Shown here one piece after another: positions 1 to 64,000 of a stretch of DNA of 64,000 nt. Location of the stretch: contig NZ_OY762934.1 in assembly GCF_963667045.1 (NCBI RefSeq), positions 3,302,501 through 3,366,500 on the forward strand, read 5' to 3'. The notes under the pieces were generated by a model that saw only the letters and a list, made by a program, of their open reading frames with translations, did no database searches and had not been told where the DNA came from. Made by a program: the position numbers and the translations under genes. The DNA is from an uncultured Cohaesibacter sp. (GTDB taxonomy: Bacteria > Pseudomonadota > Alphaproteobacteria > Rhizobiales > Cohaesibacteraceae). Each line of letters opens with the position of its first letter. Position 1 is the stretch's first letter.

Positions 1-1530
1 CTGGACGGGGTGACCGGATCGGGCAAGACCGAGGTCTATTTCGAGGCGGTCGCCGAGGCTCTCAGGCAGGGTAAGCAGATCCTGATTCTTGTGCCGGAAA
101 TCGCCCTGACGGATGCCTTTTTACACCGGTTTGAAAGCCGGTTTGGTGTGCGGCCGGGGGAATGGCACTCCGGGCAGGCGCAACGCTACAAGAATCTGGT
201 CTGGCGCGGGGTGGCGACCGGCGAGGTGCAGGTGGTCGTGGGCGCGCGGTCGTCGCTGATGCTGCCCTTCCGGAACCTTGGCCTCATCGTGGTGGATGAG
301 GAGCATGACGGCGCCTACAAGCAGGAGGACCGCGTCATCTACAATGCGCGGGACATGTCGGTGGTGCGGGGCCATCTTTCCGGCTTTCCCGTCGTTCTTG
401 CCAGTGCGACCCCGTCGGTTGAAAGCCGCAACAATGCTGATCAGGGGCGCTATCGCCATATCCGATTGCCAAGCCGCTATGGCGGGCAGTCGATGCCGGA
501 CATTTCCCTCATAGACATGCGGGCCAATCCGCCTGAAAAGGGCAGCTGGCTGTCGCCGATTCTGATTGATGCGGTCAACGAAACGATCGAGGCGGGGCAA
601 CAGAGCCTGTTGTTCCTCAACCGGCGCGGCTATGCGCCGCTGACCCTTTGTCGCACCTGCGGGCACCGTTTCCAGTGCCCGAACTGTTCCACATGGCTGG
701 TCGAACACCGGTTCCGCAAGCAGCTGGTCTGCCATCACTGCGGACATTCGGAGCCGGTTCCGCCGACCTGTCCTCATTGTGGCGACGAACACAGCCTTGT
801 TGCCTGTGGCCCGGGCGTCGAGCGGATTGCCGAAGAGGCGGCCAGTCGCTGGCCGGATCGCAGAATCGTGATCCTGTCGAGCGATCTTATCCACGGGATG
901 CAGCAATTGCGGGCCGAGCTGGAGCTGATCTCGTCCGGTCAGGCAGATATCGTCATCGGCACGCAGCTGGTGGCCAAGGGGCACAATTTCCCGGCCATGA
1001 CGCTGGTTGGCGTCATCGATGCGGACCTCGGGCTGGCCCACGGTGACCTTCGGGCTGGTGAAAAGGTGTTCCAGACTCTGGCACAGGTGACTGGCCGTGC
1101 TGGTCGCATGCAGGGGCAGGGGCGCGGCTTGTTGCAGAGCTATGTGCCGGACCATCCGGTCATTGCTGCGCTTGCGAAAGGGGAGCGGGAAGAGTTTTAC
1201 ACATATGAGTTGGACCAACGTCGTAAGGCCGGTATGCCGCCTTTCGGACGACTGGCTGCGGTGATTCTGTCTTCCGAGCATCGCGAGGCGGCGCTGGCCT
1301 ACGGGCGGGAGATGGTGCGGGCCGTTCCGCACGAGGAGGGGGTGCGGGTTCTCGGGCCTGCGGAAGCGCCGATTTCTGTGCTTCGTGGGCGTTTTCGCTT
1401 CCGGCTGCTGGTGACCGCGCCGCGGACTTTTCCCCTGTCCCAATGGATGCGCAAGTGGTTGGCACAAAGCCCCAAGATAGCAGGGTCACTACGTATGCAG
1501 GTCGATATTGATCCTGTTTCCTTCATGTGA
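1..1530 (+). CDS. priA: Primosomal protein N' (PriA), 3' part of gene
   Basis: The reading frame is open from the left edge, so the N-terminal DNA-binding part lies outside the window. PriA is the DEAH-type 3'-to-5' helicase that recognises stalled forks and reloads DnaB. The visible part starts at the Walker A motif (GVTGSGKTE, about residues 3-11 of the fragment) and has Walker B as DEEH at 99-102. From about 217 to 261 there is a run of paired cysteines (CRTCGH, CPNC, CHHCG, CPHCG), the zinc-binding insertion typical of PriA. Helicase motifs such as GTQLVAKG and QVTGRAGR follow. It lies just upstream of the F1 ATPase operon in the same direction, with a 236 bp gap. Confidence 0.95.
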   Translation: MDGVTGSGKTEVYFEAVAEALRQGKQILILVPEIALTDAFLHRFESRFGVRPGEWHSGQAQRYKNLVWRGVATGEVQVVVGARSSLMLPFRNLGLIVVDEEHDGAYKQEDRVIYNARDMSVVRGHLSGFPVVLASATPSVESRNNADQGRYRHIRLPSRYGGQSMPDISLIDMRANPPEKGSWLSPILIDAVNETIEAGQQSLLFLNRRGYAPLTLCRTCGHRFQCPNCSTWLVEHRFRKQLVCHHCGHSEPVPPTCPHCGDEHSLVACGPGVERIAEEAASRWPDRRIVILSSDLIHGMQQLRAELELISSGQADIVIGTQLVAKGHNFPAMTLVGVIDADLGLAHGDLRAGEKVFQTLAQVTGRAGRMQGQGRGLLQSYVPDHPVIAALAKGEREEFYTYELDQRRKAGMPPFGRLAAVILSSEHREAALAYGREMVRAVPHEEGVRVLGPAEAPISVLRGRFRFRLLVTAPRTFPLSQWMRKWLAQSPKIAGSLRMQVDIDPVSFM

Positions 1531-1625
1531 TCTTATTGCTTATGCGAAGAGATGAAGCTGTGTAGAACGCGGTCACAAGTCCGTAAAAGCGATACGGTTT
1601 ACGACTTATGGCTTTAACCGCAATG

Positions 1626-1654
1626 TTGCGCATGCTCATTCCATGTGCTAGACG
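1626..1654 (+). promoter_or_regulatory. Possible promoter of the atp operon
   Basis: TTGCGC and TAGACG are separated by 17 bp, about 110 bp ahead of atpH. The match to sigma-70 hexamers is only moderate. It is proposed because the atp operon needs a promoter in this 236 bp gap and nothing better was seen. Confidence 0.3.
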
Positions 1655-1766
1655 AGCTAGCGGTTTCAGGGATTTACCTCCCCGGACAGATGAGACGAAC
1701 TCCCAAGGGAGATAAGGGCTTTAACCGGCTCGTGTTTTCGCATAACAGGTTGGGAGTATTCTCCAA

Positions 1767-2345
1767 ATGTCAGAGAGCAACCAGGTGACAGATACTAATT
1801 CAGAAGTTTCAGGAGTGGCCGAACGTTACGCTCGCGCGTTGTTTGATCTCGCTCTCGAAGAGAAGGCAATTGAAGCGTCAGAAGCTGATCTGGCGCGTAT
1901 AGAAGCCATTATGGATGAAAGTGAAGACTTCATGCGGCTTGTTAAAAGCCCCGTCTTTGCTGCTGAAGAGCAACTTGCTGCCGTTTCAGCACTTTTGGAC
2001 AAGATCGGCATGTCTGGCATTGTCGGGAATTTTGTTCGTGTCGTTGCTCAGAACCGCCGGCTGTTTTCCCTGCCGGGCATAATCAAAGCTTTTCGCAAGA
2101 TCCTTTCCGTCCATCGCGGTGAGCAAGTGGCTGAAGTCACCTCCGCTCATCCCTTGGGTGATGGCGACCTGGCTGCGCTCAAGGCGTCGCTCAAGGAAGC
2201 ATTGGGTAAGGATATTGCAATTCATGCCAAGGTCGATGCAGATATTCTGGGCGGCCTTGTAGTAAAAGTAGGCTCGCGGATGATTGACTCATCTGTGCGC
2301 ACAAAACTCAACTCGCTCAAGATTGCACTGAAAGAGGTCGGCTGA
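1767..2345 (+). CDS. atpH: ATP synthase F1 subunit delta
   Basis: The delta subunit links F1 to the peripheral stalk of the proton-driven ATP synthase on the cytoplasmic side of the inner membrane. The 192-residue product has the typical N-terminal helical region ([13 protein letters not shown] near residue 17) and the C-terminal motif LGGLVVKVG followed by DSSVRTKL. The first 15 or so residues are a short extension before the conserved part. A GGGAG sequence about 10 bp upstream could be the ribosome site. It is first in the order H-A-G-D-C, the usual alphaproteobacterial arrangement with F0 genes elsewhere. Its stop codon overlaps the atpA start by one base. Confidence 0.95.
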
Positions 2346-3874
2346 TGGATATTCGGGCCGCGGAAATTTCCGCAATCCTCAAGGAGCAGATCAAAAACTT
2401 CGGTACCGACGCTCATGTCTCCGAAGTTGGTCAGGTTCTGTCTGTTGGTGACGGTATCGCCCGCATCTATGGTCTGGATAATGTTCAGGCCGGTGAGATG
2501 GTGGAATTCCCTGGTGGAATGCGCGGTATGGCGCTCAACCTTGAAATGGACAACGTCGGCGTCGTGCTGTTTGGCGATGACCGCGGCGTTAAGGAAGGCG
2601 ATGTGGTCAAGCGGACCGGCGCCATCGTTGACGTACCTGTCGGCAAAGGCCTTCTGGGTCGTGTCGTTGATTCGCTTGGAAACCCAATTGATGGTAAAGG
2701 CCCGATCGAGGCCACTGAACGCCGTCGTGTGGACGTGAAGGCACCGGGTATCATCCCGCGCAAATCCGTGCACGAACCAATGCAGACGGGGCTGAAAGCC
2801 GTTGACGCGCTTATTCCAATCGGACGTGGCCAGCGCGAGCTGATCATTGGCGACCGTCAGACTGGCAAGACGGCAATTGCGCTTGATACCATTCTGAATC
2901 AGAAATCGATCAACGAGACCGGTTCGGAAAGCGAAAAGCTCTATTGTGTTTATGTGGCCATCGGCCAGAAACGCTCCACCGTTGCCCAGTTCGTGAAGAC
3001 GCTGGAAGAAAACGGGGCGCTTGAATATTCGATCATCGTCGCCGCTACCGCGTCCGATCCTGCTCCGATGCAGTATCTGGCTCCGTTCGCTGGTTGTGCG
3101 ATGGGTGAATTCTTCCGCGACAACGGCATGCACTCCCTTCTGGTCTATGACGATCTGACCAAACAGGCTGTGGCCTATCGCCAGATGTCCCTGCTGCTTC
3201 GCCGCCCACCGGGACGTGAAGCTTATCCGGGTGACGTGTTCTATCTGCATTCTCGTCTTCTGGAACGCGCAGCGAAGCTGAACGAAGAAAACGGGTTGGG
3301 TTCCATGACGGCTCTGCCGGTCGTTGAAACCCAGGCCAATGACTTGTCTGCGTTCATTCCGACCAACGTGATTTCCATTACCGATGGTCAGATCTTCCTG
3401 GAAACCGACCTGTTCTATCAGGGTGTACGCCCTGCCGTGAACGTTGGTCTGTCGGTGTCCCGCGTGGGGTCGTCGGCTCAGGTCAAGGCCATGAAGCAGG
3501 TTGCCGGCCCGATTAAGGGTGAATTGGCCCAGTATCGTGAAATGGCTGCGTTTGCGCAGTTCGGCTCCGATCTTGATGCCACCACCCAGCGTCTGCTGAA
3601 CCGTGGTGCCCGTTTGACCGAGCTTCTGAAACAGCCACAGTTCTCGCCCCTCAAGGTGGAAGAGCAGGTCGCTGTGATCTATGCCGGTGTGAACGGTTAT
3701 CTGGATACCATCGCAGTCAATCAGGTTCATGCGTTTGAACAAGGTCTGCTTTCCGTGATGCGCAACGAGCACAAGGACGTGCTGGACGCCATTCGCGAGA
3801 AGAAGGCTCTGGATGACGAAATTACAACCAAACTGAAGGCGGCGGTCGACGGTTTTGCAAAGAACTTTGCTTAA
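2345..3874 (+). CDS. atpA: ATP synthase F1 subunit alpha
   Basis: This is the non-catalytic nucleotide-binding subunit of the F1 hexamer. The 509 residues match the normal family length. The P-loop GDRQTGKT is at residues 169-176 and the family signature [14 protein letters not shown] lies near 365. The start overlaps the atpH stop (TGATG), which suggests translational coupling. It is followed after 29 bp by atpG. Confidence 0.98.
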
Positions 3875-3903
3875 CTTCCGGCTGACGGGGAACGGAGGCT
3901 ATC

Positions 3904-6245
<2,342 letters not shown>

Positions 6246-6284
6246 ACGGCGTCTTTCCGGCGGGGAAGGAAGTAGGTATTCATC

Positions 6285-6689
6285 ATGGCTCAAGCTTTTG
6301 GTTTTGAACTCGTGTCGCCTGAGCGACTTGTTCTGTCCGAATCCTGTGTGTCTGTTCTGGTTCCGGGTTCAGACGGTTACTTCACCGTGCTGGACAAGCA
6401 CGCTCCGTTGATTTCCACGATCGCTCCGGGAATTCTGGAAGCGGAACTGGAAGATGGCAGCAAGCGCGATATCTACGTTCGCGGTGGCTTTGCCGATGTC
6501 AGCGATAGCGGGCTCAAGATCCTTGTCGAGCAGGCCCTTCCGGTTGAAGAGCTGGACCACGAAAAAATGGCCCAGCTGATCAAGGATGCGGAAGAAGATG
6601 TTGCTGATGCAGAGACGGATGATCAGCGAAACGAAGCAACGCTGCGGCTTGCTCGTTTGCAGAAGATCAAGGTTGCGGTATCGCAATAG
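6285..6689 (+). CDS. atpC: ATP synthase F1 subunit epsilon
   Basis: This is the rotor subunit that couples F1 to the c-ring and can inhibit ATP hydrolysis. The 134 residues show the N-terminal beta-sandwich (ELVSPERLVLS, then PGSDGYFTVLDKHAPL) and a C-terminal helical region (EATLRLARLQKIKVA). It is last in the atp operon, 39 bp after atpD, with a good GGGGAAGGA ribosome site region and a terminator just downstream. Confidence 0.96.
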   Translation: MAQAFGFELVSPERLVLSESCVSVLVPGSDGYFTVLDKHAPLISTIAPGILEAELEDGSKRDIYVRGGFADVSDSGLKILVEQALPVEELDHEKMAQLIKDAEEDVADAETDDQRNEATLRLARLQKIKVAVSQ

Positions 6690-6712
6690 AGCTGTTTTCA
6701 ATTGATTGAATG

Positions 6713-6751
6713 AAGGGTCGTAAGTATTTGAACTTTCGGCCCTTTTCTTTT
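6713..6751 (+). terminator. Rho-independent terminator of the atp operon
   Basis: The arm AAGGGTCG (6713-6720) pairs with CGGCCCTT (6737-6744) with one G-T wobble. An inner stem AAGT/ACTT and a 6-base loop add to it, and the run TTCTTTT follows. It begins 24 bp after atpC. Confidence 0.75.
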
Positions 6752-7073
6752 GGTATTAGTGCGACTCAGTGCCATGGGGATGTGCGTAATTTTTGCAGGG
6801 TAACTATTGTCAGGGCTGATCGCTATGTGCGGGTTATCTATTTAATATTGCTAATAATTTGTGGAAAAATTTTTACCTGTCATTTTTTACTATGCCTTCT
6901 TGTAACTACTGGTGTGGTCAGCGAATTTTCTATTATTAGTAATGCATCCCATTACTTGCGATATTTGGCATCCATTCAAAATTAATAATATGTTAACCAT
7001 AAAATTCCGATCCTTTTGTACGAGGTGGTCTTTATCACGGCGTGAAGGGGCACGCTCCAGAAGGATAATACAG
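6752..7073. other. AT-rich intergenic region before the first MCP gene
   Basis: No gene is supportable here. The stretch is much more AT-rich than its neighbours and presumably carries the promoter of the MCP gene; no convincing -35/-10 pair was picked. An in-frame extension of the MCP frame up to 6912 exists but has no ribosome site and encodes no conserved sequence. Confidence 0.5.
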
Positions 7074-9161
7074 ATGTCAATAAGCCAAGAAGCATTCTAT
7101 GCAAACGGGGGGAGTCAACCGGCTCCGAGTTCGTTCAAGCAAGCACCACGGGGATTGAAACGACTGAAGATTGGTCATCGCATCGTCATTGGATTCATTG
7201 TGGTCCTGTTGATACTTGCGGGGCTCGCCTTCACAGCCATTCAGGGGCTACGGCAACTGGATGCCAATTTTGTGCACTATGGTGATCTCTCCGGTGACGC
7301 GATCATCGCTACGCAGCTGCAGACTCAACTGGTCAATATCCAGTTGGCGGCCAGAGAATACATGTCTTCATCGACGGACAAGAATGCAGAGCGGTTCGAA
7401 AACCGCTATTCTACATTGCTTGGCATAATGGAAACCGCTCACAATGAAATTCAGCAACCTGATCGCGTTGCTCTCCTAAAGCAGATCGATCAGAATCTTG
7501 GCCGCTACAAGCAGGGCTTTGAACGTCTTGTCGAACTGATGACACTCAGAAACAAGCTGGTCTACGACACGCTTGCATCGACCGGTACCGATATCAATCA
7601 GCGCTTCGACCAGGTGGACCGGATCATCGCCTCCTCGGGCAATGCCTCGTTGAACCAATATGCCGGCAAGATCAGGGAGAACATGCTGCTGGCCCGCTTG
7701 AGCCTGATGAAATTTGTCGATGACAACCGGGCTGAGACGATTGCTGAAACCTTCACGTATCTGGAGGATTTGAGCGTCGCGGAAAACAAGCTGCGCAGCA
7801 GCATGATTTCCAATGAGCTGGCGGGCGAATTGGCCGGACTGTCGCGCCGGATTGCCGACTATTCGCGAGAGATCGAGACGCTGCGCAATACGATCGAGGA
7901 ACGGAACAAACTGCAGGTGCAGACGCTGGACCAACGGTCATCGGAAATTCTTTCTACCGCGGAAGAGATTGCGTCGACTGTCGCTTCCGATACCTCTGAT
8001 CTCGAAAAGGAGGTAACGAGCAGCTTTGCCAACACCAATACCCTGTTGCTGATCGCCAGTGCAGTGGCTGTCGCCATTGGGCTTGGTTGCGCACTTGTCA
8101 TTTCGCGGGGCATCACAAAGCCTGTTGTGACACTGACGGGTGTGATGAAGGATCTGGCCAACGAAAACCTGTCTGTCGATGTTCCTGGCAAGGAGCGAGG
8201 TGACGAACTTGGCGAAATGGCATCTGCTGTTGAAGTCTTCAAGCAGAATGCGATCCGGACCAAGCAATTGGAAGCCGAGCAGATTGAGCATCAGAAGCGC
8301 ACAGAGCTCGAGAAGCGCGAGATGATGGGGAAAATGGCCAATGATTTCAACGATCACATTGGCAGTATCATCGATACCGTTTCTTCTGCATCCGAAGAGC
8401 TGAGCTCCAGCGCCAAATCCATGGCTGACGTTTCTGATCAGACAGAGCGACAGGTGGCTGAAGCGTCTGCGGCGTCCGCCCAAACTTCGGGTAACGTGCA
8501 GACGGTCGCAACTGCGACCGAGGAAATGACCAGCACGATTGGTGAAATCAGTGTTCAGGTTCAGCAGGCTTCCCACTCGGCACGGGAAGCGGTCTCCAAG
8601 GTGGATGCCACCAACCAGATGATGGAACTGCTGGCATTAAATTCTAACAAGATTGGCGAAGTGGTCGAGATGATTTCTCAGATCGCGGAACAGACCAATC
8701 TGCTCGCGCTCAATGCCACCATTGAATCGGCCAGAGCCGGGGAAGCTGGCAAGGGGTTCGCGGTTGTTGCCGGTGAAGTCAAGGCACTTGCGGGCCAGAC
8801 AGCCAAGGCGACCGATGAGATTGCCCAGCAGATCAACGAGATTCAGGCTGCTACAGAGAAGGCCTCTGTTTCGATGCAGGATGTCAGTCAGGTGATCCAG
8901 CGGCTTGATGAGTTCACGGCTGCCATCGCCTCGGCCATGGAGCAGCAGAATGCTGCCACTGGTGAGATTTCAAACAGCATTCATCAGGCGGCGCAAGGCA
9001 CCGAGATCGTCGACAACTCCATTGCGTCGGTCTCAAGGGCTTCACAGGAAGCAGCGACTGCTTCGTCCCATGTGATGAAGGCTGCCAGTGAGTTGGCCAA
9101 GCAATCGGAATTCCTCAAGTCTGAAGTTCAACGTTTCATTGAACATGTGCGAGAGGGCTAG
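7074..9161 (+). CDS. Methyl-accepting chemotaxis protein, HBM-like sensor (copy 1)
   Basis: This is an inner-membrane chemoreceptor of 695 residues. After a 30-residue cytoplasmic leader there is a first membrane helix ([18 protein letters not shown]), then about 260 periplasmic residues predicted to be all-helical. These resemble the helical bimodular (HBM) sensor class, including [10 protein letters not shown] second membrane helix ([15 protein letters not shown]), HAMP and the signalling hairpin tip [19 protein letters not shown] follow. No C-terminal CheR-docking pentapeptide is seen. The start at 7074 is chosen because AGAAGGA lies 8 bp upstream; longer in-frame starts lack one. It is followed by its own terminator and by a paralogue. 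No che genes are nearby and the ligand is unknown. Confidence 0.9.
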
Positions 9162-9187
9162 GCTTAGATTGCAAGTCACGTCAGTGA

Positions 9188-9218
9188 GGCTGCGCTGCAC
9201 CAAGCGCAGCCTTCTTTT
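9188..9218 (+). terminator. Terminator after MCP copy 1
   Basis: GGCTGCGCT (9188-9196) and AGCGCAGCC (9203-9211) form a perfect 9 bp stem with a 6-base loop, followed by TTCTTTT. Confidence 0.85.
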
Positions 9219-9606
9219 GTTTCTGGGTGTTTCTCTTGAGTGCGAATCATCATCAACTTAACTTCTGAAATAGTATAGGATACATATTTAGCATAAAACT
9301 TAATCTATTTGATAAATTGGCGTGTGGGACGTCAATTTACAAATTTAATTCTTTCGGTTTATTTGGATGAAGCTGGCTTAATTTTGTGCATCGTTGGATC
9401 GAATGGGAAGGAGCTTTATTGTATTCAAGTGCTCAATATTTATTCTCAACAAAATATCAATGAAAATTAACGTTTATATTCAAACCTCTACTTGCATGCA
9501 ATTTCCTATTGGGGGCTTGTTAAGGACTTGTTAACCATGCCCAATAAATCCTTGGGTTGTTATGCAACTCATTTCATCCAGAAGTGTTTATCCCGGGGAG
9601 CAAGGC
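9219..9606. other. AT-rich intergenic region before the second MCP gene
   Basis: About 390 bp without a supportable gene. It is AT-rich like the region upstream of the first MCP, and probably holds the promoter of the second copy. Short open frames here show no coding character. Confidence 0.5.
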
Positions 9607-11712
9607 ATGTCGGAACAATTCGTTGGTGGGGCTTATCAGGTCGGCGCCCCGAAAGAGGCTTTGCCATTTTCGGGGCAACGGCCCCCTTCACTGTTGGCCA
9701 ACCTGAGGATCGGGACACGAATCTATCTTGGCTTTGCGATTGTTCTTTGCCTGTTGGCTGGTCTGGCTGTCTATGGAACACTCCAGTTGTCGAACGTGGA
9801 AGAACAGGTGCATTTCTATGGAGACAAGGCAGAGGATGCGCTGCTGGTTGGAGAAATGCAGAAGGCGATTGTCGATGTGCAGTTGGCCGCGAGGGAATAT
9901 GTCGGCACCGTAACCCCAGATGCCTCCAAGGCCTCTGAACGCGAGTACACCACCTTTTTCGACATCATGCAGGGACTGATGGTCAAGGCGCGAGGCGCGC
10001 TTCAGCAGCCCGACCGTGTCGCCATGCTCAATAGAATTGAAAGCAGTCTCGATACCTACAACGCGGGTTTCACTGAAATCACCAAGTTGAAAGAGCAATC
10101 GCACCACCTGCTCTATGACATTCTCGCGCCGACCGGTGACATCATCACAGGCGCCCTGTCCGAGGTTCATGACGCAGCCTATTCGAACGGCCAGTTGCCC
10201 CTCCTTTCCAAGGTGGGTGAAGCACAGGAGAGCCTGCTGCTGGCGCGACTGTCAGTGATGAAGGTCTGGGCCGATGGAACCAAAGAAGCGGCTTCCAAGG
10301 TGGAGCAGAATCTTGGCGATCTGGAAAACCGCCTGAAACAGATACGTGGGGCGAGCCTGGATGATCAGCTTCAGTTCAAGCTGGAGCTGGCCATCAAAAA
10401 TACTGAGCTCTATCATTCCTCATTTCAGAAACTGTTCGGTGCGCTTGAGGAAAAGGATCGTATCCGTGCCGAGACCCTTGATGACCGTGCCTCGGAGATC
10501 ATGAAGACGGCGAGCGCCATTACAGCGTCTGCCAAAGCGGAAGAAGCAGAGACCCAGCAGCAGGTCAATCTGCAGATCAACGGCTTGCGCGTGATGATCA
10601 TGACTGTCGGCGTGATGGCGGTCGTAGCAGGGTTGTTTGGTGCTTTCTTCATTGCACGTGGCATTACGAAGCCGGTGCTCGCGCTGACGTCGATCATGGG
10701 GCGTCTTGCCCACAATGATCTTGCGGTGCAGGTGACCGGCACCGAACGGGGGGATGAGCTTGGGGCCATGGCTTCGGCGGTTGAGGTCTTCAAGCAGAAC
10801 GCTCTTCGGGCGCGGGCACTTGAGGCCGAGCAGGAAGAGCAGAAGCTGCGCACCGAGGAAGAGAAGCGTCAGATGATGCTTACCATGGCCGATGAATTCG
10901 ATACCCATGTCGGGATCATCGTGCAGACCGTATCTGCCGCGTCGACAGAGCTGAATTCAAGTGCCAAGTCCATGGCTGATGTATCGGAGCGGACAGAAAA
11001 ACAGGTGACGCAGGCTTCTGCGGCTTCGCAACAGACTTCTGGTAATGTTCAGACCGTTGCTTCTGCGACTGAAGAGATGACCAGTACGATTGGCGAGATC
11101 AGCGAACAGGTGCTGCAGGCCTCGAAATGTGCCCGTGATGCCGCCGACAAGGTGACACGGACCACCCATCAGATGGCGGTACTGGCGGAAATATCGTCCA
11201 AGATCGGCAAGGTGGTGGAAATGATCTCCAGCATTGCCGAGCAGACCAACCTTCTGGCCCTCAATGCGACGATTGAATCTGCCCGTGCCGGAGAGGCGGG
11301 CAGGGGGTTCGCCGTGGTGGCGGGCGAGGTCAAGGCCCTTGCCGGGCAGACGGCGAAGGCAACCGAGGAAATTGCCAGCCAGATCGGTGAAATCCAGAGT
11401 GCGTCCAGGGAGGCGTCTGCCTCGATGGATGAAGTGGCCCATGTCATTCAGAGTCTGGACGAGATTTCTGCGGCGATCGCCTCGGCGATGGAGGAGCAGA
11501 ATGCAGCAACTAAGGAAATTTCAGGCAGCATCTTCCACGCGGCTCAGGGAACCGAGGTAGTGAGCGAAAATATCGATCAGGTCTCAAGAGCTTCGCAGGA
11601 AGCGGCGGCGGCCTCGACACAGGTCATGGGGGCTGCTGTGGAGCTGGCCAAACAGTCGGACATGCTGAAAATCGAGGTCGACAAGTTCATCTATCAAATT
11701 CGTAACGGCTAG
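9607..11712 (+). CDS. Methyl-accepting chemotaxis protein, HBM-like sensor (copy 2)
   Basis: This 701-residue chemoreceptor is a clear paralogue of the upstream gene. The order is the same: membrane helix near residue 40 ([18 protein letters not shown]), a helical periplasmic domain with [10 protein letters not shown], second membrane helix, HAMP, and a hairpin tip [19 protein letters not shown]. The cytoplasmic halves are very similar while the periplasmic halves have drifted, so the two probably sense different ligands. The start at 9607 follows GGGGAGCAAGG; an in-frame ATG at 9562 is possible but less good. It has its own strong terminator. Confidence 0.9.
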
Positions 11713-11754
11713 CTGGTGAGCGAGCAACGATAACAAAAGCGCCTCGAACTTTGA

Positions 11755-11783
11755 GGAGGTCACGTCCGGTGACCTCCTTTTTT
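11755..11783 (+). terminator. Terminator after MCP copy 2
   Basis: GGAGGTCAC (11755-11763) and GTGACCTCC (11769-11777) form a perfect stem with a 5-base loop, followed directly by six T. Confidence 0.9.
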
Positions 11784-11797
11784 GTATCTACAATAAA

Positions 11798-11816
11798 CCT
11801 CCACCTACGGTGGAGG
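11798..11816 (+). repeat. Left-end hairpin of the IS200 element
   Basis: CCTCCACC, a TAC loop and GGTGGAGG form a perfect 8 bp stem. It is the likely left-end binding site of the Y1 transposase. Confidence 0.65.
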
Positions 11817-11846
11817 ACTGGACAAGTTCTACAATTTCGGTAAGAG

Positions 11847-11895
11847 ACCTCCTCACTTGAACCATTGGCGTGGTTTGAAGATCAAATGAGGAGGT
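11847..11895 (+). promoter_or_regulatory. Stem-loop that hides the tnpA ribosome site
   Basis: ACCTCCTCA at 11847-11855 is the exact complement of TGAGGAGGT at 11887-11895, which is the tnpA Shine-Dalgarno sequence 5 bp before the ATG. Inner bases CTTGAACCA and TGGTTTGAAG can extend the stem imperfectly. IS200 elements are known to limit transposase by sequestering the start region in this way. Confidence 0.65.
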
Positions 11896-11899
11896 TTTT

Positions 11900-12334
11900 A
11901 TGGACGAAAATCACCTATCACACAGCACTTGGGACTGCAAATATCACATAGTATTTGGCTCCAAATACCGGACCAAACGTCTATATGGAGATTTGCGTCT
12001 CGAGTTAAGAGATCAGTTTACCCAATTGGCTTCTCAAAAAGGGTGCCATATTGAGGAAGGGCATCTCATGCCCGACCATGTGCACATGCTGATCTCGATC
12101 CCACCCAAATACTCCGTGGCTCATATTGTTGGATTTCTCAAAGGAAAGACGGCCCTTTATGTGGCCAACAAATATGCCAGAAAGCGTCGCTACAAGGGAT
12201 ATCACTTTTGGGCACGTGGATATTTTGTCTCGACAACGGGCTATCAAGAGGAGGTCGTCAGACGCTATATCCGTAATCAGGAGAAGCAAGACAAGGCAAC
12301 GGATTTTGCAGACCTATTCAAGCCTAACTACTAA
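11900..12334 (+). CDS. tnpA: IS200/IS605 family Y1 transposase TnpA
   Basis: This is a 144-residue single-domain HUH endonuclease that cuts and joins single-stranded IS ends. The metal-binding HUH motif is seen in MPDHVHMLI (about residues 53-61). The catalytic tyrosine is expected in the helix around TTGYQEEVVRRYI (about 112-124). The length is normal for the family and no frameshift or stop is seen, so the gene may be active. The ribosome site GAGGAGG is strong but sits in a sequestering stem-loop. There is no tnpB. Confidence 0.92.
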   Translation: MDENHLSHSTWDCKYHIVFGSKYRTKRLYGDLRLELRDQFTQLASQKGCHIEEGHLMPDHVHMLISIPPKYSVAHIVGFLKGKTALYVANKYARKRRYKGYHFWARGYFVSTTGYQEEVVRRYIRNQEKQDKATDFADLFKPNY

Positions 12335-12344
12335 TCCATAACAA

Positions 12345-12361
12345 AACCACTCCTAGTGGTT
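12345..12361 (+). repeat. Small hairpin after tnpA
   Basis: AACCACT and AGTGGTT form a perfect 7 bp stem with a 3-base loop, 11 bp after the tnpA stop. It lacks a T-run, so its role as terminator or right-end structure is open. Confidence 0.4.
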
Positions 12362-12379
12362 CAAGCCTAGCGTTTCAAA

Positions 12380-12398
12380 CCTCCCCCTCTGGGGGAGG
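12380..12398 (+). repeat. Right-end hairpin of the IS200 element
   Basis: CCTCCCCC, a TCT loop and GGGGGAGG form a perfect 8 bp stem that mirrors the left-end hairpin in size and in the flanking AAA. Confidence 0.65.
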
Positions 12399-12422
12399 TC
12401 ATGACTGCTTTTGGGGGGCGTT

Positions 12423-12926
12423 TCAGTCAGCCAGATCAGAGAAGGCATCCAGAACGGACAGGTAGACCTGACGTTTGAACGGCACAATCAGGTCGGGTGT
12501 CCTGTCAAGGCTTTCCCAGCGCCAGCCTTCGAACTCCTGCGGGTGCGCGCCACCGCCCGGATTGATCACCTCGATCTCGGATTCCTCTCCCTTGAAGCGA
12601 AAAGCGAACCATCTTTGCCGCTGGCCGCGGTATTTTCCGATCTTGCCGGCCTTTACGACATGCTCGGGGAAATCATAGTGCAGCCACTGAGGCGCCTCCC
12701 TGAGGAGGGAGACACTCTTGATGGACGTTTCCTCATAGAGCTCGCGCAGCGCGGCCTCCAGAGGCTCCTCGCCCTTGTCTATGCCGCCCTGTGGCATCTG
12801 CCAGGTATAGTGGCTGTCTTCCAGTTCCGACGCGCCGAGCCGATTGCCGATCCAGACCTTGTTGTCCTTGTTGAATACGCAGATGCCGACGCAATCGCGA
12901 TACGGCAGGTTTTCTTTCTCAGCCAT
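12423..12926 (-). CDS. rppH: RNA pyrophosphohydrolase (Nudix), RppH
   Basis: RppH removes pyrophosphate from 5'-triphosphorylated RNA and so starts 5'-end-dependent decay. The 167-residue product shows the Nudix box as GGIDKGEEPLEAALRELYEE (about residues 47-66). The usual Gly of REUXEEXGU is replaced by Ser in EETSI. Other RppH features are the N-terminal YRDCVGICVFN and the aromatic QRQRWFAFRF. It is the last gene of the minus-strand housekeeping block, 10 bp after the deacetylase gene. The IS200 element lies just beyond its 3' end. Confidence 0.92.
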   Translation of the reverse strand: MAEKENLPYRDCVGICVFNKDNKVWIGNRLGASELEDSHYTWQMPQGGIDKGEEPLEAALRELYEETSIKSVSLLREAPQWLHYDFPEHVVKAGKIGKYRGQRQRWFAFRFKGEESEIEVINPGGGAHPQEFEGWRWESLDRTPDLIVPFKRQVYLSVLDAFSDLAD

Positions 12927-12936
12927 CGGGGATGCC

Positions 12937-14079
12937 TTATTGCTTCAGGAGAGTGGTAACCGGAACCAGCGCAAAGCCGCGCTGACGAAGGGACTGGGTC
13001 CAGTCCGAAATGGATCTGATGGAGGCGGGGAAAGCCGAGGCGACACCAAGCGCCATGCCGCCTTCCTGAGCGATGGATTCCAGCTGGACAAGGCGGGTCT
13101 CGATATCGGACGGGCGGCCACGGAAATCGATCACGAGGTCCGAGCGCAGGTTCGGAACGCCCATTTTGTCCGCCGTGATGTTGAGACGGCTGCGGCCGGA
13201 AGACCCGTTCTCGACATAGAGAAGGCCTCGGTTTTTCAACTCGGTCAGGAACTCCGAGCCAGCCAGCTCATCCGACGAAAAGCGTGCCCCCATATAGTTG
13301 ATGGCCCCGACATACTGGTCGAAGCGGCCAAGCACCCACAGCAGGTTGGCCTTGTTCGCTTCCGGGTTGGCAGAGGTTAGCAGGGTGTGCGGGCCGGGAT
13401 CATTGTTGGGATAGTCGAACGGTTCCATGGGAACCTGGATCAGCAGCTCATGCCCCTGACTGCGGGCGCGGGTGGTCCAGCGCGACAGGCTGTTGCCATA
13501 GGGGGCGAAAGCCAGCGTGATATCGGGCGGCAACAGGGTGAGGGCTTCTTCCGTGGTGGTCTGGGAAAGACCGAGGCCGTCGACGATGATGGCAATCTTG
13601 GGCAGACCGGCTATGGCGTCCGTGTTCACCGGACGGGCAAAGGCCTGATAGGCAACCGTACCATTTGCATCGGCTGGCGCATTGAGGCTCGGATCGGCCG
13701 GATCCAGCACCCGGATTTCTCCGCCTGCATCATTGCCCAGACTATTATTGAGATCGTTGCTTTGCGGCATGGCGTTGGCCAGCTCGGAAGAGGCGCCTTG
13801 CTTCTGATCGTCTGGCATGGCGGTTTCCGGAATGCCCGGTTTGATGCCGGGGCGGATGGCGGCAACGCCAATGCGGGAGTTGGTGTCAACGGTTGCGTTG
13901 AGGTCAACCTCGCTGGTGGGCAGGCCACCGTCCGGATTGTCGGCAAGGAAGATGAAGGATGACAGGCCGATCACGATAGCCGCAAGCAATGCTACAGAGC
14001 CGAACATGAATATCCGGCTGAAGCCAGTTGCTTCCTTCTTGTCTTGACCCAGAGGCTTGCTCAGATCACTCGCCGCCAT
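12937..14079 (-). CDS. Divergent polysaccharide deacetylase family protein
   Basis: The 380-residue protein has a short cytoplasmic N-terminus and one membrane helix (FMFGSVALLAAIVIGLSSFIF, about residues 25-45). A low-complexity linker follows, then a C-terminal domain from about 165 beginning PKIAIIVDGLGLS. This domain, with GHELLIQVPMEP and INYMGARFS, matches the divergent polysaccharide deacetylase family (Polysacc_deac_2). In Proteobacteria these often stand beside envC and ctpA, as here. The protein is probably anchored with its domain in the periplasm and may act on peptidoglycan or another glycan; the substrate is not known. Confidence 0.85.
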   Translation of the reverse strand: MAASDLSKPLGQDKKEATGFSRIFMFGSVALLAAIVIGLSSFIFLADNPDGGLPTSEVDLNATVDTNSRIGVAAIRPGIKPGIPETAMPDDQKQGASSELANAMPQSNDLNNSLGNDAGGEIRVLDPADPSLNAPADANGTVAYQAFARPVNTDAIAGLPKIAIIVDGLGLSQTTTEEALTLLPPDITLAFAPYGNSLSRWTTRARSQGHELLIQVPMEPFDYPNNDPGPHTLLTSANPEANKANLLWVLGRFDQYVGAINYMGARFSSDELAGSEFLTELKNRGLLYVENGSSGRSRLNITADKMGVPNLRSDLVIDFRGRPSDIETRLVQLESIAQEGGMALGVASAFPASIRSISDWTQSLRQRGFALVPVTTLLKQ

Positions 14080-14137
14080 GATCTGTCTCCCCGACAGAGG
14101 GTGAAGGTGGGCCTTTCAGCCCACCCTTTCCACGGTT

Positions 14138-15517
14138 CTACTTGTTTTCCCCTTTGGGAGGATAGGCATCATTGACAATTTCACCATGCATCAGTTTGAA
14201 GGCAAACTGCAGCTGGGTGTCCTTGTCAGCTTCCGTCGGAACGTAGGATGGAGAATAGGCTTCCTTCTCATCCTTGGGCTCCGTGCTGTCCGCTGCCGGG
14301 GTTTCTTCGGCGTCGGTTGCCATTTCGCCTTCCGCTTCCAGATGCCCCTTCAGAGTTGCCTCTGTGGTTGACTGCTGCGGGAACTTGTCCTTCAGGTCAT
14401 CGGGCAGTTCCTGTTTGACGAAAATGTCTGGAACGATGCCCTTGGCCTGAATGGAGGTGCCCGACGGGGTGTAATAGCGAGCGGTCGTCAGACGAATCGC
14501 ACCGTCGTTGCTCAACGGGATGATGGTCTGTACCGAGCCCTTGCCGAAGGACTTCGAGCCGACGAGGGTTGCGCGGTGATGGTCAGACAATGCACCGGCA
14601 ACAATCTCGGAGGCAGAAGCCGAGCCGCCGTTGATCAGCACGACCACCGGAAGACCCTTGGCCAGATCACCAGCGCGGGAATAGTAGCGCTTGACTTCTT
14701 CCTTGTTGCGACCACGGGTCGAGACGATTTCGCCCTGATCAAGGAAGGTGTCGGCCACTGCGATGGACTGGTCGAGCTGGCCGCCCGGGTTGGAGCGCAG
14801 GTCGAGAATGTAACCCTTGAGTTTGTCGGTGCCGATTTCCTTTTCAAGGTGGTCGATGGCATCGGTGAGTCCGGCAAACGCCTGCCCGTTGAACTGGGTG
14901 AGGCGGATGTAGCCGATATCATCATAGGCCTTGTATTTGACCGACTTGAGTTTGATGATCTCGCGAGTGATTTCCACATCAAACGGCTTTTCGATATTCT
15001 CGCGCACGATGGTCAGCTTGATTTTCGTGCCGACCTTGCCGCGCATCTTGTCGACGGCCTCGTTGAGGGTGAGGCCGCGTACAGGCTCGCCATCCAGATG
15101 AGTGATATAGTCGTCGGCCAGAATGCCGGCGGCGTGGGCTGGCGTGTCATCCATGGGCGAGATGACCTTGACGACGCCCTTGTCCATGGTGACCTGAATT
15201 CCGAGGCCGCCGAATTCGCCCTGTGTTTCAACAGTCATGTCCTCGAAGCTATCCGGAGACATGTAGCTCGAATGCGGGTCGAGAGAGGTCAGCATTCCGT
15301 TGAGTGCCGACGCAATCAGTTTGTCATCGTCAGGGATTTCAACATACTCGCGCCGGACGCGCTCGAAAACGTCGCCAAACAGGTTGAGCTGGCGATAGGT
15401 GTCCGAACTGGCGGCGTTGGCGATGCCTGTTGTCTCCCATGAGGCGACTGACAGGGTTACGACCAGCCCTGCTCCCATGAGAGCGCCGATGAGCAATAGT
15501 GAAAGTTTACGGATCAT
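14138..15517 (-). CDS. ctpA: Carboxy-terminal processing protease CtpA (S41 family)
   Basis: This is a periplasmic serine protease of 459 residues with an N-terminal signal/anchor helix (LSLLLIGALMGAGLVVTLS). It has a PDZ domain around GLGIQVTMDKGVVKVIS and an S41 catalytic domain with the nucleophile in GGSASASEI and the base lysine in GSKSFGKGSVQ. The start at 15517 is chosen because its ATG overlaps the envC stop as ATGA; the frame could extend 12 codons upstream inside envC. Being translationally coupled to envC supports a joint role in peptidoglycan-enzyme turnover. The C-terminal 60 residues are Glu/Asp-rich. Confidence 0.93.
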   Translation of the reverse strand: MIRKLSLLLIGALMGAGLVVTLSVASWETTGIANAASSDTYRQLNLFGDVFERVRREYVEIPDDDKLIASALNGMLTSLDPHSSYMSPDSFEDMTVETQGEFGGLGIQVTMDKGVVKVISPMDDTPAHAAGILADDYITHLDGEPVRGLTLNEAVDKMRGKVGTKIKLTIVRENIEKPFDVEITREIIKLKSVKYKAYDDIGYIRLTQFNGQAFAGLTDAIDHLEKEIGTDKLKGYILDLRSNPGGQLDQSIAVADTFLDQGEIVSTRGRNKEEVKRYYSRAGDLAKGLPVVVLINGGSASASEIVAGALSDHHRATLVGSKSFGKGSVQTIIPLSNDGAIRLTTARYYTPSGTSIQAKGIVPDIFVKQELPDDLKDKFPQQSTTEATLKGHLEAEGEMATDAEETPAADSTEPKDEKEAYSPSYVPTEADKDTQLQFAFKLMHGEIVNDAYPPKGENK

Positions 15518-17052
15518 CCGTCTGCCTTTTCCCTTAAATCTGCTGTCCACCATGGTGAAGGATCGATCGCAACACCATCTTTTCTCAATTCAATATATAG
15601 CACTGGCCGGGTCGCGTTTGCATCCACTAGATCGCTTGAGGCCAGTTTTGTCTGTTGCATCTTTCCTACAGGCTCGTTGGCCAAAACAAAACTGCCAACT
15701 TCGGGGTATATCTCGTCCATGCCTGACAGAACGATATGGTAGCCGTCTCCGGCGTTGATAATCAAGAGTTTACCGAAGGACCGGAAGGGCCCTGCATATA
15801 CAATCCAGCCATCTGCCGGGCTCGTGACCTGTGCGCCGATGCGCGTTGCCACGGACATGCCCTTGGTCTGGCCACCAAATCCGTCGTTCCTGCCATAGCC
15901 CTTTATAACGGCACCATTGGCAGGTACATGCATAAGTCCCTTCATCTTAACAAAAGGTATGGCAGGAGAAAGGCGGGCTGCATCTTTTAATGCGGCTATC
16001 TTCTGCTTTTTTGTCTCGATTTCCTGCTCAAGCGCTCTTTTCTCGGCTTCCTTGGCTTCCTTGACGGCAAATCGGGCCGCTTCGATCTCCTTTTCCATGC
16101 CGTTGATCAGCTGCTCGAGTGTGCGCGCCTTGGCCGCCAGTTCGGATGTTCGCTCTTCCTCCTTGCGCGCGGCTTGCATGCTGGTCTCTTCCTGCGCCTT
16201 CTTCTTGGCGATGAGGAGGTCGAGACGTTCCTGCTCTTCCTGCAATTTGGCAAGGTTTGTTTGCAGAGCGCCCTTTTCGTCCTCGATGTCCTTTTGCAGG
16301 CGGACGAGCTCGGAGAGCTGGGTGGCCAGCGCATTGGCCTCGACGCGGATCTCTGGCACCAGCGTGGACAGCAGAATGGCGGAGCGGACGGCGTTGAGCG
16401 CCTCGTTGGGCCGGATGACAAGGGCCGGAGGCGGGTTGCGGCCGATCCTCTGCAGGGCCGCGAGAATTTCGGAGAGGGAATCCCGCTGCTCGGCCAGCGA
16501 AACCTTGAGTTCAGTCTGGTCGGAGAAGAGCGCCTTCAGCCGGTCTTCCCGCGTGGAGATGGATGTTTCAAGCGTGGTGATGCGCGCGCCTGTTGCCAGC
16601 ATGTCGCTCTGGATGGTTTCGCGGTCGGATTTCAGCTGGGCGACTTCCTTGCGCAGGTCGTTCTGTTTCTGTTTCGAAAGGGCGATGCTTGCTTCGAGTT
16701 CGGTCAGCACCTCTTCCTGATCCTTGCGGGCCTTGAGCCGCGCCTCAAGGGCGCGTTCGGCCTGAAGCTCCGCTTCTGTCTTCTCTGGCCTGGGGGGCTG
16801 GTCCTCTCTATTGGACGCGGCGGTAGCGCTTTGCTGAGAGGTCTGCGCTGTCGGAGTGCCCTGTCCTGGAGGCGTGCCCTGTTCTGGTGCTGTCGCCTCT
16901 GGCGGCGTGGTGGGTGTTTCCTCGGCGGCTGTTGGGCAGATGCCGGGCGGAAGCATCAGGGTGAGGGCAAGCGCAAGGGACACGGTCTGTCCTCGCACGC
17001 CTGCTGCCTTGCTCCGTCTTTTGCCTGCGGCCCTGTCTTCCAATCGAATCAC
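15514..17052 (-). CDS. envC: Murein hydrolase activator EnvC-like (degenerate M23 domain)
   Basis: This is a 512-residue secreted protein. A signal sequence (LALALTLMLPPGICPTAA, about residues 25-42) is followed by a Pro/Gln-rich stretch, two long coiled-coil segments (about 85-360) and a C-terminal LytM/M23 fold from about 385. In that domain the usual zinc-binding His and Asp positions are occupied by other residues (KGMSVATRIG where HxGxD is expected, and no HxH). This is the sign of EnvC-type activators, which switch on amidases and do not cut peptidoglycan themselves. It is coupled to ctpA downstream and follows rlmH after 112 bp. Confidence 0.88.
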   Translation of the reverse strand: MIRLEDRAAGKRRSKAAGVRGQTVSLALALTLMLPPGICPTAAEETPTTPPEATAPEQGTPPGQGTPTAQTSQQSATAASNREDQPPRPEKTEAELQAERALEARLKARKDQEEVLTELEASIALSKQKQNDLRKEVAQLKSDRETIQSDMLATGARITTLETSISTREDRLKALFSDQTELKVSLAEQRDSLSEILAALQRIGRNPPPALVIRPNEALNAVRSAILLSTLVPEIRVEANALATQLSELVRLQKDIEDEKGALQTNLAKLQEEQERLDLLIAKKKAQEETSMQAARKEEERTSELAAKARTLEQLINGMEKEIEAARFAVKEAKEAEKRALEQEIETKKQKIAALKDAARLSPAIPFVKMKGLMHVPANGAVIKGYGRNDGFGGQTKGMSVATRIGAQVTSPADGWIVYAGPFRSFGKLLIINAGDGYHIVLSGMDEIYPEVGSFVLANEPVGKMQQTKLASSDLVDANATRPVLYIELRKDGVAIDPSPWWTADLREKADG

Positions 17053-17164
17053 CCGTTGCGCTGGTTTCCCTGCAATTTAGTGCAAGGGCCGATCCTGTGG
17101 AATCGGTCTGACAGGGAAAAAGCTGCAATTATCGATCTTTTGTGACGACTTTTGGACGGAGTGG

Positions 17165-17647
17165 TCAGCTGCGGTGGTAGGGATGGCCGGAAAGAATGGT
17201 CATGGCGCGGTAGATCTGTTCGGAAAGCAGGATGCGGGCGATCTGATGGGGCCAGGTCATGGCCCCCAGAGCCAGCTTGGCATTGGCCGCGCCCAGCAGC
17301 GCCTGTCCGTGTCCATCCGGGCCGCCAAGGCAGAAGGCCATGGCTGGCGTGCCCTGATTGCGTTCCCTGTCGATCAGCTTGGCAAAGTCTTCGCTCGACA
17401 TGTTCTTGCCATGTTCATCCAGCGCAACGATGAAGGCACCAGCGGGCAGGGCCGCGAGGGTCTGCTCGGCTTCCTGTGTCTTGCGTTCCTGGGTGTTGCG
17501 GGCCCGGCTCTCGGTAAACTCGAGAATGTCCGGCCCGTTGAGGCCCAAGGCTCTGCCGGCCTTCTGTGCCCGGTCGAGATAACGCGCGACGAGATCCGTT
17601 TCCGGACCGGCCTTCTGCCGTCCGATTGCGCTGATAACAAGCTTCAT
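17165..17647 (-). CDS. rlmH: 23S rRNA pseudouridine1915 N3-methyltransferase RlmH
   Basis: RlmH is a SPOUT-class enzyme that methylates pseudouridine 1915 in helix 69 of 23S rRNA in the assembled ribosome. The 160-residue product has the cofactor-knot motifs FCLGGPDGHG (about 105-114) and WPHQIARILLSEQIYRA (about 131-147), and ends with GHPYHRS. Its length is normal. It stands in the conserved order nadD-rsfS-rlmH. Confidence 0.96.
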   Translation of the reverse strand: MKLVISAIGRQKAGPETDLVARYLDRAQKAGRALGLNGPDILEFTESRARNTQERKTQEAEQTLAALPAGAFIVALDEHGKNMSSEDFAKLIDRERNQGTPAMAFCLGGPDGHGQALLGAANAKLALGAMTWPHQIARILLSEQIYRAMTILSGHPYHRS

Positions 17648-17725
17648 CTTTCACTTCCCGACGGCATCCGCCGATCTCTGGCCGCTATTGGCGGCCAGAT
17701 GATGGAAACCGTCTGTCAGACAGGA

Positions 17726-18115
17726 TCAGAGATCGTCGTCTGTTTCCGCTGCCCACATTTTCTCGATATTGTAGAATGCGCGGACTTCCGGGCGGAAGAT
17801 GTGAACGATGATGTCGCCGGTGTCGATCAGGACCCAGTCGCAGCTGGGCAGACCTTCCACGTTGGCACTGCCAAAACCGTTGTCCTTGAGGTCTCGGAGG
17901 AGACGATCAGCAACGGCACCGACATGTCGGTGGGAACGACCGGATGTGATGACCATGTAATCGGCAAGAGCGGACTTGCCGCGCAAGTCGATGGACAGGA
18001 TGTCTTCGGCCTTGGATTCATCAAGGCTGGAGAGGATCACTGCGAGGGCCTGTTCAGGATCCTTGCGACCCGAAACGAGGCGGATGGGAGACGGACCTTC
18101 AGGCATGATCTCCAT
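17726..18115 (-). CDS. rsfS: Ribosomal silencing factor RsfS
   Basis: RsfS binds bL14 on the 50S subunit and blocks subunit joining when nutrients are short. The 129-residue protein has the conserved core DILSIDLRGKSALADYMVI and the C-terminal signature DWVLIDTGDIIVHIF. It lies between nadD and rlmH, the usual neighbourhood. The first codons (MEIMPEG) offer two ATGs; the first is given. Confidence 0.94.
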   Translation of the reverse strand: MEIMPEGPSPIRLVSGRKDPEQALAVILSSLDESKAEDILSIDLRGKSALADYMVITSGRSHRHVGAVADRLLRDLKDNGFGSANVEGLPSCDWVLIDTGDIIVHIFRPEVRAFYNIEKMWAAETDDDL

Positions 18116-18288
18116 TTGTGCTGCGGTGGACAGGAATATACCTCTTGAATCAAACTGCAGACAGTTTCTCTCCCGTTCATCGGTCCATCACGGATAGATG
18201 AACGGAAATGGACAGGCGAAAGACTGATGCACGCATCGAATCTCCGCCCTTTAAGAATAAGTCATGCTATGTGACAATTTCAAGGCTC

Positions 18289-18924
18289 TTACGCATTCTG
18301 CGCGCCTTGGGCTTTTGCGCTTTGCCTCAGTGCGGTGGAAGACAAGTCCGAGCGGGGACCGTGGATGAAGGTCCAAGCAGGGCATTGCGCTGTCGCGAGC
18401 GTTGCTGCCTTGTTGGAAGCGAGCCGCGCCCATGCAAAATTCCGGGCTGCCAGTGCGTTAAGCGGTGACAGACTGTAGCCGGGGCGGTCCACAATGGCAA
18501 CAGGGATTTTGTGCAAAATATCCTGCCAGCGTTGCCACTTGTGAAATTGCTTAAGATTGTCCGCCCCCATGAGCCAGACAAAGTTGGCCGCACGGGCACG
18601 GATCAGCAACCAGTCAAGGGTTTCTGCGGTGTAGCGGGTGTTGGCCTTTGCCTCCACCCCGGTGACGTCGATCCGCGGGTGGTCCATGACGCTGGCGGTC
18701 TTTGCCAGACGAACCCCGAGCGGCGGCAGTTCTCTTATGTCCTTCAACGGGTTGCCGGGTGTGACCAGGCACCAGACACGGTCCAGCTGCAAGCGCTTCA
18801 TGGCGGTGACGGCCACATGCCGGTGGCCGTTGTGCGCCGGATTGAAGCTGCCCCCGTAAAGGCCGATACGCAGGCCGGGGGTGACGGGTGGCAGATCGTT
18901 TGAATAGATGCGGGATCGTGTCAT
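18289..18924 (-). CDS. nadD: Nicotinate-nucleotide adenylyltransferase
   Basis: NadD makes deamido-NAD from nicotinate mononucleotide and ATP, a late step of NAD synthesis. The 211-residue protein has the nucleotidyltransferase motif GGSFNPAHNGH (about residues 24-34) and the second motif SSTALR near the C-terminus. It precedes rsfS by 173 bp. That gap contains an imperfectly placed inverted repeat (arms 18173-18181 and 18197-18205) but no clear terminator. Confidence 0.95.
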   Translation of the reverse strand: MTRSRIYSNDLPPVTPGLRIGLYGGSFNPAHNGHRHVAVTAMKRLQLDRVWCLVTPGNPLKDIRELPPLGVRLAKTASVMDHPRIDVTGVEAKANTRYTAETLDWLLIRARAANFVWLMGADNLKQFHKWQRWQDILHKIPVAIVDRPGYSLSPLNALAARNFAWARLASNKAATLATAQCPAWTFIHGPRSDLSSTALRQSAKAQGAQNA

Positions 18925-18990
18925 CGCGTCAACCGGCTTGAAAAAGGGTAGGGGGCTGGATCTAAGCCATGTGTGGATGGAGTGTTGAAA

Positions 18991-20265
18991 TCACGGCCGG
19001 GTCTGCCCTGAGCCATGCACACGGTACTTGAAACTGGTCAACTGTTCCAGTCCGACCGGCCCGCGCGCATGCATGCGGCCCGTCGCGATGCCGATTTCCG
19101 CGCCCATGCCGAACTCTCCACCATCGGCAAACTGGGTCGAGGCATTGTGCATAACGATGGCGCTGTCCACTTCCTTGAGGAACTTGTCGGCCGCGCCCTG
19201 ATCCTCGGTGATGATGCTCTCGGTGTGGTTCGAGCTGTAGTGGGCGATGTGATCGATGGCACCGTCGACACCATCCACCAGTCTGGCGGAGATGATCGCA
19301 TCGAGATATTCGGTCGACCAGTCTTCCTCGTTGGCCAGTTCGGCAGCAGGCAACAGGGCCTGGATTTCTTTCGTGCCCCTGATCAGGCAGCCAGACTTGC
19401 TCAGCGCCTGCAAAACCGATTTGCCCAGCGTGTCGGCGACAGTCCGGTCGATCAACAGCGTCTCTGCGGCGCCGCAAATGCCGGTGCGGCGCATCTTGGC
19501 GTTGACGGTGATGGCTTCAGCCTTCGCGGGATCGGCGTCCTTGTCGATATAGACATGGCAAATGCCTTCCAGATGGGAGAAGACAGGCACACGGGCTTCG
19601 GCCTGGACACGGCCGACAAGGCCTTTGCCGCCACGGGGCACGATGACGTCGAGGTTGCCACCCAGCCCCTTGAGCATTTCGCCAACTGCCGCCCGATCGG
19701 TGGTGGGGACAATCTGGATGCAGTCCGCCGACAGACCGGCGCTCTCAAGCCCTGCAACCAGACAGGCATGAATGGCGCGGGACGAATGATAGCTGTCCGA
19801 GCCGCCGCGCAGGATGGAGGCATTGCCCGCCTTCAGGCACAGGGCTCCGGCGTCGGCGGTGACGTTGGGGCGGCTCTCGTAGATTACGCCGATGACGCCG
19901 AGGGGCGTGCGCACGCGCTCGATATGCAGGCCGTTGGGACGATCCCAGCCCGCCATGATGCTGCCGACGGGGTCGGGCAGGCGGACGATGGCGTCCAGTC
20001 CGGCGGCGATGGCTTCAATACGGTCGCGGCTAAGGGTCAGGCGATCGAGAAAGGACGCGGCCATGCCCTCTTCCTTGCCCTTGGCAATGTCCTTGGCGTT
20101 GGCTTCCAGAATGGCGTCGGTGCTGGCGCGCATGGCCTTTGCTGCTTCGCTGAGGGCCTTGTCCTTCTGTTCCGTCGGGGCATTGGCCAGGTTTCGCGCA
20201 GCCTGACGAGCTTTTGCACCCAGCGCGTTCATGATGTCGGTTACGGTCCCTGTCATGTCATTCAT
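18991..20265 (-). CDS. proA: Gamma-glutamyl phosphate reductase
   Basis: ProA reduces glutamyl-5-phosphate to glutamate semialdehyde with NADPH, the second step of proline synthesis. The 424 residues are of normal length and show the family segments [17 protein letters not shown] (about 122-138) and the catalytic cysteine region [14 protein letters not shown]. It lies 90 bp downstream of proB. An 856-codon antisense open frame across proA and proB is a composition shadow. Confidence 0.96.
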
Positions 20266-20355
20266 GGCGTTTGTCCCCTCGGGAATGGACGTGAAGTCTG
20301 CGAATTTCGTTGTCTGGTTGGCGTCAGGTCACTGGCTGCTTTTTACGGCAGCCCA

Positions 20356-21534
20356 TCACGGTCGGCCATCATGATCGTCATGATCGTCATGATCATCATG
20401 GTCAAAGTGGTCGCCATGTTCGCTGCCGCTGATGACCATGTCGTCCCGGTGGATCAGTTCCGCCCGGCCATCATAGCCGAGGATATCGGCAATTTGCGAG
20501 GATTTGCAGCCCTTGATCTGGTCGGCTTCCGACCGGTCATAGGCGACAAGACCACGGGCGATTTCCAGCCCGGTGGAATCCCGGATGATCAGGGCGTCAC
20601 CCTTGGTAAAATCGCCTTCCAGCCGCAGCACGCCAGCTGGCAGCAGGCTCTTGCCGCTCATCAGGGCGTGGACTGCGCCATCGTCCAGCGTGATCGTGCC
20701 GTGTGGTTCCAGATTGCCGTTGATCCAGCGCTTGCGCTGGGTGATCGGGTTGGATTTGGGCACGAACCAGCTGTGCTTGCCGCCATCCATGATCGCTTTG
20801 AGCGGGTTGTAGCCGCTGCCGTTGGCGATGATCATCGCAGTGCCCGCGTTGACGGCGATCTTGGCGGCGGCGATCTTGGTGGTCATGCCACCCTTGGCAA
20901 GTGCGGAACCGGCGCTGCCGGCCATGGCCTCGATCTCCGGCGTGATATGCTCGATCACGGGGATATGCTGGGCGTTCGGGTCCTTGGCAGGAGGCGCCGT
21001 ATAGAGACCATCGATATCGGACAGCAGGATGAGGCAGTCGGCGCTGATCATGGTGGCAACACGGGCGGCCAGTCGGTCGTTGTCGCCGAACTTGATTTCC
21101 GTCGTTGCCACGGTGTCATTCTCGTTGATGATCGGTACGGCGCCGAGCTTGAGCATGGTGGCCAGCGTTGCGCGGGCGTTGAGATAGCGGCGGCGCTCTT
21201 CTGTGTCGCCAAGGGTCAGCAGCACCTGACCGGTGGTCATGTCCACCTTGTGCAGGGCGTCGGCATAGGCTTCGCCCAGTGCGATCTGGCCAATGGCGGC
21301 TGCGGCTTGACTTTCATGCAGCCGCAGCTTGCCCTTGGGCAGCTTGACCTTTCTGCGGCCAAGGGCGATGGCTCCCGACGAGACGATGATGATTTCCTTG
21401 CCCTGTGTCTTGAGCATGGCGATGTCATCAATCAGGGTTTGCAGCCAGGCGGCGCGCAGACGTCCTGTCTTTTCATCCACGAGGGTTGCCGATCCGATTT
21501 TGACGACAATCCTCTTTTGATCTTCAAGTCTCAC
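20356..21534 (-). CDS. proB: Glutamate 5-kinase with His/Asp-rich C-terminal tail
   Basis: ProB phosphorylates glutamate in the first, feedback-controlled step of proline synthesis. The 392-residue protein has the amino-acid-kinase core ([11 protein letters not shown] at 12-22, [12 protein letters not shown] near 157-168, AKGGMTTKI near 225) and a C-terminal PUA domain to about residue 365. After the PUA domain comes an unusual tail of about 20 residues containing eight histidines separated mostly by Asp, encoded by a short tandem repeat. This tail looks metal-binding and is not part of the family core. Confidence 0.95.
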
Positions 21535-21610
21535 TTGGGGTCTCGATCGTTGGGGCCTGAGGGCTCAGGCCGACGTTGCAGCTAAAGGTCTCGAAGGTCT
21601 TTGGCGCCGC

Positions 21611-23193
<1,583 letters not shown>

Positions 23194-23223
23194 CGGACCT
23201 CTCCTCTAATGGGGTGCGCCGTT

Positions 23224-23778
23224 TCAGGCGCACCTTTGCTGCAGGAACCGCTCGGACGTCAGCTCCATGATGACCTCGGGCACGGCTTCTCCCCGGGCGG
23301 CGCTGTAGCCCGTGCCACGGCGGACCTCTTCAAACCCGATATTTTTCAATAGGTTGATCGAGCGCGGGTTGTCTTCAAAGGCGGCGGCGCACATCTTTTC
23401 CGTCGGTTCCAGCGGCAGGTACCAGTCGAGCAGGCGGCGGACCGCCTCCTGCATGAAGCCCTTGCCCCAGAAGGCAGGCGCCAGCCAGTAGCCGATGGTC
23501 GGGGCAAAGATGCCGACGTCCCGTTCGCTCGAAGCCTTGATGCCGACGACGCCAATCAGGTTGTCGTCATGGGTGATGCCCAGGTTGATGCCTGCTATCC
23601 CCTTGTCCTGACTGGCGATCCAGCTTTGCGCGTCCTCCTCCGTATAGGGATGGGGAACGACGGCCAGATATTTCGTTACCTCAATGTCCTGACAATAGGT
23701 GCTGAGGTCGGGTGCGTCACTTGCCCTGAGAGACCTCAGGACAAGCCGTTCACTTACAAGAGCTGGAAACTGCATCAC
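23224..23778 (-). CDS. GNAT family N-acetyltransferase (RimJ/RimL-like), copy 2
   Basis: This 184-residue protein is a paralogue of the downstream gene, sharing FAPTIGYWL, FWGKGFMQEAVR and LLDWYLP. The N-terminus SERLVLRSLRASDAPDL is typical for RimJ-like enzymes, which acetylate protein N-termini or small molecules. Its start overlaps the stop of the upstream acetyltransferase (ATGA). Confidence 0.85.
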   Translation of the reverse strand: MMQFPALVSERLVLRSLRASDAPDLSTYCQDIEVTKYLAVVPHPYTEEDAQSWIASQDKGIAGINLGITHDDNLIGVVGIKASSERDVGIFAPTIGYWLAPAFWGKGFMQEAVRRLLDWYLPLEPTEKMCAAAFEDNPRSINLLKNIGFEEVRRGTGYSAARGEAVPEVIMELTSERFLQQRCA

Positions 23779-24455
23779 GCCGCTCCTTTCATGCGATATA
23801 TGTCAGGACCACTGTTTGGCCCGAAAGAGAACATCTCTTTTTGCCCCATGCCAGACCAGTTGCGCAGGGCCGACCAGACCCCCCGGTCCAGGCGGTAACG
23901 ATCGATCGGGATCATTCCCTTGTAATGCTGGGAATGGGCCATTCCGGTGCCGCTATACTGGAAACCGCATTTCTCGGCGATGCGTCGGGACGCGCCGCAG
24001 GAAACCCGGCAGCGCGCCACGAGCGCTTCCAGATTCGGCTGATTCATGTTCGGGCTCGAAAATGCAAAATCTGCCACAGCCTGAATGGCTCGTGTGGCGT
24101 AACCGTGCTGCCAATGGTCGCGCTTGATGATGACGCTGACTTCTGCCTGCTTTCGGTCTTCTTCAAGCTGCAGACAAATCACGCCAATCAAGGCCCCAGT
24201 CATATTGGTGATGATGAAGGGGAACTCGGTTGGGTCCGTCTTCTCGGTCTGATTGAGATACCAGGACTTCGCGCCGTCGGCGGAAATCGGCAGCCAGTTG
24301 CTGCACAGGTTCTTTGTCAGGGCCGGGGTATTGGCAAGGGCGACCAGCGGTTCCAGATCTGTACGAGCTGGATGGCGCAACAGGAAAGGTTTGATTTCCG
24401 AACCCTCTCTACAGTCAGGCTCGGTCTCACGCAAACTTTCATCTATTTCCAACAT
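23775..24455 (-). CDS. GNAT family N-acetyltransferase, copy 3 (divergent)
   Basis: A 226-residue acetyltransferase-like protein, more distant than the other two. It has the GNAT layout: FLLRHPARTDLEPLVALANTP near residue 24, a beta strand FIITNMTGALIGVICL, the acetyl-CoA loop KRDHWQHGYATRAIQ (about 114-128) and SRRIAEKCGFQ. The C-terminal 45 residues show no family match. It heads the run of three overlapping GNAT genes. Confidence 0.8.
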   Translation of the reverse strand: MLEIDESLRETEPDCREGSEIKPFLLRHPARTDLEPLVALANTPALTKNLCSNWLPISADGAKSWYLNQTEKTDPTEFPFIITNMTGALIGVICLQLEEDRKQAEVSVIIKRDHWQHGYATRAIQAVADFAFSSPNMNQPNLEALVARCRVSCGASRRIAEKCGFQYSGTGMAHSQHYKGMIPIDRYRLDRGVWSALRNWSGMGQKEMFSFGPNSGPDIYRMKGAA

Positions 24456-24484
24456 TTGTCCCTCCTATGGGGTTGGGTTGAGAT

Positions 24485-24521
24485 CAAAAGAAAAGGGAAG
24501 ATGGTGTCCCATCTCCCCTTT
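24485..24521 (-). terminator. Terminator downstream of rpmA
   Basis: On the minus strand an arm beginning AAAGGGGAGATGG pairs with CCATCTTCCCTTT with one G-T pair, followed by a T-rich TTCTTTTGAT. It would end rplU-rpmA messages in part before the acetyltransferase genes. Confidence 0.7.
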
Positions 24522-24615
24522 AATCTTTTGGCTCTCTTGCCCTTTTCAGGAGGGAGGCCTTCACGATTTTCCGGGGTCTGGGACACCGGCAAATCGTATC
24601 ATGTTCATGCCAGTG

Positions 24616-24885
24616 TTATTCAGCCGCTTCCGCCATCGGGTTCACGGACACGTAAGTTCGGCCATTCGCTTTGGTCGCGAACTCTACGTTGCCTTTGACG
24701 GTCGCAAAGATGGTGTGGTCTTTGCCCATGCCGACATTGTTGCCCGGGTGCCATTTGGTGCCGCGCTGACGAATGATAATGTTACCTGCGATAACAAGTT
24801 CACCGCCGAATTTTTTCACGCCCAGACGACGGCCAGCTGTATCGCGGCCGTTACGGGATGAACCACCTGCCTTTTTATGTGCCAT
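24616..24885 (-). CDS. rpmA: 50S ribosomal protein bL27
   Basis: bL27 reaches into the peptidyl-transferase centre with its N-terminus. The 89-residue product begins [20 protein letters not shown] and has [15 protein letters not shown], all as in the family. It lies 23 bp after rplU and is followed by a terminator. Confidence 0.98.
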
Positions 24886-24908
24886 TTTGGTGTCTCCTCG
24901 TCTCTAAC

Positions 24909-25514
24909 TTATTTCTCAGCGGCAAAAGCAGCTGCCTGCTCAAGCCAGTTGTCACGTTCGATGCGGCCCTTGAAGTTCAGCGCATCATCGATTTTGGCGA
25001 TGTCGTCAGCAGTGAAGGCTGCGATCTGAGCGAAAGAAGTGATGCCCAGAGCGTTCAGTTTACCTTCAAGAACAGGTCCAACGCCAGAGATTTTTTTCAG
25101 GTCGTCTTTTTCAGCCGGAGCGGTAAAGAGCGGAGCAGTGTCTGCTGCCGGTTCTTCCTTGGCCGGGGTTGCCTTCTTGGCAGCCTTTACCGGAGCCTTG
25201 CCGCCGGTCAGGATCTCGGAGATCTTGACGGTGGTGAAATACTGACGATGGCCATTGCGACGACGGGAATTCTGACGACGGCGTTTCTTGAAGATGATGA
25301 TCTTGCGGCCACGGCCCTGATCAACAATCTCTGCTGCAACAGATGCGCCTTCAACGAGAGGAGCGCCAACCTGTGCATCGCCTTCGCCGCCAACCAGCAG
25401 AACGCTGTCAAAGACAACGGTTTCGCCAGCTTCGCCTTCGAGCTTTTCGACCTTGATTACATCTTCGGGGGAAACAGTGTACTGCTTACCACCGGTTTTG
25501 ATGACTGCGAACAT
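24909..25514 (-). CDS. rplU: 50S ribosomal protein bL21 with C-terminal helix-hairpin-helix extension
   Basis: Residues 1 to about 103 are the normal bL21 ([12 protein letters not shown], then [15 protein letters not shown] near 77-91). Most bL21 proteins stop there. Here a Lys/Ala/Pro-rich linker (about 104-135) leads to a second domain with [19 protein letters not shown] and a second helical repeat, a helix-hairpin-helix type fold. Such extensions are seen in some alphaproteobacterial bL21 proteins; the role is not known to me. It is the first gene of the block and has a strong promoter about 166 bp upstream. Confidence 0.95.
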
Positions 25515-25679
25515 TTTTTTCTCCGTTCAATCCAGGCTCCGAGAATCGAGTTCTGCGGGTCTGTCTTTTTCAGTCAGTTGCAGGATAGCCCGTTTGGTCA
25601 ATGAAATCAGTTGTTTACCGAAGTTCGTCCAGACAAGCAAAAGGGCGCGGGATTTTCCCCACGCCTCGAGTTCGAGCGC

Positions 25680-25707
25680 AATATACCGGGAAAGCGCGCA
25701 GAGTCAA
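25680..25707 (-). promoter_or_regulatory. Strong sigma-70-type promoter for rplU-rpmA
   Basis: Read on the minus strand, TTGACT (25707-25702) and TATATT (25685-25680) are separated by 16 bp, or CTTGAC by 17 bp. The transcript would have a leader of about 160 nt before rplU, long enough for control by a ribosomal protein. Confidence 0.7.
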
Positions 25708-25818
25708 GAAAAAGTGGACGTTTCTGACGCGTTTAGAGCCACTTGACGGAGCGTTGATGCCATCCCACATGCGAGGGGCTTACATGCATTTTCTGCGAGA
25801 CGCAAAAGGAAGGGTGAA

Positions 25819-26256
25819 ATGCAAGGACCGATTATCGATCTGGCGCTCTATGGCCCCGTCTTCTGGGCGGTTTATCTGCTGCTGGCAATGGTATTCGTTC
25901 AGGCGCTGGTCGCTTCCGTCGCGCACCGGGCTCAGACGTCCTACGTCCCCGGCATTGTCGATGAAACGCTTGGCCCGGAGTCGTTCGTGTTTCGCAGCCA
26001 TCGCACCTTCGTGAATTCCATCGAGAATGTGCCATTCATGGTCGCGCTGATTGCGTTGGCGCTGGCGAGCGGCTTCAGTCCTTGGTGGCTCTCGCTGCTG
26101 AGCTGGGTCTATGTTGCCGCGCGAGCCTGTCACATGGTGACCTATTATCTGGTGGCGACGCGGAAGAACCCGAGCCTGCGGAGCTATTTCTTCATGCTGG
26201 CGGTATTTGCTCAGTTGGTGCTGTTTGTAATGCTTGGCCTCAATTGGTTGTCATGA
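25819..26256 (+). CDS. MAPEG family membrane protein
   Basis: This 145-residue protein has four predicted membrane helices (VFWAVYLLLAMVFVQALVASV, FMVALIALALASGF, LLSWVYVAARA and FFMLAVFAQLVLFVMLGL). The MAPEG signature SHRTFVNSIENVPFM (about 59-73) lies between the first two. Family members are glutathione-dependent trimeric membrane enzymes; the bacterial substrate is unknown. It is divergent from the rplU block and ends about 210 bp before tRNA-Ser. Confidence 0.85.
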   Translation: MQGPIIDLALYGPVFWAVYLLLAMVFVQALVASVAHRAQTSYVPGIVDETLGPESFVFRSHRTFVNSIENVPFMVALIALALASGFSPWWLSLLSWVYVAARACHMVTYYLVATRKNPSLRSYFFMLAVFAQLVLFVMLGLNWLS

Positions 26257-26385
26257 CGTGACCAAGGCATTGCCTTTGACGCTTGATGTCGGCTCGCTGC
26301 GCCTGTCAAAGGGGGAGGGCGGGAAAACTTTTAACAGGCATCTGGGGGCATTTTGTTGCGGGTGGGGATTTTTTCGATTGACGTC

Positions 26386-26414
26386 TTGAGCTTGGGGGCC
26401 GGGGTGTGTATGGT
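26386..26414 (+). promoter_or_regulatory. Possible promoter of tRNA-Ser
   Basis: TTGAGC and TATGGT are 17 bp apart, ending 53 bp before the tRNA. The position fits a tRNA promoter; the match is moderate. Confidence 0.4.
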
Positions 26415-26466
26415 CCGGCCACCTTTTTGAGCTTTCAATGACCACATTTAGCTCGAAATGGTTTGC

Positions 26467-26556
26467 GGAGAGGTGCCGGAGTGGTCGAACGGGGCGGTCT
26501 CGAAAACCGTTGATCGCGCAAGCGTTCCGAGGGTTCGAATCCCTCTCTCTCCGCCA
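26467..26556 (+). tRNA. tRNA-Ser (anticodon CGA)
   Basis: The 90-nt sequence folds as a class II tRNA. The acceptor GGAGAGG pairs with TCTCTCC (one G-T), the anticodon loop is CTCGAAA, and there is a long variable arm (GATCGCGCAAGCGTTC region). The T-arm is GAGGG-TTCGAAT-CCCTC, followed by discriminator G and an encoded CCA. It reads UCG codons. A broken integrase lies directly 3' to it, so it is a likely past attachment site. Confidence 0.96.
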
Positions 26557-26618
26557 TCTTATTGATATCATTAAACTAATTTCTTTTTTATGCGGCATGT
26601 TACAGGTTCTGACACAAA

Positions 26619-26933
26619 ATGTGCTTCAGAATGAGTGTCGCTATGCAGATGGCAAAGCCTGGTAAGACCATCGATTTCTATCGTGGTCAGTATCGCGCAA
26701 CGGTTACTGTGCCCGAGCGCTTGAGGCCCTTCATTGTCAAGCCTGACGGCACACCCCGCTCAACTTTAGAGAAACGTTTGGGCACAACGGACCCGAGGCA
26801 GGCCAAGAAGCGCTCCTACGCCATTCTCGCAAGCTTCTACGCCATCTTGGACGAGGCAAAGTCCCGGCGCGAGCAAGCAAGGGCAGAGCAGGGTGCTAGA
26901 AGCCGGCCCAGAAGCGATCAGCGAACTCCGTAG
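26619..26933 (+). pseudogene. Tyrosine-recombinase (phage/island integrase) N-terminal fragment
   Basis: About 100 codons encode what looks like the N-terminal arm-binding part of a site-specific integrase: KTIDFYRGQYRATVTVPERL, then KRLGTTDPRQAKKRSYAILA. The catalytic domain with its R-H-R-Y residues is missing. Near 26890 the sense appears to shift to another frame (EAGPEAISELRS) before stopping. The position 60 bp after the tRNA 3' end and the same orientation are typical for an island integrase. The identification rests on the general pattern of such N-termini. Confidence 0.6.
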
Positions 26934-26941
26934 TACCATCG

Positions 26942-27230
26942 GAGAGTGGGGAGGATGATAGCACTCCCTTATTCGATCAATCGCACCGGCGAGATGGAAC
27001 ATGTGAACGGGCAGCCTTCGCCTACGATGTGCAGACTGATGCATATACGTGTCCAGCTGGAAAGCTCTTGCGTCCAGCGCAACGGGTTTACCGAAATCGA
27101 CAATTGCCCATTGATGCCGACAACATGGTGCGTTATCGCGTCAGCAAGAAGGATTGTGACCTTTGCCCTCAGAAAACAAAATGCTGTCCAACACAGCCCT
27201 TTCGCAAGGTACAGCGCCTCCGGCAAGCGT
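26942..27230 (+). pseudogene. IS1182-like transposase fragment
   Basis: One frame without a proper start reads DGTCERAAFAYDVQTDAYTC and then PAGKLLR, followed by the cysteine cluster KKDCDLCPQKTKCCPTQPFR. This is the pattern near the end of the DDE domain in IS1182-family transposases (YD..TD.Y.CPAGK, then DC..C....CC). The N-terminal part and the end are absent, and after FRKVQR the similarity stops. No terminal repeats are visible, so it is a dead remnant in the tRNA-Ser scar. Confidence 0.65.
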
Positions 27231-27324
27231 GCCGCAGGATCTGCATGCCCGTCTTCAGGCACAGAATGTCCACGTCAGTGTCAGAAACGATAAGCTCCGT
27301 CTCGATGCCACCTTGAAGGCATAG
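27181..27324 (+). pseudogene. Possible fragment of a class V aminotransferase C-terminus
   Basis: A 47-codon frame overlapping the end of the transposase remnant ends with DLHARLQAQNVHVSVRNDKL and RLDATLKA. The pattern resembles the last strand-helix unit of class V aminotransferases/cysteine desulfurases. It is too short to be sure and may be chance; it is listed because the region is clearly a patchwork of gene ends. Confidence 0.25.
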
Positions 27325-27341
27325 CAGTCTGAAGGCTTCAC

Positions 27342-27380
27342 AAAAGAAAACCCCACGCTGATGCAGATTTCAGCGTGGGG
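27342..27380 (-). terminator. Terminator of the pyrone-dicarboxylate operon
   Basis: CCCCACGCTGA (27351-27361) and TCAGCGTGGGG (27370-27380) form a perfect 11 bp stem with an 8-base loop. On the minus strand it is followed by TTTTCTTTTG, 35 bp after the ligI stop. Confidence 0.9.
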
Positions 27381-27414
27381 TCTGTTGGCAGGGAGAATCT
27401 GTTCGCTGGTTTGA

Positions 27415-28287
27415 TCAGTCAGCCCAATAGAGCCGATTGGGATTCTCCACCAGCAACAGGTGCTGTTGCCGTTCCGATGGTGCGATCATGGGAATGACGT
27501 CGGTCAGGAAACCATCATCCGGCATGTGGCTCTTCATGTTCGGATGGGGCCAGTCCGTTCCCCACAACACGCGATGCGGAAACTGCTCCACCAGATAGTT
27601 CGCGAAGGGGATGACATCGTCATAGGGCAAGCCCTTGATCGACAGTCGTTCCGGACAACTGACTTTTGTCCAGAAATTTTCATGCTCTCTCAGCAGAGAG
27701 ACAAAGTCCTGAAAGGCCGGATCACCAACTCCCTTGGAAACATCCGCCCGTCCCATATGATCGACCACGACCGTGACCGGCAGGGACGTGAGGAACGGTT
27801 TCAGCTCCGACAGGTCTTGCGCTTCGAAATAGACAATCACATGCCAGCCGAATGGCTTGATCTTGTCGACGATCCGGCGGAAAACCTCTTTCGGCGTATC
27901 ATCTACGAGACGCTTTAGGAAGTTGAACCGCACCCCGCGCACCCCGGCTTCGTGCATCTCCTGCAACTCGGCCTCGGTGATATCCGGCCCAACCACGGCG
28001 ATGCCCCTTGCCTTGTCGCCCGCAGTCCGCAGGGCATCCAGCAGGGCGTCATTGTTCTTGCCGTGACAGCTGGCCTGAACGATGACATTGCGAGAGAAGC
28101 CCAGAAAGTCCCTCAGAGCGAACAGTTGCTCCTTGGAGGCATCACACGGCGTATACTTGCGTTCCGGTGCGAAGGGAAAAATTTCAGCTGGACCAAAGAC
28201 ATGGCAATGAGCATCAACCGCACCTACGGGTGGAACATAGTCAGGTTTCTTAGGATTGGGATGAAACGGGAGATAGTCGGGAGTCAT
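27415..28287 (-). CDS. ligI: 2-pyrone-4,6-dicarboxylate hydrolase (LigI-like amidohydrolase)
   Basis: LigI opens the lactone ring of 2-pyrone-4,6-dicarboxylate (PDC) to 4-oxalomesaconate. This 290-residue protein follows the LigI pattern closely: AIDAHCHVFGP-like start (VDAHCHVFGP), ARNVIVQASCHG-like SRNVIVQASCHG, GVRFNFLKRLVDD, VVDHMGRADV and VLWGTDWPHPNMK. The His pair near the N-terminus, the DHMGR histidine and the WGTDWPHP Asp are the active-site positions of cog3618 amidohydrolases. The start at 28287 (ATG) is preferred over an upstream TTG; it overlaps the TRAP gene by 38 bp. It is last in the operon. Confidence 0.9.
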   Translation of the reverse strand: MTPDYLPFHPNPKKPDYVPPVGAVDAHCHVFGPAEIFPFAPERKYTPCDASKEQLFALRDFLGFSRNVIVQASCHGKNNDALLDALRTAGDKARGIAVVGPDITEAELQEMHEAGVRGVRFNFLKRLVDDTPKEVFRRIVDKIKPFGWHVIVYFEAQDLSELKPFLTSLPVTVVVDHMGRADVSKGVGDPAFQDFVSLLREHENFWTKVSCPERLSIKGLPYDDVIPFANYLVEQFPHRVLWGTDWPHPNMKSHMPDDGFLTDVIPMIAPSERQQHLLLVENPNRLYWAD

Positions 28288-30199
28288 TGGAATATACCGC
28301 TTTCCATACAATGAAGATTACGATTGCCGCACCGATCACCTTGGCGCCAAGCGAGGTCAAGTCGGTCTGAACATCACTGAAAGGCCCGATCAGGAAGATT
28401 GAAGAGACAATCAGTCCGATCCGTTCGATGACCATCAGCTTGCGACCGATCCAGCCGGTGAAGGATGCACCGAGCGCAAAGACCGCTGCAAAGGCACCAA
28501 TCGTTGCGATGACGATCTGAACCGGGGTCCCGATCAGCAACAGCTCCGGTGCATAGACGAACATGAAGGGAGCGACGATGCTGACAAAACCCAGACGCAT
28601 AGCCTCGAAGGCGGTTTCGTTTGGATCCGATCCGGCAATCGATGCACCTGCATATGCAGCAACGGCGACTGGCGGTGTGATGGCAGACAGAAGCCCATAG
28701 TAGAAGATGAACATGTGGCCAGCGAGGATCGGAAGACCGAAATTCTCAAGGGCCGGAGCCACCAGAATGGCCAGCAGCAGATAGGCGGCCGACGTCGGCA
28801 TGCCCATTCCGAGAATGAAGGATGCCGCCATCGTCAGAAGGAGCACAGCCAGCATGCTATTGCCACCCCAGGACAGGATCATTGAGGATACCTGCAGGGC
28901 AAGACCGGTCAGGGTCAGCACACCGATGAGAATGCCGGCAATGGCAACCGCACCGATGATCGGCATGACGTTACGAAGTGTCACGACGCAAACCTCAAGC
29001 ACATCGGCAATGGACACACGGGTATCCTTGGACCATGGCGAGAGCAGAAGCGTTGCAATGATGCAGAGGACCGCAGCCTTGCCCGGCGTGAAGCCATAAG
29101 CCAGAAAGCCGATGAGGGCGACCAGCGGCAACAGCATGTATCCCTGCTTGCGGAGCACGCTCCAGATGGACGGGATCTCATCCGGATTGGCGCGGGGAAG
29201 ATTGAACTTGCCAGCTTCCAGACGAACGGCAACAAGCAGAGCGAACACATACATGAGCGCCGGAATGGCCGCCGCAGCTGCGATGGTCGCATAGGGAATC
29301 TGCGTCATCTCGGCCATCAGGAAGGCAGCGGCCCCCATCACCGGCGGCATGATCTGACCGGCGGAGGCAGCCGCGGATTCAATGGCCGCGGCAACTTTCG
29401 GACGATAGCCGGTTCGCTTCATCAGCGGAATGGTGAAGGTGCCCGTCGTGACAACACCGGCAACAGCGGAGCCGTTGATGGAGCTGAACATCGAGGTTGA
29501 GATCACGGCAGTGAGAGCCGGTCCACCCTGCACACTTCCCGTAAGGGCATGAGCAATGTCCACAAACACCTTCCCGAGTCCTGAACGCAGGAGAATGCCA
29601 CCAAGCAGGGAGAAGAGCAGAATATATTCTGCCGCCACCCCCATTGGCATGGAGAACAGGCCTTCGGTGCGCAGGAACAGGTTGGAGGTCAGGCGATCAA
29701 GGCTATAGCCCGCATGGCCGTAAGCACCCGGAATGAGGTAACCGAAGAAGGCATAGGAAAGCGCAGAAAGCCCCAGAATGACCATCGTCCAGCCGAGATA
29801 GCAGCGCGCCAGGATCAGGGCAACAACCACTGTGGCCACGAACAGATAGACGTCTGTCTGGTTGGCAATGGCTCCCATCCGGATGATCGAGATATAGTTG
29901 TGATAGAGATAGGGCCCGGGGACAAGCGCTAGAATCGCCAACAGATAGAAGAGAATGCGAAAAGCGATATTGCGCTGCTTGACCGCTATCAGCAGCATGC
30001 CGCCGCCAGCCAGAAGAGAGAAAAAGAGGCTGCGCATCAGCAGCGCCGTCAAGGCACTGAAATAGGCGTTGTAGATCACCAGCGCAGCACCAGCCACCGC
30101 GATCAGCGTGATCGCGAGCCCGGCCAGAACGCGTTCCAAGGGAGAGAGCGTATCATTCTCCGGCAGGAAGCGAGAAACATAGGAATCAAACACGGACAT
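28250..30199 (-). CDS. TRAP transporter fused permease (4TM+12TM), TAXI type
   Basis: A 649-residue membrane protein with about 16-18 hydrophobic helices. It joins the small (DctQ-like) and large (DctM-like) TRAP subunits in one chain, as is usual for TAXI-type systems. Typical TRAP large-subunit signatures are seen (GVVTTGTFTIPLMKRTGY, IMPPVMGAAAFLMAEMTQIP and GMGMPTSAAYLLLAILVAP). It should import an organic anion with a sodium gradient, receiving substrate from the TAXI binding protein encoded 65 bp upstream. The ATG at 30199 is chosen over a TTG five codons upstream. Context suggests a pathway acid such as PDC or a related tricarboxylate. Confidence 0.92.
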   Translation of the reverse strand: MSVFDSYVSRFLPENDTLSPLERVLAGLAITLIAVAGAALVIYNAYFSALTALLMRSLFFSLLAGGGMLLIAVKQRNIAFRILFYLLAILALVPGPYLYHNYISIIRMGAIANQTDVYLFVATVVVALILARCYLGWTMVILGLSALSYAFFGYLIPGAYGHAGYSLDRLTSNLFLRTEGLFSMPMGVAAEYILLFSLLGGILLRSGLGKVFVDIAHALTGSVQGGPALTAVISTSMFSSINGSAVAGVVTTGTFTIPLMKRTGYRPKVAAAIESAAASAGQIMPPVMGAAAFLMAEMTQIPYATIAAAAAIPALMYVFALLVAVRLEAGKFNLPRANPDEIPSIWSVLRKQGYMLLPLVALIGFLAYGFTPGKAAVLCIIATLLLSPWSKDTRVSIADVLEVCVVTLRNVMPIIGAVAIAGILIGVLTLTGLALQVSSMILSWGGNSMLAVLLLTMAASFILGMGMPTSAAYLLLAILVAPALENFGLPILAGHMFIFYYGLLSAITPPVAVAAYAGASIAGSDPNETAFEAMRLGFVSIVAPFMFVYAPELLLIGTPVQIVIATIGAFAAVFALGASFTGWIGRKLMVIERIGLIVSSIFLIGPFSDVQTDLTSLGAKVIGAAIVIFIVWKAVYSNDSRLSPVSSQS

Positions 30200-30264
30200 G
30201 ACCCTTGAGTTCAAAAAATGAAGGGGAGCCGGGGGAGTGCTTAAGACGCACTCCCGCCATGAGA

Positions 30265-31182
30265 CTACTCGCTGTAGTAACGCGCAGCACCGGGATGCAG
30301 AGGAATCGGTGTTTTGGGCGCATTCTCACGGGTAATCAGTGCGGCAGAAGGATGGACCTTTGCCAGCTTGTCCAGATGTTCCATGATGGTCTTGGTGATC
30401 AGATAGACAGTTTCTTCATCCGCATCCTTGCTGGTGAAGAGGATCACGGGATCAGTGATGGCAAGTGTCGGTTCGGCATTGCCATTATAGATGCCGCCCG
30501 GAATTTCAGAGGTGGAATAGTATGGATATTCCTGAATCAGGGCAGCGGATTTTTCCTTGTCGACCGGCAGAAGCCTGGTCTCGGTCGTGGTGGTCAGTTC
30601 GATGAAAGCCGAAACCGGAACGCCAGCCAGCACGAAGGACGCATCGAGGTTGCCATTCTTGATGGCATTGGTTGCTTCCCCGTAGGACAGATACTGGATG
30701 TTGTTCATGTTGAAGGCGTTATGAGCCGTCAGAACGCGCTCGGCCAGAACGGACGAGTTGGACCCCGGAGGTCCGACGGAGATGCGCAGATCCTTGAGAT
30801 CAGCAATGGTGGTCGCCTTGGAATCCTCGGTCGCTGCGATTTGCAATATGGCTGGGTAAAGGGCAGCTATTGCCATTACATTCTGTTTGGCCTCGAACGG
30901 ATCTTCTGCATTGTAACCGGCAAAGAGCGTTGAAGCAGACGAGAAACCGATCGACATCTGGCCCATGGAAACACGGCGTACATTCTCGATGGACGCGCCG
31001 GTCACCTCGGCATTGGCCGCGATTTCCCGGGTTTCGGTATTGAGCAGATCGGCAAGACCGGCGCCGACCGTGTAGAAGACGCCGCCGGTGCCGCCGGTGC
31101 CGATGGAGACGCGCTCAACGGCCTGTGCCGGCACGGATGAAAGAGCTGCAATCGCCGCAAACGCTATAAGACTTTTCCTCAT
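30265..31182 (-). CDS. TAXI family TRAP transporter solute-binding protein
   Basis: A 305-residue periplasmic binding protein. The signal peptide is MRKSLIAFAAIAALSSVPAQA. It is followed by VSIGTGGTGGVFYTVGAGLA, the defining N-terminal motif of TAXI (TRAP-associated extracytoplasmic immunogenic) proteins. It delivers substrate to the fused permease encoded next. The catabolic genes around it imply a dicarboxylate or tricarboxylate ligand. Confidence 0.93.
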   Translation of the reverse strand: MRKSLIAFAAIAALSSVPAQAVERVSIGTGGTGGVFYTVGAGLADLLNTETREIAANAEVTGASIENVRRVSMGQMSIGFSSASTLFAGYNAEDPFEAKQNVMAIAALYPAILQIAATEDSKATTIADLKDLRISVGPPGSNSSVLAERVLTAHNAFNMNNIQYLSYGEATNAIKNGNLDASFVLAGVPVSAFIELTTTTETRLLPVDKEKSAALIQEYPYYSTSEIPGGIYNGNAEPTLAITDPVILFTSKDADEETVYLITKTIMEHLDKLAKVHPSAALITRENAPKTPIPLHPGAARYYSE

Positions 31183-31223
31183 GTCATGTCCTCCCTAGAA
31201 CATCTGTACGGATGGTTTTTCAG

Positions 31224-32279
31224 TTAGTTGAACACCATCCCGTCGAACAGCTTTCTGGCTGTTCTCAATAAAGCTGACTTCTCAACGTTACCGGCATCAT
31301 CGAACTCTAGCGCAGTCGCGATGTCACCGATAGGATGTTCGATCCTCAAAATTTTGCTTTTTCCTTGTGGCAAAACGGCAAGCCTTGCCGCAGGTCCTTC
31401 CCGAAGCGCGCAGGCTGTTGCCACACTGACCGCTCCCAGAACACCGATCGATGCATGACACCGATGGGGAATGAAGGTGCGGGTCGTGATGCAACCACCG
31501 TTGCGCGGCGGAGAGACCAGAGTCATCTTGGGAACCGACTTGTCTGATACGTCTCCCAGATTCATCATTGGACCAGCCTGAAGACGGATGCTTTCCAGCT
31601 TTGCCTTCAGGTCTTCGTTGGCATCCAGCGCTTCTCGGTCCTCGTACCCCGAAATGCCCAGATCCTCTGCGGCCAGAATGGCAACAGGCATGCCATTGTC
31701 GATCATCGTGACGAAAACACCATCGATGATGTCACTCTCGTGCCCGGTGGGCAGAAGCGATCCGCAGCTGGACCCCTGCGTATCCTGAAAGGCCATCGGA
31801 ATACCGGCTGCCACACCGGGCACCCCGTCGATGGCCGTATCGCCCTCATAGACCACATGCCCGTCGGGCGTAGAGACCGTGAGGATGGCAACCTGACCGG
31901 TGTTTTCCATGAAGACCGCAACATCGGTCTTGTCCGGTTTAGCCTCGATCAGGCCTCTTTCGATGGCGAAGGGGCCCACGCCAGCCAGCATGTTGCCGCA
32001 GTTCTGGGCATCGGTTACAATCGGTTGATCAACAAAGACCTGAAGGAACAGGTAGTCCACGTCGATCCCTTCACGCTCCGATTTGCGGACCACGGCAATC
32101 TTCGATGTCAGCGGGTCGGCGCCTCCCATGCCGTCGATCTGACGGATGTCGGGCGACCCCATGATCCGCAACAGAAAGGCGTCGCGTGCCTCGATGTCGG
32201 AGGGCAGGTCTTCGGCGAGGAAAAATCCTCCCTTCGACGTGCCGCCGCGCATCCACATGCATCTGGTGCCCTCAGACAT
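31224..32279 (-). CDS. galD: 4-oxalomesaconate tautomerase (GalD/LigU-like, PrpF family)
   Basis: PrpF-fold isomerases of the GalD/LigU type shift a double bond in 4-oxalomesaconate so that the hydratase can act. The 351-residue protein starts [20 protein letters not shown], with a conserved catalytic cysteine region [20 protein letters not shown] (about 90-109). The second half carries the mirrored motif [19 protein letters not shown]. It overlaps the aldolase gene by 8 bp. The exact choice between tautomerase and allylic isomerase cannot be made from the sequence alone. Confidence 0.85.
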
Positions 32280-32943
32280 ATTTCAGTCCCTTGGCGGCTA
32301 GCTTTTCGCGCATGCCATAGACATCAAGCCCGACTTCACCGCTCTGGAAGCGGGCCCGGTTGCGTGCTTCCTTTTCCTCGCGGGCCTTGGAGGCTTCGAT
32401 GACCTTGCCGACATTCTGTCGCGGCACAACACAGACCCCGTCATCGTCGGCGATAATAACGTCACCCGGATGGATATGCTGACCGGCACAGACGATAGGC
32501 ACATTGATGTCGCCGAGGGTTTCCTTGACGGTGCCCTGCGCAGAAACGAAACGCGACCAGACCGGGAAGTCCATCGCCTGCAGTTCTCTGAGGTCACGCA
32601 CACCAGCTTCTATGACCAGACCACGAACCCCACGGTGTTTGAGCGCGGTGGCGAACAGTTCGCCAAAATAGCCCGCATCACTCGGAGAGGTCGGGGAAAT
32701 GACCAGAATGTCGCCTTCGCGGCACTGCTCTACGACCACATGGATCATCCAGTTGTCCGCCGGCGGAATGGAAATGGTGACCGCATTGCCAGCAATTCTC
32801 GCACCCGGATAGATCGGCCGCATGTAGCTCTTGAGCAGACCGGTCCGGCCCTGAGCCTCATGAACGGTGGCAACGCCGAATTCGGCAAGCTGATCCACCT
32901 GCTGCATGGGTGTCCGGTCAAAGGTTTGAACAACAACAGCCAT
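32272..32943 (-). CDS. galC: 4-carboxy-4-hydroxy-2-oxoadipate aldolase (LigK/GalC-like, RraA fold)
   Basis: This class II aldolase splits 4-carboxy-4-hydroxy-2-oxoadipate into pyruvate and oxaloacetate, the last step of the 4,5-cleavage pathway. The 223-residue protein has the metal/pyruvate site motif [20 protein letters not shown] followed by GVRDLRE (about residues 93-120), shared by LigK-type aldolases and RraA proteins. The C-terminal helix (about 180-223) is present as in aldolases and absent from RraA. It overlaps both neighbours slightly, so the three enzymes are co-translated. Confidence 0.88.
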
Positions 32944-33677
32944 CAGAGAATGTCCACGGTACGAGGGAAGACGGATTCGAAACCTTCGGCATGGGTCGCC
33001 GCACGACCACCAGCCATGCCGCCGGAATTGCGACGGAAATGATTGCCGCGGTTTTCAGCGACGTTGGTGTAATAGTGCCAGAGATGCTCCTGACCATGCA
33101 TGCATTCGATGGCGGCCTTCTTCTTTTCCCAGACAGACGAGATGTCGAGGAACACGTCGGGCTTCCAACCCATCCGCTCGGTCTGGTGTGGCTCGAACAT
33201 GTAGAGCTGAGGTGCACCCAGAACCTTCTCGCCGGGATTGTGCCCCCAGGCTTGCGCGATCATGCGGGCTTCAAGAGCCACCTGACAGGCATACATGTGG
33301 TCGGTATTGTAGGGATCAAAGCGGCAATGGCTCATCATGAAGTCGGGCTGAACCTTGCGGATCACATCCACCAGCCGGTATTTTGCTTCACGATCCAGCT
33401 CAAGCGGATAGTCGCCCAGATCGAAAAACTCGATTTCCGCGACATTCAGCGCCTTGGCGGCGCTTTCAGCTTCCTTGCGGCGTTCGGTCTTCACCGTGTC
33501 GAGGGTCATCCCCTCCTGCTTCCAGAGCTTTGCACTTTCTCCGCGCTCGCCGTAGGACAGGCACACGACATGCACGTCATAGCCTTTCTCGGCGTGAAGA
33601 GCGATGGCTCCCCCACAGCGCCAGACGAAATCGGCCGAGTGCGCACTGATCACCAGAGCCGTTTTCTTGTCAGTCAT
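32943..33677 (-). CDS. galB: 4-oxalomesaconate hydratase (GalB-like, PIG-L fold)
   Basis: GalB hydrates 4-oxalomesaconate to 4-carboxy-4-hydroxy-2-oxoadipate and belongs to the LmbE/PIG-L zinc hydrolase fold. The 244-residue protein starts with the zinc-binding strand [20 protein letters not shown] and has [14 protein letters not shown] and [15 protein letters not shown]. The AHSADF form (where deacetylases have AHPDDE) is characteristic of GalB. The ATG at 33677 is chosen because GGAGG stands 6 bp before it. It is the first gene of the operon and faces the divergent lysR gene. Confidence 0.9.
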
Positions 33678-33767
33678 ATTTTCCTCCACAATGCCTTTGG
33701 CAAAACAGTTTGGTTGGCCAGAGTATTGTTCGCCCCCGGTTCAAATGCCAATTCAAAGAGCAGCAGG

Positions 33768-33790
33768 CGAAATGAAATATATTCATTTCG
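33768..33790. promoter_or_regulatory. Palindrome in the galB-lysR divergent promoter region (site 1)
   Basis: CGAAATGAA and TTCATTTCG are perfect inverted arms with a 5-base spacer, 91 bp upstream of galB. It is a candidate operator for the neighbouring regulator. Confidence 0.5.
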
Positions 33791-33803
33791 TGAAATCGAT
33801 GAG

Positions 33804-33830
33804 AATTAGGTCAGCTTGACTGACCTAATT
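33804..33830. promoter_or_regulatory. Palindrome with LysR-type T-N11-A core (site 2)
   Basis: AATTAGGTCAG and CTGACCTAATT are perfect 11 bp inverted arms with a 5-base spacer, 91 bp upstream of the lysR start. The centre can be read as a T-N11-A LysR box. Further overlapping dyads (GATAAATA/TATTTATC) lie at 33849-33868. A perfect TATAAT at 33888-33893 may be the -10 of lysR. Confidence 0.6.
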
Positions 33831-33920
33831 TATAAAAATAACTTATTGATAAATATCAATATTTATCGTACCAATAAGAATTCATACTATAATTTGACTG
33901 TGCTGATTTAGTAGGTATCC

Positions 33921-35120
33921 ATGCCCTCTCTACGATCGTTGCATGCATTTGACGGGGTCTGCCAGTTCGGTAGCGTCACGCTGGCCAGCAAGCAGATTCA
34001 CCTCTCCCAACCGGCTCTGACACAGAATCTGGGCAAGCTGGAAGAAGAGCTTGGTGTCGGCCTGTTCCACCGCAAACGGGGCATGGTGCCAACCGAAGCG
34101 GGTGAGGTTTTCTTCCGGCGCGTCGCCAATGGCATGTCCCATCTGCAAATGGCGGTCTGGCGCTGCGCGGAACGCAGAGCGAGGATCAACCCCAATCTCT
34201 ATCGCCAGATCTCGACGAGCCAGCTCGAATGCTTTCACGCTGCCGTTGAGGAAGGCAGCTTCAAGGCTGCCTCCCAGTCGCTGGGTCTGACGCTGGCAAC
34301 CGTGCAACGAGCTTTCCGGGCCCTGGAAGCCCTGCTCGGCTGCCCACTGGCCGAAACGCGCCCTAACAGCGTCCGGCGCAACACCGAGGGAGAGCATTTC
34401 TACACCCTGTCGAAGCTGGCGCTACGCGAGTTCCGGCAGGCCATGCACGACCTGAACGGTTGGAAGGGACATTACGAGGAAAGCTTTACCGTCGGCGCTC
34501 TGCCTCTGGTTCAGTCATCCATTCTTCCCGAGACCGTGCTCGCCTTTTCTCAGGAGTTTCCTCATGTCACGGTGGTCGTGGTCGACGGCATCTATTCGAG
34601 TATGGCCAACCAGATGCGCCGGGGGGAAATCGACTATATCCTCGGAGCCCTTCGGCGAGACGAGGTGGCCGAAGATTTTGAGCAGGTGCCCCTGTTCGAC
34701 GACTCGCTGATCATCGTGGCACGCGCAGGCCATCCGCTAACCCGACTGCAACAGGTCAGCAGGCTCGATCTGGCGGCCTATCCTTGGATCATGCCCCGAA
34801 AGGGATCGCCTTCAAGGCTCTATTTCGACCGCTTCTACAAGGCGCTGGAGCGGCCATCGGATCTTCAATGCCCCATAGAGACCGGCTCATTCAGTGTCTT
34901 GCGCGGCATGCTTCAGAAAAGCGACCGGCTCGGCACCATTTCCGAACAGCAGGCGCAAAACGAGTTGAAAAGCCGTCAGCTGGCCAGAATCCCCTACCCC
35001 CTGTCCCACAGCGCGCGCACCATCGGCTATGCCCAGCGCAAGGGTTGGCACCCGAGCCTGCCTCAGCAGCGATTTCTGCAACTGCTCCGTTCCGCCAACA
35101 CTGCAGAACAGTATGCGTGA
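33921..35120 (+). CDS. LysR-type regulator with two N-terminal winged-helix domains
   Basis: At 399 residues this is about 80-100 longer than a usual LysR protein. Residues 3-62 form a normal LysR winged helix (FGSVTLASKQIHLSQPALTQ, then LFHRKRGMVPTEAG). Residues 97-158 repeat the pattern (QLECFHAAVEEGSFKAASQS, then ALLGCPLAETRPNSVRRNTEG), so there are two DNA-binding domains in tandem. The effector domain runs from about 186 to 390. It is divergent from the pyrone-dicarboxylate operon and probably controls it, with a pathway intermediate as effector (inference). The two large palindromes in the shared 243 bp region are candidate sites. Confidence 0.88.
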   Translation: MPSLRSLHAFDGVCQFGSVTLASKQIHLSQPALTQNLGKLEEELGVGLFHRKRGMVPTEAGEVFFRRVANGMSHLQMAVWRCAERRARINPNLYRQISTSQLECFHAAVEEGSFKAASQSLGLTLATVQRAFRALEALLGCPLAETRPNSVRRNTEGEHFYTLSKLALREFRQAMHDLNGWKGHYEESFTVGALPLVQSSILPETVLAFSQEFPHVTVVVVDGIYSSMANQMRRGEIDYILGALRRDEVAEDFEQVPLFDDSLIIVARAGHPLTRLQQVSRLDLAAYPWIMPRKGSPSRLYFDRFYKALERPSDLQCPIETGSFSVLRGMLQKSDRLGTISEQQAQNELKSRQLARIPYPLSHSARTIGYAQRKGWHPSLPQQRFLQLLRSANTAEQYA

Positions 35121-35583
35121 CACCGCAAGATCAGACCGATGAACTGGAGCGCTTGGTTCGAATGGCGGGAATAGGGAAGCGGTCTTGCAGCATTTGCTGA
35201 CAGCCGAACGGCAGGATTGGACCGTTCCTGCTCATCACAAGCCTAGATGATCGTTTTTGTGTTTATGTGCTGGCCCTCTGAATCACCCCGATAAGAGCCC
35301 AAGATGGGTAATGAAGCTTTCGGGTTCTCGCGACGGCAACAAAAGTAACGAAGATTGGAGGCTCAATCAGGGTGTCCTGGGATTGGTGAATGCAGCCATC
35401 AGATCGCTTTAAAGCGGTGTGAGTGCGAGTGACAATCAAGAACGAACAATGAAATCATAGACGTGTTCAATCTGTCGATTGCTTCGATGTATCAAGGACT
35501 GTTGAGATCATGGGATCTGCTCATTCCACTTTCAGTACCAGGCTGGTTTCCTCGCCGGAGGTCTCAATACGGCGTGCGACCTT
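35121..35583. other. Region without supportable gene after lysR
   Basis: About 460 bp. Several short frames overlap on both strands with no recognisable product. No clear terminator for lysR was found. Confidence 0.4.
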
Positions 35584-36057
35584 TTGCAGTCGTCAGGCAT
35601 CTTTGGTACCGCAGATTTTGTTCAGGCCCTTGCGGCTGCAGGACAAAGAGTGGCCGAAGATGAAAAGGTGCATCGACGCGTTTTGCAGCAATGCAAGCGT
35701 GACGGTAAGATCAGGGCTGGCGCAAAAAAGGGAAACTGGCAGAAAGCGACCGGTGCCAAGATGGAAAGACCTGATTTCCTGAAGACACTCGTGATGGGCT
35801 TTTCAGTTTTTTTGTGTCTTTTGATCTGGGGGCTCAGATCGCAATCAATGGGCGGTTTGCGTGGGAGGGGAGGGCCTGATCCGCTCTTCCAAGGTACCCT
35901 GGTGGCAACCATGGCGGCTCTGGATCTCGGTCGTTCCTTGTTTATGGCCAGAGGTATGCATGATGGGGAGGACCATAAAATGCGGCCGCCATATTTGCTG
36001 GCTTTTGTCATCGAGTTGGCCGCGCTGTTTGGCCCCGGCCTGCTCTTGAGGCGATAA
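35584..36057 (+). CDS. Hypothetical small membrane protein
   Basis: A 157-codon frame whose last 97 codons (from an ATG at 35761) look more protein-like. There is a hydrophobic helix (TLVMGFSVFLCLLIWGL), a Gly/Arg-rich loop and a second hydrophobic segment (YLLAFVIELAALFGPGLLL) near the C-terminus. The first 60 codons are basic and without recognisable pattern. It matches no family I know, and no strong ribosome site decides the start. It may be a real two-helix inner-membrane protein or a chance frame. Confidence 0.3.
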   Translation: MQSSGIFGTADFVQALAAAGQRVAEDEKVHRRVLQQCKRDGKIRAGAKKGNWQKATGAKMERPDFLKTLVMGFSVFLCLLIWGLRSQSMGGLRGRGGPDPLFQGTLVATMAALDLGRSLFMARGMHDGEDHKMRPPYLLAFVIELAALFGPGLLLRR

Positions 36058-36086
36058 TGACCTGCTTACCGATGGAATGGATCCCG

Positions 36087-36136
36087 TGACACTGATATTG
36101 CCCGTGCATCGTTCGAGCCGGGCAATATCAGTGTCA
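36087..36136. repeat. Perfect 18 bp inverted repeat with 14-base loop
   Basis: The arm TGACACTGATATTGCCCG (36087-36104) is exactly complementary to 36119-36136. No T-run follows on either strand, so it is not a standard terminator. It stands between a doubtful small gene and the cobalamin riboswitch region. Confidence 0.85.
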
Positions 36137-36575
36137 TGATATTCGCGTGGCAAGGCCGATCCTCTCCTCATGCCAATTCAGAGCCATCAAATCAGGGGGT
36201 GAAAAGCTCCCTCTTGGGCCCTTTGCCGCATGAAACCACCTTGGAATGGCAAAGTCCGGGCTATTTGACCATCGGCATATGAACCCTGCACATCTTGTTT
36301 CTGGCGTAAACATTTGACGCAATGATCACATCATGAGGCTCCGGCGCTGTTGGCGTCTTGCCTTTCGGCACGCCGGATTTCGTTCTTTGGTCCGTCGACA
36401 CAGTCATCACTTCCATCACACCTGCGAGGATTGAAGTGTGTTGCAAGTTGCGCGGTCGGTGACAGAGTCCGCTCCTTCGTGTCGCGAGTGCTTCAATTCA
36501 AATATGTATCTTATTTTCCACATTTACGTTCAATTCCTGCTTGATATCGAAGCGCGGTCGGATCACTATGTCAGC
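36137..36575. other. Region without supportable gene before the riboswitch
   Basis: About 440 bp with only short unrecognised frames. The last part (36480-36540) is AT-rich and probably holds the promoter of the riboswitch transcript. Confidence 0.4.
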
Positions 36576-36763
36576 GATGGTTCTCTATAAGGGAAGACCT
36601 TGTAGAGATGAAAAGGGAACACGGTGAGGAAAAGCCTATAGGCGCCAAGTCCGTGACTGCCCCCGCAACTGTAAGCGGTTAGCGACCCGTCAGGACCACT
36701 GAGCCAGAGAGGCTCGGGAAGGGACGGCAAGCGAAGACCCGTGAAGTCAGGAGACCTGCCATC
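36576..36763 (+). promoter_or_regulatory. Cobalamin (B12) riboswitch
   Basis: The conserved B12 aptamer elements appear in order. Closing stem GATGG (36576-36580) pairs with CCATC (36759-36763). AAAAGGGAACACGGTG is followed by the B12 box GCCCCCGCAACTGTAAGCGG, then GGCTCGGGAAGG, and finally GAAGTCAGGAGACCTGCC. It lies upstream of the binding-protein gene at 37110 and should lower its expression when adenosylcobalamin is abundant. Confidence 0.93.
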
Positions 36764-37109
36764 ATGTCTTTTTTACTCAATCAGGCGGAGGGCCTGGGAT
36801 GGATGGATATGATGCTTCACCTCACATAATCGCACTTGAATTTTTGCGTTGATTTTCAATCCTTCGTGGTTTGGGACATGGCCGCCTGTATGCGCGTGCA
36901 CCCTCGCGCCTGCAATGTGTCATGACAGCTCTATCCGCTTGTCTGGCGTGATGAGGATTGCCGTCTTCCCTGATGCTCTGTCGCTTCCGTCGCCATCGCG
37001 CTGGGCCGGTCAGCTGCATCCATCATCACTGCCAGCCCAAATTGGTGGACCGCTTCCTTTTGATTGAGAGTTCGAGATCTTTTCCCTTCTGCCAACCAAT
37101 GAGAGCCCA
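36764..37109. other. Long leader between the riboswitch and its gene
   Basis: About 345 bp with no gene seen. A run of six T follows the aptamer within 10 bases (after ATCATGTC), which could be part of the expression platform. The distance to the next start codon is unusually long for a B12 riboswitch. Confidence 0.4.
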
Positions 37110-38042
37110 ATGTACAAATCCGGCATTCTTGCCCCTTTGTTTTTCCTTGCAAGTCTCACCCTTGCCCACGCTCATTCCGAACCGCGGACCGTTGCGGGCT
37201 GTTTCGGTGACTATACTTATTATGTGCCGCCAGAACGCGTGATCAGCCTCGACCAACAGGCGACAGACCTGATGATCGCTTTGGACCTTGAGGATCATCT
37301 TGTCGGTACAGCCCATGGTGATTTGATCGAGACGCCGTTGGGACCGCCCTTGCATCAGACGGTCCCCATCCTCTCCGAGGGTTATCCAGGCCGTGAGGCG
37401 GTACTCGCGCTGGAGCCGGATTTCCTTATTGGCAGCAAGCCAGAGGCCTTTGACAGTACAAAACTCGGAGCTGGCGCAGATTGGCAAAATAAACAAGACG
37501 TTGGCGTCTATCTCCTGGACGGCTCATGTCAGGCTTTCCACGAAGATGGAAAGCCCAAGTCTTTTGAACCTCTGCTCAAGGATATACAGATCCTTGGTGA
37601 CATCTTTCACATCAAGGGGCGGGCTGCAGCCCTTTTGCGGGATAGTTTGGTGCGACTCCAAGCGGTCCAGAAAGCTGCCGCAGGTGAGGGGCGCACCGCC
37701 TTCGTGTTTTCCGGTGATCCTCAGGCCCCTCAAAGCAACGCCTGTTGCAACGGTGCAGACGTCATGCTCGGCCTTGTGGGCCTCAAGAGCATTGATATCG
37801 CTCAACCAGTAGAATGGGATGCCGTCGCAGCCGCTGACCCAGACGTGATCATTCTGGTCGATGAAGCATCTTTCCGGGCTGAGGCAAAGCGCATCTATCT
37901 GCAAGAGGATGCTGCGCTGTCCAAGCTCAAGGCTGTTCAGGAAAATCAAATTGTCACCCTGACGGCGCTTCAGATGTCCCTCGGGCTTCGGTTTGTCGGC
38001 GGCGCCGAACAGCTCAATGCCCAGCTGTCTTCCCTGCATTAG
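37110..38042 (+). CDS. ABC transporter substrate-binding protein, cobalamin/siderophore type (BtuF-like)
   Basis: A 310-residue periplasmic protein with a signal peptide (LAPLFFLASLTLAHA). It has the helical-backbone binding-protein fold of BtuF/FepB proteins: PERVISLDQQATDLMIALDL, EAVLALEPDFLIGSKPEAF and AAADPDVIILVDEA. The upstream B12 riboswitch argues for cobalamin, a corrinoid or a cobalt chelate as ligand. No BtuC/BtuD pair follows; the next ABC operon is a different, Nik/Opp-type system behind its own operator. It therefore either works with membrane partners encoded elsewhere or is an orphan. Confidence 0.85.
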   Translation: MYKSGILAPLFFLASLTLAHAHSEPRTVAGCFGDYTYYVPPERVISLDQQATDLMIALDLEDHLVGTAHGDLIETPLGPPLHQTVPILSEGYPGREAVLALEPDFLIGSKPEAFDSTKLGAGADWQNKQDVGVYLLDGSCQAFHEDGKPKSFEPLLKDIQILGDIFHIKGRAAALLRDSLVRLQAVQKAAAGEGRTAFVFSGDPQAPQSNACCNGADVMLGLVGLKSIDIAQPVEWDAVAAADPDVIILVDEASFRAEAKRIYLQEDAALSKLKAVQENQIVTLTALQMSLGLRFVGGAEQLNAQLSSLH

Positions 38043-38177
38043 CAACGGGTGGATAGGGCTCTTCTCTCACATTTGGGTGGTTAGCGAGACGGCAAAAAAA
38101 GGACTGCATAAACTCTTGTTCTTGTGTGCTGCTCGCTTTTCCTTCCTCGCAGAACCACGTATGAGTTCCAAAAATAC

Positions 38178-38195
38178 GTTATGTTATAACGTTAC
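38178..38195. promoter_or_regulatory. Zur-like zinc-uptake regulator box (site 1)
   Basis: GTTATGTTATAACGTTAC strongly resembles the alphaproteobacterial Zur consensus GTTATGTTATAACATAAC. It lies 90 bp upstream of the ABC importer operon, and 17 of its bases recur exactly at 50439 upstream of a zinc-chaperone gene. Confidence 0.75.
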
Positions 38196-38284
38196 TTTGT
38201 TTCTGGCGTGGCTCTTTACCATACACGCTCTTCACTTTGCGCCCTCTTGGATTCCGGGTGCTTCGCTTTTCTAAGGAGATGACT

Positions 38285-39787
38285 ATGCTACGTAAAATTT
38301 GGCTTGCCGCATTGATGGCCGGCACAGCGTTGCCTGCGCTGGCCAATGACGGTGTTTTGGATGTTGTTGCGCCTTTTGAGATCGTCAGTGCGGATCCCGT
38401 TCGATCTGGCAATATCTTCCAGAAGATGGACGTTATCGAAACGCTGGTTGATTCTGACGATAAGGGTCGCCTGCTGCCCGGTTTGGCGACCGAATGGGTT
38501 GCCTCTGAGGATGGTCTGGTCTGGACCTTCACCTTGCGCAGCGACGTGACATTCCATGATGGCACCAAGATGGATGGCGCCTCTGTGGCGACGTCGCTGG
38601 AGCATTCACGCGCCAAAGGCGGCCTTCTGGCCAAAGCGCCGATTGAAAGCATCGAAGCGGATGGGAATAGCGTTCGTTTCATCCTGTCCTCACCATTTGC
38701 CATGCTGCCAGCCATGTTGGCAGAGTATCGCAGCGGAATCATTGCGCCCAGCGCCATTGATGCCAATGGCACCGTGACCGCGCTTATTGGTACGGGGGCA
38801 TATCGTGCCACGTCCCTGATGCCACCAAACAAGCTCGAAGCAGAGCGCTTCGAGGACTATTGGGGCAAGCTTGCGGCCATTCCGCTGGCGACCTATTCGG
38901 CAGTGTCCCGCTCCGAAACGCGCGCCTTGATGGCCGAAGGGGGCGATGCGGATGTCACGATCAACCTGGACCCTGCTTCTGTTAAGCGGCTCGCGCAACT
39001 CGATAGCCTTGAGGTCGTGTCCGTTTCAATCCCGCGGATATTGATGCTCAAGGTCAACGCTGAAGTTTTCGACCTTGAAACCCGCAAGGCACTGAGCTTG
39101 GCAATTGATCGCGATGGTATCGCCAAGGCTGTGCTGCGCTATCCGGCTGGTGCGACGCAGATGTTCCCGCCCAAGATGGCTCAATGGCATGACGACAGCT
39201 TGCCGCCGCTTGAATATGACCCTGAGAAGGCCCGCGAAATTCTGGCAAAGCTTGGCTGGACAGCGCAGGCGGATGGTGTGTTGCAGAAAGACGGAAAGCC
39301 GCTCGAAATCGAACTGCTCACCTATCCGGACCGCCCCGAGCTGCCTTTGGCCGCGGCCGTGCTTCAGCAGCAATTTGCCGCCATCGGTGCAAAAGCCGAG
39401 ATCAATGCCACCAACTTCTCCGAAATCCCGGCAAAGCATAAGAGCGGCACGTTGAGCACGGCGCTGTTTGCCCGCAATTTTGCGCTGGTGCCAGATCCCG
39501 TGGGCACACTTCTGGAAGATTATGCACCAACTGGCGATTGGGGAGCCATGGGCTGGAACAATGAAGCCTTCACCAACACGGTGAATATGCTTGCTGCCGG
39601 TGCAGCCGATGAGGATGCCCGAGAGCAGGCACGCGAACAGATTGTCCAGACGCTGCAATCGGAACTGCCGGTTCTGCCCATTGCCTGGTACCAGCAAACC
39701 ATGGCGGTTTCCAACGAGGTCAAGGGTCTGGTCGTTGATCCGTTCGAACGCACGCTTGGTCTTAAATCAATGGAATGGGCACAATGA
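38285..39787 (+). CDS. ABC transporter substrate-binding protein, Nik/Opp family (SBP_bac_5)
   Basis: A 500-residue periplasmic protein with signal peptide (RKIWLAALMAGTALPALA). The family-5 binding-protein layout is present: LVDSDDKGRLLPGLATEW, TFTLRSDVTFHDGTKMDGAS and RKALSLAIDRDGIAKAVL. Family members bind peptides, nickel or metal-chelate complexes. AAGGAG 6 bp before the ATG at 38285 fixes the start. It is the first gene of a four-gene operon, each start overlapping the previous stop. The Zur-like box upstream suggests zinc or a zinc-metallophore complex as cargo rather than peptides; this is an inference. Confidence 0.88.
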   Translation: MLRKIWLAALMAGTALPALANDGVLDVVAPFEIVSADPVRSGNIFQKMDVIETLVDSDDKGRLLPGLATEWVASEDGLVWTFTLRSDVTFHDGTKMDGASVATSLEHSRAKGGLLAKAPIESIEADGNSVRFILSSPFAMLPAMLAEYRSGIIAPSAIDANGTVTALIGTGAYRATSLMPPNKLEAERFEDYWGKLAAIPLATYSAVSRSETRALMAEGGDADVTINLDPASVKRLAQLDSLEVVSVSIPRILMLKVNAEVFDLETRKALSLAIDRDGIAKAVLRYPAGATQMFPPKMAQWHDDSLPPLEYDPEKAREILAKLGWTAQADGVLQKDGKPLEIELLTYPDRPELPLAAAVLQQQFAAIGAKAEINATNFSEIPAKHKSGTLSTALFARNFALVPDPVGTLLEDYAPTGDWGAMGWNNEAFTNTVNMLAAGAADEDAREQAREQIVQTLQSELPVLPIAWYQQTMAVSNEVKGLVVDPFERTLGLKSMEWAQ

Positions 39788-40716
39788 TACAAACGCTTGG
39801 TTGGCGCCTTGCACAAGCCGGGATGGTGGCCTTTTTGGTCGCCATCCTGAGCTTTCTCATGATGCAGGCGTTACCTGGAGACATGGTCTTCAGAATTGCT
39901 GCGGCGCGCTTTGGCTATGATAATGTGAGCGCGGAGAATGCCGAGTTGGTGCGGACCCAGATCGGTGACCCGGCAGGGGTCGATGCCTTTCTGTCCTGGA
40001 TCTCAGGTCTCCTTCAAGGAGATCTGGGCAGCTCTCTGGTCTCGGGTGAGAAGGTTTCCGCAGAAATCCTCCACCAGTTTGGCGCAACGGCGCAGCTTGC
40101 CGGTCTGGCCATTCTGCTATCCTTGTTGATCGGCCCCACATTCGGCATTCTGGCGGGCATGCGACCGCAGGGGTGGATGGATCGGATAACGCTCCTGTTT
40201 GCATCAAGCCTCAAGGCAACGCCGCAGTTCCTGCTTGGTTTGTTCCTGATCGTCCTGCTCTCGATCGAGCTGGGCCTGTTGCCATCTGCAGGATATGGCA
40301 AGCCATCCTATCTGGTGTTGCCGTCCCTCACGCTTGCGCTTGGCCTGTCCGCATCGACGGCCCGGATCACCCGGGAAGCCCTTGTGCAAGCCCGGTCCTC
40401 GGACTGGTGGCGCTTTGCTCGCTGGAAGGGACTCGGAGAAAGCTCAGTTCTGGCCCGCCATGGCCTGCGGCATATTGCAGTGCCTGTGCTCACACTTGTT
40501 GCCGCGCAATTCGTCGCTCTCATGGAAGGCGTGGTGGTGGTTGAAACCATTTTCGGCTGGCCCGGTATCGGCCATGCTCTGGTGCATGCTGTGTTCCATC
40601 GCGACGTGCCTATGGTGCAGGGGACGGCCCTTGTCATGGGGTTGGCCTTTGTTGCGGTCAATATGCTGGCGGACATTGCTGCCCGCATGCTGGATCCAAG
40701 GGAGGCGGTGCAATGA
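39784..40716 (+). CDS. ABC transporter permease (NikB/DppB-like)
   Basis: A 310-residue inner-membrane protein with about six helices. The start ATG at 39784 overlaps the binding-protein stop (ATGA). The N-terminal FLVAILSFLMMQALPGD and the EAA-type loop EALVQARSSDWWRFARWKG (about residues 200-218) are typical of DppB/NikB permeases. The end of the chain has VVVVETIFGWPGIGHALVHA, also characteristic. Confidence 0.92.
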   Translation: MIQTLGWRLAQAGMVAFLVAILSFLMMQALPGDMVFRIAAARFGYDNVSAENAELVRTQIGDPAGVDAFLSWISGLLQGDLGSSLVSGEKVSAEILHQFGATAQLAGLAILLSLLIGPTFGILAGMRPQGWMDRITLLFASSLKATPQFLLGLFLIVLLSIELGLLPSAGYGKPSYLVLPSLTLALGLSASTARITREALVQARSSDWWRFARWKGLGESSVLARHGLRHIAVPVLTLVAAQFVALMEGVVVVETIFGWPGIGHALVHAVFHRDVPMVQGTALVMGLAFVAVNMLADIAARMLDPREAVQ

Positions 40717-41489
40717 GTTTGCGTTGGATTGGAACCATGATCCTTGCGATCGTGATCATCTTTGCCCTCGGTTTTCCGTTGGTTGACAGTGCTGATCCGG
40801 TTAGTCAGAGCCTGATGAAGACCCTTGAGGCCCCATCTGGGGAGGCCTATTTCGGATATGATCATCTGGGACGTTCGATGGGGGCACGATTGGCAGCAGC
40901 TCTGCGGCTATCTCTTGGCATCGCTGCAGCAACATTGGTAACGACCGCTTTCATCGGCGTTTTCCTTGGCGCTCTTGCCAGTTGGTCCGGCTGTTGGGTT
41001 GATCGTCTGATTGTCTTGTTTGCCGACAGCGTCGTTGCCTTGCCAGCTCTTTTGATCGTCCTGATTGCCGGTATTATCTTTCCCAATCAGCCGCTCGCCT
41101 TCTGGGCCGGGCTGTCGATAACCCTGTGGGTCGAGATATTCCGTCTGACGCGGGCAACCATCAGGGCACAGATCGCAGCGCCGGCGGTTGAAGCCGCGCG
41201 CCTGTTGGGATTTGGCCCCTTATACATCTTCCGCACCTATCTATGGCCCGAACTCGCTCCGGTATTGCGCGCCACATTCGCGCTGACCTTTTCGAGCGTG
41301 GTGATGGGGATTGCGGCGCTTGGCTTTGTTTCAGTCGGGGTGCGTGCTCCGACGCCGGAGCTGGGGTTGATGATGGTTGAACTGTTGCCCTATTGGCGGG
41401 AGGCTCCCTGGGCCTTGCTGCAACCGGTCGCAGCCACTCTGGCCACTTTGTTGGCGCTCACCTTGATCGCCGGGGAGAAGAAAGCATGA
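40713..41489 (+). CDS. ABC transporter permease (NikC/DppC-like)
   Basis: A 258-residue inner-membrane protein, second permease of the importer. It has AYFGYDHLGRSMGARLAAAL (the GTDxLGRD-like motif of DppC proteins) and an EAA loop PAVEAARLLGFGPLYIFRTY. The C-terminal GFVSVGVRAPTPELGLMMVE is typical. It overlaps both neighbours by four bases. It is somewhat shorter than common DppC proteins at the N-terminus. Confidence 0.92.
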   Translation: MSLRWIGTMILAIVIIFALGFPLVDSADPVSQSLMKTLEAPSGEAYFGYDHLGRSMGARLAAALRLSLGIAAATLVTTAFIGVFLGALASWSGCWVDRLIVLFADSVVALPALLIVLIAGIIFPNQPLAFWAGLSITLWVEIFRLTRATIRAQIAAPAVEAARLLGFGPLYIFRTYLWPELAPVLRATFALTFSSVVMGIAALGFVSVGVRAPTPELGLMMVELLPYWREAPWALLQPVAATLATLLALTLIAGEKKA

Positions 41490-42937
41490 GCTTGCTTGAC
41501 GTCAATAATCTTGCGGTGCATGGCCTCGATGGGGCGATCGTTGCACCCATATCGATGACCATCAATCCCGGACAGTCTGTTTTGCTGATCGGGGAGACCG
41601 GATCTGGCAAGAGCCTGTTTGCACAGTCCCTACTGGGCACCTTGCCCAAGGGGCTGACCGCAACCGGTGGATTGTCCATTCTTGGGAAAAGCTACTCTGT
41701 GACGGAAGCAAACGCTTTGGCGCATTTGTGGGGGCATCAGATTTCCGTGCTGCCGCAAGAGCCATGGCGTGCGCTTGACCCTCTGATGCGGTCCCGACGA
41801 CAGGTGGAAGAAGTCTATCGGTTGGTATCCAAAAGGGCTGATGCAAGAGCGGCAGCGGATGCGGATCTTGATGCGATGGATCTTTCCGACGCAGCGGATC
41901 GGTTTCCCTTCGAGCTATCCGGAGGCATGGCACAACGCCTTGCGATCGCGGCAGCCCGGGCAGGCGGCGCGCAGATTGTCGTTGCGGACGAACCCACAAA
42001 GGGGCTCGATCTGGCACGCCGGAACGATGTGGCACGCCGCATGCGGACGGTAACCGAAGCTGGGGGAGGACTGATCACGATCACGCATGATCTGGAATTC
42101 GCCGAAGCATTGGGCGGCGAAGTGATCGTGCTGCGAGAAGGACAGATCATCGAGCGAGGCCCTGCGCAACAGGTTCTCAAATCGCCGTCACATCCTTACA
42201 CCAAAGACCTGATCGCGTCAGAACCGCGCAACTGGCAGCCTTTGGCGACCAGCAAGAAGGGTGCTGTTGCAATCCGCGCGGAGAAACTCTGTGTGGCCCG
42301 CGGCGAGCGGGTTATCGCCAAGGATATCGATCTGACGATCAAGGCCGGTGAGATCGTGGGATTGTCCGGCCCTTCCGGGATCGGAAAGTCCTCGCTTGGC
42401 GACACCCTTCTGGGCCTTGTGCCCGCTAGGGCCGGGCATGTGGAACGGGGCGGCAATCTCGCAGCCCATCGTTACCAGAAACTTTGGCAGGATCCCCCTG
42501 CTGCCTTTGCCCCGATGCAGAAGCTGGGCCAGGGACTTGAGGACTTGATGCGGCTGCATGGCATTTCTCGCGATGCTCTGCCGCCATTGTTGGACCGTTT
42601 GCGCCTTGATCCAGTGCTCCTTGATCGTCTTCCCAGTGAAGTGTCCGGCGGTGAATTGCAGCGCTTGTCCATCGCGCGTGCGCTGTTGCTCGAACCGGTC
42701 TTCCTGTTTGCCGATGAGCCCACCTCTCGCCTTGATCCACTGACCCAACGAGAGGTGATCCAGATGTTGGTCGAATTGGCCCGCGCGCGTCAGATTGCCG
42801 TTCTCATGGTCAGCCATGATCCTGATTTGACCGAACGGGCCACGGATCGTCAGATCAATCTGGCAGAAGGGACCCATGAGGCCATTTTGAGTGATGTGGC
42901 CGATCCCGTAACGGAAGCACTTGCAACTGGCAGCTAG
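41486..42937 (+). CDS. ABC transporter ATP-binding protein, two fused NBDs (NikD-NikE type)
   Basis: A 483-residue cytoplasmic protein joining two nucleotide-binding domains that are often separate (DppD and DppF). Domain 1 has Walker A GETGSGKS, signature LSGGMAQRLAIA and DEPTKGLD. Domain 2 (from about 270) has Walker A GPSGIGKS, signature VSGGELQRLSIARA and ADEPTSRLDP. It starts at the ATGA overlap with the permease at 41486; an in-frame extension further upstream lies inside the permease gene. It completes the importer: one binding protein, two permeases, one double ATPase. Confidence 0.92.
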   Translation: MSLLDVNNLAVHGLDGAIVAPISMTINPGQSVLLIGETGSGKSLFAQSLLGTLPKGLTATGGLSILGKSYSVTEANALAHLWGHQISVLPQEPWRALDPLMRSRRQVEEVYRLVSKRADARAAADADLDAMDLSDAADRFPFELSGGMAQRLAIAAARAGGAQIVVADEPTKGLDLARRNDVARRMRTVTEAGGGLITITHDLEFAEALGGEVIVLREGQIIERGPAQQVLKSPSHPYTKDLIASEPRNWQPLATSKKGAVAIRAEKLCVARGERVIAKDIDLTIKAGEIVGLSGPSGIGKSSLGDTLLGLVPARAGHVERGGNLAAHRYQKLWQDPPAAFAPMQKLGQGLEDLMRLHGISRDALPPLLDRLRLDPVLLDRLPSEVSGGELQRLSIARALLLEPVFLFADEPTSRLDPLTQREVIQMLVELARARQIAVLMVSHDPDLTERATDRQINLAEGTHEAILSDVADPVTEALATGS

Positions 42938-42948
42938 AAAAACCCGAA

Positions 42949-42974
42949 GCGGGCAGCCTATCAAAGCTGCCCGC
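42949..42974. terminator. Hairpin between convergent ABC operon and feo genes
   Basis: GCGGGCAGC (42949-42957) pairs perfectly with GCTGCCCGC (42966-42974). The T-run is on the minus-strand side (TTCGGGTTTTT), so it best fits termination of the feo transcript; it may also slow the ABC transcript. Confidence 0.55.
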
Positions 42975-43109
42975 ATTCACAAGATGGGGTGGGCTTCGGT
43001 CCCGATATGCGTTGATTGCCTACCTTCTTTGAAAAGCCTTCACAGGTTGGGACCAATCTCTCTGTACCGCGTGCGTATAGGGCCAGATCAGAATGGGATA
43101 TATGAGAGC

Positions 43110-43340
43110 CTAGCGCTTTTCCAATGGCGATGTGTCGAATTCGGCTTTGCCTGTCTGACAGGAAGAACACCCCCCGCCCCCTGACGTGCAGTCTGAGCAA
43201 GCGCCGCGCTTGCTCCAGAGCTTGCGATAAAGGTAGATCAAGGCGACCAGCATGACGAACGCGACCAAAAGCACATCCCAAAGGGTGCTATTAGAGGAGC
43301 CGACAAGGGCTGACGTCGACGAAACTGCTTCACTTTCCAT
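43110..43340 (-). CDS. FeoB-associated Cys-rich membrane peptide
   Basis: A 76-residue protein with one membrane helix (LWDVLLVAFVMLVALIYLYR, about residues 20-39). It is followed by a basic stretch and a cysteine cluster CSDCTSGGGGCSSC (CxxC-x6-CxxC form). Short FeoB-associated Cys-rich membrane proteins of this layout are known next to feoB and are thought to help iron transfer, replacing FeoC. GGAG 7 bp before the ATG at 43340 supports the start, which is 2 bp after the feoB stop. A longer frame upstream of this ATG is inside feoB and not believed. Confidence 0.82.
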   Translation of the reverse strand: MESEAVSSTSALVGSSNSTLWDVLLVAFVMLVALIYLYRKLWSKRGACSDCTSGGGGCSSCQTGKAEFDTSPLEKR

Positions 43341-43342
43341 GA

Positions 43343-45868
43343 TCAGGCTCCTTTCTCTGCAACTTTGGATCTCTGCTCTAGCAAGACATCCAGAGATCGT
43401 TCGTGTCTTCCACTGTAAAGCCCGACAATGACAAGCAAGGCTAGAGCTGAAAGATAGACAATTGTCATCATCTGCATGCCGCCAAGACCTGCTGCCGTGC
43501 CTATCGTGTAGACCGCACTGGAAACGCTCAGTCCGAGTGCTGTCGGAAACAGGATGGAAAAGAGCATCCATTTGTATGAGCCGGTCTGCACTTTTACCAT
43601 GACGGTCGTTGCGAGGCAGGGCGGATAGAGCGCAAAGAACAGGATCATAGAAACAGCAAGCAGAGCGGTTGCGCCTCCAGCCTTGGTTTCTGCTCCCATA
43701 CGATCTTCCAGCGTGGCGTTCTGGTCTTCATCCTGCTGGAACAATACGCCCAGTGTGGCAACCGAGCTTTCTCTTGCTGCAAAGGAAGACAGGAGGGCCA
43801 CGTTGATTTTCCAGTCGAAGCCGGCAAATTGGGTGACCGGTTCCAGAGACCGGCCAATCATACCCAGAACTGATGTTGTGATCCGCTCTTCTTTCATTTC
43901 GCGGCGAATGGATTTGCGAGCAGAAACCAGCTTCTTCAGGTTGCGTCCGGCTTTGTTGGCGTCCTTATCATCTTTTGGAGCATTCACGAGCGGATAATAG
44001 TCAGCATTGCGCGCCATGAAGGCTTCGTTGACGGCCTTCGATCCCGCTGCTCCGCCTGCATTCAGTTTGGCGCGTTTATAGTCTGTGTAATAGTTGACAA
44101 GCGGAACGATATTCCCGTTGCTTGCCAAAGCCTCATAAGCGTTGCCTTTCATGCTTTTCTGGAAATTTTCAATGGCCTTTACGCCATTCGCTTCATATTG
44201 CTGCATATGGTCATCAGAGAGGCCGGGGAATTGCAAAAGAGCAAATACGACGACGGCCACGGCGACAACAATCGTGCCGACCTTCTTGATGTAGATCCAC
44301 GTCCGTTCGAAAGAGCGTTGCAGCACGGCTTTCACTGTCGGTACGTGATAGGTGGGCAGCTCCATTACGAAAGGCGAGGTTTCCTGCCCTTTAAGCACTG
44401 TAACCGTTAAAAGCTTTGAAACCAGCAAAGCAAAAATGACTGTCATCGTTGAGATGTAGAACATCATGAGCGACTTGTCTTGGGCGAAGAAAATGCCAAG
44501 CAGCAAGGTGTAAAGGGGCACTTTTGCCAGGCAATTCATGAAAGGCACCGCGAAGATGGTGGCCATGCGTGCGCGATTGTCCGGAATGCCCTTTGTCGCC
44601 ATGATCCCCGGCACGGCGCAGCCCCCGGCAAACACCCCGCCCAGAATAAGGGGCAACGTGCTTTGCCCATGCAGGCCAAAACGATGGAGCACCTTGTCGA
44701 GGATGAAAGCAATCCGCGCCATATAGCCTGAGTCTTCCAGCATCGCGATCAGTGCAAACAGAATGATGAAAATCGGCACATAGTTCAGCAGTGTATTGGC
44801 CGAATCCACCAGCCATAGCCCCATCGAGCGGGTGTAGGGGTCTTCGAGGAAACCGGCGCTCGGTAGGAGATTGGCGACGATTTCCCTGAATTTCGCCAAA
44901 ATTGGCCAAGTGTAGTTGGTCAGCTCATATCCCCACACAATGGAAATCTGATAAATCAGATAAACCGTCAGCACCAAAAAGAGCGGTGCTGCCCATCGGT
45001 TCAGCACGAAGCGGTCAATTTTACTGGTGGTGGATTCCGTCTCTTTCGCCGAGTTTGTAACACAGTCCGCCAGCAGCCCCGTTATATAGCTATCGCGTGT
45101 GGCAATAATGGAATCGGACGTACTCATGCCTTCCGTTTGCTCGAATTGGTCTGCCATTTGGTTGGCTTTTTGGATGATATTGTCAGCCCATTCAAAGCCT
45201 GCACTTTCCTGTAGCAGAGCTTGGGTTTGACTATCCTGCTCCAAAAGCTTGATGGCGAGCCAACGGGCCGGAAGGTGCCATTCACTGGCAGGATCGCGAA
45301 CCATCAGAGAAAGGTCGGCAATCAATGGTTCAAGGGCTGCATAGTCGATGGACTGGGCATCGTGTCCCGCACACCGGGCCTCTTCCAGAATGGCCCGACG
45401 CAAATTTTCGCGACCAAAGCCTTTCGAGCCGATGGTCTCGACGACTGTAAGTCCCAATTTGCGCGCAAGGCCTTTCACATCAATCGAGATGCCACGTTTT
45501 GTGGCTATATCCATCATGTTGAGCGCCAGAACGGATTTGAGGCCCATTTCTAACAACTGGATGGTCAGATGGAGAGACCGGCGCAGATTGGATGCATCCA
45601 CAACATTGACTGCGACATCGGGTCGCTCCTGGATCAGAAAGGCTCTGGCCACTCTTTCTTCAAGGGAAAATGAGGTCAGGCTATAGGTGCCTGGCAGGTC
45701 CACCGCAGTCACCGAGACACCCTCAAATTTATAGCTGCCATATTTCTTATCAACAGTGACGCCGGGATAGTTGGCAACATGTTGGCGCGCGCCGGTCAAC
45801 AGGTTGAACAATGTTGACTTTCCGGCGTTTTGTTGACCTGCGAGTGCAACTTTAATCTGGTCAGTCAT
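43343..45868 (-). CDS. feoB: Ferrous iron transport protein B
   Basis: FeoB is the inner-membrane Fe(II) transporter with an N-terminal G domain. In this 841-residue protein the P-loop is GQQNAGKST (10-18), followed by GVTVDKKYG (switch I), DLPGTYSL and NMMD. The GxPN form is altered to GQQN. The membrane part contains the two Gate repeats with the conserved cysteine segment GGVFAGGCAVPGIMATKGI and its partner YPPCLATTVM. A soluble insert of about 100 residues (near 575-690) lies between helices. It overlaps feoA by 8 bp. Confidence 0.95.
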   Translation of the reverse strand: MTDQIKVALAGQQNAGKSTLFNLLTGARQHVANYPGVTVDKKYGSYKFEGVSVTAVDLPGTYSLTSFSLEERVARAFLIQERPDVAVNVVDASNLRRSLHLTIQLLEMGLKSVLALNMMDIATKRGISIDVKGLARKLGLTVVETIGSKGFGRENLRRAILEEARCAGHDAQSIDYAALEPLIADLSLMVRDPASEWHLPARWLAIKLLEQDSQTQALLQESAGFEWADNIIQKANQMADQFEQTEGMSTSDSIIATRDSYITGLLADCVTNSAKETESTTSKIDRFVLNRWAAPLFLVLTVYLIYQISIVWGYELTNYTWPILAKFREIVANLLPSAGFLEDPYTRSMGLWLVDSANTLLNYVPIFIILFALIAMLEDSGYMARIAFILDKVLHRFGLHGQSTLPLILGGVFAGGCAVPGIMATKGIPDNRARMATIFAVPFMNCLAKVPLYTLLLGIFFAQDKSLMMFYISTMTVIFALLVSKLLTVTVLKGQETSPFVMELPTYHVPTVKAVLQRSFERTWIYIKKVGTIVVAVAVVVFALLQFPGLSDDHMQQYEANGVKAIENFQKSMKGNAYEALASNGNIVPLVNYYTDYKRAKLNAGGAAGSKAVNEAFMARNADYYPLVNAPKDDKDANKAGRNLKKLVSARKSIRREMKEERITTSVLGMIGRSLEPVTQFAGFDWKINVALLSSFAARESSVATLGVLFQQDEDQNATLEDRMGAETKAGGATALLAVSMILFFALYPPCLATTVMVKVQTGSYKWMLFSILFPTALGLSVSSAVYTIGTAAGLGGMQMMTIVYLSALALLVIVGLYSGRHERSLDVLLEQRSKVAEKGA

Positions 45869-46145
45869 CTTGGCTCTCGATTACTTCAATGGTTGCTGCT
45901 TCGCGTCTGCGCAAGGTGATATCTGTGGCATCCAGGCGGAGCTCAATCGGGTCGTTTAAAGGGGCTGCGCGCACCACCAGAATGGACGCATTTGGCATGA
46001 CGCCCAGATCCAGAAGCCGCTGCCGCACTGACCCTTTTGCGTTGTGGCGCTTAACGCGGACGCGAGATCCGGGAAGAATGTCATTTAAAGTCAATATCTT
46101 ATTGAACTCTGCCAATTGGTCAGATTTGGTCATTACCAGCACCAT
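45861..46145 (-). CDS. feoA: Ferrous iron transport protein A
   Basis: FeoA is a small SH3-like cytoplasmic protein needed for FeoB function. The core is LTLNDILPGSRVRVKRHNAK, with RQRLLDLGVMPNASILVVRA and DPIELRLDATDITLRR as in the family. The start is uncertain: ATG at 46145 gives 94 residues, a GTG at 46184 gives 107, and none has a clear ribosome site. Its stop lies inside feoB. The divergent region upstream probably has an iron-responsive operator. Confidence 0.92.
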   Translation of the reverse strand: MVLVMTKSDQLAEFNKILTLNDILPGSRVRVKRHNAKGSVRQRLLDLGVMPNASILVVRAAPLNDPIELRLDATDITLRRREAATIEVIESQDD

Positions 46146-46316
46146 TTTTGAGTTTGATAGCTCTTGAAAATTCAGGCGAAACACTGCGTCATTTTGCGGA
46201 GCGGTGAGAAGTTGCGAATGATTACTATTTACAACAAGAGGATCTAAGAATAAAGTAAAAACTTGAATTTACGGTTCATGATACTTGCTTTTCGGCATTT
46301 CTCATGTCTTTTTATT

Positions 46317-46337
46317 ATGATTCTAAAATAGAATTAT
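46317..46337. promoter_or_regulatory. AT-rich palindrome between feoA and a periplasmic protein gene
   Basis: ATTCTA and TAGAAT are inverted around AAA, with AT/AT outer pairs giving a 21-base near-perfect dyad. It is 57 bp upstream of the plus-strand gene. It could be an operator for an iron regulator; it does not match the Irr or RirA consensus well enough to name one. Confidence 0.4.
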
Positions 46338-46393
46338 TATAAGGAGAAATAACCGTTCTACGTATTTGTTCTGATATGGGAGATTTGTTTGGA

Positions 46394-46708
46394 ATGAAGA
46401 AGTTAATAACCTTCTCTGCCTTTGGCTTGATTTGCATGATGGGCGCAGCATCTGCGCACACGCCTATTTGTGCTTGTTATGACAATGGTGATGGCACAGT
46501 TCTGTGCGAGGGCGGCTTTTCTGATGGCTCGTCAGCATCAGGCGTCACAATGAAAGTCTTTGACGGCGACAAGACTCTCATATTGGAAGGCAAAATGAGC
46601 GAGGACAGCGAATTCGAGTTCGATAAGCCAGATGGCGATTATAGCGTTCTCTTCGCTGCTGGCCCTGGCCATGAGATCGAGATCAACGGTAGCGAAATCG
46701 TAGAATAA
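46394..46708 (+). CDS. Small periplasmic protein, probable metal-related (unknown)
   Basis: A 104-residue protein with a signal peptide ending ASA and a mature start HTPICACYDNGDGTVLCEGG. Three cysteines lie close together after the N-terminal His. The rest (KVFDGDKTLILEGKMSEDSE, GDYSVLFAAGPGHEIEI) looks like a small beta-sandwich. Similar short proteins accompany DUF4198 and nickel/cobalt or iron uptake genes, but I cannot name the family. The ATG at 46394 is chosen over one six codons upstream because GGGAG and the signal peptide fit. It is divergent from feoA and precedes a DUF4198 gene. Confidence 0.7.
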   Translation: MKKLITFSAFGLICMMGAASAHTPICACYDNGDGTVLCEGGFSDGSSASGVTMKVFDGDKTLILEGKMSEDSEFEFDKPDGDYSVLFAAGPGHEIEINGSEIVE

Positions 46709-46850
46709 TTTCTTACGTGTTCCGTGATCCCGGGACGCAAATCAACAAACAGATGATTGCTGACTATGCCAACAAGGAGGCTTGCTTTGTCCCTTGAACG
46801 GGTAAGTTTTGCCGTATTTTTACTGGCATGAGGCAATCGGGAGATGATCA

Positions 46851-47636
46851 ATGAAAAAACTGCTTATTGGTGTTGCTGCAGCGGCGATTGGTTTTGCTGG
46901 AGCCGCAGAGGCCCATTTCCAGCTGCTTTACACGCCCAAGGTTATGCTCGACAAAACTCAGGAAATTCCGCTCAAATTGATGTTTGGTCATCCGATGGAA
47001 AATGGACATGCCATGGATATGGGGCAGCCAGAAGCCTTTGATGTCTACTACAAGGATAAGAAGACCGACCTGCTGCCAACCCTAAAACCGATTACGTGGA
47101 AAGGGGCTCACAACGAGGCCAAGGCGTTTGAAACCTCATACAGCATCAAGCGTAACGGCGATTACGTCTTCGCTTTGACTCCGGCTCCCTACTACGAAGA
47201 GAGCGAAGACATCTACATCCAGCAGATTACCAAGGCATATGTGAACAAGGCCATGCCGACGACGTGGAATGAGCCTTTGGGGCTGCCAGCCGAGATCGTT
47301 CCGCTCAACAAGCCCTATCAGAATTATGTAGGCGGTACATTCTCCGGTCAGGTGCTTTCCGATGGTAAGCCGGCAGCCGGGGTTGAATGTGAAATAGAAT
47401 ATATCAATCCTGCCATTGACCTTGAAGCCAATGCATTTGCCAAGCAAGCCGAAGGGCCCGTGCCAGATAGCGCCATCGTTGCCATCACCGATCCGAACGG
47501 TGTCTTCACATTCGGCATTCCTCGCGCCGGCAAGTGGGGATTTGCCTGCCTTGGTGCCGGGCCAGACACCGAGCATGAAGGCAAGGAGCTCTCCCAAGAT
47601 GCCGTCCTCTGGATCGATGTAACCGAATTCAAATAA
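46851..47636 (+). CDS. DUF4198 domain periplasmic protein (NikK-like)
   Basis: A 261-residue secreted protein. The signal peptide (LLIGVAAAAIGFAGAAEA) would be cut just before HFQLLYTPKVML, leaving a histidine as residue 1. The body has two beta-sandwich parts typical of DUF4198 (LMFGHPMENGHAMDM with several His/Met; GGTFSGQVLSDGKPAAGVEC; TDPNGVFTFGIPRAGKWGF). DUF4198 proteins, including NikK, are linked to nickel, cobalt or other metal uptake. Placement beside feo genes suggests iron or another divalent metal; no transporter gene is directly attached. Confidence 0.85.
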   Translation: MKKLLIGVAAAAIGFAGAAEAHFQLLYTPKVMLDKTQEIPLKLMFGHPMENGHAMDMGQPEAFDVYYKDKKTDLLPTLKPITWKGAHNEAKAFETSYSIKRNGDYVFALTPAPYYEESEDIYIQQITKAYVNKAMPTTWNEPLGLPAEIVPLNKPYQNYVGGTFSGQVLSDGKPAAGVECEIEYINPAIDLEANAFAKQAEGPVPDSAIVAITDPNGVFTFGIPRAGKWGFACLGAGPDTEHEGKELSQDAVLWIDVTEFK

Positions 47637-47656
47637 TATCGTGAGGCTTTCAACCG

Positions 47657-48142
47657 CTATTGCCTTGTGATCTTGAACCGGGCTGGATGGCCAGCCCGGT
47701 TCTTCGTTTTTCTTCGAAAAGCAGCAACTTGGGTGCGCGGCTCATCAAAGAGATCTGCGACAGTGATAGCCTGAAGTTCGGAGAGAAAACTTTCGCGGGC
47801 TTTGTCCAACGCATTGATTGTTGCCACATTTGCGGCGCGTTCCAAAAGGCAATCGGGTCGATCTCCCGAGACGCCGACGGCAAATAGTGTTGGCGTTCCC
47901 AGAGCATCATAGACTTCAGCAAGATTTATCTGGTCAAGCGATTTGGCCAAGATCCAGCCGCCACCATGCCCTTTGATTGACTCTACCATTCCCGCCTTGC
48001 GCAACCCTGCCATCGTGCGGCGGACAAGGGATGGATTTGTTCCCAACATCTTACCGATCATCTCCGAAGTGAGAGGCTCTTCTGCTTCGTCGAGATGGAG
48101 AAGAGTGTGAAGGACGCGGGGCAGTCGGCTGTCGGTGGGCAT
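47657..48142 (-). CDS. Rrf2 family transcriptional regulator
   Basis: A 161-residue regulator with a winged helix (RVLHTLLHLDEAEEPLTSEM, TNPSLVRRTMAGLRKAGMVE, then GHGGGWILAKSLDQINLAEV), the Rrf2 pattern. Only one cysteine is in the sensor region (RPDCLLERAA), so it is unlikely to bind a three-Cys Fe-S cluster. AAGGA before the ATG at 48142 fixes the start; a longer frame upstream is not needed. It is divergent from an MFS exporter and methyltransferase operon, and a 19-base dyad lies in the shared region. Confidence 0.87.
   Translation of the reverse strand: MPTDSRLPRVLHTLLHLDEAEEPLTSEMIGKMLGTNPSLVRRTMAGLRKAGMVESIKGHGGGWILAKSLDQINLAEVYDALGTPTLFAVGVSGDRPDCLLERAANVATINALDKARESFLSELQAITVADLFDEPRTQVAAFRRKTKNRAGHPARFKITRQ
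47676..47711 (+). terminator. Terminator of the DUF4198 transcript, inside the 3' end of rrf2
   Basis: AACCGGGCTGG (47676-47686) and CCAGCCCGGTT (47691-47701) form a perfect 11 bp stem with a 4-base loop, followed by CTTCGTTTTT. It lies within the last 20 codons of the convergent Rrf2 gene. Confidence 0.85.
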
Positions 48143-48222
48143 GTGAAATCCTTTCTGCGACATGATAAGGGAAGAAAAATTATGTGACAAACAAAAGTAC
48201 GTGATATTGACATGCGCTGAAT

Positions 48223-48241
48223 CGTTACTTTATAAGTTACG
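48223..48241. promoter_or_regulatory. Imperfect palindrome between rrf2 and the MFS gene
   Basis: CGTTACTTTATAAGTTACG pairs at seven of nine positions. It is the likely operator for the Rrf2 protein. It also resembles the Zur-like boxes of this window with one base missing (GTTA..TTATAA.GTTAC), so zinc control is an alternative. Confidence 0.5.
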
Positions 48242-48261
48242 AGAAATGTCAGGGAGCCAAT

Positions 48262-49683
48262 ATGAAAAGCCTGCAAACGATAACGCAACCCAATAATCAG
48301 AACTGGCTTGCAACCGGAGCGCTCCTTGTTGGTGCGTTCATGAATATGCTGGATGCAACCATCGTCAATCTGGCATTGCCTGCCATCCGCGATGATCTTG
48401 GTGCTGGGCCGAACACTCAACAATGGGTTCTCGTCGCATATTTGCTCACATTCGCAGCAGGGCTTTTGCCCTTGGGGCGTTTCGGTGATCTGTTCGGTCG
48501 CAAACGCATGTTCATGGCAGGTCTTTGCGGCTTCATCGCCACATCGCTTGCTGCGGGGATGGCAACCGACGCCTATGGTCTGGTCTTCTCGCGCGCTGTG
48601 CAAGGGGCGGCTGCCGCTGCGATGGTACCACAAGTTTTGGCGATCATTCACGCGCTGTTCGAGCCGGAGGAACGTGGCAAGGCGATTGGTCTTTTCGGCA
48701 TGATCAATGCGCTGGGAGCCGTGGCCGGACCTGTGATTGGCGGGTTTTTGATATCCGCCGATCTTTATGGCTTGGGATGGCGTCTTGTCTTCCTCATCAA
48801 CCTGCCAATCGGTTTGGCGGCCCTTGCCGGAGCGGCGCTCTGGTTGCCCAAGGACAAGGCTTCCGGACGTGGCAAAGCCGATTGGCTTGGTGCGGCCTGC
48901 TTTGCCTTGTGCATTTCTTTGCTCATCTATCCAATGATAGAGGGGAGGTCACTCGGCTGGCCTATTTGGCTGATAGCGGCCCCTGTTGCAGCAACGATCT
49001 TCGCTCTGGCCTTTTGGCGGCGTCAGCGTTGGCTGGCAGTTGTCGATCTGCTTGAAACATTGCCGACAACACTGATGACACAGTCTGGATATGTCACAGG
49101 TGTCGCCAGCGTCATGGTGGTGATCAGCGGGCTCTCCGGGACCATGGTGATATTGGCCATTACCCTGCAAACGGGTTTGGGTCTGACACCTGCTGCTGCC
49201 GGTCTGGCCATTATATCCCACCCATTTTGCGCAATGCTGGCCTCTTTCTTCAGTGGGCGTTTGAGCTCACGCTGGCTTGCCTTGCGTGTGACAGGCGGCC
49301 TTTTTTGCCTCTTTGCGGGATTGGTGTGGCTTCGCATTGCTGGGATGACGATGATGAGCGGGATCGATATCCTTGGTCCTCTGATTATGGTTGGCAGCGG
49401 CGCGGGGCTCACATTTGTCGCCTTGTTCCAGTCTACACTTGCCGAGGTTTCGGCCCCTGATGCCGGGGCCGGCTCTGGTGCGTTGCAGGCCTGCCAACAG
49501 GTGGGCATCGCTTTCGGCATTGCAATCGTTGGTCAGATTTTCTTTGCCAGGCTCGAAAGTCAGCAGGCTGGCGACGGATATCGCAGCGCCTTCACGACTG
49601 CATTGATCTATCCCATCGGCGTTACTGCTGCGCTTTTCCTGTTTTCGTTACGAAAATTTCTTTTCAAAAGGACAAATCGATGA
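48262..49683 (+). CDS. MFS drug-type exporter, DHA2 (14-helix) family
   Basis: A 473-residue inner-membrane transporter. Motifs include GAFMNMLDATIVNLALPAIR in helix 1, GRFGDLFGRKRMF (motif A, about residues 73-85) and GAVAGPVIGGFLI (motif C), typical of EmrB/QacA-like proton antiporters. The second half shows further helices and a C-terminal FSLRKFLFK. It overlaps the methyltransferase gene (ATGA) and is divergent from an Rrf2 regulator that probably controls it. The exported compound is unknown. Confidence 0.9.
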   Translation: MKSLQTITQPNNQNWLATGALLVGAFMNMLDATIVNLALPAIRDDLGAGPNTQQWVLVAYLLTFAAGLLPLGRFGDLFGRKRMFMAGLCGFIATSLAAGMATDAYGLVFSRAVQGAAAAAMVPQVLAIIHALFEPEERGKAIGLFGMINALGAVAGPVIGGFLISADLYGLGWRLVFLINLPIGLAALAGAALWLPKDKASGRGKADWLGAACFALCISLLIYPMIEGRSLGWPIWLIAAPVAATIFALAFWRRQRWLAVVDLLETLPTTLMTQSGYVTGVASVMVVISGLSGTMVILAITLQTGLGLTPAAAGLAIISHPFCAMLASFFSGRLSSRWLALRVTGGLFCLFAGLVWLRIAGMTMMSGIDILGPLIMVGSGAGLTFVALFQSTLAEVSAPDAGAGSGALQACQQVGIAFGIAIVGQIFFARLESQQAGDGYRSAFTTALIYPIGVTAALFLFSLRKFLFKRTNR

Positions 49684-50309
49684 CTTTCAGCATTGAAGGC
49701 AAGACGCCCCTCCAATTCTGGGAAGGGCTTTATGCCAACGCGTCTGGCGAAACGTCGGGCAATCCTTCGGCTGCTCTGGCCCGGTTTGCAAAAGATCGGA
49801 CACCTGGAGTGGCATTGGATCTGGGCTGCGCAAAGGGGGACGACGCGGTCTGGCTCGCCAAACAAGGCTGGCAGGTTTTGGGCGTTGACATTGCTCCAGC
49901 CGCCTTAAGACACGCTGCTGCGAATGCCGCGCGCAACAATGTGACGGTCCGTTTTGAGCAACATGATCTGTCCCAAAGCTTTCCTGACGGCACCTTCGAT
50001 CTGATTTCCGCAAGTTTCTTGCAAACACCTTTTGATTTGCCATGGGCCGACATAATGCGACGTGCCGCCAAGGCGCTTCGCCCGGGTGGGTTGCTCCTTG
50101 CCGTAACCCACGAGCGCGTTGCCCCTTGGGCATGGAGCGATTCCGAACAGGCTTTGCCCAACGCCAAAGACAGGTTTGCCGACTTGGCCTTGCCCCAATC
50201 CGACTGGCGCCAGCTCTATGTCGGCTCCGTGGACAGGGTCGCCTCTGGGCCGGATGGGCAACAGGCTCAAGTCCGTGATGCCGTCATTGCGCTGGAGCGC
50301 TGCAACTAA
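49680..50309 (+). CDS. Class I SAM-dependent methyltransferase
   Basis: A 209-residue enzyme with the SAM-binding motif ALDLGCAKGDDAVWLAKQGW (about 45-64), then VLGVDIAP and the post-motif DLISASFLQTPFDLPW and ALRPGGLLLAV. The N-terminal FWEGLYANASGET resembles thiopurine/tellurite-type methyltransferases. Coupled translation with the exporter suggests modification plus export of a toxic compound. Confidence 0.85.
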   Translation: MTFSIEGKTPLQFWEGLYANASGETSGNPSAALARFAKDRTPGVALDLGCAKGDDAVWLAKQGWQVLGVDIAPAALRHAAANAARNNVTVRFEQHDLSQSFPDGTFDLISASFLQTPFDLPWADIMRRAAKALRPGGLLLAVTHERVAPWAWSDSEQALPNAKDRFADLALPQSDWRQLYVGSVDRVASGPDGQQAQVRDAVIALERCN

Positions 50310-50438
50310 CCTGCAAAAGGACCAATTGATGTCGGGATGTCGTCCGGCTCAGTTTTGGTCTTCGTGTGATCAATGTGCGGCGTCGTAGATTACCTGTCAA
50401 AAAAAGAGCTTGCCAAAGCGGCATGTGTGACTCTAAAT

Positions 50439-50456
50439 GTTATGTTATAACGTTAT
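50439..50456. promoter_or_regulatory. Zur-like zinc-uptake regulator box (site 2)
   Basis: GTTATGTTATAACGTTAT shares its first 17 bases with the box at 38178. It lies 24 bp before the start codon of the COG0523 GTPase, overlapping where the promoter should be. Confidence 0.8.
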
Positions 50457-50480
50457 GTTTCGTACCTAAGGAGTTACCCT

Positions 50481-51695
50481 GTGTCAGGCACGCGTCTACC
50501 TGTCACTGTCCTTTCTGGCTTTCTGGGGGCCGGAAAGACGACTTTGCTCAACACCATCCTGAACAATCGCGAAGGTCTCCGTGTCGCGGTCATCGTCAAT
50601 GACATGTCCGAAGTCAATATTGATGCCGATCTTGTTCGTGCCGGTGGCGCAGAGTTGAGCCAGACGGATGAAACGCTCGTTGAAATGTCCAATGGCTGCA
50701 TTTGCTGCACCTTGCGTGATGACCTGTTGATTGAAGTCCGCAAGCTCGCCAGTGAAAGCAGGTTTGATTATCTATTGATTGAATCAACCGGGATTGCCGA
50801 GCCTTTGCCCGTAGCGGCAACATTCGAATTTCGCGATGAGATGGGTGTCAGCCTATCTGATGTGGCACGCCTCGATACCATGGTGACAGTGGTGGATGCT
50901 GCCAATCTTCTCAACGACTATTCAAGTCACGACTTCCTGGAAGATCGCGGCGAAACGTTGGGTGAGGACGATGACCGTACTCTTGTTCACCTTCTGACCG
51001 ACCAGATCGAATTTGCCGATGTTGTCGTGCTCAACAAGGTGAGCGCCGCGACGCCAGACCAGGTGGACGCGGCGCAAAAGATTATCCGCAGCCTGAATGC
51101 CGATGCCAAGATCATCGAAACAGACTTCAGCAAAGTTGCCAGCAAGGATATTCTGAACACCGGCCTGTTTGACTTTGAAAAGGCGCACGAGCATCCATTA
51201 TGGGCCAAGGAGCTCTATGGCTTCGCAGATCACGTGCCTGAAACAGAGGAATATGGCGTCCAATCCTTCGTTTATCGCGCAAGGCAGCCGTTTGATCCCA
51301 AGAAAATTCACAACCTTCTGAATGGCTCGCTTCCCGGTGTCATCCGTGCGAAAGGCCATTTCTGGATGGCAACGCGCCCTGACTGGGTTGCTGAATTTTC
51401 CCTCGCGGGTGCTCTGTCGAGCATTTCCCCCATTGGCACCTGGTGGGCATCGGTGCCGCAAAACCGTTGGCCGGACAACCCTCAGGCGATCAAATATCTC
51501 AAGGAAACCTGGGCCGAACCATTTGGTGACCGCCGGCAGGAAATCGTGTTTATCGGAACCGGCATTGATTGGGAGCGCTTGAAGTCCCGATTGGATGGTG
51601 CGCTGCTTGAGGTTGCTGATGCAGAAGAGCTGAAACAGCTTACAAAACTCCCTGATCCTTTTCCAACATGGATGAGACGGGAACAGGTGGCGTGA
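50481..51695 (+). CDS. COG0523/CobW family GTPase, ZigA-like zinc chaperone
   Basis: A 404-residue GTPase. The P-loop is GFLGAGKTT (about residues 13-21) and the family CxCC motif is GCICC. Then come [15 protein letters not shown] and a C-terminal CobW domain from about 265 ([20 protein letters not shown]). The C-terminal [11 protein letters not shown] segment is typical of the zinc-starvation (YciC/ZigA) group. GTG is the start, with AAGGAG 7 bp upstream. The Zur-like box and DUF1826 partner support a role in handing zinc to enzymes under zinc limitation. Confidence 0.92.
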
Positions 51696-52348
51696 GCAAG
51701 CTTCTCTTGGAAAAGACACAGATGGCTGCAAGCCCGCTGCAGCCATCTCGCAACAGCCATTCGGCAGAAGCTGTTCTCATCGGCCGCGAGGTTGAAGCCT
51801 TGCAACAAACCACCAATCCTGGGGTTGCTGCTGTGATTTGGCACCGCAATCCCATCGCCTCCTTTCAGAATTGGGTCGATAGGCTACCATCTGAACAACT
51901 GCCCGAATTGCGCACGATCGTGCCGCTCGACAGGGTGGAGAGCGTGGTCCAAGCTGCGTGCGATGCGAAGGAACTGCCAGCAGGGCCGGAGCGAAATAGG
52001 CTCGCAAGCGACGTGGCCGCTCTGGCCTTCATTTTTGGGCAGATCATGGACGTTCACAACGTGCACCTGCGTTTCGATGTTGATGATGGCGGGATGTGTC
52101 CGAAATTCCATATCGACAATGTCGCTGCCCGTCTCTTGTGCACCTATCGCGGACCGGGGACGGAGTATGTCACAACAGCGAACCTCGATGACTCCGAGCA
52201 GATTGGCCAGATCGCCACCGGTTCGGTCGGGTTGTTTCGCGGCAAAAAATGGCCATCGCTTGAAGACTGTACTCTCCTGCATCGTTCGCCACAGATTGCA
52301 CCGGGATCATTGGCTCGGTTGCTGCTTGTTATCGATACGGCTGGCTAG
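51692..52348 (+). CDS. DUF1826 domain protein
   Basis: A 218-residue protein of the DUF1826 family, often paired with COG0523 GTPases. Conserved features are [20 protein letters not shown] and [14 protein letters not shown], which contain Cys and His that could bind a metal. The start is taken at GTG 51692, which overlaps the GTPase stop (GTGA); an ATG 24 bp upstream is possible. The family's biochemical role is unknown. Confidence 0.85.
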
Positions 52349-52434
52349 CTGCCATCAGCAGGCAAGCTGTGCGACCAATGACAGCAACAAATGCGTTTGT
52401 AACGCACACTGGACCGATTAACTTGTAGTATGGC

Positions 52435-52660
52435 TCACACCCGTCCCCTCTCAGCGTTTGCTTGCAAACGCCTGCCGGGTAGTGGATGGCTCACACCAGG
52501 CTCTTTACAGGCATGAGCCACAGCATCTCGCTTGCCGACAGGCGTCTCCTTTTTGAAGCGATATCCTTCAGGGCCGCATTGTCCAGCATCTGCTCGGCCA
52601 AAAGCTTTTGGGGCCTGGCATTCTCTTCTTCGCGTGTCTTCAGCTAGCGGGCATCCGACC
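52435..52660 (-). pseudogene. IS3-family transposase remnant (OrfA end / OrfB start)
   Basis: On the minus strand one frame reads TREEENARPQKLLAEQMLDN and AALKDIA, the leucine-zipper end of IS3-group OrfA. Next to an AAAAAGG slip site another frame reads FKKETPVGKRDAVAHACKEP GVS, the usual start of OrfB (modify: split over two pieces here). Everything else is missing. Two copies of GGTGTGAGCCAT lie 57 bp apart at the decayed end. The rest of the 430 bp gap between the DUF1826 and AbrB genes shows nothing else. Confidence 0.65.
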
Positions 52661-52781
52661 AGAATGGTTAGTGGCGAGATTGTGCAGGACCTCAAAACAG
52701 TTTTTGGTCAGATTTGATATTCGGTGGCCTCAGAGAATTGCCCTGATCCGCTTTAGGCGATAAAAGGGTGGGGCATTTTGC

Positions 52782-53912
52782 GTGAATGCCCCCATTCCCA
52801 TCAGTAGGAAACCGTCCGCCATGGCAGACGGTCTTGCGCCTATCCTTGAACAGATCAAAAGGCAGACTCAATTGAAGATATTGGCAAAATGGTGCCTTCT
52901 GATCCTCTTTTCCTTCGGGTTGGCGGCAAGCCTTGAATGGCTCGGGCTGCCTGCGGGGCTTCTCATGGGGCCGATGATCATTGCCATCATCTTTGCCGTG
53001 AAGGGGGCAGCGTTAAAGACATCCCAGCCACTGTTCGTCTTTGCTCAAGGGATTGTCGGCATCATGATTGCCAGCAATCTGCCGGTGACCGTGTTTGGTC
53101 AAATCTGGACAGACTGGTCCGTCTTTCTCTTTGGCACGATGGCAACTGTCATTGCTTCCACCCTGCTGGGCTGGGCGATGACCCGATCCGGCCTGCTGCC
53201 GGGAACAACTGCAATCTGGGGATCTTCCCCGGGTGGCGCAACACTCATGACCCTGATGTGCGAACCCTATGGCGCTGATATGCGGCTGGTTGCCTTCATG
53301 CAGTATATGCGGGTTCTGGGCTGCGTTGCGTCGGCGTCGCTGGTTGCCATGTATCTTGGCGTCCCCTCTTCGATGCATTCGGCATTCGAGCTGCCTGACA
53401 TGGCAAGCTGGATCTCGGCCATTCCGCCAATCATCGTCGCCTTCGTTGCTTCAGCCGTGGGGGTTCGATCACGCATTCCCGGAGGTACGATCCTGTTGCC
53501 GATGAGCATCGGGATCATCATCAAGATTTTCTGGCCGATCTCTCTGGACCTGCCCCTGCCGGTGCTTGCACTGAGCTATGCGATTATTGGATGGGGTATC
53601 GGTGCCCGTTTTTCGATGGAGACCCTCAGACATGCGGCCAAGGCTTTTACCAGAGTCCTCGGTTCGGTAATACTGCTGATCCTCATCTGTGCCTGCATCG
53701 GTGCCATTCTGACTGTCCTTACTGGCATTGATCTGCTCACGGCCCTGCTGGCGACAAGTCCGGGCGGGTTGGACGCAATCGCGATTATCGCGACCTCCAC
53801 CCATGTGGATATTTCTTTTGTTCTGGCGATGCAAACAAGCCGATATCTGGTTGTCGCCTTCGCTGCGCCTATTCTGGCCCGGTCATTGTCAGCAAAAGCG
53901 ACTGCTGCTTGA
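52782..53912 (+). CDS. AbrB family membrane protein
   Basis: A 376-residue protein with about ten membrane helices in two repeats. The pattern LGLPAGLLMGPMIIAIIFAV in repeat 1 and GWGIGARFSMETLRHA near the second is that of the AbrB (AbrB_dup) family. SSPGGATLMTLMCEPYGADM and TSPGGLDAIAIIATSTHVDI are the two matching signature loops, one per half. Family members are putative transporters or regulators of unknown substrate. The start is GTG at 52782; an ATG at 52821 is an alternative. Confidence 0.85.
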   Translation: MNAPIPISRKPSAMADGLAPILEQIKRQTQLKILAKWCLLILFSFGLAASLEWLGLPAGLLMGPMIIAIIFAVKGAALKTSQPLFVFAQGIVGIMIASNLPVTVFGQIWTDWSVFLFGTMATVIASTLLGWAMTRSGLLPGTTAIWGSSPGGATLMTLMCEPYGADMRLVAFMQYMRVLGCVASASLVAMYLGVPSSMHSAFELPDMASWISAIPPIIVAFVASAVGVRSRIPGGTILLPMSIGIIIKIFWPISLDLPLPVLALSYAIIGWGIGARFSMETLRHAAKAFTRVLGSVILLILICACIGAILTVLTGIDLLTALLATSPGGLDAIAIIATSTHVDISFVLAMQTSRYLVVAFAAPILARSLSAKATAA

Positions 53913-54070
53913 TACCATGACGATTGCGCGTGTGTGGGGATGTTGGCATCATCATCGCAGTGCCGCATTTGCCACTTCTCATTGCAAAGTTATGTGTCTA
54001 ACCGGGCTTGGTTGTTGCTTTTGCCTTGTTTCAATTCCTAAACTTGAAATTGAAAAGGGGAGGCCGGGCA

Positions 54071-57000
54071 ATGATCGAGGAAATGGCTGGAGACGGAATT
54101 CTTCAAGTTGCAGAAGGGTTTGAGATCGAGGCGGATATTGCGTCCGTTGTCAATTATGCAAGCTGGCAAAACTCGGTGCCGGTGATCTCATCCGTTCGGG
54201 TCAGGAACAATCTGGCCGAAGCAAGGCGGCGGCTGGTTCTCGAGCTCACCTTTTCTCCTGCTTTTGCCCGGTCCGTGCGCTGGACTCTGGATCTGGTTGG
54301 GGCGAACGAGGTGTTTGCCCTTTCCAATCCTGATCTCGAGATCGACGCTGACTATCTGAATGCTCTTGATGAGGCCGAGAAGGCCGTGGCACTCTTCAGC
54401 CTGAAGGACGGCGAGGGCGCAGTGCTGACTGAAGTCAGGAAGGAACTCAGACTGCTGGCGCGCGATGAGTGGGGTGGTTTTGACGGAATGGGCGGGCTCG
54501 CGGCGGCGTTCGTCATGCCCAATGACCCGGCGATAGCACCCATTCTCAAGAAGGCGGGTGATGTCTTGCAACGGTTCGGCCATTCGCCTGCGCTGAATGG
54601 CTATCAGAGCAATGACCCGGCGCGTGCCTATATGCTTGCTGCGGCGATCTGGTCGTCTGTTGCCGGTCTGGGGCTGACCTATGCAGAGCCGCCAAAGAGT
54701 TTTGAACTTTATGGCCAGAAGGTTCGGCGGCCAACCACGATCAGGGATCAGGGGCTGGCAACCTGCTTTGACACGACGTTGCTGTTTGCGTCCGCGCTTG
54801 AAGCGGTGGGGCTCAATCCGGTGGTGCTTTTGAAGACCGGCCATAGCTATTGCGGTGTCTGGCTGACCGAAAAGACGTTGCCGTCGCTGGTGGAGCGGGA
54901 CCCTATCGAGATTCGCAAGGCGCTGGCAGCGCGTGAGCTGATCGTGTTCGAGACAACCGGTGTCACGTCCCGCCCGGCCGATCCGTTCGAGCAGGCCATT
55001 GTGATCGGACAGGGCCATACCAACGAAAAGAATGCGGCCGATTTTGTCGGGGCGATTGATATTGCCCGCTCGCGTGCGTCGCAAATTCGCCCGATGGCCG
55101 CGCATCAGGCCATGGCGCAGACCGGCAAGGAGGGGGAGGCAAGCATCGAGGCGGCCGAGCTTCCCTTGCCCAAGGCTCCCTCGTTTGAAGACCTGTCCGG
55201 CCTGATCATCGAAGAAAAGCCAGCGACCGCGCAGGACCGCATTGCCCGTTGGCAGAACAAGCTGCTTGACCTGTCGCTCAGAAACAGGCTGCTGAACTTC
55301 AAGGCAACCAAACAGACCGTCCCTTTCCTTTGCCCGAACGTGCCAGCTCTGGAAGATCTGCTGGCTGACCAGAACCGGATTCGTGTCATCTCCCTGCCGG
55401 AGGAAAACCCGCACGGAGAGCGTAGCGACAGTCTGTTTCAGGAGCAGACCGGACGGGATCTGGATTATGAATTCGTCGTGCGGTCGCTTGAGCGCAGGGA
55501 AATTGCGGCGACGCTGGAAAAGAGCGAGCTGGACAAGCGTCTTACAGAGCTATATCGGCGCGCCAGAAGCGATATGACCGAAGGCGGCTCCAATACGCTC
55601 TTTCTGGCCGTCGGGTTCCTCAGGTGGAAAAAGACGGCAAGTGATGACAGGACCTACAAGGCCCCGTTGCTGCTCATTCCGGTTAAGCTGACGAGGCGAA
55701 GCGCCAATGCTCCCTTCTATCTGGAGCATCACGAGGATGATGTCAAATTCAACTCGACCTTGCTGGAGTTTCTCAAGAAGGACTTCAGTCTTGCCATGCC
55801 AGCCTTTGATGAGAGCCTGCCCAAGGACGAGAGCGGCATCGACGTTCCGCTGGTCTTTGAAACGATCCGGCGGGTTGTCCGGGATGTGCCGGGCTTCGAA
55901 GTGCTGGATGATATTGCGCTTTCGACCTTCTCCTTTGCCAAGTTCCTGATGTGGAAGGATCTGGTTGATCGGACCGATGAGTTAAGAAAGAACCGTGTTG
56001 TTCGTCACCTGATCGACAATCCCGACAAGGCGTTTGATCCGGGGCTCACGACGGATTTCCCTCAGGTCTTCGAGCTTGACAGCAAATATCGGCCAGCTGA
56101 TATCGTCACCCCGCTTCCCGCTGACTCATCCCAATTGAGTGCCGTCATGGGGGCCGCTGAAGGGCGCGACTTCGTGCTGGTCGGGCCGCCGGGCACCGGC
56201 AAGAGCCAGACCATCACCAACATGATTGCCCAATGCCTGGCGACGGGAAAAAGCGTCCTGTTCGTTGCGGAGAAAACGGCAGCACTCGGCGTTGTCTATC
56301 GGCGGCTCAAGGAACATGGCCTTGGAGACTTCTGCCTTGAACTGCATTCCAACCGGGCGGAAAAGAAGCAGTTCCTGTCGCAGTTGCAGGCATCCTGGGA
56401 AACCAAGTCTGATGCCAACCTGAACGAATGGGTGACTATCAATGACCAGCTGCAGGTGCGTCGCGACAGCCTGAACGACTATGTCTCTGCCCTGCACAAA
56501 CGGGCGGCATGTGGCCTCAGTGTTTTTGAAGCGCTGGGATTGTCGGTCAAATATGCCGATCAATACACGCCTCGGCTGAATTGGGACCCTTCCGCTGAAG
56601 TGGGAGAGCAAACGCTCCTGCAAATGAAAGAGACAATCCGAGATATCGCCAGCGTGCATCGTCAAGTGATACCCGTCCCAGCTCTGGAACTGGTCGGAAC
56701 GACTGAATGGTCGAACAGATGGGTCGGGGACCTGCGGCAGGCGGCGCAAAGCCTTGCGGTCTCTACGGATGTGTTGTTGGCGCGCGTGGTCGATTTTGCA
56801 CGGCTTGCCGGTCTTGATGCGCAACGGCAGTTTTCCCTGTCGGAACTGGAGCATGTGGTCTGGCTCGGAAAGCTGGTTGACTCGACTGCTGAAAAAACGC
56901 TGGCGGTGGTTTTCGAGGAGCAGCTGGACAGGATCCGGCAATCTGTTGAAGAATTGGCAGGATGCGTTGAGACTTTCAAGGCTGAACATGCAAGGCTCAG

Positions 57001-60000
57001 CGCCGTCTACGAGGAAGCCAGTATTGCCCGCATGCCGATTGACCAGATTGATCAGGACTGGCGTATGGCCTGCTCCCGGATGTGGCCGTTTTCCGTTTTT
57101 GCCAAAAGCCGGGTGCGGAAGTTTCTTCAGAGCTATGCCTTGACGGGGAAAGCCAATCCCGCCGATGAGGTGATGCCCCTGCAGAAGATGCAGTCTGCGC
57201 TCAAAACCATGGAGAGCCGGTCCGAAAGGCACCATTATCCCGCATGGAACGGAACCGAAACGGATACGGGGCACCTGAAGGCCTATTTTGATCTGGCGGG
57301 CAAGATCAGGACCGGATTTGAATCCATCGGGTATCTTGGCCATGAGGCCCTGACGAGCAATGGAGCCATGCAGTCTTGCCTTTCTGGCGGTAGCGCAACC
57401 CATCCGCTGCGCCTTCTGGCAAGGGATCTTATTGATGCGTGGGACGATTTCAGTGCCCGATTGGCGGCCTTCCGCAATGTGGCGAACACCGATGAGGATC
57501 AACTCGAAGGGGCTGCCATCCTGCCGCGACTGCATGACATGCTCGACGCGCTTGAGCAGAATGCTGGTCAATTGCAGGTCTGGACCGAGTGGCAGAAGGT
57601 CAAGGTAAAAGCCAATGCACAGAAGCTTTCCAGCTTTCTGGAGGCGGTCGAAGAGCACCGCATTTCGCATGATGATCTGGCATTGAGTTTTTCTGTCGCC
57701 TTTGCCAACTGGTGGCTGCCCGATGCCATCGGCAGATCGGATGTGTTGCGCAGCTTCAAGCGGTTCAGGCACGAGGAGATGCTGGAGCAGTTTCGGTTGC
57801 TCGATGACGAGGCCAGACGGGCTGCGGCTTCAAAGGTCCGATCAGCGCTCAATCATCATTTGCCAGCGCCCCATGAAGTGGCAAAACGGTCCGAGCTTGG
57901 TCTGCTGCGCTACCAGATGGAGCTGAAGCGCCCGAGCAAGTCCATTCGCGACATGATCGCTTCCATGCCGACCACCTTCAACAAGCTGGCCCCCTGCCTG
58001 CTGATGTCGCCGCTGTCGATCGCTCAATATCTGCCAGCCGGGCAGGCTTTGTTTGATGTGGTCATCTTCGATGAGGCCTCGCAGATCACGACATGGGATG
58101 CCGTGGGTGCAATCGCCCGAGGCAGACAGACCATCATTGTCGGTGATCCCAAGCAGCTGCCTCCCACCAATTTCTTTGGCCGGAATGATGACGATGACGA
58201 CGAAGAGCTTGAAGTCTACGAGAAGGATCTCGAAAGCATCCTGGATGAGGCCATTGCCTCGGGCCTGCCTTCCAAGCAGTTGAACTGGCACTATCGCAGC
58301 CGCAGTGAATCGCTCATCGCCTTTTCGAACTGGCACTATTATGGCAATCGTCTGATCACCTTTCCGTCGCCTGCGGTCAATGATCAGGCGGTCAAGCTGG
58401 TTCATGTTGCCGATGCGGTTTATGACAGAGGCAAGAGCCGCACCAACAGGGATGAAGCCCGCGAGATTGTCAGGATCGCGGTTGCCAAGATGCAAAGCTG
58501 GCTGCAGCTTGCCGAGGAGGATCGCCCCACTTTGGGTGTTATCACGTTCAACCAGCAGCAGCAGAGCCTGATACAGGATTTGTTCGATGCCGAGTTGCGC
58601 AGCAATCAGGATCTGGAATGGTTCTTCTCGGATGATCGGATTGAGCCAGCGATCGTCCGCAATCTGGAAAATGTTCAGGGTGACGAACGGGATGTGATGC
58701 TGTTCTCGATCACTTTCGGCCCGGATCAGGCTGGCAAGATGTCCATGTCCTTCGGTGCCATCAACAAGGATGGTGGAGAGCGGCGGCTCAATGTGGCGGT
58801 GACGCGCGCCAGAGCCGAGTTGCTGGTGGTCAGCACCATCACCGCTGACGTGATCGATACGTCGCGGACAAGGGCTCTTGGTGTTCAGCATCTGAAAGAA
58901 TTTCTGGCCTATGCAGAAAAAGGGTCTGCCTCCCTTCCCGCAGCGGTCAGCGGATCGGAAGGCGGGTTTGATAGCCCGTTCGAGGAAGCTGTCTCCGACG
59001 CCCTGCAAGCCAGAGGGTGGGCCGTCATCCCGCAAGTTGGCGTGTCCGGTTTTCGCATTGACCTTGGCATAGTGCATCCCGACAGACCGGGAGCCTTCCT
59101 CGCTGGCATCGAGTGTGACGGGGCGACCTATCACAGATCGGCAACGGCACGCGACCGTGACAAGGTGCGCGAGCAGGTTCTGCGCAATCTTGGCTGGGAA
59201 ATCCTCCGCATCTGGTCGCCGGACTGGTGGTATGATGCATCCAGAGTGGCGGGGGAGATACACCAAAAGCTTGATGGGCTCGTCGTGGCAAGCAGGGAAA
59301 AGGAAAAACGGAAAAAGGCTGAAGCCCGGAGTGACGGGGTTTTCGCAGAGGCTGATGCGGGAGTGGCCGTCCAGCCTGTGGCTGCAGAGGCGGCAGACAG
59401 CGCCGAGGCCTCTCTCCTGCCGATGGAGCCATCTTCGCGTGACCACCTGTCGGAAGAGCCTGCTGCAGCTCCTGCCAATCAGAACGCGCCATTTCAAGCC
59501 GTCAGAATAGCACAAGGCCCTGCGATGGCCAGTGAACCCCTCTATACCATAACGGACCTGCAATCCTTTGCGGTCGATCCGGACCGTTTCTATGATGTTG
59601 CCTATTCGTCCATGCTTGCCAGCCTGATAGACAGGATCGTCGAAACCGAGGGGCCGATCAAGGATACACTGCTCGCGCAGCGGGTGACCAAGGCCCATGG
59701 CTGGAGCCGAACAGGGAACCGTTTGAGAGAGCATATCTTTGCTCACTTGAAGTCCTATGACTTCTCAGAAGGCACGGCCGGACGCTTTGTTTGGAAGAGT
59801 GGGGCCAGGAAAGAGTTGGTGCCTTTCCGTAAATCACTGGACCGCGACAACCGGAGGCCGGTGAATGACATTTCGCTTGCTGAAATCGCTGGGCTGATCA
59901 GGGAAAAGCCCGGCCTTTTGCAACAGGACGAGCCGGTCTACGCGATTGCCCATGAAATGGGATATGACCGTGTTGCCAGTGCCATTCAGGCACGGCTTTG

Positions 60001-60052
60001 CGAGGCAATCGCGTATTATTCCGACCTGACCGACGAGCAGAAGGGCGTTTGA
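54071..60052 (+). CDS. Hhe-like defence protein: DUF4011 - SF1 helicase - PD-(D/E)XK nuclease - DUF3320
   Basis: A single 1993-residue protein. The N-terminal 310 residues are uncharacterised. A DUF4011-type region follows (about 365-600, RIARWQNKLLDLSLRNRLLN). The SF1 helicase has Walker A GPPGTGKS at 705-712, Walker B DEAS at 1334-1337, GDPKQLPP just after, and motif VI LNVAVTRARAE at 1573-1583. About 620 residues are inserted between its motifs. The nuclease at about 1633-1735 (FDSPFEEAVSDAL) has candidate residues Asp1664 and Glu1681 with Asp1683 (IECDG), like the MTES_1575/Vsr-like fold. DUF3320 is at about 1830-1960. This order matches the hhe class of single-gene anti-phage systems. 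The ATG at 54071 has GGGGAGG before it. Confidence 0.88.
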   Translation: MIEEMAGDGILQVAEGFEIEADIASVVNYASWQNSVPVISSVRVRNNLAEARRRLVLELTFSPAFARSVRWTLDLVGANEVFALSNPDLEIDADYLNALDEAEKAVALFSLKDGEGAVLTEVRKELRLLARDEWGGFDGMGGLAAAFVMPNDPAIAPILKKAGDVLQRFGHSPALNGYQSNDPARAYMLAAAIWSSVAGLGLTYAEPPKSFELYGQKVRRPTTIRDQGLATCFDTTLLFASALEAVGLNPVVLLKTGHSYCGVWLTEKTLPSLVERDPIEIRKALAARELIVFETTGVTSRPADPFEQAIVIGQGHTNEKNAADFVGAIDIARSRASQIRPMAAHQAMAQTGKEGEASIEAAELPLPKAPSFEDLSGLIIEEKPATAQDRIARWQNKLLDLSLRNRLLNFKATKQTVPFLCPNVPALEDLLADQNRIRVISLPEENPHGERSDSLFQEQTGRDLDYEFVVRSLERREIAATLEKSELDKRLTELYRRARSDMTEGGSNTLFLAVGFLRWKKTASDDRTYKAPLLLIPVKLTRRSANAPFYLEHHEDDVKFNSTLLEFLKKDFSLAMPAFDESLPKDESGIDVPLVFETIRRVVRDVPGFEVLDDIALSTFSFAKFLMWKDLVDRTDELRKNRVVRHLIDNPDKAFDPGLTTDFPQVFELDSKYRPADIVTPLPADSSQLSAVMGAAEGRDFVLVGPPGTGKSQTITNMIAQCLATGKSVLFVAEKTAALGVVYRRLKEHGLGDFCLELHSNRAEKKQFLSQLQASWETKSDANLNEWVTINDQLQVRRDSLNDYVSALHKRAACGLSVFEALGLSVKYADQYTPRLNWDPSAEVGEQTLLQMKETIRDIASVHRQVIPVPALELVGTTEWSNRWVGDLRQAAQSLAVSTDVLLARVVDFARLAGLDAQRQFSLSELEHVVWLGKLVDSTAEKTLAVVFEEQLDRIRQSVEELAGCVETFKAEHARLSAVYEEASIARMPIDQIDQDWRMACSRMWPFSVFAKSRVRKFLQSYALTGKANPADEVMPLQKMQSALKTMESRSERHHYPAWNGTETDTGHLKAYFDLAGKIRTGFESIGYLGHEALTSNGAMQSCLSGGSATHPLRLLARDLIDAWDDFSARLAAFRNVANTDEDQLEGAAILPRLHDMLDALEQNAGQLQVWTEWQKVKVKANAQKLSSFLEAVEEHRISHDDLALSFSVAFANWWLPDAIGRSDVLRSFKRFRHEEMLEQFRLLDDEARRAAASKVRSALNHHLPAPHEVAKRSELGLLRYQMELKRPSKSIRDMIASMPTTFNKLAPCLLMSPLSIAQYLPAGQALFDVVIFDEASQITTWDAVGAIARGRQTIIVGDPKQLPPTNFFGRNDDDDDEELEVYEKDLESILDEAIASGLPSKQLNWHYRSRSESLIAFSNWHYYGNRLITFPSPAVNDQAVKLVHVADAVYDRGKSRTNRDEAREIVRIAVAKMQSWLQLAEEDRPTLGVITFNQQQQSLIQDLFDAELRSNQDLEWFFSDDRIEPAIVRNLENVQGDERDVMLFSITFGPDQAGKMSMSFGAINKDGGERRLNVAVTRARAELLVVSTITADVIDTSRTRALGVQHLKEFLAYAEKGSASLPAAVSGSEGGFDSPFEEAVSDALQARGWAVIPQVGVSGFRIDLGIVHPDRPGAFLAGIECDGATYHRSATARDRDKVREQVLRNLGWEILRIWSPDWWYDASRVAGEIHQKLDGLVVASREKEKRKKAEARSDGVFAEADAGVAVQPVAAEAADSAEASLLPMEPSSRDHLSEEPAAAPANQNAPFQAVRIAQGPAMASEPLYTITDLQSFAVDPDRFYDVAYSSMLASLIDRIVETEGPIKDTLLAQRVTKAHGWSRTGNRLREHIFAHLKSYDFSEGTAGRFVWKSGARKELVPFRKSLDRDNRRPVNDISLAEIAGLIREKPGLLQQDEPVYAIAHEMGYDRVASAIQARLCEAIAYYSDLTDEQKGV

Positions 60053-60154
60053 CCCGCAAACTCTGGTATGGTGTGATGGGCCTGATCAGGCAAAGGAAAA
60101 TCACTGTGTTGCCAGCGGGGCGCAGGTTGAGGCTACCGGATGGAAAGGAGCGAC

Positions 60155-60496
60155 ATGCTGAGACGGATCATCATTGCGGGGCTGCTTTTCCTGCCGGTTG
60201 CTGCTTCGGCCACGGATCTCAAGGGCACCTACGTTCTCCCCGGTGGGAGCTGCACACATCCTCGCTCTGAAGGGGATCGGCTCATCATGACCGGGACCGG
60301 TCTATCCTTTGCGCATCTTGACTGTAGCTTTGGCAAGACGGCGTCGGTGGCCCGCATGAATGCCAGCCTTTATGATGCCACATGCAGGCAGGAAGATGTG
60401 CCCCAGACGACCCGTTTCTTCATCGCCCGAAGTAACGACGGGCTGACGATCTATTCACCTGATTTTGGCACGTTCATCGTTTCTCCCTGCCAATAG
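60155..60496 (+). CDS. Small secreted protein, unknown
   Basis: A 113-residue protein with a signal peptide (RRIIIAGLLFLPVAASA). The mature part of about 93 residues has four cysteines (GSCTH, LDCSF, ATCRQ, SPCQ), enough for two disulfide bonds, and alternating strands. AAAGGAG before the ATG at 60155 supports the start. No family recognised. It follows the large helicase gene by 102 bp in the same direction and is not obviously part of it. Confidence 0.65.
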   Translation: MLRRIIIAGLLFLPVAASATDLKGTYVLPGGSCTHPRSEGDRLIMTGTGLSFAHLDCSFGKTASVARMNASLYDATCRQEDVPQTTRFFIARSNDGLTIYSPDFGTFIVSPCQ

Positions 60497-60591
60497 CTCT
60501 CGGCCAGAGGGGCACCATCAGACAGGTAGCTCCGGTTTCATGCCCTGTTGCGGCAGCCAAAGTCACATCACGCCGGAAGGTCGGTATCATC

Positions 60592-61308
60592 ATGGATCAA
60601 GGCTCACACCAGAAATTCGATATGGCCCGTGCGCAGGACTATGCGCAGCAGGCACGCATTGCGCTCGCCGGTTATGATGCCTGTCACGAGCTTTCCGCCT
60701 GCATCCTGTCTGCGGCAATCGGGGAGCATCGCGATGCGCGGGTGCTGGTGGTCGGGGCCGGTGGTACCGGCGGCGAAATACTGGCTGCTGCCAAGCTTGA
60801 GGCAGGGTGGCGCTTTGTTGCGGTGGACCCCTCTGCGCCGATGCTCGATTTGTCTAGAGCGCAGATCGAGGCGGCAGGGTTTCAGGATCGGGTTGATTTT
60901 GTCTGTAGCGCGGTGTCCGATCTCGCATCAGACGCGGTTTTTGACGCGGCACTGGTGATTGGTGTGTTGCACCATGTAAAGGATGACGCTGACAAGGCTG
61001 CGTTGTTGCGCGATATCGCGGTGCGCCTGCGGCCGGGCGGATCGATGGTCCTTGCCGGGAATTATCGGGCCTATGCGTCCGAGCCACTGTTGCTGGCCGC
61101 CTGGGCCAACCGCTGGCGTCTGGCCGGAGCCGATGAAGACGAGGTGCAGCGCAAGCGCGATACGATCATGCGCGGTGCGGTGCCGCCTGAATCCGAGGAC
61201 AAGGTGGCGAGCCTGCTCATGGGGGCGGGGTTCGAAGCGCCGGAGCGGTTCTTTTCGAGCCTGTTCTGGGGCGCTTGGCATACCCGGCGCACAGCCGATG
61301 GTATCTGA
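60592..61308 (+). CDS. Class I SAM-dependent methyltransferase
   Basis: A 238-residue enzyme with the Rossmann SAM motif VLVVGAGGTGGEILAAAKLE (about 50-69), the acidic residue in FVAVDPSAPML, and later FDAALVIGVLHHVKDDADK and RLRPGGSMVLAG. The pattern is that of small-molecule methyltransferases (UbiE/type 11-12). The substrate is unknown. Confidence 0.8.
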   Translation: MDQGSHQKFDMARAQDYAQQARIALAGYDACHELSACILSAAIGEHRDARVLVVGAGGTGGEILAAAKLEAGWRFVAVDPSAPMLDLSRAQIEAAGFQDRVDFVCSAVSDLASDAVFDAALVIGVLHHVKDDADKAALLRDIAVRLRPGGSMVLAGNYRAYASEPLLLAAWANRWRLAGADEDEVQRKRDTIMRGAVPPESEDKVASLLMGAGFEAPERFFSSLFWGAWHTRRTADGI

Positions 61309-61327
61309 CGGATTGTTGGCAAAGAGA

Positions 61328-61370
61328 AACGCCCACCCCTGACAATCAGAGGCGGGCGTTGTCATTTTTG
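61328..61370. terminator. Bidirectional terminator between convergent genes
   Basis: AACGCCC (61328-61334) pairs with GGGCGTT (61354-61360). An inner CTGA/TCAG stem and T-rich runs on both sides (TCATTTTTG on plus, TTTCTCTTT on minus) suggest it serves both genes. Confidence 0.65.
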
Positions 61371-61452
61371 CTTTCAGTGGGAGGGGCCGATGGGCTTTGG
61401 CCTATAGGATGTCCCCCGCCTTTCATGACTGAAAGGCTTCCCGAAGTGGCGG

Positions 61453-64000
61453 TTAGTTCACCGCGCTGATCGGGAAGTCCAGAACGTTGCTCGAGTTGGG
61501 CACCGTCGGGTGCTGCTCGCCATTGGTCATCTGTGGCACCCGGCGCGAGGTGTAGCTGATCAGCTCCTGCACCGACGTGTAACCATTCTGGTCGCCAGCG
61601 TCCGCATCGGCCTTGCCATTCAGCCCTTCCAGCAAGGCTGCTGTGAAGGCACCGTGGCCACCGCCGAAGCTGGCGTCTTCCTGCGACAACTGAGCTCCGG
61701 TAGAAGACGCCAAGACAATGGTGCCGGTACCATCGGACAGGGCCTGCACCGCCTCCTCGTTGGAAATGCCGCCACGCTTGCGCGGACCGACCGCACCGGA
61801 ATGACAGATGTCCATCAGGAAGATGGCCTTCTGGTTGATCGGGCGACCGGACAGGAAGTCCCGGAACTTGTCGACCTGCATGCCCGTGTAGGGGCGTGTC
61901 TTGTCGCCGTCATAGGTGACGAGATACAGACGCTGTTCGTTGTCTTGCACGCCATGGCCTGCGATGAACAGGACGATGACGTCTTCTGCCGAAGCCTGTC
62001 TGAGGAAGTCGTTCATCTCGACGCGAATATCCCGCTCCGTGGCCTGATCGTTGACAAGGACCTTGGTGTTGACCTTGCCATAGAGCACGCCTTCCTGTGC
62101 CTTGAAGGTCTTTTCCAGATCCAGCGCATCCTTGTGGGCAAACTCCAGATCCTGAGAGCTGATCTCGTATTTCGAGATGCCGACGCCAAAATACCAGAGC
62201 TGCGTGGTCTTTCTGACCTTGGGCTGGGCCTTAACCTTCCGGTTGATCTCTGCTCGTTGGGTCAGGACGCGGGCGTCCTTGTAGACCAGACTTGCCTCGA
62301 TCACGTTTTCGCCTTCCCGCAGTTTGAACTTGCGGTCGATGCCGACGATTTCGCCGCCATCATAGACGGGTTCCTCGTCGAAGCCACGAGTGCGGATGAC
62401 AACGCGACCGTTGAGCGAATATTCGAACGCCGGATCCGGCAGATCGGCCGAAGATTTCTCGACCCGCAGGCGCAGGACATATTCGTCACCGTCAACGGTG
62501 GCCTTGGCCGGAGAATCGAGCGAGACCTTGTAGGGAACGTTGAACAGGTCGGGATCGACATCGGGTTTTTCCGGCTCGACCGGCACCGGCTGATCATTGC
62601 CGCCGCCACCCTTGATCAATCGGCTGAGGCGGTCCTGGATGATGCGCGGGCGCTCGAACCGGCTCTTGAGGGCCTCGAATGGCAGGTAGTTGTCGCCAAG
62701 CGACCAGAATACGCCCTTGGTGCCGTTGAGCGAGGATGTGAATTCTCCGCTCGGCGCATAGGCGATCCATTCGTCGTCGTTCTTCACCAACAGGGTCAAC
62801 TGCCGCTCGAAGCTGCGCAGATCGAAGTAGATCAGCTCATTGGAGCTGGTCAGGGCCAAAAGGAGGTTGCGGCTTTCATCGGCCGAAATCGAGGCCAGTG
62901 TGCCGCCGAAGAAGACCGAACGATCGCCAAGGCGCATCATGTCGCGTGACCATTCGATCTTCTGGCCGTTGTCGAGCTTCAGGGTCCAGACCGAGGTGGC
63001 CGGTTCCCAGCCGATGTAGCGTCCGGAGCGGGCATCATAGCCGCGCCAGCCGCCGCCAACCTCGAGCATTTCGATGCGTGACGGGTCGTCTTCGTTGAAT
63101 CTGAGATTGTTCAATGGCTTGCCATTGGTGATGGACTTCACCTCATCGCCCGACCTGACGTCGAAGAGCCGCGTGACGCGTGAATAGGTGTAGTCATGGC
63201 CGTAGCCATCTTTCCAGGCGGTGGTGACGCCGACCAGTCCTTCCTTGTCGCTGATGGCAACGCCGCTGAAGAAGCTGCCATAGACTGCATCATAGCTGAG
63301 GCTTTGGGTGACGATGTCGAACCGGGTGCTGGAGATTACCTGAAGGGACTGGCGGTCGCGAAGCTCAAGGATGGCCTTGGTGCTCTTGTCGCCTGATCCT
63401 TCGGGGCGGCCCAGCAACAGGATATACCGGTCGCTCTGGGTCAGATAGGTCACGTCAAAGTCGATATGCGCCTTCTTCTCTTCCTGAAAGTCGTCGGCGT
63501 TGAAGACGACGAGATCATTATCCGTGGATATGGTGTATTGCGTCGCCCCGTCCTTGCTGAGGCGGCGCCAGCCACGCTCTGTCGAGGTGCGCAGTGGCTG
63601 GAGGCGGCGTCCGGTGGCGAGATCCCAGACGTAACTGCCACTGCTGTCGCGGGAGGTGACATAGCCATCACGCGTGTTGAGGGTCAGCCCCTTGCCGCGT
63701 GGCGAAAGGCCGGTCATCTCGGAGATGGGGCTCAAGGTCCTGGTGTCGTACCATTCGATATGTTCGCTTGCACCGGCCGAGAAGCTGTTGCCGTCGGGTG
63801 AGAAGGTGATGCCCAGATCTTGCGGTGCCTCGCGCGCGTTGAGAATGTCGCCTTTTTCCAGATCGACCAGCACCAGACCTGTCTTGCTGTTGAAGGTGTC
63901 GTTCATCAGCACCCATGGTCTGGAGGGATGGCTGACAATGCGGTTTGGAATTACCGGCGAGCGCATGCGGCTGACTTCACGCCAGTCGCGGGTATCCCAG
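61453..64000 (-). CDS. Caspase-like (C14) peptidase with beta-propeller-like N-terminal region, 5' end outside window
   Basis: The frame is open to the right edge (WDTRDWREVSRM before the first ATG), so at least 848 residues are in view and the start is missing. The N-terminal 500 residues contain WD-like strands (YVWDLATGRRLQPL, IWFDLRSF-like YFDLRSFERQL), a probable beta-propeller. A beta-sandwich follows. The C-terminal peptidase begins TTQLWYFGVGISKYE. It has the catalytic His in FIAGHGVQD (codon 61954-61956) and Cys in LMDICHSGA (codon 61804-61806). Such proteins cleave others on a signal and occur in stress or defence settings. The natural target is unknown. Confidence 0.88.
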   Translation of the reverse strand, partial: WDTRDWREVSRMRSPVIPNRIVSHPSRPWVLMNDTFNSKTGLVLVDLEKGDILNAREAPQDLGITFSPDGNSFSAGASEHIEWYDTRTLSPISEMTGLSPRGKGLTLNTRDGYVTSRDSSGSYVWDLATGRRLQPLRTSTERGWRRLSKDGATQYTISTDNDLVVFNADDFQEEKKAHIDFDVTYLTQSDRYILLLGRPEGSGDKSTKAILELRDRQSLQVISSTRFDIVTQSLSYDAVYGSFFSGVAISDKEGLVGVTTAWKDGYGHDYTYSRVTRLFDVRSGDEVKSITNGKPLNNLRFNEDDPSRIEMLEVGGGWRGYDARSGRYIGWEPATSVWTLKLDNGQKIEWSRDMMRLGDRSVFFGGTLASISADESRNLLLALTSSNELIYFDLRSFERQLTLLVKNDDEWIAYAPSGEFTSSLNGTKGVFWSLGDNYLPFEALKSRFERPRIIQDRLSRLIKGGGGNDQPVPVEPEKPDVDPDLFNVPYKVSLDSPAKATVDGDEYVLRLRVEKSSADLPDPAFEYSLNGRVVIRTRGFDEEPVYDGGEIVGIDRKFKLREGENVIEASLVYKDARVLTQRAEINRKVKAQPKVRKTTQLWYFGVGISKYEISSQDLEFAHKDALDLEKTFKAQEGVLYGKVNTKVLVNDQATERDIRVEMNDFLRQASAEDVIVLFIAGHGVQDNEQRLYLVTYDGDKTRPYTGMQVDKFRDFLSGRPINQKAIFLMDICHSGAVGPRKRGGISNEEAVQALSDGTGTIVLASSTGAQLSQEDASFGGGHGAFTAALLEGLNGKADADAGDQNGYTSVQELISYTSRRVPQMTNGEQHPTVPNSSNVLDFPISAVN

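Follow-up and report, generated by a model that had tools for sequence, protein, structure and literature searches.

A ProA-family helicase-nuclease gene of Cohaesibacter with a probable transglutaminase-like N-terminal domain

Introduction

How helicase-nucleases of the DUF4011 type tell phage from self is an open question. A gene of this type is present in the window, the whole 64,000-nucleotide stretch of DNA from an uncultured marine Cohaesibacter sp. that was analysed here. The original prediction described it as a single-gene anti-phage candidate of the Hhe class and regarded its first 310 residues as uncharacterised. The results below place the gene in a different family, ProA, and point to a probable thiol-enzyme domain in its N-terminal region, which could help decide when the ProA nuclease cuts. 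The name ProA is known from NCBI's models, and full-text literature searches found by title or abstract, among the matches listed, no paper describing an anti-phage ProA. The catalytic triad predicted in this domain, together with an SbcCD-like partner pair encoded beside some relatives, offers two concrete and testable ideas on how a DUF4011 helicase-nuclease could discriminate between phage and self.

Gene structure and family assignment

The open frame extends from a TTG at 54008 to 60052 and would encode 2014 aa. The likely start codon of the proA-like gene is the ATG at 54071, with the ribosome-binding-like stretch AGGGGAGG (54056..54063, +), read from the sequence, 7 nt on its 5' side. 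The gene defined in this way (54071..60052, +) encodes 1993 aa, and all features described below lie on the same strand. Promoter- and terminator-like sites occur in about the same number as in shuffled sequence.

The protein scores 2121 bits with the NCBIfam model antiphage_ProA (NF058533), above the cut-off of 1500, and its residues 28-1967 fall on model positions 1-1903. The ProA model covers the protein at full length, N-terminal domain included. The top PADLOC call is the candidate system PDC-S37, with 1218 bits; positions 6-1532 of its 1550 fall on residues 387-1982. Since this model starts at residue 387, the N-terminal domain lies outside it. The gene is assigned to the ProA family on these grounds, and its product would have anti-phage activity.

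The Hhe label was not sustained. Under that reading, the protein would be an Hhe-type DUF4011 helicase-nuclease with an incidental N-terminal extension. The two families share the order DUF4011, helicase and nuclease; NCBI's description of Hhe (NF042953) names DUF4011, and the helicase-nuclease part of Hhe is also matched by the window protein. According to passages in PMC10925250, the Hhe helicase is of the Upf1-type SF1 class, as is the present one; passages in PMC13249269 use the name Gao Hhe for the same system. Hhe models match the protein with 811.9 bits (NCBIfam) and 549 bits (PADLOC). However, the former value is less than half of the Hhe cut-off of 2000, whereas the ProA cut-off is passed over the full length. 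The best stretch of the Hhe model on the protein spans residues 1111-1757, and model positions 117-478 map to residues ~477-833. By these coordinates Hhe begins at about residue 360 and lacks the ~360-residue N-terminal part. Instead of beginning near DUF4011, the window protein carries 396 residues ahead of it. Moreover, no match to the N-terminal domain was found in the genomes of the three Hhe genes above their cut-off, with at most six candidates scored per genome. The Hhe identity was rejected because the cut-off is not reached and Hhe lacks the N-terminal domain; it is a highly unlikely account of the protein.

Helicase-nuclease core

The predicted succession of DUF4011, split Upf1-type SF1 helicase, MTES_1575 nuclease and DUF3320 was confirmed by Pfam, and the occurrence of all domains in the expected order excludes chance. 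DUF4011 occupies residues 397-568 (55259..55774, E 1e-47). The first helicase half is matched by AAA_19 at residues 688-738 and contains the Walker A motif GPPGTGKS at 705-712 (56183..56206), including Lys711. The best stretch of AAA_11 covers residues 1323-1366. It includes the Walker B motif FDEAS at 1333-1337 (58067..58081), with DEAS at 1334-1337, and GDPKQLPP at 1358-1365. AAA_12 marks the second helicase half at residues 1389-1588 (58235..58834; Pfam and PDB profiles), with motif VI, VTRAR, at 1577-1581. The PD-(D/E)XK nuclease MTES_1575 (PF18741) follows at residues 1637-1734 (58979..59272) with E 2e-33 and 114.8 bits against a cut-off of 38.2. Its catalytic acids Asp1664, Glu1681 and Asp1683 are present within FRID (1661-1664) and IECD (1680-1683). 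DUF3320 lies at residues 1838-1887 (59582..59731, E 9e-17).

Motif positions and alignment also bear out the claim of intact catalytic residues at Lys711, Asp1334/Glu1335, VTRAR and Glu1681. Lys711, Asp1334 and Glu1335 are conserved throughout an alignment of 151 rows, in which some genes appear more than once. In a wider alignment, residue 711 is Lys in 169 of 180 rows; the 11 others comprise three gaps, seven rows truncated at a boundary of the retrieved sequence and a single true substitution, Val in locus L241. Two of the seven truncated rows were inspected, and their 711 region was misaligned or missing. In a PDB profile search, the helicase halves match SMUBP2, SEN1, UPF1 and DNA2. Walker A and B, motif VI and this likeness to Upf1-type structures place the motor among the SF1 Upf1-like helicases. 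As judged from Pfam and motifs, the architecture is that of a single-gene, anti-phage-type helicase-nuclease, as originally proposed.

The large insert noticed between the helicase motifs is real. It spans residues ~745-1300 (56303..57970), from the first helicase block to motif II, and is poorly conserved, with a mean column identity of 50% (31 of 50 non-redundant sequences). Pfam gave no believable family match within it.

N-terminal transglutaminase-like domain

The first 310 residues, regarded earlier as uncharacterised, contain most of a probable transglutaminase-like (papain-like) domain at residues ~100-350 (54368..55120), as indicated by conservation and hhalign. Its predicted triad consists of Cys232 as nucleophile in LATCFDTT (54764..54766), His258 as catalytic histidine in TGHSYCGVW (54842..54844) and Glu294 as third residue in IVFETT (54950..54952). 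Cys232, Asp234, His258 and Glu294 are invariant in 50 of 50 alignment rows.

The fold assignment rests on profile comparison and motif likeness. A first profile, compared by hhalign with 32 Transglut_core domains, scored 32.4 with a probability of only 36%. The corresponding controls stayed lower: all 12 segments taken from elsewhere in the protein gave 23.5 or less, the two reversals 16.2 or less and all 100 column shuffles 26.6 or less. A broader profile reached 85.5% (E 5.7e-6, score 43.8), against 26.2 for the best of 100 shuffles and 14.7 for the reversed profile. In both profiles, Cys232 and His258 align with the catalytic Cys and His, respectively, of the transglutaminase-like superfamily (PF01841, PF04473). 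Glu294 was not aligned by hhalign; it was chosen by conservation and by the resemblance, by eye, of IVFETT to the WISFDPT of transglutaminases. Unlike the superfamily, ProA has ~30 extra residues ahead of this third position. The domain thus combines a conserved triad with a profile likeness above shuffled, reversed and other-segment controls, as expected of a member.

Other searches gave weaker signals. With HMMER filters on, Pfam listed no transglutaminase model up to E 10 for the first 397 residues of the window protein. PDB searches with the protein and with three alignments returned helicase matches, three chance-level matches with the third alignment and no relative of the N-terminus. 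When 50 members were scanned one at a time, 21 matched DUF553 ('Transglutaminase-like domain'; best E 0.014), two matched Transglut_core (best E 0.0038) and 33 matched DUF6197, of unknown function (best E 8.8e-5). Evidently unrelated families, such as AftA_C (0.037) and FxsA (0.022), matched 13-14 of the 50 at comparable E, so the single-member transglutaminase matches are near noise.

In a competing account, the N-terminus is related to the transglutaminase fold without being an enzyme. It would bind a phage trigger or partner and keep the triad for folding, so that only helicase and nuclease catalyse. The failure of Pfam to detect an enzyme family in the window protein's N-terminus agrees with this, as does a clade of four genes that loses the triad and keeps the domain. 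Conversely, of 110 domain sequences, which include near-duplicates and six non-ProA rows, 107 have Cys, His and Glu/Asp together, and changes in the triad come with changes in the nuclease site. We consider this account possible but rather doubtful. A transglutaminase-like thiol-enzyme domain with the triad Cys232-His258-Glu294 is the most likely identity of the N-terminus.

Triad and nuclease site are both intact in 100 of 124 distinct rows, and among rows showing both sites every altered triad is accompanied by an altered nuclease site. In one clade (support 1.0), the triad is altered in four of four genes and the nuclease site likewise in four of four. This co-loss is confined to that clade and hence represents one line of descent. 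In L241, a member of this clade, His and Glu are retained and Lys711 too is lost, so the co-loss fits general protein decay as well as coupling. The reverse occurs in locus L067, where the triad is intact and a nuclease residue is altered.

Distribution and genomic surroundings

A housekeeping or repair role for the helicase-nuclease, rather than defence, has some points in its favour. Passages in PMC10250203 describe a large DUF4011 gene of Pseudomonas aeruginosa, which need not be a ProA, as a core gene flanking a defence hotspot. In addition, SbcCD-like repair genes stand at some ProA loci, and no defence gene was found among the scanned neighbours of the window gene. However, the distribution is patchy: proA exceeds the ProA cut-off in three of 18 genomes of the genus, and the N-terminal domain occurs in 33 of 398 genomes of a phylum sample. 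The family is also carried by plasmids, with a match in 449 plasmid records, 67 of them with at least 80% covered, and the NCBI model names it anti-phage. Homologs are thus not restricted to core positions devoid of defence neighbours, as defence-type genes also lie beside some relatives (the control set described below held some too). A housekeeping function is unlikely on this evidence, and defence remains our preferred reading.

An AbrB-like membrane protein gene (52782..53912, +) lies directly 5' of proA and also adjoins proA in Cohaesibacter haloalkalitolerans (locus L002). Both genes fall within a block at 52651..60116, whose left edge is the point where homology with L002 resumes and whose right edge is where homology with another relative, G012, begins. 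G012 lacks AbrB and ProA here and keeps hyp118, a methyltransferase and a caspase gene from window position 60116 on. It carries other genes on the left side, and an exact empty site was not found. The window was also searched for a repeat of the complete tRNA-Ser end, and none was found; ranked by E-value, the next-best match there is 13 bases long.

For a defence-island comparison, the cases were 106 proteins encoded in the neighbourhood of proA at 17 loci. Twenty loci had been fetched; leaving out L215, L228 and L229 reduced the set from 126 proteins to 106 and kept it below 50,000 residues. The controls were 106 proteins from 15 of 19 stretches, at places chosen by the author in 14 of the 17 genomes that supplied the cases. 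Of 214 candidates, 130 were taken at random, after which L206-L209 and two proteins of L205 were dropped. Because gene calling took the longest open frames, it included some spurious genes. Case matches with E <= 1e-20 include Dsr1, type III and type I methyltransferases, a type I specificity subunit, a type IV restriction enzyme, AbiD, GajB-like proteins (two members), reverse transcriptases (two) and a homing-endonuclease model (two). Control matches include type I and II methyltransferases, SNF2/DrmD/BrxH-type helicases, DrmA and RtcR-type regulators (four). These families come from listings of 25 of 94 for cases and 25 of 51 for controls, with members unnamed, which makes the comparison suggestive rather than a test of enrichment.

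Proposed mechanism

ProA may act as a single-polypeptide anti-phage machine that joins a motor, a nuclease and a protein-acting thiol-enzyme domain permitting cleavage, a proposal that we regard as evenly poised. DUF4011 and the Upf1-like SF1 motor would load on and travel along invading nucleic acid, probably at exposed DNA ends or at intermediates of replication or repair, and deliver the MTES_1575 nuclease to it. The thiol-enzyme domain would act on protein, either by processing ProA itself or by removing or cleaving nucleic-acid-bound protein, and this action would permit nuclease cleavage.

A bolder version is offered tentatively. It envisages a two-enzyme switch in which a transglutaminase-like thiol protease or acyl-transferase gates the nuclease and the two sites are kept or lost together, while many lineages add an SbcCD/Mre11-Rad50-like pair as a multi-gene DNA-end sensor. 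If so, the clade with altered triad and nuclease would represent a repurposed regulator or decoy.

The presence of such partners varies among loci. The window gene, which sits behind the AbrB-like gene, differs from some relatives in having no SbcC-like or SbcD-like gene beside it, and the Cohaesibacter protein would work by itself or together with repair enzymes of the host. In those relatives, the pair encoded beside proA is proposed to supply DNA-end processing. An SbcC/Rad50/YhaN-like gene occurs near proA in 24 of 82 loci, a raw count. Where at least 4 kb is available on both sides, an SbcC-like neighbour is present in 16 of 58 loci and absent from 42. In the eight plasmid loci inspected, SbcD-like or YhaN-like neighbours are present in three and absent from five. 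In nine of the 82 loci, a Pfam-supported SbcD-like frame follows proA in the same orientation, starting 0-17 nt beyond the final codon of proA.

Domain architecture and family assignment

The gene occupies window positions 54071-60052 (+), in a genome assembled as a single contig of 5.24 Mb (the window being its positions 3302501-3366500), and encodes 1993 residues. Pfam placed DUF4011 at residues 397-568, two helicase blocks (688-738 and 1323-1366), AAA_12 at 1389-1588, MTES_1575 at 1637-1734, and DUF3320 at 1838-1887. Together with the motif positions, at which all named catalytic residues are intact, these matches confirm the DUF4011-helicase-nuclease-DUF3320 protein of the original prediction. 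The closest named relative, in Cohaesibacter haloalkalitolerans (locus L002), is 96% identical, and on this basis the host is assumed to be a Cohaesibacter.

The family is a known one, ProA, and not Hhe as first labeled. Among NCBIfam models, the anti-phage protein ProA was covered in full at 2121 bits (cut-off 1500), whereas Hhe reached 812 bits against a cut-off of 2000; PADLOC scored its candidate PDC-S37 at 1218 bits and Hhe at 549 bits. Because Hhe model positions 117-478 fall at about residues 477-833 of the window protein, by model coordinates Hhe starts near ProA residue 360 and lacks the 360 or so residues before it. Hhe genes above cut-off occurred in 3 of the 398 sampled genomes (L159-L161), covering the Hhe model from position 1, and the N-terminal domain was unmatched in the Hhe-bearing genomes G307, G215, and G419, with up to six first-look candidates scored per genome. 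The Hhe identity was dropped in view of the cut-offs and of Hhe's lack of this domain. Both the ProA model and the N-terminal profile match the window's own genome once.

A probable transglutaminase-like N-terminus

Sequence comparison indicates that the ProA N-terminus is probably a transglutaminase-like domain. Cys232, Asp234, His258, Trp264, and Glu294 are invariant across a non-redundant set of 50 sequences (<85% identity). Pfam gave no believable match in residues 1-397 of the window protein. When the 50 members were scanned singly, DUF553 ('Transglutaminase-like domain') matched 21 (best E 0.014) and Transglut_core 2 (E 0.0038). Since DUF6197 (function unknown) matched 33 members (E 8.8e-5) and evidently unrelated families 13-14 of 50 at similar E-values, the DUF553 and Transglut_core matches are by themselves near noise. 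The DUF6197 match in member L056 covers 140-224 of the scanned piece, approximately residues 150-234, before and up to the Cys motif.

An alignment profile of residues 100-350 (A3) was set against Transglut_core domains, 32 in all, taken from the window's genome and relatives. Cys232 fell on the transglutaminase Cys and His258 on its His, with a score of 32.4, a probability of 36%, and a single-comparison E of 3.8e-4. Among the controls, the highest score was 23.5 for 12 other segments of the window protein and 26.6 for 100 column shuffles; the reversed profiles scored 16.2 and 15.5. Widening the profile with relatives gave a score of 43.8, a probability of 85.5%, and E 5.7e-6 (best of 100 shuffles, 26.2; reversed, 14.7), part of the gain coming from the six non-ProA rows included. 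The hhalign alignment to Transglut_core stops short of Glu294, which was placed as third triad residue by conservation and by the likeness of ProA's IVFETT to the transglutaminases' WISFDPT.

At E <= 0.01, A3 matched in 33 of 398 genomes, with nearly all strong matches in long ProA-type frames. The non-ProA-type matches included L151 (413 aa), L152 (538 aa), and the TPR/NHL proteins L154, L155, and L156 (Pfam scan of L154 and L156), whose aligned part reads GDCDD...GH...LEAT-like. Another match, L157, was marginal: at its E of 0.008 per genome, chance alone should yield about three matches across 398 genomes. This DUF3857 protein has Transglut_core narrowly under the Pfam cut-off (22.2/23 bits), and the A3 match falls on its Cys motif. 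The frames L151:8250-9488 (-) and L152:7464-9077 (-) are stand-alone relatives of the domain; by eye they carry stretches resembling signal peptides, and Pfam gave them no believable family.

Triad and nuclease sites among relatives

After exact duplicates, but not near-duplicates, had been taken out, 107 of the 110 remaining domain sequences kept Cys, His, and Glu/Asp jointly; the exceptions are a truncated match (L147) and two members of an altered clade (L220, L145). A larger comparison covered 124 distinct rows (<98.5% identity, a gene split into two frames counting as two), 100 of which had both the triad and the nuclease acids. The nuclease acids were present and the N-terminal region absent from the alignment in 15 rows, both sites were altered in 3, the triad was intact with an altered nuclease residue in 1 (L067), and the triad was present with the nuclease part missing in 3. 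The split gene L240 supplied 2 rows, one piece with an altered triad and the other with an altered nuclease. Among rows showing both sites, the nuclease was never intact where the triad was altered.

Nuclease sites are thus altered in all four altered-triad genes. G084 and G029 carry Ala/Met/Asp at the triad and Ile at 1681; the split gene of G493 has Val/Met/Asp, again with Ile at 1681; and G459 shows Ser232 with His and Glu kept, alongside Ser1664, Asp1681, and Val711 (aligned letters inspected for L239, L240, L241, G084, and G029). Because the four genes form one clade (support 1.0; FastTree, residues 400-1599, midpoint root), the co-alteration counts as one lineage, albeit with differing replacements, and may represent general decay of the protein. 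All members belong to one genus (L158/L220/L238, one gene; L145/L225/L239, one gene; L240; L241), and one also lacks the Walker A lysine. G084 has another ProA-like gene besides, and this one matches the N-terminal profile strongly.

Neighbors of ProA genes

Neighbor clustering across 82 loci (49 non-redundant, 20 from further genomes, 8 plasmid, 4 others, and the window) returned one recurring pair, an SbcD-type metallophosphatase and a large SbcC/YhaN-type ATPase. Two-step BLAST located SbcC/YhaN-like frames in the flanks of 24/82 loci, or 16/58 when counting those with 4 kb or more of sequence to either side. SbcD-like frames occur at 16/82 (one a 123-residue piece) and 8/58, respectively. 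At nine loci (L007, L011, L018, L022, L026, L028, L031, L055, and L230), the SbcD-like frame, with its start codon assigned mechanically, begins 0-17 nt past the final codon of proA and in the same orientation. Plasmid annotation placed an exonuclease or YhaN/AAA neighbor at three of the eight plasmid loci inspected, two of which also hold a multiubiquitin-ThiF-DUF6527 set. Multiubiquitin, ThiF, and DUF6527 genes lie near proA on the rhizobial plasmids L230 and L236.

The proA-type gene of L213 (2212 aa) has neighbors that we take, from their sequences, to be merR, ihfA, and pheT. According to PMC10250203, merR and ihfA stand at the edge of the Pseudomonas aeruginosa core defence hotspot cDHS1, and a large DUF4011 gene forms its core right flank. 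The identity of that gene with ProA is a lead. In two genomes the 2.2-kilo-residue ProA form adjoins genes that resemble each other, at L213:4991-5995 (-) and L224:13060-14061 (-), each about 335 aa long with MGWKGT near the start. ProA forms of about 2220-2354 aa (frame or gene length) at L073, L076, and L233 retain DUF3320 and carry their extra length elsewhere.

Proposed mechanism

Upf1-type motors use ATP to move along single strands, PD-(D/E)XK domains cleave nucleic acid, and domains of the transglutaminase-like kind break or form protein amide bonds. As read from its sequence, ProA combines a predicted motor, nuclease, and conserved thiol-enzyme-like triad in one chain. The motor would engage exposed phage DNA, the thiol enzyme would act on a protein, either ProA itself or a bound one, and the nuclease would cut after that step. 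We consider the chances evenly balanced that ProA is such an anti-phage machine, with a protein-acting domain permitting cleavage; the near-noise single-member Pfam matches and the compatibility of the clade's changes with general decay hold the estimate at this level. The elements added here are the probable transglutaminase-like N-terminus, the joint decay of that domain and the nuclease within a single clade, and the SbcCD-like neighbor pair. None appeared among the literature matches listed, a scope that leaves most subscription papers outside, and the work defining ProA may already describe all three.

Genomic surroundings and distribution in the genus

Window segments 19561-26560 and 52651-64000 lie 26 kb apart here and only 1.6 kb apart in L002. 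A tRNA-Ser (cga) at 26467-26556 sits just inside the end of the first segment, followed by an integrase-like N-terminal fragment (within 26467-26933, by eye). The intervening 26 kb (26560-52650) is absent at the corresponding place in C. haloalkalitolerans; six of its genes were identified by Pfam (FeoB, Rrf2, MFS, methyltransferase, CobW, and DUF1826) and the others by eye. An AbrB-like gene and proA stand side by side in the window genome and L002. Both are absent from G012, where homology to the window resumes 64 nt past the proA stop.

Within the genus, 3 of 18 genomes pass the ProA cut-off. Rows of relatives are partly non-independent, since L002 and L083 apparently represent the same region, as do L004 and L082. 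Two other genus genomes (L084, L085) hold related genes below the ProA and Hhe cut-offs and without the N-terminal region. The 1572-aa relative at L187:9548-14266 (+), likewise from a genus genome other than the window's own, has these same properties. Near the window's end, on the opposite strand, 61453-63966 (-) encodes a Caspase (Peptidase_C14) protein that also matches WD40 weakly; in L002 the frame runs to 1627 aa, and G012 shares the portion inside the window at 96% identity.
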